This document shows, piece by piece, positions 1 to 64,000 of a stretch of DNA of 64,000 nucleotides. Source of the DNA: Thuidium tamariscinum. Lineage: Eukaryota; Streptophyta; Bryopsida; Hypnales; Thuidiaceae. The stretch covers positions 47,149,082 through 47,213,081 of the forward strand of contig OX344751.2 of the NCBI GenBank assembly GCA_947034885.2. Direction: 5' to 3'. Both the position numbers and the translations under genes were made by a program. The notes under the pieces were generated by a model. That model searched no databases. It was not told where the DNA came from and saw only the letters and a list, made by a program, of their open reading frames with translations. Numbering within the stretch: position 1 is the first letter of the stretch; each line of letters opens with the position of its first letter.

Positions 1-2
1 CA

Positions 3-1082
3 ACTTGTAACATTAGTGCCCAATCTGCATTGGCTCAAAACTTATGTGAAGTACAATTAATTGTACTTGATGAAGCTTGTGCTGGACATAGATTTATGTT
101 TGAAGCTATAGATAGATCATTGCGAGATATTCGTGGAATCAATAGCCCTAATGGTGGTCTCGTAGTTTTGTATGGTGGTGATTTTCGTTAAACTTTACCA
201 GTTGTTGTACGTGGAGGTCGTAGGCAAACTGTTGAAGCTTGCTTGCGACGTTCATATTTATTTCCACTAATGCAACATTTTCATTTGACTACTAACATGC
301 GTTTGCAAAGTCAACCAGATTTTCAAAGATTTTTATTAGATGTTGGTGAAGGTAAAACTGGTTCAGAAGTAGATTTACCGCTAGGATTAGTTGCGCCTGG
401 AAACTCTTTAGATGGTCTTATTGATGCCATTTTTGATGATCCAATTGATTTCTCTGAGCGTGTCATTTTGGCTGTCCGAAATGATGATGCTCAAGAAATC
501 AATCGAAAAATTATTGATCGCATGCTTAGTGATGCGTGTCAATGTTTTAGTGCAAATTTTGTGCATGAGAGCGATGAGCATGCTCATCATTATCCGGTAG
601 AGTTTTTAAATTCTTTACGATTAAGCGGTTTACCTCCTCACCAATTAAATCTTAAATGTGGTCAATATTTGATGTTGCTAAGGAATTTGAATCCGGCAAA
701 AGGTTCGTGCAATGGAAGTCGTTTGCGTCTTTTGCAAGTGTCATCGAATGTATTATTATGTGAAATAGTAGAAGGGCGCTATTGTGGCCAAGAAGTGTTG
801 ATTCCTAGAATCACACATCATTGCAATGATAGCCGTTTGCCATTCACACTTTGTTGGAAACAATTTCCTGTCACTGGTGCTTTTGCCATGACAATTAACA
901 AATCGCAGGGCCAATCATATGATCGAGTCGGCATTTATCTTCGAAATGAAGTATTTAGCCATGGTCAATTATATGTGGCTTTGTCTCGTGGTAGACATCC
1001 TGCAAACATTAAAGTTGCTAATGACAACGATGAAGTCGTGGGAACGGTAAAAAATGTGGTTTACCATGAGGTTTTTTCATGA
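3..1082 (+). pseudogene. Helitron-type PIF1-like helicase, C-terminal part, with in-frame stop
   Basis: One frame is open from the window edge to a TGA at 1080-1082, apart from a single TAA at 189-191. It encodes the C-terminal half of a PIF1/RecD2-type helicase as found in Rep-Hel proteins of Helitrons. Visible motifs are a Walker-B-like VLDEA (near 70), GGDFR directly before the stop (family consensus GGDFRQ.LPV), a TTNMR motif, AFAMTINKSQGQS (about 880-920) and LYVALSRGR (about 967-993). The TAA stands where the family has Gln, so it is most simply CAA to TAA. Upstream Rep and helicase domains lie outside the window. Helicase identity is secure; whether the copy is still mobile is doubtful. 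Confidence 0.9.
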
Positions 1083-1432
1083 CTTTGTCATGTAATGTCC
1101 TTTAAATATTTACACTTGAATCAAGTGGATGGAAAAGTTAAGAGTTTGTTTCAAACTCTGCATGTTTAGGGTTCATGCATGCTTTTGCGACGTCCCCTTC
1201 CATCCAACTTGCATTCTCTAAGTGTGCAATTATATTGTCTCAATTGAAACAATCTACCATATCAACATATGGAAGGACTGTACATGAGACATTATTGCTA
1301 TTTGATGGACGGATATTTTTTTAATTCATGCATCTTTAGATGCAATTAATTGATAAAATTTATCATTCTCCATTACAATCTATTAAAATTTATAAAAATT
1401 TATAAAAATCATATCAAAATAGTTGGATTAAT

Positions 1433-1460
1433 GTGTTGCAAAGCAAACGCCAACCGCTAG
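1433..1460 (+). other. Possible Helitron 3' terminus (hairpin then CTAG)
   Basis: About 350 bases after the helicase stop, an imperfect hairpin (1433-1450, TTGC/GCAA paired around a short loop) is followed six bases later by CTAG at 1457-1460. Helitrons typically end with a short hairpin 10-12 bases before CTRR. The stem is short and bulged, so this is only a candidate end. Confidence 0.3.
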
Positions 1461-3160
1461 TGTAGCTACAAAAATGACAAGTGTGTGGTATCATCATACT
1501 TCCTAGAAATCTTGATTCTTTGGGGGCTAAATATTATGAAGATCTAATTTGAGGAATCTTTGTATGTGCTGCAAAAGTTGCAAGTATACTAAAGAATTTA
1601 CCGTATTTCTTAGAAATCATTCAATTTCCTACTTGATTTAATTCTACATGAATTTGATATGTGATTGTTCATTAATTTCTTGTTCTAGTGTCCGTCACCC
1701 CCATAACAAATGACAACTTGGACCCTTGGATGATTTATTGGCGTTGATTCAAACCATAGGAGGCTTTCGTATTGTAGAAAATAAAACTTGAGTAACTACG
1801 TGGTAAAGTAAAAAGTATCATTTGAATGTTACAAAGTATCATATTATTCATAGGTCTTCATACTCACAAAAATTTCATATTTTTATCCAACTTTTACTTG
1901 AGACTTTCTTGTCCTTTGTAAATTCATTTATTTTTCTATTTGGGATCTAGACTCCAGTATACATAGTTAGAGACGCTTTTATTTTCTTCCACACATTGCA
2001 TAATATAGATTGATGTGAGGTTTTGCTTGTTGTGTAATTTTTGGGGTTTTTACCCTAGTTGTGTTCTTTGTGGGTCTTTGGCACTTTTTGAGGTGTCTTG
2101 AGTCTTGTCTTGTTTTTAGAAACACCTTGAGTTGGCTTCAAGGGTTTCAAGTCTCTTGTGGTATTTTGGAGTCTTTTTGAGGCACCTTGACTTGGTTTCA
2201 AGGGCTTCAAGTCCTTGCATGTTCATTTGCAAGACATTGCTAGTTGTTGGAAGTATTGAGGTACTTTGTTCAATTTTGAGAGATACCTTGAGTTGGTTTC
2301 AAGGGTCCTCTATCACCTCCCCCCCTAATTGTTGAAAACTAAACTACAAAGTTTAGTTTCCCAAACATTTGGAGAGAGGTTCTAAGTTTAGTTTCCCAAA
2401 GTAAAGGGAGGAGGCATCCTTAGAGCCTCCCCTTGTCCTTGTTCTTGTGTTACCCCAGGAGGGGTGGGAAATAGCCTTGGTAATTAGCAAGTAAGGGGGA
2501 GGTTGTCAACCCCCTTTGTCCGATTAACCCTTGTCCGTAATTGTTGGGCATCCTCGGTTTTCTTTTGGTTTATTCTTGCCTACCTTGGGCCGTTGTGTGT
2601 TTTTTTGGGCCACAGGGGCCAAGTTCCGCTTAGTCGAGTAAGCAGCCAGTTCCCCACTCACACTATAAGAAAATAGCAAATTCTGGGACGTAAAAAAAAG
2701 CGCGATTTCGTGTCAAACACGATGTCTCCTAAAATCCATCAAAATGGACAAGCAAAAAATATGGTGGCAAAAACGGAAAACATGTTTTTTTTTTAGACAA
2801 GGGTGAGTGAATGCAATTTCAGTTTTTCTTGCAGGTTTCGTCATGTTTTTACAATGTCGTTGAAGTTCAATGTCGTTGAAGTTCTGTGATCTCCAGACTG
2901 CGATTAGGGTGGAATTGAGAGAGGACAGAACGGTTGTGAATTTGTGGAATGCATACTGTTGCAGCAATTTCGATTTTGTAGATGGGAAGTAGCATATGAA
3001 AATTAGGATTGTTATGTTGGGTTCAAGTTTCACCATTTGGTTTTGTTGTACCTCCTGAACCTCGAACATTAGGAAATTCAGAAGCATTGAGTTACAATGA
3101 CAAAAGCAAATACTTGTGGATTGCAACCTTTTGATATAACGCAGGTGAATTGTGCATTGC
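1461..3160. other. No gene recognised; degenerate repeats at 2040-2330
   Basis: Mostly AT-rich sequence without convincing coding potential. Between about 2040 and 2330 the phrases 'caccttgagttggcttcaag' and 'ggtttcaagggcttcaagtc' recur at irregular 70-100 base spacing, followed by a repeated 'agtttagtttcccaaa' (2340-2400). This looks like retrotransposon leader or LTR debris. Short frames here read simple sequence. Confidence 0.4.
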
Positions 3161-3161
3161 A

Positions 3162-3562
3162 GTTTAGGTCGATGTCACTTTAGGTCGACTCTACTAGAAA
3201 TACGAGAAGAACACGATTCAAAATCGTGAAATATACATGTCGGTTTAGGTCGATCCGACCTAAATCGACATGCGCGCTCATATCATACTATGTTTAAATG
3301 CAATTGCCAGTAAAGATAACGTGAAAATATTTGAAGCTAATGTCTCAGTCACAACTAAGTGACCAGCTATATATAAGTATATATATGAAACAAAACAATA
3401 CAATGCGTCGTTTCAGGTCGACTCGACCTAAAATGCAGAGAAGCCTCTGATCTGAGAGATTGTAAACAGAATAGTCCTGAAGGATTTGGTCGGATGAACA
3501 AGTGTTCCGTCGGGTTAGGTCGGATAATCATGTATAAAGGATTAGGACGACTCGACCTAATC
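3162..3562. repeat. Cluster of AGGTCGA/TCGACCT palindromes
   Basis: Several full or half copies of a palindrome with core AGGTCGA-N-TCGACCT and flanking TTT/AAA occur within 400 bases: half sites near 3162-3190, full sites at 3242-3265, 3411-3433 and 3541-3562, and a half site near 3511. The cluster sits just upstream of a splice-acceptor-like CCCCACAG and a short open frame. The arrangement resembles the unrelated 18-bp palindrome family of the 39-61 kb element. Confidence 0.6.
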
Positions 3563-3597
3563 TGTCAAACTAACGCATCTTACAATATCCCCACAGG

Positions 3598-3793
3598 ATG
3601 GAAGAACAAGTGCCAAAGCTGGAGTCATTCTTCAAACGAATGAACATTCCTACTCAAGATGACGACGACGACGATTTCAATAATGAAGGAGAGTACTGGG
3701 AGCTCAAGAATCCAGATGTAGTGGAATGTTGGTCCCTTCTCCTCATTCCAATGACTCACAAGTACTGCTTCTGTCGTAAGTACAAAGACCAGG
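3598..3793 (+). CDS. Possible exon of unknown protein, cut by LTR insertion
   Basis: A frame of about 65 codons starts with ATG immediately after a plausible acceptor (CCCCACAG, ending 3596). It has a run of aspartates (about residues 20-26) and an aromatic and Cys-containing C-terminal part. The frame runs into the LTR at 3794, so any original exon is truncated. I recognise no family. The setting (palindrome-bearing putative intron, then exon) suggests a remnant of a second giant element. It may also be non-coding. Confidence 0.3.
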
Positions 3794-5787
3794 TGTAAGC
3801 CCTCGAGATGGTACTCAGGACTCTAGATCCATTTTTCGCAATTAAATAGCAAAAATTAGCCAAAATATTCAAGAAAAAGACATAAAAAGAGTGTTGAGGG
3901 AGTTTTGGTGTCAGTCTATACCAAAATGGTGGAAAACCAATTTAGAAAATGGAAAATTCCTAATCCTAGAAATTTGAATCATTCTAAGTCTTCAAAGCAA
4001 GTTTATGTGGGAAGTTAGCAATTCCGAGAGAAATAAGGAATAGAGAGTTAGTCAGTCTTAGCAATTGTCTGTGCAAAGTCAACCTTTTAAGGATGCACAT
4101 GACATATTGACTAAGCTAAAAGAGTCTACTACGAGCCTAGAAGAGTTACCAGAGATTAAGTTCAATTTTGAAACAAATTGAATTTAAAAGTAAAACCACT
4201 ACAATGGATTTGGAGAATTCGAACTTCACAAGATGAAAAATGGAGTATTGGAGATTGAAGACTACAGAGAGGTGTTCCAAGGGTAGGAGCATGCCAGGAG
4301 CAAACAAGAATCAAACAATTATCCAAGATTCCCGGGCATCGGGAATTAAATTGTCCAAATTGGGCAAAGTAATTCCAAATTACTAAAATTAGAAAGGTGC
4401 AAGGTTGCGTGGGACTTACACCAAGAATCTAGGAGTGCCCTAGATGTTATTCAATTTATTTCGGATTTTTCCGAAATTCCACATTGACTCCATGGGAAGT
4501 CAACCGCACATAGAAATGTTCGTAAATTCATAGAAATTACATATGATGCGGTAAAATCTCACTAAAAATTAGGATAGGTTTTTGTGTGATTAATAAGCGC
4601 CCGGTCAAGTTTGAAGACATTCCGACATTTCCAACTACCAAAATCGGCATCGACATCAAATTTCACTGGAAGTTACAAGTTGGCGGCGGGTTGACTGGCG
4701 TATCAGGAGCGAATGATGTCCGATTGTCACAAATGAGGAGTCATTCCTTACTCTCACGGACATTTCTAATAACCTTGGCTTGACAGATTCATTAAAATAC
4801 ACAAATCCTAAAAGTTAGATTTTTGACTTTTAATTGGAGTTACCGTAATTCCAATTTGGGCGCGCAAATGCCCTAGGAGTGAGGGAGAAGGGGTCCCTTA
4901 GGCTAATTGGGGTCTTTTGAAGACAATGGCACAGACGGTTTTCCGTTTCGAGTTGTTCCCTAAAAGATAGAGAGGGTCAGCTCTTAGTTTGACTTTTTAA
5001 TCGTTAATTGCGGTTAATTAAAAGTGATTTTGGAAATATCTCTTGGAAAATCAAAGATTGGATTTGGTCAAGATCTCTTTCTTGCGTACAAAGCCATCTT
5101 TGGGCTAAAGAAAGACAATTTTCAAAATGACTTTTGGTTAATTTGCAAAATATCTACGTAAATTAGAGTTAATTCCAAAATATTTTTGGTTAAGATCTTG
5201 GATTTGATTTGGCCAAGATTTTGTTTACCAAATGGGGATGTTTTTAGAAATTTTCACCATTAAACAACTAATATTTTGGAATTACATTAGGATAGTTTAG
5301 GGTAGGAAGTAACAAAATGTTTTCACTGGCAATTACCAAGAGGGGCCCGGCCACGGGTATATAAGGGCCCCCCTCGAGGTTGCTAGTACCCTTATTTCTC
5401 GCACCGACACTTTGTCTCTCTCTTATGCTACCGACATAGTCGGAGCGCCATTTGGACCAAAGACTTTGGCCAAGTTTTGTATTTTGTTAAACATTTGAAG
5501 GCTTAGGGCCCCTTCAAGTTCATTTCTTTACTACACTTCATTCTTGTAACGAAGCCTCAGACCTTGCTAACAATTATTTTTGAATTTTCAAGTATTGAGC
5601 ACCAAAGTCCGGTTTAAACATTGTCATGTGTACCTCCTTTGGTTGCAAAACCTTGAAATACTAGGAAATTTTGAGAACTCAACGTGAAAGTTCGGTTCAA
5701 ACACTGTCATGTGTACCTCCTTTTGCGCAAAGAATTCTTAAAATACTTTGGAAAAATTCCCAAACGGCAAAGCTTTGAACCTCATAA
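3794..5787 (+). mobile_element. LTR copy 1 of gypsy-type retrotransposon (5' ~2 kb of LTR)
   Basis: Starts TGTAAGCCC and is collinear over about 2 kb with 31338-33333, with scattered substitutions. Both copies share an open stretch around 4586/32128, a promoter with TATATAAG (5358-5365) in a GC-rich frame, and two tandem phrases ending 'actgtcatgtgtacctcc' (about 5610 and 5705). Beyond about 5787 the copies diverge. A similar but weakly related tract near 6060-6130 suggests this LTR continues as a different subfamily. No primer-binding site or gag follows it, so it is a solo LTR or an element broken by later insertions. Confidence 0.75.
5358..5365 (+). promoter_or_regulatory. LTR TATA box
   Basis: TATATAAG embedded in 'ccacgggtatataagggccc', conserved in sequence and position in the second LTR (32900-32907). 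Likely start of retrotransposon transcription. Confidence 0.6.
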
Positions 5788-6230
5788 CTAATGATCCAAG
5801 TTAAAAATTTAATTTGGAAAGGTTAGCCAAAACCAGATGCCAATTGAAGGGCTAAGAATTTGAAAGGTTTAAAAGTCTCCAAACCCAAGTCCAAACTCTC
5901 ATTTTATCGTTGTTTTCTTCACCCCTATCCCCCATACTTGCGCATTTGAGTAGAAATTAGAGTCATATTTGATGAAGGATATCCATTATTAGAGATATAG
6001 AGTAGTTAGATTCACGTATAATTTAGGAAGAGAGATCAATTTAGAGTGTCTAGTACCCCAAAGTATTGAAATTATAGTCCAAAATATCCAAAAACCAAAA
6101 CTTGTAGTTCAGTAGGAGGCAGACCAAACCCCCGTGGGCGCTTCATTCCCACCCTTGCAATTAAGCGATCCCAACTAGGCTTTGGTCCTAATAATTCTAT
6201 TACCTATGGGTATCTAAGCGTCAATCCATT

Positions 6231-6830
6231 GTGCCTTTTAAACAATGGATCTTCTTTACTAGCCTACCTATCCTACCAAGGGTTTGTTTCGTTCTCTTGT
6301 CCTACTTTTATGTTGTGTTCTTGTTTATCCTACTTCTAATTGTTTGGATTTGTTTTAGCCCACTTTACTTATGGTATTCCCTACCCCATCTCTATGTCTT
6401 TGTATTTTTATCCTATTCTACGTATTGATATTTATCTTTATCTACTTCTACGTCTTTGTATTTGTCTAGTCTACCTCTACATGTTGGTATTCTTTTAGTC
6501 TATACTACGTCTTTGTATTCGTTTGGGCCTACTCTACGTTCTTGTAATTTTATCCTATTCTACGTATTTGTATTTATCTTAGCCTACTTCTACGTATTTG
6601 TCTTTGTCCTAGTCTACTCTACGTATTTGTCTTGGTTTTAATCTACTCTACGTCTTCTTCTACTCGGTGTATTTGTATTCTTCTACTCTAAGTATTCTCC
6701 TACTCTACGTGTTCATCTACTCTATGTATTTGTATTCTTCTACTCTATTTATTCTTCTAATCTATGTATTCTTCTAATCTACGTATTCCTCCACTTCTAC
6801 GCTCGGGTATTCATTACTTTTCTTCTCTTT
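6231..6830. repeat. Pyrimidine-rich minisatellite (TCTACG-TATTTG-TATT)
   Basis: About 600 bases of degenerate tandem units built on 'ctactctacgtatttgtatt'. The strand bias makes artificial open frames of Phe, Leu, Tyr and Val, so hydrophobic frames here are not membrane proteins. Between 5787 and 6230 I see only AT-rich LTR-like sequence. Confidence 0.65.
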
Positions 6831-7566
6831 CTGGTTGTCTTCCTATTCGTGGTTACTAATCCCCAAACCTTAATCCTACTTGGGACGTAGACCCTTTTAC
6901 TAATTAATTCCCTATTGCATCAAGTAATTCAATTCAAAGGAAGGTTTAGAGGCCCACCTCCGTTCCGTGCATCCGGTCCTCTTCACTCCACTCCACGTCC
7001 ATCATTGCCATGTCTTGGCCCCGACTCTTTTAATTATTCCCTTCTGGGTATTTCTTACAATTAGGTCTTTTTTGCAACTACTTCCTAGCTCAACTAATTT
7101 CTATACTATCCCCTAAACCAACTAATTTCTAAGCTACCCCCTAACCCAACTAATTTCTATATTTTTTTGTAAGGACCCTGGACCCCCGAAGGCCCGTGGC
7201 TCCCCGAACCCTGGCCCCTCCCAACGTTGCGGACTCGACTGGCCGATCGGTTGGCTTGGCTGCGAGCTCTGGCGGGCTGGTTGGCTGACTGGGGCTGGTC
7301 CCGAACTTGTAATTTTTGGCTTTTCGAGTGGAACTAGTAACCTCCTATCCAAAGAACAATTGATGTGGCCCAAGGGGTCTAACCCAATGGATGTTGGATG
7401 CTAAACGTTGACTTAGTGCCAACCGTGTTGGACACTAAACATTGATTCTAACTCAAGGAGAAGGTTATTTGACACCCTGCTAAGACTTAAGGGGTTCAAA
7501 ACTCCGCCGTGAGAGTGAGGCGTTTTTACACGTGGCTAAGATTTTAGTTTCTCTAGGAAGGGTGGG

Positions 7567-7855
7567 GTTCATAGCTTCGCCGTCCCCTATGGGACTAGAT
7601 CAACCCTGTGACTAAGAGAAGAGGGAGAAGAGAGTGTTCACATAATTTGTCTAATACTATAGTCAAAGCTTTGCCGTCCCCTATGGAACTAAATTAACCC
7701 CGTGACTAAGAAAAAGAGGAAGAAGAGAGTGCCCACACAACTTATCTAATACTATAGTTAGAGCTTCGCCGTCCCCTATGGGACTAAATTAACCCCGTGA
7801 CTAAGAGAAGATGGAGAAGAGAGTAGTACAAATTGCAAACATACGTTCTAAGTCA
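7567..7855. repeat. Tandem repeat, ~94-95 bp x 3
   Basis: The phrase 'cgccgtcccctatgg' recurs at 7580, 7674 and 7769, with the intervening sequence ('gactaagagaagagggagaagagag') conserved. It lies in non-coding LTR-like DNA. Confidence 0.75.
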
Positions 7856-8099
7856 CCTCCCAAGTTACCTCTCAGTTTGTCACAAGTCTCTCCCACAACA
7901 ACTTCCAATAGTGCACAATACAATGAGTAACCAAGCTTAGATTGCAACAAGTTTCACCACTTGGGGGGGTCTCAAGTCCCCATGTAAAAATCACACTTAC
8001 CAAAGGGTGTAAAAATCCCAAAAGACCATCAAAGGCTCCCTTGGCATCAAAAGCCAAAGGAAATCCGGCATAACCCGGGCCTAATAGTCCTCCTCCCTT

Positions 8100-9690
8100 C
8101 AATGGGTAGGAGTGAGAAAAAGGAGAGAATGAGAGGAGAATGCCGCCCCTTTTATACCCAAAAGGGAGCAACACCCCCCCCCCTTAATCTACTAAGAATA
8201 ACTAGATGAAGGAATTTAGGAGGTCCGTACATATTTACCCAATCCAAATCTAATTATCCACCTAAAATCTACACAATTTGAATTGGGAAATTCAAATCGT
8301 ACCTAACCTTACAAGAACTTGCAAAACCGTCTAATTTACCTTCCCCAAAATCTACAAGTTCTCACATGGGAGAAGTTCCCATGTGTTCCCATCTACTTAA
8401 TTTGAAATTACTTACACCAAAGCACATGAGTCACCTCCACTAACTTTTTGAGGTGGTACTTGCTTCCACATGTGCCCGAAGTTCCCCACACGTTTCCTAC
8501 GCGTTCCCCACGGCCATTGGGGCCCAAACTCCCCAAAAAAGCATTGGGGGGCCTTAAACCCCCATTTCTTCTTCATGTGCTGTCTCCAAAAGGCTAACTT
8601 TTGGATTTTAGCTCTAAATGGCAAACGGATTGCGCCATTGGCTCCGAAAGGCCATAATTAGCCTAAAAAAACCCCTTACCCCTTAAACTATGTCCAAATT
8701 CTCGAGGAATATTAGTGTAAGCTGGGATTAAAGTTGGGATAAAGTCCCAACTTTTGGAGTTTGGCAATTTTGGACCCCAAACCTTCACCAATGTTCTAAA
8801 TAGATGGAAGGGGGTAGGAATAGACCCAAGATAGGCTTCGTTCCGATGTCGTATGGCCCCGGTACGCCGGTCAACTATTGCTTTCATCATTTAATTTGTC
8901 AGTTCGGGAGGAATGTCGCCGATCCGGGATCTTCCAACTATTGTTTTGTCTTGAAACTTGGGGAAGCGCTTCGTTGGTGTAAGACTGCCTCACCGGATTT
9001 TTAGTGGGATTTTACCGCACTTTGGGATATTCTTTCAAATTCCCACCCAAAGTCCACCGCGGTTGACCGTCTGAGAAAATATCCAAACAATGTCGGAAAA
9101 TTCCCAAACTTTAGAGGGGACCACCCATGGGATCCCCCCACTTGGATGCAAATCTGCATCCCCACTACGTGCTCTTAGAATTAGGAAATCGCCCGATACC
9201 TGCATTTCAAGGTTAGTATTTCGTTCGTATTCTCTTCAATGCTATAGGGAGTGGGGGATTCTTCCTAGATCCCCCTATGAGGACTTCCTAGCCTAGACAG
9301 GGCCTTCTTAGGCTTCTTATCCTAATCCTGCACATCTCTATCAGTTTGGCGTCTATTTAGCTAAGACAAGGCCCGTTTTGGATGTAAACTATCCTAAACC
9401 CCACCTAATGACCAAATGGCACATTGGTATGTGTAATGCCAATATAGGTTTAATGCCCTTTTGTAGGTGTTATAAGCCTAATCACGCCTTAGTTTATGTA
9501 TAAATTCGAAAAAAGAACCCGTGAGTCCCCAGTGACGAATCGGGGACTCACAAAGTGCTCTGTTGGTTTGAGACCACCTCGCCGGATTTTTAGTGGGATT
9601 TTACCGCACTTTGGAATGTTCTTTCGAATTTCCACCGAAAGTCCACCGTGGTTGACTGTTTGGAAAAATATCCAACCAATCAGGGTTGTG
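8100..9690 (-). mobile_element. Minus-strand LTR relics related to the LTR at 3794
   Basis: The segments at about 8980-9095 and 9572-9690 are diverged copies of each other. Their 'ccggatttttagtgggattttaccgc' phrase is the reverse complement of a segment of both plus-strand LTRs (near 4546-4575 and 32090-32118). A TATA-like GGGTATAAAAGG on the minus strand lies near 8145-8160. I interpret 8.1-9.7 kb as remnants of a related LTR in opposite orientation. Small open frames here are not convincing genes. Confidence 0.45.
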
Positions 9691-9749
9691 CGGACTCTAC
9701 GTCTTTTGTCAAATTATGCCAAAAATCCGGACGTCCGGACGTAGCAAGC

Positions 9750-10090
9750 GCAACGGACGTTGGGTAAAACGGCGGATGGCCAAATTAGCGTGGCGGACAG
9801 CCAAATTACCGTGGCGGACAGCGTTTTTCCCGGCGGACGGGCTGTCGGATGTCGAGTACGGGGAAGCGGGACAGTCGGGGGGCCGTTGAATTTGCGCGGA
9901 CGGCAGGCGGACGGTGTGTATTGTGGCGGATGGCGGGAATTTTGGCGGACAACACGAAGGACGAGAGGACTGACAGGCGAACGCGATGGCAGACGAGAGG
10001 ACCAAGTGGTGGACGGGACGACGGATGGGCGGTCCGTTGGCGGACGGGGCGGCGGAATGGGCGAACGGCGGACGGCTTTAGACAAACCCC
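9750..10090. repeat. GC-rich degenerate repeat (GGCGGACGG units)
   Basis: Short GGCGGAC/CGGACGGC units recur throughout. Frames are open on both strands here only because the sequence is GC-rich and repetitive; none shows a domain. From 10090 to 10770 the DNA is AT-rich with no supportable gene. Confidence 0.55.
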
Positions 10091-10769
10091 TTTTTATTTT
10101 TCAACCCTCGACCTCGAGTCTTCGGGGGGTTTTTAGTGTCTTTTAACATTCAAATATTTATTGTGATTCAAGTTCATGTACCTACAACGTCCTAAGCGAA
10201 TTTGAGAGATATGTTCAATTGTGACTAATGCTCTTTTGGGCATTAGTCACATTAGCAACGACACTAGCGTGCGAGCTTGGAGCGGTGAGCCTGTGAGCTG
10301 CGAGCGTGGAGCCTATGAGCCTGTGAGCTTGGAAACCCAAAAAATTGAAATTTTTTTGAAATTTTTTTTTTTTCCATTTTTTTTGGTTGAAAAGTTGATT
10401 TTTTTATGGAAAATAGTGAAAATATGACCTATGACCGTGTCACCTATAACCGTGGTCTAGGGGAATCGTAAAATTTTTGAATGAACTTTTATTCGCTAAA
10501 GGGTGAGGCCTTTCAAGGTTTAGGGGAAAATTTTCAACATGTAGTTTGTCCATTATCTACAAAACTAGCAAAGGATTTATAAGAAAAAATGTTGTATTCA
10601 TGCATCTCAATTTAATTCAACAAATTTTTTTGATAAAACATTCTGTGACACTTTGTGAATGCATTAATAGTTTTGAATACTTCTGTAATTTGAGAGAATT
10701 CACTCCAAATGGAAATCATAATATATATTTATAAATGCAATTGAAGTACATAAACATATCTAGCCATGC

Positions 10770-13700
10770 CTATTCTAGAATTGCAATAATTCCCGCTCGG
10801 AGTAGAAGTAGCTTCAACTCATTGAAGCTATAACTTAGTGCATGAATGAATTTGTCTTCGTGGACATCCATCTTGCACAAGTACCTATACAAATAGTACA
10901 AGTGCTTGCAATTCACGTACTGTTGCCGACCACCAATAGCTGAAACAGCCATATTTACAAAATCTGGACATGTGCACATTGGGAACATCCCTATTGTAAC
11001 TCGATATGCATTCCTGTTAGAATCTGACCCTGTCTCAAGTACTACAATTGCACCAAGTCCAGGAAAAGGGAGTAATGTGACCTCCAGAATTTGTCCTCTG
11101 ACATTCCCTGCACTTTCCCATTTATTCCGTTGTTCTGTAGTTGGTGCATTTACCGTCCTTCAAATGGTTTGGTTGTTCCTGACTGTAGGATATGTGTCTG
11201 GGTTTTTTGGTGAAGGTTCGTCATACAAAACAGTGGTGAAAATCTTTGACATGCTGAACAATCGCCGTGGTGATAATGTTGGACGTACTTGGAGGTGGAA
11301 TCCCGCATGTTGCAAGAGCAAAGTCTCTTCACAGTTGAGATTGGTTCCACTCAGAACAGGCCATACCTCCGGGACCTGTGGCCAATCAATTACCCACTTC
11401 CGCTTTGTACCTTTCACACATCGCTCAATGTCGTCCCAACAAAACCAGAAATCTGCGACAACCTCTCGCTTACTGCCATAATCCTCTTTTCGTCCACGAT
11501 AGGTAGGAGCTGGAGTTCCCTTCTTTCCTCTTGCAATTTTGGAGGTGCACTTTATGTTGGATCTTTGTTGTTGAGCTTGACATCTTGCGTTGGATTTGTG
11601 GCTAATCCTTGCTATGTGCCACTTAGATATGTCGCAGTCGCTTTCAAATACAATCGTAACATGTCCTGCAGTAGAATCTTCTAATTCTTTACCCTTATCT
11701 TGCAAAGAAGGTAAAGAAGTTGTTGTCGACCTTGTTCGAACACGGGGTTGAGAAAAGTTCACTTTGTCCGGTCTATGTGAATCTCCTGCATCGCCGATGG
11801 GCACATCCAACTTCCTCTTCATACTCCCAAATATTTCTTCCCCCTCTAAATGCGGTACTCTAGTTCCAACACCTTCTGAACCAAGCAATTCATTCAAAGC
11901 ATCTGCAATTTTTTTGGGATCCCCGCTCCTTCTAGCAGCTCTGAGCTTCAACTCGCCCTTAGACGGCCCTGATCCTGATGCATGACCTCTCAAATAGGCA
12001 CGATAGTTTGTCATTTGCATCCAAGCACGGATATTGTCATCACATGTTGCATCAAACAAGTTGTTCCCTCGCTTTCCAGACATTTGCAGCCACTTGTTAT
12101 GCACCGTTTCAGATAGATTGCACGATGGTAAGTCCAACATCTCTTCGAGATTCAACTTCTACAAATGAACAAAAATTTCCAAAATAGTTAGAAATGTATA
12201 GTCCAAAGACAACAGACTTTTAGATTGTAATATTAGGGTCACAATTCAATACACATTGTAATAGTCATTACGACTTACAAGGACTTCTCATTTTAGAAAG
12301 ATATATCCGTATTGAAGTACTAAAAATCAGATTAATTCGAAAAAAGCCTAGTCTAAATAGACATATATATTTGCATTGCATACCTACTGATGTTCATTTT
12401 TGGAGGTTAGCAATAAAATTGAGGGGGTCATGCTGATACTCGGATGAGAACCGTCGGATCCGAGGCATGTAGATTGAGTATTACCCGGACCCCCTATTTT
12501 CCAAATGTGAAAGTACAAAATAAAAATAAAAAAATCCAAAAAAGGCTCCAATAGAAAATTATACATCAACTTCAACAGAAATCAGATTTTACATTGACCT
12601 GAACCTTGTATTAGAGAATGTAAATTCAAAATTAAAATTGGTTTACAAATAGCAATTACTGATTGAACATACCATGTCCATGAAGCCTCCCTATTGCCGG
12701 TAACGGAAATGCCAAAAAGCTAGCCAATGGTCCAAGTGATGAAGTGCATCTTCATTGGCAGCTCTAGATGATAGCCACCATGACCGTATGGCTAGGTACC
12801 GTATCTCTGCTTGGTCCATATTCTTTGAGTCCTTGTATTGCTTGCACAATGAAATGTGTTGTTGATGGAATGCTTCTTTGATGTACTTTTGTGTATGCTT
12901 ATGGAGAGAGGTACTCCAATGCAGCAAACATGTTCTTTCTCGATTCTCCATGGCAACATTGGCAGAACCGCTTCCGTACACAATGCGTACCGCATTCCAA
13001 TTGGCCATGGCACTATCCGCCATAAATCCCTTGAAGTTTGGATTAGTCACCCCATGTGAATGCATTACCATATTCAAGCTTCTCCAGAACTGTACTTGAA
13101 TCTCGGTGTCTTCGGAGTGCATATCGCAAATTGCAATGGTCATCACCTTTTTGTACTGAGTATCATATACGTGGCAAGCCATTGTGGTCCAGTCCTTGAC
13201 GCGCTTCACGTGGTCAAACATCAACCAAGCATTCTGAAGATCACCTTTTTCTTGCATGCGCTTTACGAGGTCCACCCTACTCCCTGGGCCTTCAGTAAGC
13301 ATCTTGAAGATGTACACTTTCTCCTTCCCTTGCCCAGGGAAGACACTGTCGTGTATGAATTCGAACTTGGACTCTCCCTTCATAGTCATAATGTTGTCGA
13401 TCACTCCTCCTCGATTGTTAGAACGGAAAGAATAAATAACATTGCGAATACTTAGGCTACTTAGGTATTGAAAGCAATCCATGACCTCCTCCATTTCTTC
13501 CTCCCTCAACATCTTTTTCTGGCCCTCTCCATCGTGGAACAAGTAGTTCGTTAAGAACTCTTTACTAGCAGAAAGAGCAATAGCAGAGTTCGTGGCCATG
13601 GGTGTCTTTGCCACTTGCTCTGCTATGAGACCACAAATTCTTTCCGTGGAATCCCTATACATCCCTTTAGCAACAGGGTGTTCGTGCTTTCCAAAGTGAA

Positions 13701-14874
13701 TTGCAGCCCTACTGAGTTCTGGGTTATCAGCATATGCATATTATATCCTAGCCTTGCATTCGCTAAGACAGGAAGGTGAAGTTTTGCAGACTTTGCATAC
13801 TAGAGTTGAATCTGCTGGTGGACACTCTGCAGGACTAAAAGGAAACACAGTATAGCCAGTCCACTCTGTTTCATTTTTCTTAGAATCTCTCTTCAAATAA
13901 TCACAATTCGGATTTTTACAAACGAGATGGCCAGCACAATACGACTTACGAAATTTCAAGTTGTCAGAGTTGTGGATGTTAGTTGTCATGAGCTTGCACC
14001 ACGGATGTCCGTCGTATCGCTTGTCCATTCCCTCTAAGTTTCAGGCACCTGTCGAGGAAGAAGATGAGCGACACGGGGGCAGTTCAAAGATGACATCTCC
14101 ATCAAATACTGCTGGAAGGTATGGAACTTGAAGGTGCTTCAGAGTATCCAGATTCATTGTCGACAGTTCGTTGCGAGACCGGCGCATTGTAGCGAGTCTC
14201 TTCAAACATTCCATAATGCTTTCTCTCCTTCCTACATACGGGTGTACAAGAGGAAGTGGAAGTGACGAAGTTGAGGGACTTCTAGATGGAGTATCGGAAA
14301 ATGATTCTACTCTTTCCATCTTGCACGATTCGAGGGAAACAAAAGCATGAGGCTTTTTGGACTTGCAATCTACAGGCTCTCCTTCGGAATCGGAAGACAA
14401 CTCTATGATAGTATCTAATCTCTCTACTTTCACCTTACGAAGTACTGTACGCATCTCATTCATTGGCAGAGCATGTAGAGGTGGGCTAAGTGCAACGGCA
14501 AGTGGTGGTTTTGGCATATCTACAGTGGAATTGTCTGATTGGCGACTGAGGATTTCAGTAGATGCATTCAGCGCAGACAATGGAAGCCCATATGCTCTAT
14601 AGTTTCCTGGAGGAAGGTACCAGCAACGTGATCCATCTTCTATAGACATGTCAATAGGAACAGACTGATAAACTTTACCTGATTCTGATATTTTTTCTTC
14701 CTCAACATATACAGAGCATTCTAGGAACTTAAATCGAACGTGGAGAAGGTGGCTCGCTACTCTAGCACATCCACCATCTACAATTGGAAACACAATAGGA
14801 ACCGCATACCCCTCTACTCGAATGGAAGCCATCGTGGAACCTTGCAAAGGGATTGAAGAAGAAAGAGAAGACAA
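10770..14874 (-). pseudogene. MULE-like transposase gene with SWIM finger, decayed
   Basis: One gene can be traced down the minus strand. The N-terminal 278 codons (14874-14041) are unrecognised and Ser-rich. Next comes a Cys/His finger (about 13930-13745, CAGHLVCKNPNCDY and CKVC) of FLYWCH/WRKY-GCM1 style. A MULE-like RNase-H core follows (13662-12691, with ADSAMANWNAVR carrying a probable catalytic Asp and a later LLHW). After a likely intron (donor GTATGT near 12670, acceptor near 12160) a linker exon runs to 11160. A SWIM zinc finger (CTC...CKH, about 10975-10890) closes it. The frame is broken by in-frame TGA at 14041-14043, TAA at 13741-13743 and TAG at 12691-12693, plus a shift near 11155. 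SWIM and MULE core together are diagnostic of Mutator-type transposases. Terminal repeats were not found. Confidence 0.7.
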
Positions 14875-15332
14875 TGAATTCTACATAGCGGATCAGGTAA
14901 GAAGGAATACAACTACCACTTCATTTGAGCTTTACCATATTCTCCTCTTCTCTGATATATATTCACTATTCCTATATTAATGTCCGCCGTTTTTTTTTTA
15001 AATTTTCAATAATTGCCATCTTCTTGATACGGCTCAAAGCAGTATACATACTCAGTAAAATATACTAGCTGAATACAAAAACATTCCTAATTACCATAAG
15101 CACTTCTAAGCAATGAAAATTCATTGAAGAAATACACGCACATGTGAGAAATTGCAGACCAGTACATTGAAAGTGGCGTCTACATTCCGATAATTAGTTT
15201 GTATTTTTCAAATGTGGTAGATTGCATAGCGCCGGCGGAATCCTACAACATTATCACTTGGAGAACTGACAGGACAGAACCTCTAGAAGCTGACAAGGAA
15301 GCACATTTAAATAGTTGCTGTCGCAACATAGG
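14875..15332. other. Flank of MULE-like gene; no gene
   Basis: AT-rich sequence upstream of the minus-strand transposase gene. It may hold that gene's promoter. It ends at the 8-bp target duplication (15325-15332) of the next element. Confidence 0.4.
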
Positions 15333-15493
15333 CAGGGTTGTTCTGCTGGACAATGCGACATCGCGACGTCACGAAACGTCCAGTAGACCCTCCGCGACGT
15401 CCATAAAAGTCAAATTTACCTTTGACTTTTTTTAAATTACCACGTGGAAAATAATGCCACCTGGATGCCATGTGGCATCCACGTGTTACATTT

Positions 15494-15644
15494 TAGGGCG
15501 ACTACGGGTAGGGCGACTACGGGTAGGGCGACCTCGGGTAGGGGCGACCTCGGGTGGGGCGACCTTGGGTAAGGGCGACCTCAGGTAGGGCGACCTCGGG
15601 TAAGGGCGACCTCGGGTAGGGCGACCTCGGGTAAGGGCGACCTC
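15494..15644. repeat. Subterminal GGGCGACC array (left)
   Basis: About ten units of 'cctcgggtagggcga' (13-16 bases) lie just inside the left terminus. The same core, reversed (GGTCGCCC), forms the arrays at 19.4-20.5 kb and 25.06-25.57 kb. Subterminal repeats of this kind are common transposase-binding regions in hAT elements. Confidence 0.75.
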
Positions 15645-15847
15645 TTTCTTTTTTTCTTTTTTTTTTTTTTTTTTTAGTTAACATATGGAGAAATTCCATT
15701 GCAAAAAAAAGGGGGCAACCTCTTCTATTGCAAATTACATTTGTTACACTTCTCTAAAAATACAAAAAAGTGGATGTAACAATAAAATCTTCTACTTCAC
15801 TTGTCTAAAATCATGTGGTAAAATTTTCATGAGGTATGACCATATAA

Positions 15848-16577
15848 AGGCAATTGTATGAAAGACTTGTACTATTTTTCATCACATGTCTCATGTTGAT
15901 CTATTTTTTGACCATAACTTTTGTATTTTTGCTCCAAATGACTCAAGATTTCTAGAAAAGGTACTCATAACTATCATATAGCTTACATGAATTTTTGATA
16001 ATTTTCAAAAATATTTAATATAAAAATAATACTAGTGATTGAATGTCACATATGACAATTTGGAAGTTCTTAGTACTATGGAATACCGTTTTTTTAATGA
16101 TTTTGAGATGAAATTTGGATGAGATGGTCTTCTAATAGACTTCTAGTTGTACACACAAGGATTCTTAAAAATAGTTAATTTTATGTCATGTGGAGATCTA
16201 CAAAGAGAGCTTCATTTTGCTTGTATTTTGAAACATATAAAATATTATTTTGGTAGATTTTTAACTGAATGACCATCTCCATAAAATTGTTGCAAATGGA
16301 CACTTTTTATTTTTTGTATTTACTTATTCTTACTATTTTTCCCTAATTAAAACATGAAGGTATGTATTTTCTTAAGGTTTGGCACTTTTCTAGTTCTCCT
16401 ACTTAGAAAATTTTCCTATACAATTCCTTTTGTAGGTACCTTTGTCTTAAAGGTGTATGTATAAGACATATTTTTTTAATTTAAAAATTATTTTTCTAAT
16501 TAAATAGTACTCCAAAAAAAGTCAGAAGTACTATTGCAAAACGCAACAAATAGTACAAGTCTTTCATGCAATCACCC
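15848..16577. mobile_element. ~730-bp inverted-terminal-repeat element, copy 1
   Basis: The ends 'caattgtatgaaagacttgtactattttt' (left) and 'gtacaagtctttcatgcaatcaccc' (right) are inverted repeats. The interior matches copy 2 (25894-26626) over long stretches, for example 'gaccataacttttgt' and 'gcaaaacgcaacaaatag'. Same length class as copy 3. It lies inside the hAT-like element, so it inserted there or was carried along. No coding capacity. Confidence 0.7.
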
Positions 16578-19330
16578 ACAAATTAGAAGATATTTGCATT
16601 CAAAGTTGGAAAAATAAAATTTTGAATGTTGGCCTACAATTTCAATGACTTTGACCACTATTTGTGGAAAATTTATGCACTATAGACTTTGTTTTTTATG
16701 TTGAATTACTCCTAAGAGCCCAAGGGGTTAGGACAAAATACAAATGTGATAAAATACAATTTCTATAATTTTTTTGAAGTTAGCATCAAAGAAGATTATG
16801 TGAAGCACAAAAAATAGAAATTATCTATATAGATACAGTTATAAAGTTGTTTTTAGATTATCTTCAAATGAATTTTGAAGATATAACTTCAAAAAAATCA
16901 CCAAAAATACAATTTTCATCTTAAATAGTACTTGAAGTTTTACTTGAATTAGTCAAAACTATGATTTCTATTGATTTGTGAAAAAATGAAAAAGATCTAG
17001 TAATGAGAGCATCAACACTTTCTCCAAATATTAAGTTTTTCAACACTATGCAATTATAAACACTTCATGATATTTTTCTAATAATTTCTTTTTGGCCATA
17101 TTGATCTTAATTAGTTTTGAATGTAAATGTTGAAAGACAATCTATTTTTTTAAAGTAAAGCAAAAAGAAATTATGCCCAAAAATTATACCCAAAGTAAGA
17201 CAACAACCAAAAATGGTTGCTTGAGTACTTAGGGGTTAACAAATTGTTAAGTAGAAATAGGTTGAACAAGAAAATAAATTATTAATAGTTCTAAGATGTA
17301 ATTGAAACATGTAAATTCTAATTGTGTGATTCTTCTAGGAAGAAAATTTAACCTTGACAAACAATTTTTTAGAAAATTTGTGAAAATTGCATTCAAAATG
17401 AAATCTAATATGTTACTTTTTCAAGAAGTTTCTATAATTTCTCAATAAACAAGATTGTCTATAATTTTTTATGTTTAGTCCAAATACAATTAATCATAGC
17501 TTTAGACAAGTGGATTTTTGATCCCTTACAAGTTATATTTTAATTTCATTTTTGCAAATTTTTTCACATAATAATTTAGAAATGAACAAATGAGAGTAAA
17601 TTTTATGTCAAAAATTACAAAAATTTGCACAAGAAAATTCAAATTTGAGATTCTATACATAGACCTCAACACCTTATCACCTTGCATATAGGATATTCAA
17701 TATTCTTTTTTAAATGGCACATCATAAAAGAACGAGTTAATTTATTTACATTACTTTTTGAAATTTAGAGGCATGCAATGTGGCTTAAGAATTTATGCTA
17801 GTATAATAATATCATGTCTTATTACAAAACAATGGATGGAGGAAACTACTTTCAAGGGCTTCATCAACCATGGTTTATCCATAACCAAGTCCACCAACTA
17901 TCTACTTGCCAATTGCTTCTTTAGATCAATACACTCAACTTCTTCATTAATTGATGCATTTTCAGAAACTTCACTATTGTATTTTTTCCATATTATTAAT
18001 TCATTTTCATTAATTTGGCAAATTTTCTAATAAAATACAACATAGATTCCATTGTGTATTTATACTTTTCTTGCATTCTTACTATACTCTTCTTTAAATG
18101 TTGTCACCTATTCACAGAGAATAATTCTAGAGTCATCTACCAATAGTTCTTCAACTTTCTTTCCATAATAAGATATTTGGAATGAATCTTGGGGGATAAA
18201 AAAATAATATCAAGGTACATAAAGTCAACCCACATAGTTCCCTAATGCATCTTTATTTTAGGGCTTCTTTTAGTCATTCTTAAATGACATTAAAAGTTTT
18301 AACTAGACAACCAGATTGTTTATTTTTAATGCATAATTACAAGAAAGAGCTTGCAAACCATAATAAAGATTTTAGCACTATATAGAGGGACAATTTGAAG
18401 AACAAGGGCAATTTTAGAACACTTGAGTTCTTAATTCCTAAAGGACCAAGGCCATTTTTCTACAAAAAAAAATACTTAAACTCTCATTTTTATAGCAAAG
18501 AGAAGAAAAATTTGAAATTTTTTTTTTCGGCATCTAACCTTAGATTCTTATACCTAACTAGTACAAAAATTCGTGGATATCCTTTTTAATAATTGTAAAT
18601 ATTGCATTTAGATACGAATTCAATAAATTATTTTTCAAGACAATGATTCAATTGTCCAAGAAACAAGATTGTTCATAACTTTCTCAAAATAAATCCAAAT
18701 GTATCAAAACTTTTCATGTAGGCAAAAATATAATCTATGAGAAAAAAATAAAAAATAAAACTTTGATTTTAAAAATTGTTGTGGGCTACTCCTCTCTTTT
18801 GTTTTGAGTTTATTTAGGCATAAATTTTTATCTTGGATACTAATTGAAAAAATATAAATTCATATGAAGCTAATCAATTTTTCTATCTTCAAAAAAAAAT
18901 CCAATAATCAAGACAAAAATTAAGACAATAGGTACCTATATAAAATCTCATTTGTTCCCTAAAGGGACAATGGTTCTTCAAGCATTACAAACCCTAGAAA
19001 TCAAGAACTCCTAAAATACATTCCTAGAGAAAAATATAAAGGCATTAAGCTCTCCAAACTCAATCGAAGAAACAAAGAGGAGGTAAGCAATAAATATTTT
19101 TCAATAATTTAGAAAATAACTATTTCTAGGGTCTCCAGAGTCTGTGATGATATGAGAACCCTCGGACAAAAAATAATAATAAATAATTCTTCAAGTAGAA
19201 TTGAAAAAAAGTTAAGAAATTCAAAACCTCGTTTTAATGGCCAAAAAATTTCAAAATAAAAGAAACTCATCCAAAAGCAAGGTAATAGCTCACACACCAA
19301 CTACAATCGCCTTAGACAAGCATTCTCCTA
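16578..19330. other. AT-rich DNA, no gene seen
   Basis: Interior of the hAT-like element. Low-complexity AT-rich sequence with only chance frames under 100 codons (for example near 17758). No motif, RNA gene or clear repeat was recognised. Confidence 0.5.
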
Positions 19331-19359
19331 TAAAATTATGTTTTAAACCCGCGTTCCCA

Positions 19360-20480
19360 TACAAGTGATCACCCTAGACCCGAGTACTCCTTCAAAGAGG
19401 TCCCCAAGCCCCAAAATGGCCCCAAAATTGCAAAAAATTGAAATTTTGGGGGCAAACAACTCCCACCTCCTTAAGAGGTCGCCCTAACAGCGCGTTCTCC
19501 TTAAGAGGTCGCCCTACACCCGCATTCTCCTACAAGAGGTCGCCCTAGACCCACATTCTCCTTCAAAGAGGTCCCCAAGCCCCAAAATGGCCCCAAAATT
19601 GCAAAAAATTGAAAATTTGGGGGCAAACAACTTCCACCTCCTTAAGAGGTCGCCCTAAGAGCGTGTTCTCCTACCTTCGGTCGCCCCACACCCGCGGTCG
19701 CCCACAAGAAGTCGCCCCTAGACCCGAAGTCGCCCCAAAATGGCCCAAAATGGCCCAAAAATGCCTTTTTTTGAACTTGGACAAGGGAATGGCTCCCACC
19801 TCCACCCGTGGTCGCCCTAATAGCGCGTTCTCCTACCTTCGGTCGCCCCACACCCGCGGTCGCCTACAAGAGGTCGCCCCTAGACCCGAAGTCACCCCAA
19901 AATGGCCCAAAATGGCCCAAAAATGCCTTTTTTTGAACTTGGACAAGGGAATGGCTCCCACCTCCACCTACGGTCGCCCTAACAGCGCGTTCTCCTACCT
20001 TCGGTCGCCCCACACCCGCGGTCGCCCACAAGAGGTCGCCCCTAGACCCGAAGTAGCCCCACACGAGGTCACCCTAGAACGGCATTCTCCTTCAAAGAGG
20101 TCCGCAAGACCCAAAATGGCCCCAAATTGCAAAAAATTGAAATTTGGGCGGCAAACAACTCCTACCTCCTTATGAGGTCGCCTTAACAGCGCGTTTCCCA
20201 TGCAAGTGATCGCCCTAGACCCGCATTCTCCTTCAAAGAGGTCGCTCAGACTGAAAATGGCCCCAAAATTGCAAAAAATTGAAATTTGGGGGGTAAACAA
20301 CTCCCACCTCCTTAAGAGGTCGCCGTAACAGTGCGTTCTCCTTAAGAGGTCGCACGACACCTGCGTTCTCCTACAAGAGGTCGCCCTAGATCCACATTCT
20401 TCTTCAAAGAGGTCCCCAAGACCCAAAATACCCAAAAAATTGCAAAAAATTGAAAATTTGGGGACAACGGCTCTATCTTC
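19360..20480. repeat. Central GAGGTCGCCC repeat array
   Basis: Units of roughly 150-200 bases combine GAGGTCGCCCTA, 'cgcgttctcct' and 'ccccaaaattgcaaaaaattgaaa'. At least five units are present, some nearly identical (19730-19990). Frames are open on both strands (for example 19609-20175) because the repeat lacks stops. I do not treat them as genes. Confidence 0.75.
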
Positions 20481-20969
20481 CCTATGCGGTGACTCTAAAC
20501 CAGTATTCTTCTATAAGAGGTTGTAGAGAAGTAATTGTCTATGAGACATAGAGTATGGCATTTTTTTTAAATTGGAGGGAAGAGTAGTAAAGTTGATTAT
20601 GATGAGTTACACTAGCATCAATTTTTGAACATATTAATGTACATTTTATATTTGAAGAGCTAAGACAATGTTTATGTTTGAGATTAGACTTCAATGGATA
20701 GATGTCTTATATCATTTGCTAAATATTAAAGCTCTTCTCAAAATTTGTTTATCTTGAATTATCTATAGTAAAGCTTTAATTTTTGTATGTCTATTTTAAT
20801 CTATGAATTTTTTCTACTTTATAATTGAAGTGATAAGGTCAAAAATTTCAATGAGCATTCAACTTTTGTATAGAGGGGAATTTATTATTGTATGGATGTT
20901 TTTGTAAATAAAATTGTAATTTTTTGTATATTGATTTATTAAATGGGGAACAATTTACAATTTTACATA

Positions 20970-22530
20970 GATCTTTATTTATTATTTTGTATTTTGAAGT
21001 TCAATTCATAAATAAGTCATTATTAAAATGACTCATTGACATTTACATAAATTAAAAGGAGAAGTTATCATTTAAATTTCATCCTTCTAATTCTAAAATC
21101 GTAGATTGAGGTAATAAAAAATACTTGAGTAGAATGATGCTTAAAGAATGGAGAATTCTAATGGATATATTCTTATATACTTGAGTCTCCATCTATTATA
21201 TTGTATATTAGAATTTATTTGATATATGTTTTTGGTAGGATAATTCTTTGACATTTTTGTAAATCAAAAAGAAAATGTTTTCATTTAAATATCTTTCCAC
21301 TAATTTTTAGAATTGACATGAAGGTGGTGACCTAATAAAATATGAGTACGGTGATACTTTGGAAATAGAAAAACTCAAATGGGCAAGTTGTTATTGAAAT
21401 CTCTATCCACTATTTTGAGTTCTAAAGTTTGCTTGATAAATAATTTACCAAAAATATGAGCCTTCAAATAAAAGTTGCATAAATCTAAAAGAGAAGTTTT
21501 ATTTTTTAATTTGTTCCTTCTAATTTTAAAGATGAGAGTAAGGTCATATTTAAATAAGACATAGGTATTATGATGCTTGAAAATTGAAAAAAGTTGAATA
21601 GGCAAATTGTTAATAAAGTCTCCATCCACTATTTTGAGTTCTAAAATCTATTTGATAAAATAATTCACCATGAGGATGAGCCTTCAAAATAAAGTTGTAT
21701 ATCAAAAAGAAAACTTATTTCACTTATACCTCTTCCTTCTAATTTTAAAGATGAAATCAAAGTGGTGCCTAAATAAGACATGACTATGATGATGGTTCAA
21801 AAATAGGAAAAATTGAAATAGGCAAATTGTTATTAAAGTCTCCATCTACTATTTTGATTTTTGAATTCTAAAATTTGCTTGATAAATAATTTGCCATTAC
21901 GATGAGCCTTCAAATAACATTTGTATAAATCAAAAGAAGAAGTTTTTATTTAAACCTCTTCTTTTTTTCTTTTTTCTTTATTGTTGAAGGTGAAAATTGA
22001 TAAATAGTACATAAATATAATGATGCTTGGAAAATAGAGAATTTCAAATGGAGAAGATCGTTCACAAATATCCATGCATTATTTTTTATTCTAAAATTCA
22101 CTTAATGAATATTACACCATAATGATGACTTTAAGATTTGATTCGATCAAAAGGGAAAGTTTTCATTTAAATCTCTTCCCTTTAGTTTTTAAATTTTGGT
22201 AAAGGTAATGAAGAATACATGAATATATTGATGCTTGAAAAATTAAAAAATTAAAACAAAGAAATTCTTAATTATACAAAATTCAAATCATTATTTTGTA
22301 TCCTAAAATCCACTTTATAAATGATACACCATTAAAATGACTATGAACTTTATATAAAATTAGAAGAGAAGTTCTAAGTTAAAATAATCTCTTCCCTCTA
22401 GTCTTAAAATTTTTGGTGAAGGTGGTAAATTATACATGAATATAATGATGCTTGAAAAATAGAGAAATTAAAATGATGAAGTTCTTACACAAATATCCAT
22501 TCATTTTTTTGTATATTGAAATCTAATTAT
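20970..22530. repeat. AT-rich tandem repeat, ~218 bp x ~7, with an outlier copy at 23.5-23.75 kb
   Basis: A diverged unit containing 'gatgatgcttgaaaaatag', 'ctccatccactattttg', 'gccttcaaataaagttgtat' and 'cttccttctaattttaaag' recurs. The 'gatgcttgaaa' anchor falls near 21138, 21347, 21567, 21787, 22020, 22230 and 22448, and again near 23640. Spacing is 209-233 bases. This makes an old satellite-like array inside the hAT-like element. Confidence 0.65.
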
Positions 22531-24860
22531 TCAATAATACAACATCTTGAAGGGCACTCCCAATTCTTTAACTATAATGTGCAATCAAATGAAGTGTGGT
22601 TTTAATTCTCTTGGCCTAAATTTTAGACAATTTTTAGATGTAAACTAGCATTACTAAAATGGGATATTACTCATTATAAATAATGAAGGATAGGAAATAA
22701 TACACAACTTTACCTTCTTCTTCTTTTTCTAAAGTTGGGTTGCCTAAAAGAATCTCCAAAAATCTAAACTATTATGTAGTAAACAAAGTTTGAAATTAAG
22801 AATCCTATGAACTAAATTTTATGAGAGCATGAGCTCTACATATAAATGAGAGTGACAACTAATGCATGACAAGTAATGGGTGACAACTAATGGTTGTACT
22901 CTTATAAGTATTCACACTTTGAATGTGTTTGAATGCAATTGTTGAATGGAAGTATTGCTTATCTAGTCTTTTTTAAATGTATCACATGTTTAGTCAAAGT
23001 TTTAATAAGAAATAAGGCCTTATTTCTTATATTGAGACAAAGTATAGTCTCAATTTTATCTTAGAGTCGAAGATAAATGGTCATAACTTTATAATTGTGA
23101 GTCTATTTGATAATTTGAGACTTTAATACAATAATACATGTAAAAACCTTTAATTGTCCAAAGGTTGCAATCTCATCTTATCGTCAATTCAATGATAAAT
23201 GAATAAAAAAAATTTAGGGTAAAGTCTCAAAATATGTAAATTGTCTCATTTTAATGAATAAGGCCTTAAATCCTCTTCTCTTTGTGTTTGCAAGAAAAAT
23301 GCAACTCTTTTCTATGTATAATGAACATAGGGTATAATTAATTAGCACCCCAAAAAATTCCAAAATAAAGATAGGGTGATTGAAATGACTTGACTTTAGA
23401 AATTTACGTAAAGATGTCCCTATTTTAATTCATCAAATGTACCTACATAGCCCTCATCTTTTAGGGGCTTGAATGCACATGATGTCCTAACATATTACAT
23501 AGTGCAGCCCTTCAGTACAACATTAGGATGATTCTTTGACTTTTACGTAACTCACAAAGAGAAGTTTTAATTCAAATCTATTTCTTCTAATTTTTAAATT
23601 TTAGGTGAAGATGCTAACTTGCTAAGAAATATAAGAATATGATGATCCTTGAAGATTAGAAAAAATCAAATGGGGATGATTTAAAAAAAAATCACAATCC
23701 ATAATTTTATATTTCAAAATCTTCTTGATAAGTAATACATGAGTAGATTGTAATCTCCTAAAGTTTCATTGTCTCTACAAGGGGTCAACATGGATTTTGG
23801 ACAAGTTCCTATAAGGTCAATTTTTTATGGAACTTTTTGAAACACTTTTGTAAGATAGAAAACCTTATTAGCTTTTTAGAACTGTAGTTTTATTTGAATT
23901 AGTGCCTAAAGGCAAGAATCATATCAAAATAAGTTTAGATCTAAATTATGTAGGTAAAAACAAATTCACAAAAGTTTTAAAATGTTTTTTTCTTATAGAT
24001 TGTAATTTTGTCTACTTAGAACTTTGATTCATTTTATTTAGATTGATGATGTGAAGATTATGAAGCATTTTATTTTGCGGTCAATAATTAAAAGATTTTG
24101 AAATTGTTTGACATAGGATTCATTTCTTACTTCAATTTTAATTCTTTTTTAAACAAATAGTTTTGTAGTATTAACTTTGATTATTAGAACAATCTCACTA
24201 TTAGAACTAGTATTTCTAATTCCACCTTAGAGCTATTCATGATTTATTTTTTCCTCTATGATGTACCTTCTACTAACAATTTAAAATAAAATGAAATTTA
24301 CATTATTTTTTTTATAGTTATTTTTCCTATATTTTCAATTTAGTTTTGAAGAATAATTTTTTTAAAGTCAAGATCTAAATTGAATTTTTTTTTAAGTTAA
24401 GAAATCAAATCTCTTAAGCTAAAGTAGACTAGTCTATTTTCATTTGAAACTCCATTCTACCAAGTAGACCAGTTTGTTTTTGTCACTCTAGTTTTGGCCC
24501 CATTTCTACCTAAAAAAACCCCAATTCCCTTCACTCTATGACAAAATCAAGGATTTTATGACAAATTGGAGTAATGTGTTTCTATTTAAATAGAGAACAT
24601 CTAGTTGTTGATTAGGTGGTTATAGGATGTTTATAAGTTGTTTATGACCTTAGCCTAGAGGTGGTTTTGTAATTTAAAATTGTCTACTTCAAAAATTTAC
24701 AGAAATTACAGTTTTGATTGAAAAATTATGATTCCATTTGGATTTGATTGAAAAAACATGTGCACACTTTAAAGAAATCTGTGCCCCTATTAGAATTGGC
24801 TCCAATATAGCTAGATTTTAAATGGGCATGTCTACCTTAATTTGCCATTGTCCCCTCCCA
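22531..24860. other. AT-rich DNA, no gene seen
   Basis: Apart from the isolated repeat copy near 23.5-23.75 kb I see no coding region, RNA gene or terminal repeat. Confidence 0.5.
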
Positions 24861-25410
24861 AATGATTTCTTTACTTTGAAGTTTGAATGCAATTATCTTG
24901 CAATTTATGTGGTGAAAATTTTTGAAATTTTTTTCACATATTCTCATACTATAATGTTAGAAGATCCTACAATTACATATGCAAAAAATTACCATTTCTA
25001 TTTTTTTTTGTTTTTTGTACTAAAAATGGCAGTTTTGAGTGTTTTTTTGAAAATTCCAACAAAGAGGTCGCCCACCCGCGGTCGCCCCTTGACAAGAGGT
25101 CGCCCCTACACCCGAGGTCGCCCTCCCGCAGTCGCCCCATGACAAGAGGTCGCCCACTTGAGGTTGCCAAAGTCCCCCCAAAAATGATTTCTTTACTTTG
25201 AAGTTTGAATGCAATTATCTTGCAATTTATGTGGTGAAAATTTTTGAAATTTTTTTCACATATTCTCATACTATAATGTTAGAAGATCCTACCATTACAT
25301 ATGCAAAAAATTACCATTTCTATTTTTTTTTGTTTTTGCACTAAAAATGGCAGTTTTGAGTGTTTTTTTGAAAATTCCAACAAAGAGGTCGCCCACCTGC
25401 GGTCGCCCCT
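24861..25410. repeat. 322-bp tandem duplication
   Basis: The segment beginning 'aatgatttctttactttg' at 24861 is repeated almost identically from 25183 for about 220 bases, up to the start of the next GGTCGCCC array. The high identity shows the duplication is recent relative to the rest of the element. Confidence 0.85.
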
Positions 25411-25570
25411 ATACCCGAGGTCGCCCTCCTGTAGTCGCCCCTACACCCGAGGTCGTCCTCCCGCAGTCGCCCCTTGATAAGAGGTCGCCCACCCGCGGTC
25501 GCCCACCCGAGGTCGCCCTCAAAACTACATACGCGGTCGCCCTATCTTGATGCGTAGTCGCCCCACCCGT
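25064..25570. repeat. Subterminal GGTCGCCC arrays (right)
   Basis: Two blocks (25064-25175 and 25383-25570) of GAGGTCGCCC units with 'cacccgaggtcgccctcccgcagtcgcccc' phrasing lie just inside the right terminus. They mirror the inverted left array at 15494-15644. Confidence 0.75.
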
Positions 25571-25893
25571 AGTCGGCCTGCCTCGCTTTCCACGTCAGCG
25601 TGGACAGCCTGCCACGTAGGCAAAAACTTCTTACTTCGCGGTAAAAAAATTTACCCTTGCGCGACGGGACGGGGTAGCGACAGGTTGTCTTATACGACAC
25701 GCGACATCGGACGTCCAACACGACGCCGAAACCCAAAAATATGTCTAACAGAACAACCCTGAACACAGGGTAAGTAAATTCCCCATTATACTCACAAAAA
25801 TCACTGTAGAGTATAACTAAGTGACTCTAAAGATCGAACCCACGAGATTCTGTGAAGTATCTGGCTTGGTTAAGCGATTAAGATAGGACAGCT

Positions 25894-26626
25894 GGGTCAT
25901 TGCAAGAAACACCTGTACTATTTTGTGTCACACGTTGCATGCTGATCAATTTTTTGGCCATAACTTTTGTGTTTTAGCTCCAAATGACTGAAGATTTATA
26001 GGGAAGGTACTCATAACTATTATACACCTTCCTTGATTTTTTCATAATTTTCAAAAATATTTTACTATCCAAAAATAGCCCCCGATTGGATGTCACACTT
26101 GGCAGTTTAGGGGTTTTTAGTACTATGGAGTACCTTTTTTTAATGATTTTGAGATGAAATTTGGATGAGATGGTCTTCTAGTATATATCTAGCTTTCCAG
26201 GGAAGGATTTTAAAAAAAAGTTAATTTTGTGAGGTGTGGAGGTCTACAAAGAGAGCTCCCTTCTGCTTGTATTTTGAAACATATAAAATATTATTTTGGT
26301 GAGTTTTTTTGTGAATGATCATCTCCATAAAGTTGTTGCAAATGGTCACTTTTTATTTTTTGAAAATACTTATTTTTACTATTTTTCCCTAATTTTTGAA
26401 CCAAAGTACCTATTTTCTTGAGATTTGGCACTTTTCAATTTCTCCTACTTAGAGAATTTTTCTATCAATTTCCTTCGATGAAAACCTTCATTTTAGAGGT
26501 ATATTCATTATTATTATTTTTTAAATTTTTTTAAAATTATTTTTCTAATTTTATAGAACTCCTGAAAATTTCAGGAGTACTGTTGCAAAACGCAACAAAT
26601 AGGACAGGTGTTTCTTGCAATGACCC
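25894..26626. mobile_element. ~730-bp inverted-terminal-repeat element, copy 2
   Basis: Begins GGGTCATTGCAAGAAACACCTGT and ends with its reverse complement (ending AATGACCC at 26626), more than 20 matching bases. Flanks are AGCT and AACT, an imperfect 4-base duplication. The interior aligns with copy 1. It is non-coding and lies 133 bases outside the right end of the hAT-like element. Confidence 0.85.
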
Positions 26627-27893
26627 AACTCCAAATCTCTATAATCCGGTCTTAGATCTAGAACCGGAAACCCCCAAACAACCCGAGACAACAGACCGTT
26701 ATCCCGTTCAAAACTAATATTCTACTAACCTGGTCCGGAACGGATCCACTCCTCCGGTTTTCCGGGACTTAGCCATTCCGCCAGACTGCAACGGATCTGC
26801 TCCCTAACGGATTCCGCTCCTAGTTTTCTCTCTGGATCAATCCGTTCCGTATGATCCGTTCATACCCGTTCCTCAATCCGGTTTAATTTTGCCTCTGTTT
26901 TACCATCAGAGGGGTCGCCGCTTAATTTTGTGAGCGGTAGGCCCACCGCTCCTTCCGTGACTTATAGTGGCTGAAGACCCACTTTCCTATCCTCTAACTT
27001 CCTAATCTAGCCCGGATCCGGTTTGATCTCTCACAGCAGCACGGATAGCAATCCGGCTACAGGTCACGCAAAGACCCCCCGTACGATCCTCTCATACTAC
27101 AACGACCGAAAGGTTGCTTCCTATCCGTGCGGAGCTAGATGGCTACAAGTGTACCCGTTCGTTCCAATATCAACTAAGACTCTTCCGTTTACCACTAAGG
27201 CAGTGAGACCTCACAGGAGTTCGGACACTCAACCGGATTTCCCACCCAAGAGTTCTGGCGCGCCTAAGGAATCCCTCCCTATCCGCCCAGCCTAGCAACG
27301 GTTATCCCACCCGGAATTCTAAGTCCTAGAAGTATTGAGGAACTAAACACACTCCCAACTCTTCCTTATCCGCTCACATACACAAGGAATAGAAAAGTAA
27401 ACACTTAAGGGGAGAATCTCCTTCACGAATCCGCTCGCATCACCCTTACGCCTTGCCGTACAACCCTGCCAAAAACGGGAGAGACACAACAACGAGAGCG
27501 CAAATAGAAAACACAAGAAAATTGCAAGGGAAAGACTCCCAATCCACCGCGAGGGGACTGACTTAAATAATGGGCAAAAAGCAAAAAGCGCCATACAAGT
27601 CCGCCGCGATTAACGCTCGGCGGATCCGTTCCTACCTACATCTGAACCAGAACGGATTCCAACCCGCTCCAAGTTCCTAAACCGGACCGGATTACTTCCT
27701 AATCCGTTCCTAAGTCAAAAACTACAAAAACAGGAAAATCTAACACCTACGTATCCGGCCCTGCTACCCTAGAACCTATAGTTGGGCTTTCCGCCCTGCT
27801 GATCTGCTCGAAAACCTCAGTGAGGTTCCGATTCCGTTCTCCGTCCACTGCAACCGGAGCTCCAGTATCCAGACTCACAGGAGACTCCGACAA

Positions 27894-29425
27894 CTAAATT
27901 GCCGCCTCCCGGTTACCCGTTGACGCTCGCCCCGACTTCTTGAATTGCGGCGTCATGTCCTTCCCTGGCCTCTGAGGCAACCCTTCGGAAAGATCCGGAA
28001 GAGACAGATCGGAGAGTCTGACCGGAATTTCCGTCAACCTCCAGCTGTAGTCTTCCATCTGGTCGGCCGCCTCCCGAACTTGCACTAGAGTTGCCTCCAC
28101 CCGATCGGAGAAGTCGGTAAGGATCTGAGCTATCCGGCTTCCGGATAGTTTCTTCTCCTTGTGCACCTCCTCGTCAAACAGGCGAGCCCTGATGACTGCC
28201 GATCCGGGTTCCCTGAACGTCGCCTTCACGTGCTCCGCCACTTTGACGGTCTCCGCCGCCATTTCCTTGGTAGCGGTCTCGTTGTCCCTGAGGACAAGGA
28301 GTTCCGCCTTCAAACCGTCAACTTCATCTTGAAGTTTCCGGTTTTCCGCCTCCAACTTGGCGAGATCCGTGGGGGAGGCAATGCAATTTCCCACTACACC
28401 CGGAAGATCTCTATCCGTTGGCCATTAACCATAGTCGCGATAGATTCCAGGGTAATCCGTTTGATCTCCCAATCTGCCCGGATATCACACAGGATCTCCG
28501 TAAATTTGTCGAACGGATCCTTGGGGCCCTTCGCCTTCGGTGCCGGTTCGGATGGCCCCGGCTCTGACGGTCCTGGTCTGTCCTCCGTGGCCGGATTCTG
28601 TCGGACCGGAGGTGATCCTCTCGTGTTCGGCGGTGTTGATTTATGCTGCTTCACGGGAGGAGCTTCCGGTTCCTCATCCCTGTCCTCCTCTTCCGTGTCG
28701 GAATCAGAGGGGTTCTCCTCGTCATCCGTCTCCGACTCTCCGTACTTCAGGACTATCTCCTGAGCGCGCCAAGTCTTTTCCTCCGTATCCGTGAGGAGCT
28801 GCAAGCTGTGATAGAGGTGGAAGAGGTAGGGAGAAATCGGGGTCGCCCTGCTCCCTGTGAGGTTCCTCAGTAACCGGTCGACCAGCTCATGGATGATCTG
28901 GCCCCAGTCTACTTTCCGGTCTCCGATCAGAGCACCGAAAATAGTGTTGGCCAGGCCGATCGTGATCCGGGTTGGTTTCTCCGGATGAAGGACCGGAAGC
29001 AGAAACTTCAACAGGCGTCTATGCCTGTCTTCGTTGCAGTCCATGATCCGGTATCCGTCCTTCGGGTGAGGGGTGCCACTAAACTTGTTTTGGAGGAAGT
29101 CTACCTTCCTCCCGGCCGGTCCGTGCCCCTAGTGCTTGAATTCGTACACGGTCCTCCAGTGCTCTTCCGTCCATTGGTGAGACAAACCTCGCTCAGTGTT
29201 GTCGAACTGATTCGACACCTTCCCCATTAGTTCCTTCACCATCTTCTCCTCCTTGAACCCCCAAGGTATCTCTGCTAACCCTAGGCACCCCATGGTGGTC
29301 AGGTCGGCCATCAGATTACCTCTCTCCGGCTCTGTAGAAGGGATGAGTGGAACTACTTTCTTCAATCGTATCCCTGGGGGCGGGGGTGTGGTGGACTCGT
29401 TCCTCTTCCGGCGTAGCTGCGGCAT
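27894..29425 (-). pseudogene. Retrotransposon gag-like / plant Transposase_32-like protein with coiled coil, broken
   Basis: Three minus-strand frames belong together. 29425-29129 continues in the same frame through a TAG (29129-29131) into 29044-28394. The third (28394-27894) overlaps in the next frame. The middle part (HPEKPTRITIGLANTIFGAL, RKVDWGQIIHELVDRLL, ATPISPYLFHLYHSLQLL) resembles a family widespread in plant LTR retrotransposons and often labelled putative plant transposon protein. The third frame begins with a heptad-rich coiled coil (LAKLEAENRKLQDEVDGLKAEL). An acidic and Pro-rich linker lies between. It is a decayed or frameshifted retroelement gene. The family call is from memory of the pattern, not a search. 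Confidence 0.55.
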
Positions 29426-29775
29426 GGCAACTATCCGGAAAACTACCTCACTTCCCTCCTAGCCGCACATCCCGTTCCTCACACACACTCACAATACAAA
29501 CACAAAGGCAATCCGCCCGTAATAACCACCTGCACAGACACACACACACTCCTTCCGCACACTAGCGCCTCAGCGCACAGTCTGAAACCCGCGCCGCTGA
29601 CAACTGCACGCTCTGACTAACACCAGCCGCAAACACTGACAACCGCGCCACAGGAAGTCGCGCCACCAAACACGCGCAAAAAGACAAACTCACAGAAAAA
29701 GGCGAAAAACGCTGAGGGTTGAAAAACACACAACGAGGCGCCTGAGAGCAAATGGGCCAACTGAAAATGTCAGGC

Positions 29776-29783
29776 CTTATATA
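29776..29783 (-). promoter_or_regulatory. TATA box for the minus-strand retroelement transcript
   Basis: TATATAAG on the minus strand about 350 bases upstream of the first minus-strand frame. The DNA from 29790 to 30080 and 26640 to 27900 is dense in ATCCGTTCC/CCGGTTT words, LTR-like in character, but I could not align the two ends as a matched LTR pair. Confidence 0.4.
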
Positions 29784-30388
29784 GTTTCCAGAAATGGATC
29801 CGGTCTTCCGGTCCTGATCATCCGTTCCCGTTCCTATCCGATCGGTCCAAGTCCGGAAAAGGTCCGGTCCGGTTCAAAAACTGAATCCGGATAGAATCCG
29901 TTCCTCTCCTGAAAGGGTCCGGAATCCTTTCCGATCCAGACTTCTGTTATCATGAACCGGATTTATTCCGTGACCGGTCACTACAAAATTCTCCGGTACT
30001 ATTGCAGGATTTCACCCGTTCCATAAGAAATTCCGGTTGCTAAGTTCCTGACTTCCGTTCCCAAAACCTGCTAAACGGAAAAAAATCAAAAATATGCCTT
30101 GCCACAGTTGCGGTGTGGTGATTTAAAGAAACTGACAACGGGAAGACGGCCACTACCTCATCGTACAATTGAATTCTGCCGGCGCGCCTATACCTAGGTT
30201 TATTCACACATGTGACACGGTACTCCCACGCTCCTCCATTGAAGTCACCCTAACATGGCGTCTTCTCTAGAACTCTCCACTATGCCATAAGAGGGAAGCA
30301 CTACCAAGCTTCTTCATAGTTCTTTTTTGACTTCTGTAACCCACTTGCATGAGAGACTGATAGGTTTCAAGTATTTGCTTCTCACTTC

Positions 30389-30695
30389 ATGCTTGTAGAA
30401 GATAGAACACTTTCTTTTGTTAGTTTGGAACAGAGAAGAACACGGAAGCGCCGTAGGCCACTGTATTTCTCATCTACCAAGGCTTTAAGGAGAGCTAGAA
30501 TGACGAAAGGAAGTAGGTTACCACCAAAAACTACCGAACCGAGAGGCGGAGATCTTCGCCAAACTTTGCGTTTTGAAGTAGGGAGTACTACTCGGGAGGA
30601 GGATGCTCCAATCGACATCACAGAGGTAGTGGAGGAGACGGTTGCGGATAGCAGAAGTTCTCAGCAAGAAGCAAGGGCTGCAGACTCTGGAAATG
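30389..30695 (+). CDS. Possible exon, unknown basic protein
   Basis: An open frame of about 100 codons starts with ATG or just upstream. It is rich in Arg and Lys in its first half (a nuclear-targeting-like stretch RRTRKRRR) and acidic after. It reaches a donor-like GGAAAT-GTAAGA near 30695. No family recognised; could be chance. Confidence 0.25.
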
Positions 30696-31131
30696 TAAGA
30701 TTCTTGAATTGATCCTGTTTAGTTCACTTGTCCTTTGTTTGCATTCTCGATGAAAGGGCGATAGTCTAGCTATTGACCTTTTAAGATTTTTTGATTGAGT
30801 ACTATGTTCAATAGTAGTACATGTAATAAAGTACTATATTAAGGGTCGCCGTCATGCTCATAGCCATCACCTCTACACGCAACAAGAGAGATGTCTCAAG
30901 ATTTCGAGAATAGGCAAAGGTAGAATACATGAGAATCATGATTGAGTGTCATTGATTCATTAGGTTTCATAATAGAATAGGGACATTCTTCCAACAAAAA
31001 CTCTACTACTTTCAAATGATTGCATTTTCTTAGAAATACAACTTGTTGGCTTTTTGGCAAAAAGGACTCCTTTGAAAAAGTTTACAAATTAGGGTTTGGG
31101 TTTGGAGTAGTATAATGTTGAGAATTGGGGC

Positions 31132-31310
31132 GGCCACGTCAGATTTAAAAAAAAACAGGGAATCACCCACGGCCACGTGTCAGTCCAATTGGACCATACC
31201 TCCCCTGCCCACGTCACATGTTGCAACCGTAAACCCAATGTCAAAATGACACGTGGCCTTATCCCGCATGGATTTCCGGACGAACCGCGACTTAACACGT
31301 GTCCGGTCCG
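31132..31310. promoter_or_regulatory. G-box cluster (CACGTG/CACGTC)
   Basis: Three perfect CACGTG palindromes (31174-31179, 31250-31255, 31296-31301) and two CACGTC variants (31135, 31210) fall within 180 bases just upstream of an LTR start. In plants these bind bZIP/bHLH factors. It may be the promoter of a gene whose body was displaced by the LTR at 31338, or a promoter-bearing fragment carried by a transposon. No gene is visible beside it. Confidence 0.45.
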
Positions 31311-31337
31311 CCACGCCAGCAAACGCATGTAGACATG

Positions 31338-34300
31338 TGTGAGCCCTTGAGATGGCACTCAGGACTCTGGGTCCATTTTTCGCGATTAAATGGCAAAAAT
31401 TAGTCAAAATATTCAAGAAAAAGACATAAAAAGAGTGTTAAGGGAGTTTTGGTGTCAGTCTATGCCAAAATGGTGGAAAACCAACTTAGATGGTGGAAAA
31501 TTCCTAATATTAGAAATTGGAATCATTCTAAGTCTCCAAAGCAAGTATATGTGAAGAATTCGTAATTCCGAGAGAAATAAGGAATAGAGAGTTAGTCAGT
31601 CCTAGCAAATGTCTGTGCAAAGTCAACCTTTTAAGGATGCATAAGACATACTGACTAAGCTAGAAGAGTCTACTACAAGCGTGGAAGAGTTACCAGGACT
31701 TAAGTTCAATTTTGGAATAAATTGGATTTAAAGGTAAAACCACTACAATGGATTTGGAGAATTTGAATTTCACGAGACAAAGATGGAGGATTGGAGATTG
31801 AAGACTACAGAGAGGTGTTCCAAGGGTAGGAGCATGCTAGGAGCGAACGAGAATCAAACAATTGTCCAAGATTCCTGGGCATCGGGAATTAAATTGTCCA
31901 ATTGGGCAAAGTAATTCCAAATTACTAAAATTAGAAAGGTGCAAGGTTGCGTGGGACTTACACCAAGAATCTAGGAGTGCCCTAGATGTTACCCAATTTA
32001 TTTCGGATTTTTCCGGAATTCCACGTTGACTCCATGGGAAGTCAACCGCACATAGAAATGTTCGTAAAATCATAGAAATTACGTATGATGCGGTAAAATC
32101 TCACTAAAAATTAGGATAGGTTTTTGTGTGCTTAATAAGCACCCGGTCAAGTTTGAAGACATTCCGACATTCCCAACTACCAAAATCGGCATCGACATCG
32201 AAATTCACTGGAAGTTACAAGTTGGCGGCGGGTTGACCGGCGTATCAAGAGCGAATGATGTCCGATTGTCGCAAATAAGGAGTCATTCCTTACTCTCACG
32301 GACATTCCTAACGACCCTGGCCTGACAGATTCATCAAATTGTGCAAATCCTAAAAGTTAGATTTTTGACTTTTAATTGGAGTTACCGTAATTCCAATTTG
32401 GGCGCGCAAATGGCCTAGGAGTGAGGGGTAAGGGGTCCCTTAGGCTAATTGGGGTCTTCTGAAGACAATGGCGTAGACGGTTTTCTGTTTCAAGTTGTTC
32501 CCTAAAGGATAGAGAGGGTCAGCTCTTAGTTTGACTTTTTAATCATTAATTGCGGTTAATTAGAAGTGATTTTGGAAATATCTCTTGGAAAATCAAAGAT
32601 TGGATTTGGTCAAGATCTCTTTCTTGCGTAAAAAGCCATCTTTGGGCTAAAGAAAGACAATTTTCGAAATGACTTTGGATTAATTTGCAAAATATCTAGG
32701 TAGATTAGGGTTAATTCCAAAATATTTTGGGTTAAGATCTTGGATTTGATTTGGCCAAGATTTCTTTGACAAAATGGGGATGTTTTTAGAAATTTTCACC
32801 ATTAAACAACTAATATTTTGGAATTACATTAGGGTAGTTTAGGATAGAAAGTAACAAAGTGTTTTCATCGGCAATTACCGAGAGGGGCCCGGCCACGGGT
32901 ATATAAGGGCCCCCCTCGAGGTTGCTAGTACCCTTATTTCTCGCACCGACACTTCGTTACTCTCTTCATTTATGCCACCGGCGTGGTCGGGGCATTACTT
33001 GGACCAAAGTTTTGGCCAAGTTTTGTATTTGTCACACATTTGAAGGCTTAGGCCCCTTCATTTAGTTCATAAGATTCACATTCTTTTTTCTAAAGGTTAT
33101 TCTACCACCTAGTGGACCAACAATTCGTGGAAATTTCAAGCATTGGAAGCCAAAGTTCGGTTTAAACACTGTCATGTGTACCTCCTTTGGTTGTAAGATC
33201 TTGAAATACTAAGAAATTTTAAGCGTTTAAAGTGAAAGTTCGGTTTAAACACTGTCATGTGTACCTCCTTTTGCGAATAAAATTCTTAAGATACTTGGGG
33301 AAAAACTCGTAAGACGGAGAAGCTTTGAACCCACAATCAAAGACGGAGAGAAAATAAATTCAAGACACTATAAAGGCATTTACCAAGAGAAATTGGCAAG
33401 GTGGTGACAAGTATTCAAGGATTTAAAGAGAAGAAAGGCTCCTCTCGATATCATCTTTTGTTACAAGTTGCCTTCCTTCCTTTCACACTTGGTTACGTGG
33501 CGACCTTGGGATGATTATAGATTGATGAAAGTAACAAGGTTGGCTCATTTCCTTTAAGTTAAGTCTAGCCCTTATTTCCTTTCCCCATTAGTTAGTCCCG
33601 TTGATTATTAGTTTTGAGTCAATCAAAATTCTATTTAGTTTTAGTTATCCAAAAATTAGTTAAGTCCAAAAATCCCAAAACAAAAATTGAACTAGGAGCC
33701 AGTCCACTAGTCCAGCACCGGAGCAGTCCAACACCGAGGAGTGGCCCAGTACGTACTGACCAGAACCGACCCCCCCCCCCACCAGTAGCGCCGCGCCACG
33801 TGGCGGGAGCTGACGGGGCAGGGGGAAGGGTCCGCCCAACTAGAGAAGGCCACGTGGCCTGGGGGGAGAGCGGGGGATCCAGAGGCGGGGAAGCCAGAGA
33901 GCGGGGGAGCCAGAGGTAGTCGGGAGTCCAGAGGAGCGGGGGGAGTCCAGAGGTAGCCGGGGAGTCCAGGGAGGTAGCCGGGGAGTCCAAAAACTCACTT
34001 CAATTAACTAAACCACAACTCACACTTTACAAGTAAGTCCCAACGATTACAAAATATTTTTGGCATTGCAAACATTGAAATTTTTGACCAAATTAAAAGA
34101 AATTGGAAGGGAAATTCCCAACCTCTCTCTTCAATTTTCCATCAAAAAACTCAAAATTTGCAACATCTAGAGAGGGTCTTCAATTGTTGACAACTCAACC
34201 GCCATAGCCATCCTCTAACTCACAAAATCGCAACAACTTGTGCACAACAAGAATGAGAAAGGAAGATAACTAAGGGGGAGATTAAGGTGAGGAGATTCCT

Positions 34301-35514
34301 AACCGTGACAAATTAGATTAAAAAACTAATATCTTTGGAATAACACTATAGATTGGGATTCTTTATTCTTGGGGGTTGACCTTTGGGAATAAAAAATCCA
34401 TTTATTTGGAATAACACTATTGAAATTGTTCTCGGTCTTTTGGAATGTTCTACATTCTTTGGCTATTAGATTCTTAGAAGGTTTGGATTTTGCTAGTTTT
34501 GTTTTATTAGGCCTAATAAGCCAAAAGGAAAACAACAAATTGACAACCAATTTCTTTAAGAATTTTAAGGAAATTAAAATTAATTCGATTATAAAAGATT
34601 TGGTTGCAATTCTTTATTCAAATTAATCCTAATAAGCCAAATTAAAAAAGACAAATTGACAACCAATTTCTTAGGAATTTAAAAGAAATTAAAATTAAAA
34701 TTAATTAGATTATAAAAGATTTGGTTGCAATTCTTCATTTAAATTAATTCTAAGAAGCCAACTAATTGACAACCAATTTCGTTAGGAATTACCAAGAAAT
34801 TGAATTAGTTGGGTTTGGTGATGACATTTTAATTCTAAGAAGATAAAAGAACAACTCATTACGTTGAAATTAGGTGAAATCTAATTCTTAAAATTGGATA
34901 AATTCGTAATTCAATAATAATACTAACAATTAGATAGGATTTTCATTGATCATTCGAACTATTTAGTAGATTCAAAATATTGTGACATTTTCCAATTACC
35001 AATAAATTGGGAATTGAAGAGAGAATGTGCAATTAATTCGAACCTACGTAACTTTCCGTAGCTTATTTTAATTAGGAGAAAATTTACCAACAATTGTGGA
35101 AAATTACTATGGATTAGATGGAGAACCAGGATGATTTCGATGGCGAGGTTGTAGGGGAATATTTACACATGATGATGTTTGACGACGGGACCATGGAGAT
35201 TTACGCAGAGGAGGTAAACCGCTCACATTTGATTTTCATTCTCATTGTTTTACTGTTAAGTTTCTTTTTACCAAACACTTGGAATTAGATTTGGACAAAA
35301 CTATAGAATAGAGTAGGGTCACTTGGTTGCATCTTAGAATAGAATAGATAGAATTATAACCACGAAATTAGATTAGAAACATCCAAAAAACGTGACTAAA
35401 AGAGTTCATTGCTTGGAAGGCTTTCTTTTTCACCCAATTAGAAAGAAAACTCAATTAGACACAGGACCCGTGTGAAAAACTCTTAGCTCGAGGGTGGAGT
35501 TAGGAGCGCTCACA
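31338..35514 (+). mobile_element. 5' LTR (4.2 kb) of gypsy-type retrotransposon
   Basis: Begins TGTGAGC and ends GCTCACA, a perfect 7-base inverted pair, four bases before a primer-binding site. Contains TATATAAG (32900-32907). The first 2 kb match LTR copy 1. The U5 side holds a GC-rich tract (33695-33990) with 'gccggggagtccag' units and a ~115-bp AT-rich tandem repeat (34535-34800). At 4177 bases it is unusually long but within the range of some plant gypsy elements. Its 3' partner would lie beyond the window. Confidence 0.75.
32900..32907 (+). promoter_or_regulatory. LTR TATA box
   Basis: TATATAAG in the same context as in LTR copy 1. Expected to start the genomic RNA of the element whose gag begins at 36790. 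Confidence 0.6.
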
Positions 35515-35518
35515 TTTT

Positions 35519-35537
35519 TGATGCGTCTGCCGGGAGT
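35519..35537 (+). other. Primer-binding site, matches plant tRNA-Gly 3' end
   Basis: TGATGCGTCTGCCGGGAGT lies four bases after the LTR's terminal CA. Apart from one base (TGA for TGG), it is complementary to a tRNA ending CTCCCGGCAGACGCACCA. I recall that as a plant tRNA-Gly(UCC) acceptor end; the tRNA identity is from memory. Position and sequence together confirm the LTR boundary. Confidence 0.7.
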
Positions 35538-35581
35538 GACTAATTTCTGAATTAGCTCACTATCTAGGTTGAAAACTTTGC

Positions 35582-36670
35582 TTGAAAGAGGATTATGATT
35601 GCTTGAAAAGAATTTGGCTTCTTAAAAGCTCACTAGCCTCTCACTTTAAATTACAGGAGGGGTTCCAGGGCTTCATCCCACCAGAGCCCATACCAATCTT
35701 GAGGCCCTTCGATATTTGGTTGCTGACGAGGCGGGACCGACCTCGCAAGACCTATCCGAAGCCGCCCGAGACTCGTACCGATTCGGTACCGGACCAGTCT
35801 CTGTCCGTGGAGACATTGTTGCTGGGACCAACTTTGCTTGGGATTTCATACGAGTTCTGGAGTCAGCTGACTCACAGGTACTTATACGATCCCAACGCCT
35901 ATACACCATCCATTGTTCAGGCACACGCCGCAGGACACTTTGGAGTGGACGAGGAGGAGATTCAGCATTGCCTCCTACTCTATTGGAAGCTTGTGTTAGC
36001 TTCGTGGAGATTTGAGAGGGCCTTCATCCACGAGTGTCAGGAGGCCGGCTATCCGGCCTACACCACTCTTGGTCCATTACCAGCAGCTCCTTACGTGGAG
36101 ATCCGCTATCCAGGTCCCTTCGAAGTTGAGGTGGAGGGACAGTTTCAGTTTGATACTCCAGTCTTTGACTCTACCAGGTTTCACGACAACCCTTACATTG
36201 ATCGCCGTGAGTTCCGGGCATTTCACGGGGAGCATAGTGGGAGTGAGAGGTTGACCCTAGACTGTTGCAGGGGCATCTCTACTCGACTGGTTCCGACGAA
36301 GCTTGGGCCAGAGTCTCAGTTACTATACATTGTAGAGTATAGTACAGCTTGTGAGGCGTGTCAGGACGCAGAGGACTATCGAGTCTCTGTGTACACCGCG
36401 CCAGGGGGTGAGTACGTCCACCGACCGGCGTTCCATCCACTTTTCTACTCATATCCGAGCCGGAGCTTGAGGACCCGCACCGACCGCATCGAGAACGCCA
36501 CCTTCTTCAACAGCCAGGAGACTTGGGAGGAGCATCGGGTGGACATCGAGCGTGTGGAGAGCGAGCAGGCGCCGTACTTCTTCGAGGTCCGTCCTTCGAC
36601 GACGGAGATAGTCAGTACCTTGGTCTGTGCAGACAAGGTTATTTTAGCACCCATAGGGCTTAGCAGCTAG
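35582..36670 (+). CDS. Extra ORF upstream of gag, unknown function
   Basis: A 362-codon frame lies between the primer-binding site and gag. It is rich in aromatic and acidic residues, with no signal peptide, membrane segment or familiar motif. One pair of cysteines (EACQD region, about residue 255) is visible. The frame ends with TAG 119 bases before the gag ATG. It is intact although its neighbours are damaged, which hints at selection or youth. Extra ORFs before gag are known in some plant gypsy elements; I cannot assign a function. Confidence 0.6.
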   Translation: MKEDYDCLKRIWLLKSSLASHFKLQEGFQGFIPPEPIPILRPFDIWLLTRRDRPRKTYPKPPETRTDSVPDQSLSVETLLLGPTLLGISYEFWSQLTHRYLYDPNAYTPSIVQAHAAGHFGVDEEEIQHCLLLYWKLVLASWRFERAFIHECQEAGYPAYTTLGPLPAAPYVEIRYPGPFEVEVEGQFQFDTPVFDSTRFHDNPYIDRREFRAFHGEHSGSERLTLDCCRGISTRLVPTKLGPESQLLYIVEYSTACEACQDAEDYRVSVYTAPGGEYVHRPAFHPLFYSYPSRSLRTRTDRIENATFFNSQETWEEHRVDIERVESEQAPYFFEVRPSTTEIVSTLVCADKVILAPIGLSS

Positions 36671-36789
36671 CTCTATCAGTTACTATACTATCATATTTGG
36701 CGTAGATTGGTGAAGATTTGCGTGTATGTTCATATTGGGATATATGATTGGATTGGATTTGTGTGAACCAAGACTCACATATGTCTTAA

Positions 36790-38994
36790 ATGCCACCAAA
36801 ACCCACTACACCTAAATCCACTCGAGTATTACGATTACAAACAACATCAACAAACAATACATCACAAGACCAAGCTACAACATCAGCAGGAGAGGAAAAA
36901 AGACCATCTCCAACGACATCAACTATGGATACTAATCCAATGCAACCACTTAGGCCTCCTGCACCTGAAGGGGACAGGGCAGAGGATCCCGCAGTGCCAA
37001 TTATCGACCCAATGATGCTTCCAAGAGGGCTTTTCATTGTGGTCCCGCAAGGATTAAGGGAAATACCCATTCCTCATCGTTTACCTCGATTCTCGGGCTC
37101 ACGAGATGATGACCCAGCCGCACATGTGGAAAGATTCGAGGAAATCCTTATTTCCAGCCTGGTCTTTGACCATGGCTACTATTTGATCTGGTTTCCCAAC
37201 ACTTTGGTGGGAATCGCTTATTCATGGTATCGATCACATGATGCTGGATTCTTTACCACATGGCTCCAATTGCAGGCAGCCTTTCTACGTTATTTCAGGC
37301 CTGAAACTGGCCAGCAACAAGCCCTTACGGCATTAAACAGTTTGCAACGAGGAGCGACGGAGGACATTACGGCATATGTACGGCGATTTCAAATGGTGCG
37401 TACCCGTTTTGTGGGGAATCTCCTCAATGATGGAACCATCCGACATTACTTTATCCAAGGGATTGACTCTGCTTCGACTATCCGAGACATATTGTCTCGA
37501 CGACCGGTGACTCTGGAGAACGCAATTGAAGCAGCATTGGAGGTGGAAAAGATTGATAAAGAAAACGAACGAATGGTACGAAAAGCAAAAGAACCTATAC
37601 CTGCATTCATACCAGTCCATCATCAACAAGTCGCTAATCCAGTGACATATCAAAACGGTTCCATGGGAGTAGTTCACAACCCTGCTCCGTTAGCCGTCAG
37701 GGACCCTATAGGGCCTCCCTTACTTTTACCAGCACCAACTGATGGGCTGGAACTATTACGTACCGAAATGCGACAAGTCACCAATGAGATGACTAAATCG
37801 GTGCGAGAATTGACAGAGCAAATGTCATGCTTAGTACGAGGACAAGGAAAACAAGCGCCACCACTACACCATGAGTCAGGGTCGTATACAACGGGGGTAT
37901 GGTGTAATCATTGTGGCCAACCAAATCACACACCACCATTCTATCCTCTACTCAAAGAATCTCAACCACAACAGCAAAGGCAACAACGACCAAAGGGCCC
38001 ACAACAAACGGAGCCTTATCGACATCCCAACGCACTTGGAAGACAAAATCAGGGATATCTTGTATGCAATACTTGCAAAAAGAATCATGAACCAGGACGT
38101 TGTTGGGTAGAAAACAATGTCATATGCGAGAGATGCGGAGACCATCATCCCACAACTGGTTGTAGGGCATGGGACAAGATAATCCCGTTTGAATTTCCAC
38201 AAGCTGACTACAACAGACAAGCTCAAAATAATCAGCAAGGGGCTAGATACACAGAACCAAGACCGGAGGCAGGACCCCCAAATTTATTTTTCGACCGCAC
38301 TACTCAACGACAGACTCATGCGGCCCCAGAAGCATTACAAACTGCTCAGGGGATTATTCCGCTTAACAACACACAAAGTGTGCAAGACGTGAGGTTCCTA
38401 GACTTTCAAAATTCACAACCGTCTAAAAACAATCAAACCTCACTTCTCGTGGAACTAATAGAACACGGGACCCCGACTACACTACCAACCTTAGTGGTTA
38501 CCAGAGGTGGGGCCCAGACTACCGTACCCCCTCTACCGGCTGTTACTGAAAATCTGGAAAAAGAAGATGATGGAAGCAGCTCAGATTCATCGGAAGAATC
38601 ACCAAGGATCTCCAATCTACAACAAACCGTACAACAAACCGCCAAGGAAGTACAATTTGATCTAAACCCGCCAATACAAATGGGCTTAGATGAGGATGAA
38701 TATCAATTCATCGATAACGATGGTATTTACCCTCCACCCGCGACCAAGACTCGGGTAAAAGCCCCGAAATCCACCAACCCTTCTTATCCATACGATTTAT
38801 GGAAAGATTTAGCTCGGGCAAAAGCAGACATATCATTTGGGCAGCTAATACAACTAGCCCCACAGTTGCGCAGGCAGATGAAGGAAGGAGCCACGATGCC
38901 GCGAAACCAGAGACGAGTGGATCAAGTCAACAAGGTGGAGTTAATCCCCGATGCCATATTTAACTACTTTTGGACTATGGAAAGTCCAAAAGTA
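36790..38994 (+). CDS. gag: Retrotransposon gag, 3' end displaced by insertion
   Basis: ATG at 36790 opens a 735-codon frame. Residues of about 95-260 fit the plant Retrotrans_gag domain (RFEEIL, YSWYRS, FLRYFRPETGQQQALTALNSLQ, YVRRF, Y-FIQGI). Three Cys/His clusters follow: near residue 370 (CNHC, final Cys missing), 425 (CNTC...H....C) and 446 (CERC...H....C), the last two CX2CX3HX4C zinc knuckles. The C-terminal part is acidic and Gln/Pro-rich. The frame crosses the left copy of a 14-base duplication (38981-38994) and then reads chance codons to a stop at 39039. On the right side (60916 on) the same frame resumes and ends at 60951-60953, which I take as the true gag end. Confidence 0.85.
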
Positions 38995-39029
38995 ATTTAT
39001 GGAAAAATCTCCGGATGCATGGGGCTCCC

Positions 39030-39490
39030 GATGTACTAAAGTTATGATGTACTGTTCATCTGAAAATCCCCCAATGAACTTATGTAATGTCCATCTGGAA
39101 ATCCCCCGATGTACTAAAGTTATGATGTAGTGTTCATCTAGAAATCCCCCGATGTAGTAATGTAATGTTCATCTACAAACTCCCCTATGTACTAATGTAA
39201 TGTTCATATGGAAATCCCCCAATATAGTAATGTAATGTTCATCCACAAACTCCCCTATGTACTAATGTAATGTTCATCTAGAAATCCCCCTCTGTACTAA
39301 TGTAATATTCATCTGGAAAACCCCTGATGTAGTATGTATTAATGTTATGCTTATCTGGAAATCCCCCGATGTAGTAAAGTAATGTTCATCTGGAAATTCC
39401 CCTATACTAATGTAATGTTCATCTGGAAATCTCCTGATGTACTACTCTAATGATCAGCTGGAAAACCCCAATGTTAAGATGTCATAATGA
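39030..39490. repeat. Left-terminal array, ~36-bp units with palindrome half-sites
   Basis: About 12 degenerate units of the type 'aatgttcatctggaaatcccccgatgtact' fill the left end of the giant element. Each holds GGAAATCCCCCGATG, a decayed half of the 18-bp palindrome. From 39490 to 40000 the DNA is AT-rich without a gene. Confidence 0.8.
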
Positions 39491-40047
39491 ATACAAGAAC
39501 TTCATATCCACTTATTTCCTATACAGTTTTACATATCACTCACACATGGAAATTTTTAATGTAAGTATGGCTCATTTGGAACTCCCCTGATGAAGTGCTC
39601 ACATCCAAAAGCAAGCACTGAAATTCAAATGGACAACGGGTTCTCATATGCCATAGACAATGCAACTTCTGTTTATTTCACGCTATGTAAGCACTTATTG
39701 CTTGCATAGGATAAACAATTATTAACAATGCCTTATTCCATCTTTGAAGTGTTGTAGGGAATACATTACTTGACAATTTATAGGAAGCAGAAGCCTACAG
39801 TACATTATATTATAATAATAGAATCATATAAGTTCTGGCGGTTGCCATTAAGGAATAGATCAAACATCATATACTACTCTGAATTTCATCTAGAATTGTC
39901 ACAATCGGCAACTACCTACAATTAAAAAGATCAGATAGTCAGATGGGGCAATGTGCAATGAAAATGCATAATGGCAATTCAATGTCGCATACACAATGCC
40001 AACCGGAGATCTCCCGATGACTAGTATGAGTCTACCCTGGTTAGCAA

Positions 40048-43000
40048 TCAAGGATCCACCTCATTTGCCCTATTCAGATTTGCCAAGGCAGCCTCTCTAC
40101 TGTTCTTAGGAATAGTTTGAGATTTGGGGTCTACTACCTTGGACCAATTTGCATATACTACGCAATTTACATCAACCCAAGTGGGGACTGTATTTTCAAC
40201 AACCCATTTACCACTCCAGCAATTCCGGTACCTCAATTCCAATGTCCTTTCGGAATTATCCGGTCTCCAGTACTGGAGCAAGAACTTCCCGTTATTCATA
40301 TCTTCCGGCACTCTACATACGTCGGACAATGCTCTTCCTTGCCAAACAGCACAAACGGAGGGATCTTCAGGTCTAAGAAGAACCCATAAGCCTGGACGTA
40401 TGTCCACCCAAGGATTGAAACTTTCCTATGGAGCTTCATTTGCAGGGCCACAGTAAGGTTCCGGTTGATCTACCTCTGGAATCACATCCATGGGATTCAC
40501 GCTCGACCTTGGTTGAGATACATCATCCCGCAACACCCTCCAATCATGTTGTGGCCAGAAGCCTTCAACTAGAGCTGGAAGGCAATCCGGCAGCGGATTG
40601 TTTAGCTCACGTACAACTCGATTCCAGTAATCGACATATGGACCAAACGCGGTTGCAAATCCCTGACATTTTGACATTCCATTTTGCCAGTACTGAATGT
40701 ACTTTTGGAGCCCGACCAACATAAATCCTTTGTTCAGTGTAGCCTTCCGTGCAACTTCAAGAGCCTTCTCTCGATTTCCTGTCTCCTTAGGAACTTCGCT
40801 GCCCCACATAGGCTTGAATGGCACCGGCTTTGGACAACCCCAAGGGAGCATTGGACGACCATGCCGGTCTTTCTTCCACAAGCACTGAGAAGGTTTATCA
40901 GACGGTAGCCAGTGTGAATCCACTGCTGATTTTTTATACTTCATAACGGGGATTCCATCACCATCCACATAGAATTTAAAGAGATGCATCTCTCCCAATC
41001 CAATAATTCTAGCTGTTCCACTGCACAAGTAACCTTTCACAAAGGATTTAAAATCCGCCACCTCCTGTATGACCTCTGGCATGAATGACAATTCCTGAGA
41101 TTCCATGAAGGCTTTCATGAGGTCAGCAACGACAAACGTATTCTTACTCTTCAAAGCCTTAGACAAATGGCTAAAATATGCATCTATGTCCTCGTGAGTG
41201 TGTCCAACTAGAAGGAAACCCGCTTGAATTTCCTTGAATACCCCTCTTGCTGTAAGCAAAGACAAGAATGCCATGAGATATTGGTTCTTGTTATCCTTGG
41301 TAGAGTTATCAAGTTGAAGATATAATTTTTCTGGAAGGGGGATAGATCCACGCCAAGCTGCTGGATCTATCATTTTTAGGGTGTCCATACACCTAGATTT
41401 TCCTCTGAGGAGTGCCTCAAACATTGAATTCACCGGCGGATAAGGAAAGAGGTTGCCTGTCTCCTGAATTGGAGGACCCTCCAAACGGCGAAACAATCTG
41501 GCCAAGGATGAGATTGTAAAGTTCGAGTCCCCCAGCCAACATGATGGAGCGTAATGAGCATAAGCACCATCTCCATGACCATGAGCTACCATACCAGTTA
41601 CACTCAACGGAAGCTGACCTAAACCTTGAGTGGCCTTAGTTGTCATCCGCATCCTCGGAAGAGCCGTTTTAGATGTATCCATCTTATCATGAATAACGCA
41701 TAACATCTCCTGAGGGTTCCGTTTCGATTCTTCACGCCAAGACCCATACAAGCGATGATAAGATGTTTGATGATTAAGATGTTCAGTTCGCTGCTTCGTG
41801 AACTCCACAAACTCGGGGCTTCCTTTTGGTGATTTCAAAAGAAACGCCAGTAACTGATCACAAGTAGTACATTTCGCAAACGAACTGCCAACAGGTTTAA
41901 CCGCGACATTGTTGAAGTGCTCCCTTTTTAATCTACTAATGGTTGACTGGCTCACTTGATGAAGACCGTAATCCGCATTTAACTGCATTGGAATAAAAGC
42001 ACGCTTCAAAATCAAAAGCAACAACAGAAGCTACTAGATAAGAATGATTCTATTCCAAATCAAATTTATCGGGAGATCTCCCGATGTGACAATATATCCG
42101 GAGATCTCCGAATGACATAATCTATTCGAAAAGAAGCTAACTGACTCAGAGAAAAGGTTCAAGTCATTGAACTACCTCATTGGCGTCAGCTTGAACTCGC
42201 TTCCAATTATTTCTAGCAGGTAGAAATTTCAAAGTATCCATTCTTCCGTTTCCAATGCCCCGCATTTGGTGTGGCATTTGATCAGCAGTTTCATCAATGA
42301 TTGCTTTTATAGTTCCTGTCACCTGGATGGTTCGAATTCTCGGACGCTTAACCCCTTTGTTCCCGTGCGTTCCCGAGAGCACGCCATCATTGTAAGCATC
42401 TATGTAATTGTGGTAGGTCGACTTTGGAATTCCGTGAATAACGTACCACGCAGTACCACAAACTTCAACTCCCTCCAAAGTAACATACTTCCGCTTCCGA
42501 TTCCCGTCGGCACTATGCAGCTGTCCGCCCACAGCGATCCCGTATTCCCGACAGTCTTCAAATGACTTCAGGTAAAATTTCTTCCTCACTTTCAACGTAC
42601 TCTCGTGATGAAACATTTGGCAACATCGATTGGCGCAGCATTTTTGTGAACTGACCTTTCGAATTTCATCCTCTCCAGTTTTGCGAACATATTGTGAATC
42701 CGGTTGATCAAGCTTGGGTCGACAAACGATGAAGCGATAGGGCGACTTCTTGCGACCACCTAGATAAGCTAAGGGGTCCTGAACTTCCGGATGGGCCCGA
42801 AAGTGGTCAACAGTCTCCATCAACGATTGTCCATTTGGGAACCAAGAATGCAGTAAGGGCCATCGAGCATGACTCATTATGGTATCCTTGTTACCAACGA
42901 AAACGTCGAGTACAGTAACACCTACAAAGCCCTCGCCGAGTATTCCATCTCGGAAATGATCATCCGCCCTAAAGCAGTTTATTCAACCTGATGCTAGGAG

Positions 43001-43486
43001 CATGCCATTCGAGTCTTTACGATGCACTTCAAGACCCATCCAATCCTCTAGACGAATATATTGATCATCATCCATCAGGGGATCTCCCGATGGGCTCATT
43101 ACAGCATCAGCTCTCCATAACACTGTCCGACCAAGAACATCAGCTAAAGTTGAAAAACCCCTTTGGCAAGGGTCAACTCGCAGTTCTTGAGCTTCTAGAT
43201 TGATCGTCTGAGGCTGTAGTAGAACAAATACGCAGGGCTCCATGGGGATTTGAATTCCAAGCCACTCGCCTACAGGACGGGCATCCACGATTGATCCTTC
43301 CCCAACCTCACCGTATCCCGGAACAAGCAACTTCACTACATCACCGCTCTTGACTGGTGAAGATGTAGCACTGGACTCTTGAGAGTCCTTCTCCGTGAGG
43401 TTTTCACCTGAGTAAGAGAATGATGCATCGTCGAGGGATTCATAGGATAAGTCCATATTGAATGTCTCACTGTCGTTGTAAGCCAT
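40048..43486 (-). pseudogene. DUF7869-type transposase-like gene, two exons, two in-frame stops
   Basis: Minus strand. Exon 1 runs 43486-42176 and exon 2 42030-40048. The intron (42031-42175, GTAGTT...TAG) holds two palindromes. Exon 1 has an acidic N-terminus, a Cys-rich patch (KCCANRCCQMF) and a helix-turn-helix-like segment (IPKSTYHNYIDAY). Exon 2 has FAKCTTCDQL, then QLDNSTKDNKNQYLMAFL and VGHTHEDIDAYFS (about 41320 and 41195), the hallmark of DUF7869 proteins, with a D...HEDID arrangement suggesting an RNase-H-fold nuclease. In-frame TGA (42983-42985) and TAG (40426-40428) interrupt otherwise continuous protein-like sequence. It may be the element's transposase; domain recognition is good, catalysis is inferred. 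Confidence 0.65.
42031..42175 (-). other. Intron carrying two palindromes
   Basis: GT-AG intron in phase 0 on the minus strand. It holds ATCGGGAGATCTCCCGAT (42068-42085, perfect) and ATCCGGAGATCTCCGAAT (42096-42113). Splicing is predicted only. Confidence 0.55.
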
Positions 43487-43835
43487 AGCGGAAAGTTCCT
43501 GGAATAGCTACTGAATCTGAAAACATCGTCACGAAACAAAGGGTCAGAAAGGATGTGCCATGTATATTATCGCCATTGCCTCCATCTACACAATCATCAC
43601 ATTTTCAAATATCTAGCCAATGCAAACAACCAAATTGATTGCGTATACAATTAGCCAAACTGAATCCTACTTCTTTTCAATCTTTGAATACAATGGCTCA
43701 TTCCAAGCGTAGAACACAGTATGAATGCAGGTGCATTGTTAGATGAAGGGCACTCAAAATATTCAATGACTACTAGTACCCGGCTAAAAGAAAAAATATC
43801 TTGGGGATGCAACATAGTTTGCTTCAAAACAAATT

Positions 43836-44715
43836 ATCCGGAGATCTCCCGATGCAACCATTCAGACACATAATCGTGAAAGTATCGGAACAGTTCGTGA
43901 TACAAAAAAAGGACGAGCATTCAACACTTCAAGATAAGTTGGATGCAATCCGTGCAAGTGGATCGGACACAATCCTTCGGTGACCTCAAGATGCAGCCAT
44001 TCAGAGGTGTTACCACTACACCATTGGAAGATATCTCTACGCATTCCCTGCGAGAGTATCTGATGCAAGTATCTGGAGATCTCCGGATGGAAATGCTCTC
44101 AGAGTTAATGACTCATGTATCGGGAGATCTTCGAATGGAAATGCTCACAGAGTTTATGACCCGTCTATCGGGAGATCTCCGGATGGAAATGCTCACAGAG
44201 TTTATGACGCGTGTATCGGGAGATCTCCAGATGGAAATGCTCTCAGAATTTATGACTCGCGTATCGGGAGATCTCCGGATGGAAATGCTCACAGAGTTTA
44301 TGACCCGTGTATCGGGAGATCTCCGGATGGAAATGCTCACAGAGTTTATGACGCGTGTATCGGGAGATCTCCAGATGGAAATGCTCTCAGAATTTATGAC
44401 TCGCGTATCGGGAGATCTCCGGATGGAAATGCTCACAGAGTTTATGACCCGTGTATCGGGAGATCTCCGGATGGAAATGCTCACAGAGTTTATGACTCGT
44501 GTATCGGGAGATCTCCGGATGGAAATGCTCACAGAGTTTATGACCCGTGTATCGGGAGATCTCCGGATGGAAATGCTCACAGAGTTTATGACCCGTGTAT
44601 CGGGAGATCTCCGGATGGAAATGCTCACAGAGTTTATGACTCGTGTATCAGGAGATCTCCGGATGGAAATGCTCACAGTGTTTATGTTTTGAATATCAGG
44701 AGATCTCCGGATGGA
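43836..44715. repeat. 48-bp x 13 tandem array, one palindrome per unit
   Basis: A lone palindrome at 43836-43853 precedes the array. From 44069 to 44692 thirteen units of exactly 48 bases follow, then a partial fourteenth. Each begins 'tatcgggagatctccggatg' or a near variant, then 'gaaatgctcacagagtttatgac'. Units 3-5 and 6-8 share the same order of variants (a 144-base higher-order repeat). Because 48 is a multiple of three, long frames stay open on both strands (for example repeating SGDLRMEMLTEF); I regard these as by-products. The array lies in the wide region between the two divergent genes. Confidence 0.9.
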
Positions 44716-44719
44716 GCCA

Positions 44720-46410
44720 ATACGTTCACACGTATTGACGTATGATACTTCATCTCCGTATGCTGTACCTATATGCGTATTATTTTGACATGTTTCTATA
44801 TGGGAACGAGATACTCAATAATTGGTAATACGGGTTCCCATACTGTATGTACCAGTAAGCAAAAGGTAGTCAACCGACCGTAATAAGGACAACCATACTA
44901 CCATCTTCTACAATAACCTAAAAATGCATCGAATTCCTTGGTACTGTTCTCCAAATACATGCCGGTGATTGACTAGGAATTTGATATTTATCTATAGTTG
45001 TAATCTATGTGCCATGCACATGGCATACTGATTAAGCCACGAGAGGAATACATGCAAACTTGGAAACGAGAGGCAAGGAAGATGCTCATGGTGCGTAACA
45101 CTGCTCAGTAAACAGCTAGTGCTCATGCATTCATCAAGGGACACGAATGCACTATTCAACATAAGTCATGAGACAAACAACTACTGAAGCATTGCATTGC
45201 CGTCCTCATGTTCTACTTGTTCTTATTGTTCATTGATATGCCACATCTCCAACTGCATTCAGAGGAACTCAAGATTATGAACCCTCAAGCCATGAAAGTT
45301 GAAGAAATCATACCTTGTAATACTGAATTCACAAGAGAGCTTCGTGTGACCCCACGTCCAAGTGCTTGACACGCTGCACTGCACGAGCTCCAAACTCCTG
45401 AGCTTCAACGAGCATGTTCACAACTTCGCATGTGCAAAAGAGCCAGCTCTAGCGAGCTGGGGGCCATGACCCCAGTCCGTTCGGATTCGAGATCCGTGCT
45501 TCCCGCCACAAATTTCTATAAGAGATAGGAATCTTGCACGTTCACAATTTTTGACTGCCGTCCTCAAGTTTCCACTGCATTGACCAAAAAGAGGATCTCT
45601 CCGCATGTGGTCTCCTGATCCAAATGTTGACCGCATTCTTGGAGTTGGTGCAACACTACTATCGAGGAGCATCTCCAAATGTGCACCCTTGACGTTAATT
45701 GCTCACGGCATTCATGTTCACATTAATCTAACGCTAAGTCACAAAGTCACATAATAATGCTTGGGATTTTGTGATCTATTCTAACTGTTGACTTTAGTCT
45801 CGAAATTCGTGCAACTTGAAGACCTTGGAGAATTTGCACTTGGCCTTCCATTTGGAATCTTTGGTAGATTCATTAGATCTGCAGCATTGAAGTAGGGGTC
45901 AGTTGTGGCATTTTCTCTATCAAATAAAGGGCCACATTTAGCACTTCAATGTCTTTTAACTCCATCAATATTAACCGCTGGTTATGTTTTGTTTCATTAT
46001 CTTTTAATTAGGCTGATCTATATCATAAGTGGTAATTAAAGGAAAACACATTTCATTTTGAAGCAATATTTTCAACATGTAATAAGTTAATAACTACATG
46101 CAGTTCAGTGAATCTCTTTATCAACACTGCGGAATTTTCCATCTACATTTAATTGTAGAGAAAACAAATGCAAAAGATTCATGATGACATTCCAGTGATA
46201 ATGATTATGTAGGAAACAAAGACTTCTCGTGTTGAAAGTTCGTTTAGAAGGACAACGATGTATACCGTAGGATTTATAGCAATTAGAGTTCGGAAATTTG
46301 GCTTGCAGTCTTTGGAAAATTCAGCCAATTCAACAATTTTAATTACAGTTAATTGACCGCGCATTCCTTTACGGTCCTTCATTTCTAGGAGCACTCTAGG
46401 ATGCTTCAAG
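44720..46410. other. No gene seen
   Basis: Unique-looking intergenic DNA within the giant element. A hairpin at about 45448-45465 (CCAGCTC/GAGCTGG) is present, but no complete tRNA fold follows. Confidence 0.4.
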
Positions 46411-46414
46411 GCTT

Positions 46415-46745
46415 TAGGATATAGGGTCCACGGTTATAGGGTCCTAGGGTTTAGGGTTTACGGGTTAAGGATCCTAAGGTTTAGGGTCCACGGTTATAGG
46501 GTCCTAGGGTTTAGGGTTTACGGGTTAAGGATCCTAAGGTTTAGGGTCCACGGTTATAGGGTCCTAGGGTTTAGGGTTTACGGGTTAAGGATCCTAAGGT
46601 TTAGGGTCCACGGTTATAGGGTCTTAGGGTTTAGGGTCCACGGATTAAGGGTCCTAAGATTGAGGATCCACGGTTATAGGGTCCTAGGGTTTAGGGTTTA
46701 CGGGTTAAGGATCCTAAGGTTTAGGATCTACGGTTATAAGGCCTT
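46415..46745. repeat. 60-bp tandem repeat made of TTTAGGG-like words
   Basis: Exactly 60-base units ('ccacggttatagggtcctagggtttaggg' then 'tttacgggttaaggatcctaagg') repeat about five times, then decay to about 46880. TTTAGGG, the plant telomere unit, occurs once or twice per repeat with variants TATAGGG and CTAGGG. This is an interstitial telomere-like satellite inside the giant element. Confidence 0.85.
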
Positions 46746-47757
46746 TGGCTTTTGGGTATAGGATATTAGGGTTTAGGATCATGGTCTTAGATTATAGGAT
46801 CCATAGTCTTAAGGATCATGGTCTTAGATTATAGGATCCATAGTCTTAAGGTTCAGGGTTCAGGGTTCAAGGCTTACAGTCTAGTATTTCAGATTATTCA
46901 CTCTAAGGATTAGGGTTGACAATTAAATGGACATAGGCATACAATTTCATGCTCTAGGATCTATGCTCTCATATTCATAGTGTTGATGTTCTAGAAATAA
47001 TATACTAGCTTCAATTTTAAATGTAAAATTTATAAAGTAGGGTTCTGGAATGGTTTAGAGTAACTATGAACTTCAATGAATTAGAAATTTTGTATTTCGG
47101 GGGTTTCGAGATTTCGATATTTGAAACTAGGGTGCCTATTTAATATACATTGAGTATGAGGGTTTGGATTGTGTACTAGATATTATTGTCTAACTTGAGA
47201 GTTAAGGTGTTTTGGTTTTAGACTCTAGAGTGTTCTTAGGGTTCAATTTTTTTATAAATTTATGGCATGAAGGATTTAGGATTTGAACAATATCATTATT
47301 TAATTTGTGTTTAATGTTATGAGCTCAGTTTTTTGGTATTTTGAAATGTCTTTGGATTTTGTACCGTCTCGCTCTTAGTTTCATTTGATAAGAATGAAAA
47401 TGATATTAATTATATTAAATGGAGTAAGTATACTTCCTATAATTATTTACAAAATATATTTTAGCATTTTTGGAAAAATAAATGATTGCAAAGTAGTTTC
47501 AATGAATCTTAGTTGAATAGTTAAATGTAATTTGGTGAAAATCATTAGACTACATATTATTCATCTCATTCATCTAGAGTATTGGGAAATATTAACCCTT
47601 TTGATTGAATTAATTTTCTACATTCTCTTAAGTGATTATTAAAAACAAATGTTCACATGTTTATATAATTATTTACAAAATATAGATAAGTATTCTTATC
47701 CTAAATGCAAGCCTTACATCATAAATTATAAGCTTGTTACGTTGAAAAATTATAGAG

Positions 47758-48590
47758 AAGTTGGAATGCCATTAGACATTGATATTCTATGACAAGTTTC
47801 AACTTCAAAGTCAAAATTGTCTATTTCATTTATGATTCACAAAAAAGGGCACCCTGCCATTGTTTGCGCAAATTGCCAAATCTCACATACAACTCTAAAC
47901 CAACGCAATTTAGCGACAAAAAAAATGGGGACAAGTTGGAATGCCATTAGACCTTCATATTCTATGACAAGTTTCAATTTCAAAGTCAAAATTGTCTATT
48001 TCTTTTATGATTTAAAAAAAAAGGGCACCCCTGCCATTATTTGCACAAATTGCCAAATCTCACATATAACTCTAAACCAACATGATTTAGCGACAAAAAA
48101 AATGGGGACAAGTTGGAATGCCATTAGACGTTCATATTCTATGACAAGTTTCAACTTCAAAGTCCAAATTGTCTATTTCATTTGTGGTTCACAAAAAAGG
48201 GGCACCCCTGCCATTGTTTGCATAAATTGCCAAATCTCACATACAACTCTAAACCAATACGATTTAGCAACAAAAAAAATGGGGACAAGTTGGAATGCCA
48301 TTAGACGTTCATATTCTATGACAAATTTCAACTTCAAAGTCCAAATTGTCTATTTCTTTTATGATTCCAAAAAAAGGGCACCCTGCCATTGTTTGCGCAA
48401 ATTGCCAAATCTCACATACAACTCTAAACCAATACGATTTAGAGACAAAAATAATTTTAAGAAGTTGTATTGCCATAGAATGTTCATGTCCTTTGAGGAA
48501 TTTCAACTTCCAAGTTCTAAATGTGAAATAATGTTTTGTTTGATTCCCCAAGAAATAGTACTTAGAGCTTTTTTCCATTAATTCCAAAAT
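47758..48590. repeat. ~177-bp tandem repeat x ~4.5
   Basis: The phrase 'aagttggaatgccattag' starts at 47758, 47933, 48110 and 48287, a spacing of 175-177 bases. A diverged unit follows near 48461 and weaker traces run to about 48950. Long frames (for example 47817-48581) arise from the repeat. The unit size resembles centromeric satellites, but four copies do not make a centromere. From 46880 to 47757 the DNA is AT-rich with no gene. Confidence 0.85.
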
Positions 48591-48959
48591 GCCACAACAA
48601 ATTGGAAATTAATAGAATTTATAGACAAAAGGAATTTCTAGAAGTGACAATGTCATTATAGGACATGTATGTTGTATGATGCATTTCAAGTTCAAAGTTG
48701 AATTCGTCAATTATTTAATTGATTCTAAAAAGAAGGATACCTGGCTATTTTTGCAAGAATTTCCAAATGCCACCGTCACGCAATTGGAACTTAATGTACA
48801 AAAGGGAATTTTTTTTGTGCAAGTTGAAATGGCATTGGACACTCATGTCCTATGACAAATTCCAACTTGTCACTTGAAATTACCTTTTTTTTATGTGATT
48901 CCCTCCCAAACGGTACCCTGCTATTATTTGCACCGATTGCCAAATGCTTCACAAATTTA

Positions 48960-50230
48960 AAAATAATTAAGGTTATGAAGAGACAATATTATTTTGTTGA
49001 TGTTGCAATGTCGATATGTCCTAGTAAGGATATTTATGTTTCATGACAAATTTCAAGCTCTAAATTGAGTTGGTCAATTTTTTATTTGAATGTACTAACA
49101 CTTCTTAGAAGACTAATTCATTATTTATTTTGATTCAAAAAATCGATGCATACGGGACTATTTTTTCTTTCTTCGATGAATAAAAATTGTTTGCTAGTGT
49201 CCTAGAATTGATTGTATTTCTATTTAAAATATATAGAATCATTCTACATTGCGGATTTAGAATAACAATACCTTTTTTTTTCCTTTTCTAGTAGAAATGT
49301 ATCCATTTTAGTATCACACCATTTAATGTAATCTTAAATAATATTAACAAATTTAATTTGATTTTGTAATGATTATTTGAATGAGTTGATTTATGACATC
49401 AACATTTTAGGCCCACTCTAGTGACTCTATGTAAAGTCCAAAAAATTGAATGCAATGATGTGATTAGACACATCGGGGCAAACCCTTGTTTCATTTGATT
49501 TCATAAATATTTCTACCTAATTATTTTCAAATATCTATAATTGTAGTATCATTGTTGATTTAAAGAGTTAGCTTGTTTAATTATTTTCCAAAGTTAGGAC
49601 AATGAACCCAAAATAATTGTACTATTTCAAAGTGAATTTATATTCTCCGACATTGAAAAATTAAAGTATAATTATCTCTCTTGACTTCAATAAAATATTC
49701 TATTTAATTTTAAATTTTAGAAGGAAGATGAAATCGTTAATTTCCAACCAAGGAGTATAGGTCTGACTAAATTTGACATGGCTAACAAATATTTATTAGT
49801 TTAAAATATAGTTGGTTTTATAAAATAATCGATTGGTTCACTAGAGTTTGGTTTGTTGACTATGTGGCACTTTCTGCAAACATTGGAAAGAGAAATATTT
49901 CATAATAAGTTTTGAATACATCATATAATTTTTTTCATCTTAATTTTTTTTCACTTTCCACGTACCTTTATTTTTTTATCCACACTTTGTCTTAATGTTA
50001 CATATTGTTTGGGTTCCACTTAAGACGCATCATTCAAGAAGCATTTAGATAAATGTGAACATTCTTTATTAGAAGACAAATCCCTTTGGATTTAATTTTC
50101 AAGAAACCCCTATCTAGAGATTACTCAGTCATTGATGTATTTTTGTGGCATTTTAATTAAAACAACAACCTATTGCCCTATAAGTAACATCATGCATGTA
50201 GGCTTATCATGCATGTGGGCTGCTCAGACT
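48960..50230. other. No gene seen
   Basis: AT-rich intergenic DNA between the 177-bp repeats and the GC-rich block. I recognise nothing in it. Confidence 0.4.
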
Positions 50231-50249
50231 TCTAATCCTACTTGATGGC

Positions 50250-50800
50250 AATCAATGGCTGTAATGAACCAGCCATCAAGTCATGACCGGCAGTGGGCGG
50301 CGCAAGGGAAATCACCCCGCGCTGGTCACTCCCCGTTGCCCCCAGACTCCCGTTAGGTTCTCCCTCTTCTCTCTTCACGCCGGCTACATTTTTCTGAGCC
50401 GAAGCTTTGTATCCGCTCCCCGTCCTTGAATGTGCGCCTTGTGCGAAATCCGTAGTTGTAGGAGTCTCTAGAATTATCACGTACCTTGTTTGCAATACAT
50501 TGGAATCACGTATTTGCAATACGCCTGTTGGGGCCGGCGGTGTCAGAGGGCACGCTCGCGCGGTACTGGAGGGCGCTTCCGTCGTGCAACGGTGCTTGCG
50601 CGGTGTCGGAGGTTCGCGGAGGTACGCGGAGCTGCAGAAGAACTCGGCAGGTCGCTGATCGGACGCTGCGAGGGAGTGGATCGGAGAAGAGCTCGGGAGG
50701 TCGGGAGGCTGATCGGAGTCTGCGAGGGCGTCGTTGATCGGAGGCTGCAAGGGCGTCGCTTCTCGGAGCCCATGCGCCTTAGCTAGGGCGCTTGTGCAAA
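50250..50800 (+). promoter_or_regulatory. GC-rich island upstream of the fusion gene
   Basis: A sharp GC- and CpG-rich block (with 'cgcggaggt' and 'gatcggaggctgc' repeated words) about 0.8-1.3 kb before the first coding exon at 51560. Frames are open on both strands as expected from composition. Position and composition suggest a promoter or 5' UTR for the plus-strand gene; no TATA was identified. Confidence 0.35.
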
Positions 50801-51612
50801 AAACCAACTTCAGGTATTACTTTCTGCGCCACGTTTGACTGAGTGTTTTCGTGTGCAACTTTTGTGTTTGAGTTGAGGTGCAGGATTCATTGAAGTCTCC
50901 ATGCACTTTGTCTGTGTATTGCAGTTTGTGATCAGTGTGGTTCACGGAATCACAATGCGTGGTTTTCACTGAGGGTCTTGTTACTGCTGTACATGTTCAT
51001 TTGAAACCTTGTTCCAATTATTGATTGAAGCATGTCTGATCGCATTTTTTTTTGCTTAGCCTTACTAGCAAGAGTGTAAGAATTGTGTACTACACAATTC
51101 AGTCTTAGTTAGCTTCATTTCTACATTACATTCTCTGGAATGGTCACATTGTCAGGGTTTTCAATGATTGAGCTTCATACAAAATAAACTTCAATCTCTG
51201 AATGTTCAGCGTAGGGATTTGGTAGGGGCAGAACTTACTTGTTCAGTTGGTACTCTCGACATTGCTGCCAGTGATGTGGGTTTAAGGGTTCACTTGGAGT
51301 ACTTCTGGTGACTTTAAATGTGGCTTGGATCCGATGACGTACTGTAACTATTATACTGTTCATGTTTTCTTTCTGTTGAAGTAAAATACGTTTGTAACAT
51401 GTTCATGCCCTCATAGTGACTACTTGTCAACGCTAGTTGATTCAATGGATCATTGATTTCTGAGTTTCCTTTAGCATAATTATTGCTTGTGCATAGGAGT
51501 TCAATTTACATTTCAACCACTTGTTGGCCTGTTGCTGGGGCATCCTTCAAATTTACACGATGGAAGGAGAGTCTTCACAGCCTGCGGCAGAACTCCCTAT
51601 GTGGGACAATCC

Positions 51613-52778
51613 GTAAGTGCCCAGCAACTCAAACCTATCTAGTATGTTTAGTTACTTAGTCTGTAGTATTCGGGCATAATTGGAAGTATCAAGAATCCCT
51701 ACAGACTCTTGTATTCGGATGGCATAGCATGATTGAGGACACAGATTTTCGTATGCATACTGTAATAGCACATAGTATCCTAAGTCCTAGTAAGAGCTGA
51801 AGTACTAAAGCATTCTGAGTAGACCTCTTATAACCGTGCATCCGGAGAAATCAATATAAGGCCCTATTACCGCGGAAGCAAATCTCTCAATGTGTAAACG
51901 ATTCTAGAAGAAACACCTATTACCGCGGATCGGGAGCCCCCCCAATGGTCCTCAGTCAATAGAATTGAGGGCACAAATCATCTGGAGATCTCCCGATACG
52001 TAGGCTAAAGAGTTTTGTTTATAGAATAAATGAAGGATAAAAGACAATGCTATCGGGAGATCCCCCGATAGTAGAAACCTACATTAAGTTAGTGGTTACC
52101 CTATAACATCGTGCCTGATAGAAGATAAAATTCCTAGAATAGTGCTTTGTCCATCCAGAGATCTCCCAATGTTGTCTAATCCAAAAGTCTCATATCTTCG
52201 ATGATATATAAAAATCATAGGTCTGAGCTCAATACTAGGTTCTGAACTCAAATGAAGAGCATAGAAGTTCAGAACGGGCCATTGTGACATCCCGTGGTGG
52301 GAAGACATGAAAATGCACTACGTGTTAACTACTATCCAGAGATCCTCGGGCACAAGTTCATACATGCTCCTCTATGAATGCTATCGGGAGATCTCTCGAT
52401 GGTTTCTTTAGGCATTAAAATGGTCTTGGAGTCCCTATAGAACACCATTTACAAAGTGAGGTCGCAGTTCCAACGGGAGATCTCCCGATAGATTTCTTAT
52501 CTGGAATGCGCGAATGGTGCCGCAACCCAGAATATGGATGAGGGTATATGGCTTGAGGAATATCGGGAGATCTCCCGATGGCATGCACTAGTATAGACAT
52601 CCGGCATTCTAATTGTCTTTATACTTGTGAACGTCTGTGTAAAGGGGATCACTCACATGTAGTGTTGTTCACTAATCCGGGAAGCCTTCAAGTACAGTGG
52701 TGATATCGGGAGATCTCCCGATGACTATGGTCGGTAGTCTCTTCAATATCTAACAATTTTCCTGTCGCCTGATTGTAG
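51613..52778 (+). other. Intron 1 of the fusion gene with seven palindromes
   Basis: GTAAGT donor and TTGTAG acceptor join codons without a shift. Palindrome or variants at 51980, 52052, 52153 (weak), 52383, 52472, 52562 (perfect) and 52705 (perfect). Confidence 0.6.
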
Positions 52779-54105
52779 GGACGTTCTGTATTCTGAAATA
52801 CCACCAGACATGAGCTCTAAAAGGCTTGCAGCCTTTATTGACGGATGGGTTCCTCCTTATAAATACAAAGGGGACCATCACCCGGTGGGTGTTTTCAGGT
52901 GCCGCAACAAAGTTACTATATGGGGCCTTGAGTGGAAGGTGGATCAGGATAAGCGTGTGACCATTGTCCCTACACTAATGTACATGGACAAGAAGTCAGC
53001 ATCATCCGGGCTAGACGTGTTGGAGATTCAGGGTCTGAATAATTCCACAGCTCTTGTGGTAGTTCAAGAGAGACTGGCCAAGTCCAAGGGCGACATAACA
53101 TTCGGGTTAATTTTGGACTATAGCATGATGAGGAAAGAGTTGTGTGTAACCATTTCACAGCACGGGTACTTGTATTCGGCATCTGGCTTATTTGAGTGGA
53201 CTCCTGAAGAAATGAAGACCCAGTGGGACATCATGGACCAGGACCGCAAAGAGGCAAACATGCCAAACAATACCCTCGCAATAGCAGCTCCAGCAGCATC
53301 ACCGGCGAAGAAGGGAACAAAACGGAAAGCATTGGTTGGAGCACCAGGGGACGATACTGCAGATGATAGTAATACAAAGGCCAAAATATTGAAGACTATC
53401 ACAATTGAACGATGTGTGGGCTTCACGGATGCTGAAGTAAAAAAGCTGACCAAAGGGCAGATGACAGCAATGCAACAGCTTTACAAGAGGGTGTTTGGGG
53501 TGATGTATAAGTGGGGGAAGAGACCCCTACTGGATGCAAGTGGTAAACCAATTCGTGTGTACTACAAGTATTTGCATAAGGCCCCACCAGGAAAGATTGT
53601 TTACAGAGGTATTGAGAGTGCTAGGTTGGAGGGGATCTTAAACCAAGTGCGAATTGAGGCGGACTACGACTCGGAATTGAAGCACATTACCGTCCTTCCC
53701 CTCAAGCTTGGTCCGTATGGTGGAGATGGTGCTAATACAAGGGTTTCTTTCTGGAATTCTGCTCCGAATAAACGAGATCTAACAAGCACAACGAATTATT
53801 ACATTATTGGTGGACAACACACAGTCGAAGCGCACAAGAAACTCTTGGAGTTAGGAGAGATCCCAGAGTGTGATAGAGCGCAGGCATCCACCTTTGAGAT
53901 AATTCCAATTGGGGCACTAGTAAGTGCTACCACTCATGGCAGTGACGATCTTGTGTTCCTATCCCGGTCACTGAACCAAAACATAGCTGGTCAATAGAGG
54001 GAGCAATGTTTCACGCAGCAGCTTCTGAACGCTCGAGTCAAATGGAGGGATATGAATAGTCCACAACCAGCTTTGAATGGGAGAGTTCACTCGGCTGAGT
54101 ACGCG

Positions 54106-54565
54106 GTAAGTAATACCCCATCCCTCTAATGGAATGGATTTTCACTTGTACATTAGTTGTGGGGGGCTCTTAGCATCGGGAGATCTCCCGATAGTTGCTG
54201 CTGCTTGGAATAGATTTTCACTTGTACATTAGTTGTGGGGGGCTCTTAGCATCGGGAGATCTCTCGATAGTTGCTACTGCTTGGAATAGATTTTCACTTG
54301 TACATTAGTTGTGGGGGGCTCTTAGCATCGGGAGATCTCCCGATAGTTGCTGCTGCTTGGAAAGGATTTTCACTTGCACATTAGTTGTGGGGGGCTCTTA
54401 GCATCGGGAGATCTCCCGATAGTTGCTGCTGCTTGGAATAGATTTTCACTTGCACATTAGTTGTGGGGGGCTCTTACCATCGGGAGATCTCCCGATAGTG
54501 GCTGATGCTTGGAAAGGATTTCCTCTTGTACATTGGGCTCTTAGCATCGGGAGATCTCCCGATAG
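54106..54565 (+). repeat. Intron 2: 76-bp tandem repeats, one palindrome each
   Basis: Six palindromes at 54175, 54251, 54327, 54403, 54479 and 54546, spaced 76 bases except the last (67). Five are perfect 18-mers. The donor is GTAAGT. The only acceptor that keeps the reading phase is the AG directly after the last palindrome (54564-54565), so the element's motif would form part of the 3' splice site. Confidence 0.8.
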
Positions 54566-54951
54566 TTGTTGCTGTGTGGAAGAAGTTTTGTCCGTGACAT
54601 TCTAATTGATTCTGACGTGGGCCTTGTACAGAAGTTCCATCCTGTAATGAGCACAATCTTTACAGGAGTGAAGCACAATGACGCGGCAGACTTGCGTATT
54701 CCGCTTCTTTTCCTTGAAAACGATGACGATGTCACGAGGTGGATAAAGATTGAGGAGAACTACATCAATCAACGCCTTCCTGATAGTGCTAGAGATTACG
54801 GAGGTCCGAAAACCAAGCGGAAGCCGCTTTTTCAAAATGACTTCAGGCCTCTATACGGCCTTCGTCCAGAGGATGTGAACTACTTGGCGACCCTGGTGGA
54901 GAGCGAGGAGGTATCGATGAAGAGCTCTAAGGCAAAATCGTTAGAGACTTT

Positions 54952-55679
54952 GGGTGATTGCAAGAAACACTTGTCCTATTTTTTGTCCCCTTGACCTCCA
55001 ACAGGTAGTTTTTTGCTTATAACTTTTGCATAGTTTGACCTATCAACTTGAAATTTGGAATGAAGGTGAGCACAAAAGTTTTATATGTTGTATAATTTTT
55101 TCAATTTAAAAAAAATTAGTTTACTATTTTTAAACTGCCCCCGATTGGCTGTCTACCTTGGCCATTTTGGGGGTTTTTAGTCCTATTTTTTACCCAAAAA
55201 TGCAAATTTTGAGCTGAAAATTGGCATGCTTAGATATATAGTATAGTTACACAATCCCTAAAAAGGATTTTTGAAAATATTAAACTGTCCAACTTCCACA
55301 TGTCGTCAAAGTGGCTGACTTTGCGCACGTGTAGAGAATAGAATTTATTTTTTCCAAATATGAAATTTGTTGGAAAAGAAAGACCTTTACTTGAAGAAAA
55401 AAAGGATTTTTCATTTCCTTTTTTTGAATTTTTTTACTATTTTTACCAAATTAGTGAAAAAAGAGCTATTTTCATTGTATTTTCCATTGTCTATAACATT
55501 TAGAGAAATTTTTTCTTAGGTCTGAATTTCAAGAGACATAATATTCTCATTGCTCTTCAAATTATCCATATTTTTTTCAATTTAAAAAAAATTTATTTCA
55601 AAGGGTCATAGGACTCACAGGACTCATTGATTTTGAGCCATTTTGAGCCAAAACCGGTAAGTGTTTCTTGCAACGACCC
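54952..55679. mobile_element. ~730-bp inverted-terminal-repeat element, copy 3, inside exon 3
   Basis: Begins GGGTGATTGCAAGAAACACTT and ends with the reverse complement of GGGTCGTTGCAAGAAACACTT. It is flanked by CTTT on both sides (54948-54951 and 55680-55683). Skipping the element and one CTTT restores a continuous frame between the two parts of exon 3, so this is a real insertion into coding sequence. At 728 bases it matches copies 1 and 2 in length and termini; interior identity to them is lower. Confidence 0.9.
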
Positions 55680-56713
55680 CTTTGCAGAAGCTCCCTACCC
55701 TCGTTCAAGTAGCGGCTATGGAGAAGCAGGTTAGACTTATGAAGAACGAGCTCATGTGCCAGTATAAATCGCATCCGCTTCCAAGCAAGAGGCCTGAGTA
55801 CATCCCATACACTGCAGATCAGTGGGATACATTTGCGGAGGAGAAGAAAATCAGCCGCCGTGATCTGGAGCTGTGGGTTCATAAAATGAATGACTATGAG
55901 GAAGGGCAGGAATGGTTTAAGGGTCGGGGGCAAGCTCTGAACAAGACATGGGACCCCGAGGACTGTCCCCGCTTTTTGAGAAACCTGTGGGAGGCACATA
56001 TGAGTACCGATGAGGGAATTGAAGTCAGCCCGGTTTTAACATCCACATTTGAAGATACTTACATGTGCATGTCCATGGATGAGAGCAACTGGAACATTAG
56101 TGGCGTCCTCGCTAACCCTGTCGTGAAGAATTGGCGTGGAGAAAAGAAAAGGCATCTCTACATTTGGTTTCTTTTTGAAGCAACAGCAACTGGATCAGGG
56201 GCAAAGAAATTGGAGGACCATAAGCTAAGGAGACTTTTCGAAGCACTAGAGATCAGTGATGCGAGTCAGAATACACTGTTAGCTAGGTCTCCAGTTGTTC
56301 TCTTTACAGATGCCGAAGGCTTCCATGAGATACTTGTTCATCTGGACGCCCGTTGGCGAGAGAAGAAGAAGGTATGGGATTATCATGTAATCCACTATTT
56401 CCCCAAGCGAGGTGACAACTTTCCGAGGCCTGCTACTGGGACAAGATTCAATGTCTTCGTAGTTTATCTTTTGGGGTACAATGAGGGCCAAAGTCGGAGG
56501 GATTGTTTCTCATGCTTCTTCCCTGGAACCAATCCTCCTATGAAGCCATTTTACGTCTCGGACGACATGGAGGATGTTTACATGTATTGGAAGCGCCCTC
56601 GTCTACCATGGTTGAAGATTACGACTCCTCTTGCGCTTCTCCGTCATCACATACATGACAATATGGTGATTGTAAATGTCAATGGTGGGCCAGAGATTAC
56701 ATTTCTAGGACTG

Positions 56714-56829
56714 GTATGATATTAATTTTCAACCCAGGACTGATCTATCGGGAGATCTCCGGATGCTTATTTCCTCAGAAGGTTTGTAATCATTAGTATT
56801 CTAACTGTGCCTTTTTTATGTCAATTCAG
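56714..56829 (+). other. Intron 3 of the fusion gene with one palindrome
   Basis: GTATGA donor, pyrimidine-rich tail and TTCAG acceptor, phase 0. Holds ATCGGGAGATCTCCGGAT at 56747-56764. Confidence 0.6.
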
Positions 56830-57081
56830 ATTGCTTGTGCGAAGGTGCTGGAGGTAGTTCAATCAGAGGATACCGATGGAATACGAGTCGTAGGGAAACA
56901 AATTTGGGATGAAGTCCAGAAGAATCTCGCCGAAGATGCTCCACCTGAACGTGATGTGCCTCAAGGCTCTATTGATCCAATAGACATTGACGATGCAGAT
57001 TCGCACGAGACAACGGAACCTTCAAATCCGGAGTACTCTGAACATAGCGAAGAGACTGGTAGACCATTACAGATATTGAAG

Positions 57082-57192
57082 GTTTCTCTTCATTTTCTCT
57101 TACTCATCTATCGGGAGATATCCGGATGCTAGCTTTTCTTTTCTCATATTTCCTGATGTGTCTAATTGTTTATGTTCATACACACATGGCAG
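57082..57192 (+). other. Intron 4 of the fusion gene with one palindrome
   Basis: GTTTCT donor and GGCAG acceptor, phase 0. Holds ATCGGGAGATATCCGGAT at 57110-57127. The next intron (58139-58246) has no palindrome. Confidence 0.55.
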
Positions 57193-58839
57193 GAGAAGTC
57201 TCCAGAGCCGCCGCTTCGTCCAAAGAAGTTGAAGAATCCAAAACGACCCAACCCAGATACAGCCCCCAAGAAGGCAAAGCGACTCACAAAGAAGAGAAGT
57301 GTGAAGTCGTTGATAAGTGGCTCAACGTCTGGAGGGGATGGTGTGCTATCTAATACTATAGGTGAGCAATCTACGGCCCTTAGAGCGGAGAACCCTGGAG
57401 TCGCGGACGCTGCGACAATCTTGGTTTCATGTTCCAGAGGAGGAACTCCTTCATTGCCTTCTGCTAGCCAAGCTCTTGAAGATAACCAGTCAGAGAAGGG
57501 AGATCCCTCTGTTGAAGCCGCCGGACAGATAGAACATGAATCCTTGAATAGACGGAGAAATGATGTACATGTTGGCTGCAGTGGCGTTGCATCGGGAGAT
57601 CTCCCGATGAACGATGTAGAAGTGGTCCTCACTAGCGATCTATCGGGAGATCTCCGGATGGCAGAGGACACAGAACTCAACTCCGCTCCCACGATGGCTG
57701 AGGAGATTCGGAATGATGCAATGACCGATTTGCCCCCCCTGAGTCCGGAAGTGGCCGTAACTGTAGTGGTAGAAGAGGATGTCACAATCGCCAACCCTGG
57801 AGTCCCGGTGGTGTTCTCAAATAATCTACCCGTGAAGCTCGGGAAGGGGGTAACCACGGTTGTCATGGAAAAAGAGGAGGTGTGTAAATTAAAGGACGGG
57901 TTCCAAGACGTGTGTCTTCTTCCAAGTATGAGTTTAGATTCTCGCGGCAGCGATAGGAGATCTCGGTACATTGAAGCTTGTCGACTTACAGTTCGTTCTA
58001 CTTACCAAACAATGTATGACATTGTCCGTGTACAGGACGCTGTATCTGCACATGAGGCTGAAGGTTCGGATGCTGCACGTTTGCGTCAGGTAGGCGGCGT
58101 TGGTCAAGGAATGGTGGCCCAAGAGGTTACCGATACAGGTGCTTCAGTTGGCATGAATGTTTTTAATGGGATGGGTTTTCTCTCTCTGTGTAGCTAGCAG
58201 TTCTTTAGGGTGTCACTAACTATATCATGATTCTTTTTTTTGGCAGATGTGAGAGGGGATGGGGCGACGAAAGGTACGCCGTCTGTAGAGGTATCCCCCC
58301 GACGGTATACAGTGATCCTGGACATGAACGGAGTTCTCGTACATAGGTTTTTTTACAAGAAAAAACACCACATAAAAAGAAGACCCGGTGTCACAGTTTT
58401 CCTTGAATGGTTGTATGCCAGGGCAAATGTAGCCTTTTGGAGCAGTGTTACAAACCGTACCATGACGGGTTTGTTAAGAACCGTGCTAGCAGATACTTCT
58501 TTTGGGGAGGGTGACGTCCATGTCCTCTCACAGCTTGATTGTGCGGAATCCTCGTATAGGACCAAAGAGCAGCCTGAGAAACCGACCTTTTTGAAAGAAC
58601 TGAACATCTACACGAAGAGTGCTGGTTTGTCATCTGCAGAGAACGTACTTCTGATTGATGACAGTCCCATGAAAAACCTTCTTAATGATTCTAATAACGC
58701 CATCTTTCCAGAGACTTGGAAAGGTGATTCAAAGGACAATTTCTTGACTGGGCATCTACTTCCGTGGCTTGACCGTTTATTCAAATCAAACGAAGCTGTG
58801 GTTCATTTTGTGAGGAACAATCCATTGGATGGCTGTTAG

Positions 58840-59642
58840 AGTCCTTTAGATGCGGTTTCGAGGGAGGGACATGAGATTCTGAAGGCAGTGGTTGGACTGT
58901 AGTTTCTTCAAAGGGTGGCTTCATCCGGAGATCTCCGGATACCTAGTTCTGCTTATTCATGTGATGTACTGGTGCACAGTTGTAGATGTATAGTACTTTC
59001 TGCGGCCTTAGTTTAGTGGAATTTTGGAACCTGGTGGAACTTGTATATAGACAGGTGTTTGACATTCCATTGTATCTGTATTTTTAACTTGTATGTAATT
59101 AAAATGAAAATTTACACGAGTATTACTGTACTCTTGATTTGAAGTGGGACATCCAAGTCTTTTTCTTCCTCTGTTATGATTCATCTGGAGATCTCCCGCT
59201 ATTAGTTGCTTGCGTTTGCATTTTTTATACCACGAGAGGAATACGGTTAGAACATTATTGATTACGTTGAAGTTTTATTGGTAATCAGTGATGCCTTTGT
59301 AGACATACACTAATTTATATGACTTTAATGGTTCATAGGCAATTGCAGATAGTGAATAGTATCTGCATTTTCCCCGACCCTACAACCGCTCTCCTAGGTC
59401 CCTTGGTACGATTTAATGTCCTAGAAATGAATTCCAAGTTCACTATCTTGAACAGGAACCTATGCATCACATGTGTCTTGGTATGACTTCCTCCATGTAC
59501 ATCTTATATACTCCATCGCCTTGTACACTTCTTAGTCGCGATTGTCTTAAGCTCATATGTCACCCATGTTTATCGGGAGTTCTCCGGATGACTGTAGGTC
59601 TTAGGGTGCATGTAGAATTGACTAGTGAATGTGTCTTGGCAG
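58840..59642. other. 3' flank of fusion gene; palindromes, no gene seen
   Basis: Holds variant palindromes at 58923-58940 (ATCCGGAGATCTCCGGAT, itself a perfect palindrome), 59183-59200 and 59572-59589. The last lies in the putative intron before the next exon. No other coding region. Confidence 0.5.
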
Positions 59643-60122
59643 AAGGCGCTGCTCGTTGTATTGACTGGTGCGTTGTGCGTTGAAGGTGGTGTTGCGGATC
59701 TCCCTCAGGATATCAACATATTGGATGGTTTTAACGAATTTTTTCAATATCTTGTTGAAAAAACTCACTGTGGCTTGTGGTCATGCATGCGTGCTTCAAC
59801 TTTGTCGGAACTTATTCGACGTATTTTACGACAAAATATTATAGGCCGATTCCTTTTCATATCCAGTGCCGAAACTCCTGACAAGAACGACCCCTATCCG
59901 AATCGTGTAGCAATGGTGGAGTATGTTTTAGGTAGTCCTCCATTGCGTAGGGTTCTTTGGAATCAAACTATTGCATTGCTTGAGGTAGACCCTCTGAACT
60001 GGCAACGTCCACGCGTTATAGGACCGTGGATACATGTAGGAGATGATGTAGATCTTGTCAAATTGCAATGTCCCTACTATATCGGACCAGAATTAAATAT
60101 AAGGGGAGTAAAATACCATTAA
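59643..60122 (+). CDS. FCP1-like HAD exon lacking the catalytic Asp
   Basis: An acceptor-like TTGGCAG ends at 59642. The following frame runs 159 codons to TAA. It starts ALLVVLTGALC, which lines up with the 'LLVVLDLNGVL' start of FCP1/SCP domains but has Thr where the nucleophilic Asp belongs. CGLWSCMRASTLSELIRRIL then matches the second FCP1 segment (VAFWSSVTNRTMTGLLRTVL in the upstream paralogue), and the tail has VLWNQ and HVGDD-like strands. It is probably the last exon of a second, catalytically dead FCP1-like unit. The upstream exon was not found. The alignment is by eye. Confidence 0.4.
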   Translation, partial: KALLVVLTGALCVEGGVADLPQDINILDGFNEFFQYLVEKTHCGLWSCMRASTLSELIRRILRQNIIGRFLFISSAETPDKNDPYPNRVAMVEYVLGSPPLRRVLWNQTIALLEVDPLNWQRPRVIGPWIHVGDDVDLVKLQCPYYIGPELNIRGVKYH

Positions 60123-60489
60123 GTGCATTAGTTTGGTTATTATATAGGCACCTGTTTGTGATTTATAGTATGAAAAGTAATAAAATATGTTGAGTCTTTG
60201 TTCTCCTTCGAACTGTAAGTAATTCTGGTGTACCAAGTGTTTGGATTCCGCTTAGCCTTGTCATTCACTACATTTTCTTGTATTGTCATGGGAATTGCAT
60301 CCGGAGATCTCTCGACCTCTATTTTCAAATGCCAATCCACTGAACCTTGAAGTAAAGCTACTTATGTGAGTTGAAGTAATTCCTAGTTTATTGCCTTGGT
60401 GCAATCCAATTGGGACAAGAGAATTGTTTAGATTTATATGAGTTGCAATTAGATTTAGTCTTCGGTTTCTCACAACACTAGGACCCTCC

Positions 60490-60860
60490 ATTATGTGCTG
60501 TTCCCTTACATCGGAAAATCTCCCGATGATTTACCTCAAGTATTACATATAACCTGATGAAGTTCGGTGTACTTCCCTAATTACTTGAACTCCAAGAACC
60601 TCCATACTGTGATATTCCCTTAGATCGGGAAATCTCCCGATGATTTACCTCAAGTATTACATATAACCTGATGAAGTTCGGTGTACTTCCCTAATTACTT
60701 GAACTCTAAGAACCTCGATATTGTGATATTCCCTTAGATGGGGAAATCTCTCGATGATTCATCTCAAGTATTACATATAACTTAGTGAAATTGGAGGTAC
60801 TCCAACTCCCCAAATCCCCTAAACCCGACTTCTACTGAAAATATATAAAATCCTAAAACC
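60490..60860. repeat. Right-terminal array, ~123-bp units with palindrome half-sites
   Basis: Units containing 'gggaaatctcccgatgatttacctcaagtattacatataacctgatgaag' begin near 60509, 60632 and 60755, with further half sites to 60890. AAATCTCCCGATG is a decayed half of the 18-bp palindrome, mirroring the left-terminal array. It lies directly before the right border of the giant element. Confidence 0.8.
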
Positions 60861-60915
60861 CTACTTATATTGAAAATCTCCCGATAGTACCATGACAAAG
60901 TCCAAATTTAACACC

Positions 60916-60953
60916 AAAGTCCAAAAGTAGTTAAATATGGCATCCCGATCTAA
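60916..60953 (+). CDS. gag: gag C-terminal codons, resumed after the insertion
   Basis: Starting with the right copy of the 14-base duplication, the gag frame continues for a few codons (SPKVVKYGIPI) to TAA at 60951-60953. The left copy reads SPKVIYG before leaving the family sequence. This supports excision of 38995-60929 as the ancestral state. Confidence 0.6.
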
Positions 60954-62425
60954 GAAACTCAAAGGAAACTTTTGATGCAGTGGAAATCGACGTAGAAATT
61001 GTCGATAAAGTTATCCCGAGGGTTCTAGTAGACGATGGGAGCAGGGTGAACATCATGCCTGCCTTCACCATGGATAAGTTGGGACTAAAAGTCACTCACC
61101 CATCTTATGTCACCTTAAAGTGCGCTGACCAGAGTTCTGTTAGGTCACTAGGCCGGATCAAGGATCTTCGCATACAAACTGGGGGCGTTGACTACATAGT
61201 CACTTTTGAAGTTATTAAACTCAAAGAGGAGGCTAATGAAGGGTACCCGCTTCTATTAGGAAGGGGATACCTTCGGCAATGTGGAGGAATTGTGAACTGG
61301 GCCGAGAAACGACCCACCTTCACTTACGGCCCAGAAAATTCCCGAACTATAGTCGCCATAGTTTCTCGTGGCCCGCTTCTAGGATTTGAAGGCAAACATG
61401 AATTGCCAACCATCTAATCTCGAAGGGCAGAGGCTATGGTGGATTTAGGGCCCATTAAATGCATTGGTCCCGGATTATACGATTACGTAGATGATGGAAC
61501 TTTTGCAAAATGGATCCAAGAACATTCTTATTCAGGCGATGAAGTATTTGTTATAACGCAAGGGGAAGTAAATGACCCCGAAGCTCAACTGACTGAAGAA
61601 GACCGATTTTACACTCCGGACCGGGAATTTCCAACTAGACAAGGAAATCCAGCAATTCAAGGGTCAACGCTAAGAGACCGCACAAATCAGCCACTACAAC
61701 TACAAATAGAATCCGTTTTCGGACCAATATTACCGCTGCCTGGAAGAAGATATGACCAAATGCCGAGAACAAGAGCCCGAGTACACCGGCGAAGGACAGT
61801 AGACCTACGGAGGATGATCAACCCTCCTACTTTACCTTCCCGCTTCGGACCACACGATGGAGCTCAATACCATGAAACTTGTGACTCTTGTCACGATCTA
61901 CCCCGAATGTTCCAATGCCCTAATATGAGGTATCACATCCAAACTCAGCTCCAGTATCCAAGCCCGGCTCCAAATCCGGTAGAGCTACAACATCTCAATT
62001 TGATTTTTAACATGACGGCAAATCCCAAGAAGGAGGTATTAAAAACGATTGATGATTTAAAACGGTGGCAACGGTACCACCCTTATCACAGTCACAATCG
62101 ATCCAAGCGACCAAGATATACCTATAAAAGACCAGCTGTGGGTAGTTCTTCGCAAAGCAGTCCATGTGTTGACTCAGAAGAATTACCACCTCCGGATGCA
62201 CACATACACAGACAAGAAACTTCGCAAGCAGTGCCATCTACGAATAGAGAAATGGTATTTGTAAACTCCCCTTGTAGTATTACAAATGCCCCAGAAATCT
62301 ACCAACGACGATTTGCGAATGCTTCACCGAAGAAAACCGACATTTTCAAAAAATGGGTACGAACCTCTAACAAAATTCTGTGTGGTTGCTTCCGGGTATT
62401 TTCCACCCACCTCTCGAACCCATAA
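60935..62425 (+). pseudogene. Retrotransposon protease and downstream region, one in-frame stop
   Basis: Open from 60935 in the -1 frame relative to gag and overlapping its end. A retropepsin domain follows: VLVDDGSRVNIMP (active-site variant D-D-G-S) at about 61028-61066, and YPLLLGRGYLRQCGGIVNW near 61240. The frame is stopped by TAA at 61415-61417 (after LPTI) and then continues in the same frame to 62425, through Pro/Arg/Gln-rich sequence with a CDSCHD...C cluster. No reverse transcriptase, RNase H or integrase motif follows within the window, so the element may be non-autonomous or rearranged. In most gypsy elements reverse transcriptase directly follows protease. Confidence 0.7.
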
Positions 62426-64000
62426 AGTTTGGGAATTTCAATTATTTGTTTTGCATTTCTTTGTTTTGCTATTTGATTTTATTGCTTTCAAGTTATTTCA
62501 ATTTTATTTGCTATTTGATTTCAGTTATTTGCTAAAACCAAAAACAACAAAAAACCCAAAAATACAAAAATAGAGTGTTGCTTTGGAAGGTTAAAGGTTC
62601 CAAGTACTTACTTAGCCATGGTTTTGATTTTCGAGAGTTGGTTGTGATTCCCAAATAGAGTTTTAAAACCAGAGTCTATCAACCTTAGGGCAAAAGATTT
62701 GAAAAGACTTAGCTTCTTCAAAGAAGTTACTTAAGTTGCCCACTCTTGGAAATCATGTAAAAATAAGGGCTTCTTAGTGCCTACCATGCCTAAACTAAGA
62801 AAATTCTATCGGTACCTCCATACGGACGACCGAGGGACTTCGATTCTTACAACCTTCACTGCAAAAATTTCCTTTTGAATTGATTTCCTTTTATTAAAAA
62901 AAAAAAAAAATCCTAAAAAATCCTAAAAAATTAAAAATCTAAAAATCCAAAAATTATTCTTGCTTATAGAAATCCAAATTGTGGAGGATAAAACCTTCAA
63001 AACCATTGGAACACCTATTCAAAAGGGTGTATCCAATTTACTAATGATTACCTCGAATTGAAATTCTTGGTACATGTTTTTATGATCGACAGGTACGTTT
63101 TGTCAACCCTTTATTTGCACCAAATTCAAATTACCCTTGGGAAATTGAAATTTTGGGCATATTAACTCAGAAACAAATTACACATATCGATAAGGTTGGA
63201 TCAAAATATTGGCCAACCTTTAACTTTGATCGTGGTACACCAGATGATAACGAATATTAATTCCGAAATCGGTGATGCATCAATAACTTATTCAAAATTT
63301 AATCATCATTGGTTGTAACTTCACATGGAAGTTTGTGCTATTATAAGTATGGGATATCTTCATGGCGAAGCCTCCCTGGCCTCTGGATTGCTTCACTAGA
63401 CGTAATTCTCGCCTAAGAGTAAACTAGGTCCTCCGGAGCCCTTGTTGGGTATAAGACTCGAGATTCGTATCATATACTTGGAATATTCATAAATCTAAAT
63501 GTGGGGAAGCGTAAAAGAAAAGGCATTGGACCACCAATGCTAATCCAAGCCCTGTTGCTAAGTATGTTGAGGAAACGATATATTTAGTGACTGACAGCGG
63601 AATGAAGGCCGGGAGTGCGCGAGCCTTGACATTCATCCATTGTCAGGTTGATAAATATCGGTGCAGCGATGCTTAATCAACCAATGGTTGCGATTTTTGG
63701 AAATAATGGACTAGACCAAGCTTCATGAGGAAGCAACCTTATAAAAATAAGGTCGGAAGTGCGTGAGCTCCAAGCTTCTCCAAGAAGTTTCTTTATGGAC
63801 TTGTCTGTATCTAGAATTAGCGTAAAAGAAAAGACATTGGACATCCAGTGTTATCCAACTCTAACCCTTTCCACTTGTGTTTGTGCCCAACTCTAGTATA
63901 AAAGACAGAGCTCGACTCTTGTACTTTCAACTAGTAGTCGTAGCTGGGATGTTCCATCCTTGGTTTTGTTAGCTTAGAAGGCGACGTGAACCGGATAGCC
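62426..64000. other. Retroelement 3' non-coding region with ~311-bp repeat
   Basis: AT-rich, with an A tract near 62896-62910. The phrase 'gcgtaaaagaaaaggcattggac' occurs at 63509 and, with changes, at 63820, and 'gcgcgagc/gcgtgagc' phrases recur between. This is typical of spacer repeats in large gypsy elements. No gene recognised before the window ends. Confidence 0.45.

What the first reader, a model, noticed from the sequence alone, without database searches (positions are those of the whole stretch)
39995..60320. An 18-bp perfect palindrome, ATCGGGAGATCTCCCGAT, saturates a giant element
At least nine perfect copies (42068, 52562, 52705, 54175, 54327, 54403, 54479, 54546, 57591) and dozens of near copies occur between about 40.0 and 60.3 kb. 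I noticed none outside the putative element. The variants keep the dyad centre GGAGATCTCC and vary at the edges, as binding sites do. They occur singly, in 76-bp and 48-bp arrays, and as decayed half sites at both termini. A chance origin is not credible. The pattern suggests a DNA-binding mark of the element or a very small palindromic insertion sequence multiplying within it.
Basis: partly seen in the sequence, partly recalled or inferred. Interest (0 to 1): 0.9.

Follow-up and report, generated by a model that had tools for sequence, protein, structure and literature searches.

The report
Giant transposons marked by private palindromes
A 22-kb plant jumping gene carries 46 copies of one palindromic DNA word, many of them kept in the same places by related copies, and two sister transposon families carry different words built on the same frame, which suggests that each family recognises its own DNA.

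Summary
The window holds 46 sites within 3 mismatches of ATCGGGAGATCTCCCGAT, 9 perfect, against 0 in shuffles. All lie inside one DNA transposon, 38951-60943, with 26-bp terminal inverted repeats and a 4-bp target duplication (CCCG). It encodes a DUF7869 protein whose predicted fold is that of DDE/D transposases. Genome-wide the core has 255 places versus 1 for the reversed control; the 117 that could be located all fall between ends of this transposon, 0.15% of the genome.

The palindromes are not a mobile mini-insertion: they sit at shared positions in copies whose flanks diverged to 58% identity while the motif stays at 94% (unfiltered control). Flanking Y/R bases make it a 20-bp dyad, YATCNGGAGATCTCCNGATR.

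Two sister DUF7869 families in this genome lack this word and carry their own: TRTCGGCTGSCAGCCGAYA and TATCNTCGASTCGANGATA. They look like family-specific recognition sites of an element-encoded dimer, perhaps the fast-diverging ParB-like accessory protein: like VANDAL/VANC anti-silencing motifs, but in an unrelated, Sola-like transposon. Binding and function are inferred, not shown.

The parts
38951..60943 (.). Whole DNA transposon, window copy (21,993 bp), inserted in an LTR retrotransposon (gag-like frame 36790-39039, protease-like frame 60935-61417; both named by eye)
   Evidence: inverted repeats; 4-bp duplication read from the flanks; frames
38951..38976 (+). Left terminal inverted repeat ATGCCATATTTAACTACTTTTGGACT
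60918..60943 (-). Right terminal inverted repeat
38947..38950 (.). Target duplication CCCG, left
   Evidence: flanks printed
60944..60947 (.). Target duplication CCCG, right
   Evidence: flanks printed
39047..39474 (+). Left subterminal array, 35-bp unit, variant sites (GGAAATC)
60485..60781 (+). Right subterminal array, 114-bp unit, variant sites
40426..42024 (-). Transposase, DUF7869 part (RNase H-like DDE/D fold)
   Evidence: Pfam E 4e-43; model and structure matches
42164..42979 (-). Frame N1, probably the N-terminal part of the transposase; relatives precede DUF7869 in families B and C
42983..43504 (-). Open frame of unknown identity holding site 43074
42068..42113 (+). Two sites between frames
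44069..44715 (+). 48-bp array, 13.5 units, each with a site
51980..52722 (+). Cluster of seven sites upstream of the ParB-like gene
52810..53994 (+). ParB-like accessory protein, first exon (395 aa); an in-frame TAG follows at 53995-53997 where relatives read on
54130..54581 (+). 76-bp array with six sites, in a presumed intron of the ParB-like gene
   Evidence: intron by eye
54566..54991 (+). Frame, probably a further exon of the accessory gene
   Evidence: weak relative in family B
55661..56716 (+). 352-aa frame, probably the C-terminal part of the accessory gene; resembles a degenerate N4/N6 methyltransferase by eye only
   Evidence: family B relative 22.7% over 291 aa, E 2e-11; no family match
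56747..56764 (+). Site in presumed intron
57110..57127 (+). Site in presumed intron
57166..58194 (+). Frame of unknown identity holding sites 57591 and 57642
58234..58836 (+). NIF-type (NLI interacting factor-like) phosphatase
   Evidence: Pfam PF03031 E 1e-15
58923..60316 (+). Four single sites (58923, 59183, 59572, 60299) in the right spacer
59625..60119 (+). Open frame of unknown identity

Best explanation
The palindrome is a family-specific self-recognition site. A homodimeric DNA-binding protein made by the element, most likely the ParB-like accessory protein, binds the dyads spread over upstream regions, presumed introns and spacers of its own family. There it most likely keeps the giant element expressed, by opposing host silencing or by marking the DNA, in the manner of VANC proteins on VANDAL transposons. 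Sister families changed the centre of the dyad, and their accessory gene diverged faster than their transposase. SHOWN by sequence: clustering, conservation at shared positions, dyad form, family-specific motifs, repeated array growth, gene content. INFERRED: that a protein binds, which protein, and that the effect is anti-silencing or marking. My own weights: recognition site of some element-encoded dimer about 0.8; ParB-like protein as the binder about 0.5; anti-silencing or marking as the purpose about 0.45. The confidence given is for the whole statement.
For: 255 versus 1 genome-wide; 117 of 117 located places inside TIR-bounded intervals. Between two clades of copies the motif is 93.5% identical and 30-bp flanks 58.1% (sites filtered to those present); without the filter 7 of 8 site positions beat all but 0-4 of 700 background windows. 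Y/R at the outer positions in 243 of 247 sites, not used in finding them. Same intron site amplified as 76-bp units (x6 and x3) in two copies and as 59-bp units (x4) in another. Family B: own dyad, 130 exact places versus 0 in control; 42 of the first 50 within 15 kb of a family-B transposase, 0 of 50 near A or C transposases. Family C: own dyad, 18 and 17 sites in two 20-kb loci. Accessory gene diverges faster than transposase (A to B: 37% over the best 81 residues and 23% N-terminal; 51% for DUF7869). In 9 short non-autonomous copies the palindrome is not better conserved than the rest, so the constraint seems tied to gene-bearing copies.
Against: No binding, methylation or expression data. 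No local CpG sparing: CpG observed/expected is 0.51 within 60 bp of sites and 0.64 farther away, which speaks mildly against sites being kept unmethylated. In family C the ParB-like gene is marginal (profile E 4e-4 in one locus, no hit in the other), while the transposase is present in all three families. One of 8 upstream sites is absent from the window's clade, coding sites show no clear excess of conservation (one comparison below background), and 7, 6 and 4 window sites, mostly array units, have no counterpart in the C2-left, C1-right and C2-right alignments. 138 of 255 places were not located.
Confidence: 0.5

Rival explanations
1. The dyads are sites of the transposase itself (N1 plus DUF7869), used in transposition or to autoregulate its own gene.
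For: The transposase is the gene found in all three families. In both family C loci six sites stand just upstream of the transposase gene. Variant and half sites lie near both ends. 10 of 11 short copies carry a site within 3 mismatches.
Against: Sites run deep into presumed introns and spacers up to about 10 kb from either end. In 9 short copies, mobilised through the same ends, the palindrome (0.898) is no better conserved than the interior (0.938) and less than the TIRs (0.981, 0.937), 122 of 135 interior 18-mers being as good or better. The TIR bears no resemblance to the dyad.
Confidence: 0.25
2. The dyads are operators or enhancers for a host transcription factor, or for an element-encoded activator, that simply drive the element's own promoters, without any silencing contest.
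For: Seven sites upstream of the ParB-like gene and clusters upstream of the family C transposase; strong conservation.
Against: Many sites are not near presumed promoters. The three families use different centres, not expected if one host factor reads them. The word was not found outside element copies in the 117 places located.
Confidence: 0.15
3. A very small palindromic insertion sequence that multiplies within the element.
For: High number; one site (57591) is absent from copy C1 as a short indel.
Against: Shared positions in divergent copies; number changes by 48-, 59- and 76-bp tandem units; located places confined to this family.
Confidence: 0.02
4. The palindromes act as RNA or DNA hairpins.
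For: Perfect inverted repeats; several in presumed introns.
Against: Positions 4 and 15 vary independently (G-C pair 118 of 247, about 123 expected from the column counts printed), so pairing is not what is kept; sites also stand in spacers.
Confidence: 0.03

Closest known systems
VANDAL transposons and VANC anti-silencing proteins (Arabidopsis; PMC5735166, PMC10398659)
   Same: Short family-specific motif in introns, spacers and upstream regions of the element; tandem arrays that grow and shrink; related families with different motifs; accessory protein more variable than the transposase.
   Different: VANDALs are Mutator-like (recalled; not stated in the passages read) with a 9-bp non-palindromic motif and VANC proteins with DUF1985/DUF287; here a 20-bp dyad, 4-bp duplication, DUF7869 transposase, ParB-like protein; no methylation data.
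Sola1-1_Ec32 of Ectocarpus with a ParB-like plus methyltransferase gene (PMC12477816, passages)
   Same: Giant Sola element (21.5 kb) with a ParB-like accessory gene on the strand opposite to the transposase; its authors propose that such proteins bind and modify their own transposon.
   Different: The passages seen name no binding motif; the term palindrom does not occur in that main text. Methyltransferase domain not established here. No sequence comparison was made.
Sola DNA transposon superfamily (PMC10741241, passages)
   Same: 4-bp target duplication, DDD-type transposase, TIR within the stated range, some over 15 kb, present in a moss.
   Different: Not compared with curated Sola transposases.
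ParB/parS and Noc sites of bacteria (recalled)
   Same: Palindromic site of 14-16 bp, many copies spread over the DNA to be marked, sulfiredoxin-like domain.
   Different: No helix-turn-helix or CTP-binding motif established here; eukaryotic transposon.
Spm/En TnpA and its subterminal motifs (recalled; its link to demethylation is named in PMC10398659 discussion)
   Same: Element-encoded protein with many sites in its own element, linked to demethylation.
   Different: Sites subterminal (recalled); here they run through introns and spacers.

Membership tests
Sola DNA transposons | 4-bp target site duplication | tested here: met
   read: exact in 11 of 13 large copies (two of them mirror images, not independent) and 10 of 11 short copies
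Sola DNA transposons | DDD/DDE transposase of RNase H fold | tested here: met
Sola DNA transposons | Sequence homology to curated Sola transposases | not tested
   no curated Sola sequence at hand
VANDAL/VANC anti-silencing systems | Family-specific motif repeated in non-coding parts, partly in tandem arrays | tested here: met
   43 of 46 window sites outside my estimate of coding sequence
VANDAL/VANC anti-silencing systems | VANC-type protein (DUF1985/DUF287) | tested here: not met
   no such match in the 10 frames scanned up to E 1
VANDAL/VANC anti-silencing systems | Loss of DNA methylation caused by the protein | not testable with these tools
   no methylation data
ParB partition proteins | ParB/sulfiredoxin-like domain | tested here: inconclusive
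ParB partition proteins | Binding of a palindromic site (parS-like) | not testable with these tools
   no binding assay
ParB-methyltransferase accessory proteins of algal transposons | DNA methyltransferase domain | tested here: inconclusive
   resemblance of the 352-aa frame by eye only; no match in Pfam, NCBIfam or PHROGs above E 0.1; homolog search failed
Mobile palindromic mini-insertions | Presence/absence of the bare unit at otherwise homologous positions | tested here: not met
   positions shared among divergent copies; losses and gains mostly by tandem units; one possible case, 57591

The most novel reading that the evidence does not exclude
A lineage of giant plant transposons has a self/non-self system. 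Each family encodes a ParB-like, perhaps methyltransferase-derived dimer that reads a private 19-20-bp dyad spread over its own DNA and sets a chromatin or DNA-modification state there.
Probability: 0.3. Interest if true: 0.92.

Novelty: new variant of a known kind. Interest (0 to 1): 0.8.

Why it matters
VANDAL/VANC is the clear known case of a transposon with a sequence-specific self-recognition system. Here an unrelated giant transposon shows the same layout with long palindromes, and one genome holds three sister families with three different dyads. That makes directly testable how a DNA-binding protein and its many scattered sites change together, and it offers candidate proteins for sequence-specific chromatin control. 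It also gives DUF7869, so far named only as a domain of unknown function, a likely role as a DDE/D transposase.

Tried and rejected
Mini-insertion: rejected. Vector contamination: I recall that the same 18-mer stands in a common mammalian expression vector; the flanking bases there differ from those here (Y before and R after in 243 of 247 sites) and the sites sit in transposon sequence, so rejected. Local CpG sparing as a trace of hypomethylation: looked for, not found. Pairwise dependence of positions 4 and 15: none seen. Common reading frame of the coding sites: three sites only, not used. Viral contigs encoding the ParB-like protein: none. ParB-like model: no Foldseek match at E 0.001 or better, and the model is of low confidence. 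PDB sequence searches: nothing up to E 10 for the ParB-like and 352-aa frames; with the A1 profile only weak histone H2B matches, best E 0.2. Pfam hits on the 48-bp array frame look like repeat artefacts. PADLOC: nothing for the ParB-like and 352-aa frames. Prior description: searches for DUF7869 (no paper), ParB-like with giant transposons, ParB with methyltransferase and transposon, and Sola with palindromic and moss listed no account of these motifs; only open-licence PubMed Central papers are searched. Not obtained because the server stayed busy: genome-wide count of the family C motif, genome search with the family B ParB-like frame, and full place lists of the perfect A palindrome. Species: no tool names it; the best named transposase relative is of the moss Ceratodon purpureus, 53%, so a bryophyte is likely, not established.

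Papers: PMC5735166 outline with abstract, section 5 part 1, section 9; PMC10398659 outline with abstract and the discussion; PMC12477816 passages; PMC10741241 passages; all others only as search listings.
Full report
OBSERVATION. The 18-mer ATCGGGAGATCTCCCGAT occurs 46 times in the window at up to 3 mismatches, 9 times perfectly, at the coordinates given; 100 shuffles give 0. All 46 lie between 39093 and 60755.

THE ELEMENT. Perfect inverted repeats at 38950-38976 and 60918-60944 bound the region. Flanks of 13 large copies and 11 short copies, printed and read by me, show that the repeat proper begins ATGCC and that the target duplication is 4 bp: exact in 11 of 13 large copies (exceptions: the C2 copy, and one C11 copy with 3 of 4 bases) and in 10 of 11 short ones (exception L068). 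Two of the large copies, on C9, have mirror-image flanks and are not independent. The window copy is 38951-60943 with CCCG on both sides, inside an LTR retrotransposon (named by eye) whose frame would read on across the empty site (by eye). The TIR pattern has 120 matches at up to 2 mismatches and 0 in the reversed control (100 rows listed). TIR-to-TIR intervals of the large copies run from about 19 to 86 kb, the long ones presumably with nested insertions (a 17-kb one is seen in C2); a C5 interval of 131 kb has one mismatch in its left end. The short copies read are about 239-245 bp (nine), 173 bp and 154 bp.

WHERE THE SITES ARE. together list 117 different places of the 255; all 117 fall inside TIR-bounded intervals that make up 0.15% of the genome: 103 in large copies, 11 in the C5 interval, 3 in short copies. 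The remaining 138 were not located. The seemingly solitary places (C1:4546723, C2:2865683, C2:43308487) are short copies with the same kind of ends. In the window 3 of 46 sites lie in what I estimate as coding sequence, 7,772 of 21,994 bp (exon limits are my own estimate).

CONSERVATION. Fourteen stretches around the ParB-like gene were aligned. Between the window's clade (3 copies) and the others (10), over sites present in both, the motif is 93.5% identical and the 30-bp flanks 58.1%. Without that filter (3 against 8 copies), 7 of 8 site positions rank with the best conserved 18-mers: 0 of 700 background windows reach five of them and 4 of 700 reach the other two; the eighth site is absent from the window's clade. 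In whole-copy alignments of the window with C1 and C2, non-coding sites average 0.89 to 0.94 against a background of 0.69 to 0.79. Coding sites are few and mixed (0.94 against 0.91, 0.89 against 0.81, 0.54 against 0.84), and 7, 6 and 4 window sites, mostly array units, have no counterpart. By contrast, in 9 short copies the palindrome (0.898) is no better conserved than the interior (0.938) or the TIRs (0.981, 0.937), and 122 of 135 interior 18-mers are as good or better. So the constraint seems to act on gene-bearing copies rather than on the mobility of short ones.

FORM OF THE SITE. Over 247 sites (at most 3 mismatches, related copies and arrays included, so not independent), the base before is Y in 243 and the base after R in 243; positions 4 and 15 are free; other changes are mostly C>T and G>A. 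Consensus YATCNGGAGATCTCCNGATR. Tandem growth is local and repeated: a 48-bp unit at 44069-44715; the intron site as six sites in the window and three in the C7 copy, in 76-bp units (one step of 67 in the window), four sites in 59-bp units in the C11:1.65-Mb copy, single in 9 of 15 loci and not found in 3. Half sites stand near both ends in the window and C2 copies and at the right end of C1.

SISTER FAMILIES. A DUF7869 search of the same genome gave 84 matches, some of them pieces of one copy: 22 at 79-100% identity, 38 at 44-61%, 24 at 40-42% (81 of 697 candidates scored, so lower bounds). Loci of the second group (family B) hold no A site but carry TRTCGGCTGSCAGCCGAYA: 24 sites at up to 2 mismatches in 16 kb of C10; 28 and 15 by a wider count in the C10 and C6 loci. 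The exact B core has 130 places genome-wide and 0 in the reversed control. Of the first 50 listed (C1-C3), 42 lie within 15 kb and 49 within 60 kb of a family-B transposase, 0 of 50 within 60 kb of an A or C transposase, random mean within 15 kb 0.15; 12 of 14 family-B places on C1-C3 have an exact site within 15 kb. Two loci of the third group (family C) carry TATCNTCGASTCGANGATA: 18 and 17 sites at up to 2 mismatches in 20 kb each, six in each just upstream of the transposase gene. Cross-counts at up to 3 mismatches: the A element has 48 A, 0 B, 1 C; the B loci 0 A, 28 and 15 B, 1 C each; the C loci (10 kb each) 0 A, 0 B, 6 and 7 C. The further upstream 10 kb of the C loci were counted for C only.

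CO-DIVERGENCE. From A to B, identity is 51% for DUF7869 and 42% for its N-terminal part, but for the ParB-like gene 37% over the best 81 residues and 23% over 109 N-terminal ones, and a collinear 465-aa downstream frame is 22.7% identical to the 352-aa frame of A (291 aa, E 2e-11). From A to C, DUF7869 is 39-40% and the N-terminal part 31%, while the ParB-like profile gives E 4e-4 in one locus and nothing in the other; a NIF phosphatase relative is found in one C locus (28%, E 7e-14) and not in the other, nor in the two family-B loci searched for it. This is what one expects if the accessory protein reads the dyad. It is not proof: fast divergence has other causes, and the transposase is the gene seen in all three families.

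MECHANISM. I propose that each family encodes a dimer that recognises its private dyad and so marks its own DNA, most likely against silencing. The model is VANC21 on VANDAL21: motifs in introns and other non-coding parts, tandem arrays, different motifs in related families, element-wide hypomethylation (PMC5735166; PMC10398659 discussion). The Ectocarpus Sola1-1 element with a ParB-like plus methyltransferase gene (PMC12477816) is the closest in gene content; its authors suggest that such proteins bind and modify their own transposon. If so, dyads like these could be the sites. The 352-aa frame resembles, by eye only, a degenerate N4/N6 methyltransferase.

LIMITS. No experiment; one genome; more than half of the A places not located; the ParB-like reading is weak and the methyltransferase reading is by eye; three further genome-wide counts could not be run; no CpG sparing near sites.

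Noticed in passing
L075 (C10:8637000-8646999), L076 (C6:7874200-7884199): Second DUF7869 transposon family, 38 matches at 44-61% identity, many with open frames, with its own dispersed dyad.
   Followed up: partly
L078/L080 (C10:13612600-13632599), L079/L081 (C9:19753700-19773699): Third DUF7869 family, 24 matches at 40-42% identity, most with frames of 900 aa or more, with a third dyad; one member lies about 27 kb beyond the window (C3:47240060).
   Followed up: partly
C9:22760035-22784144 and C9:22807092-22831201: Two large copies with mirror-image outer flanks: an inverted duplication or an assembly mirror.
   Followed up: no
contig C11: 8 of about 21 places with a ParB-like match lie on C11, which is 17.5 of 363 Mb.
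   Followed up: no
window 53995-53997: In-frame TAG ends the ParB-like first exon of the window copy where protein relatives read on.
   Followed up: no
window 46422-46741 and 47758-48515: 60-bp and 177-bp tandem repeats in a site-free, AT-rich middle part; the 177-bp repeats have relatives at matching places in the C1 and C2 copies.
   Followed up: no
motif in general: Recalled, from no call: the bare 18-mer also stands in a common mammalian expression vector, so database searches with it will hit vectors; the flanking bases differ.
   Followed up: no
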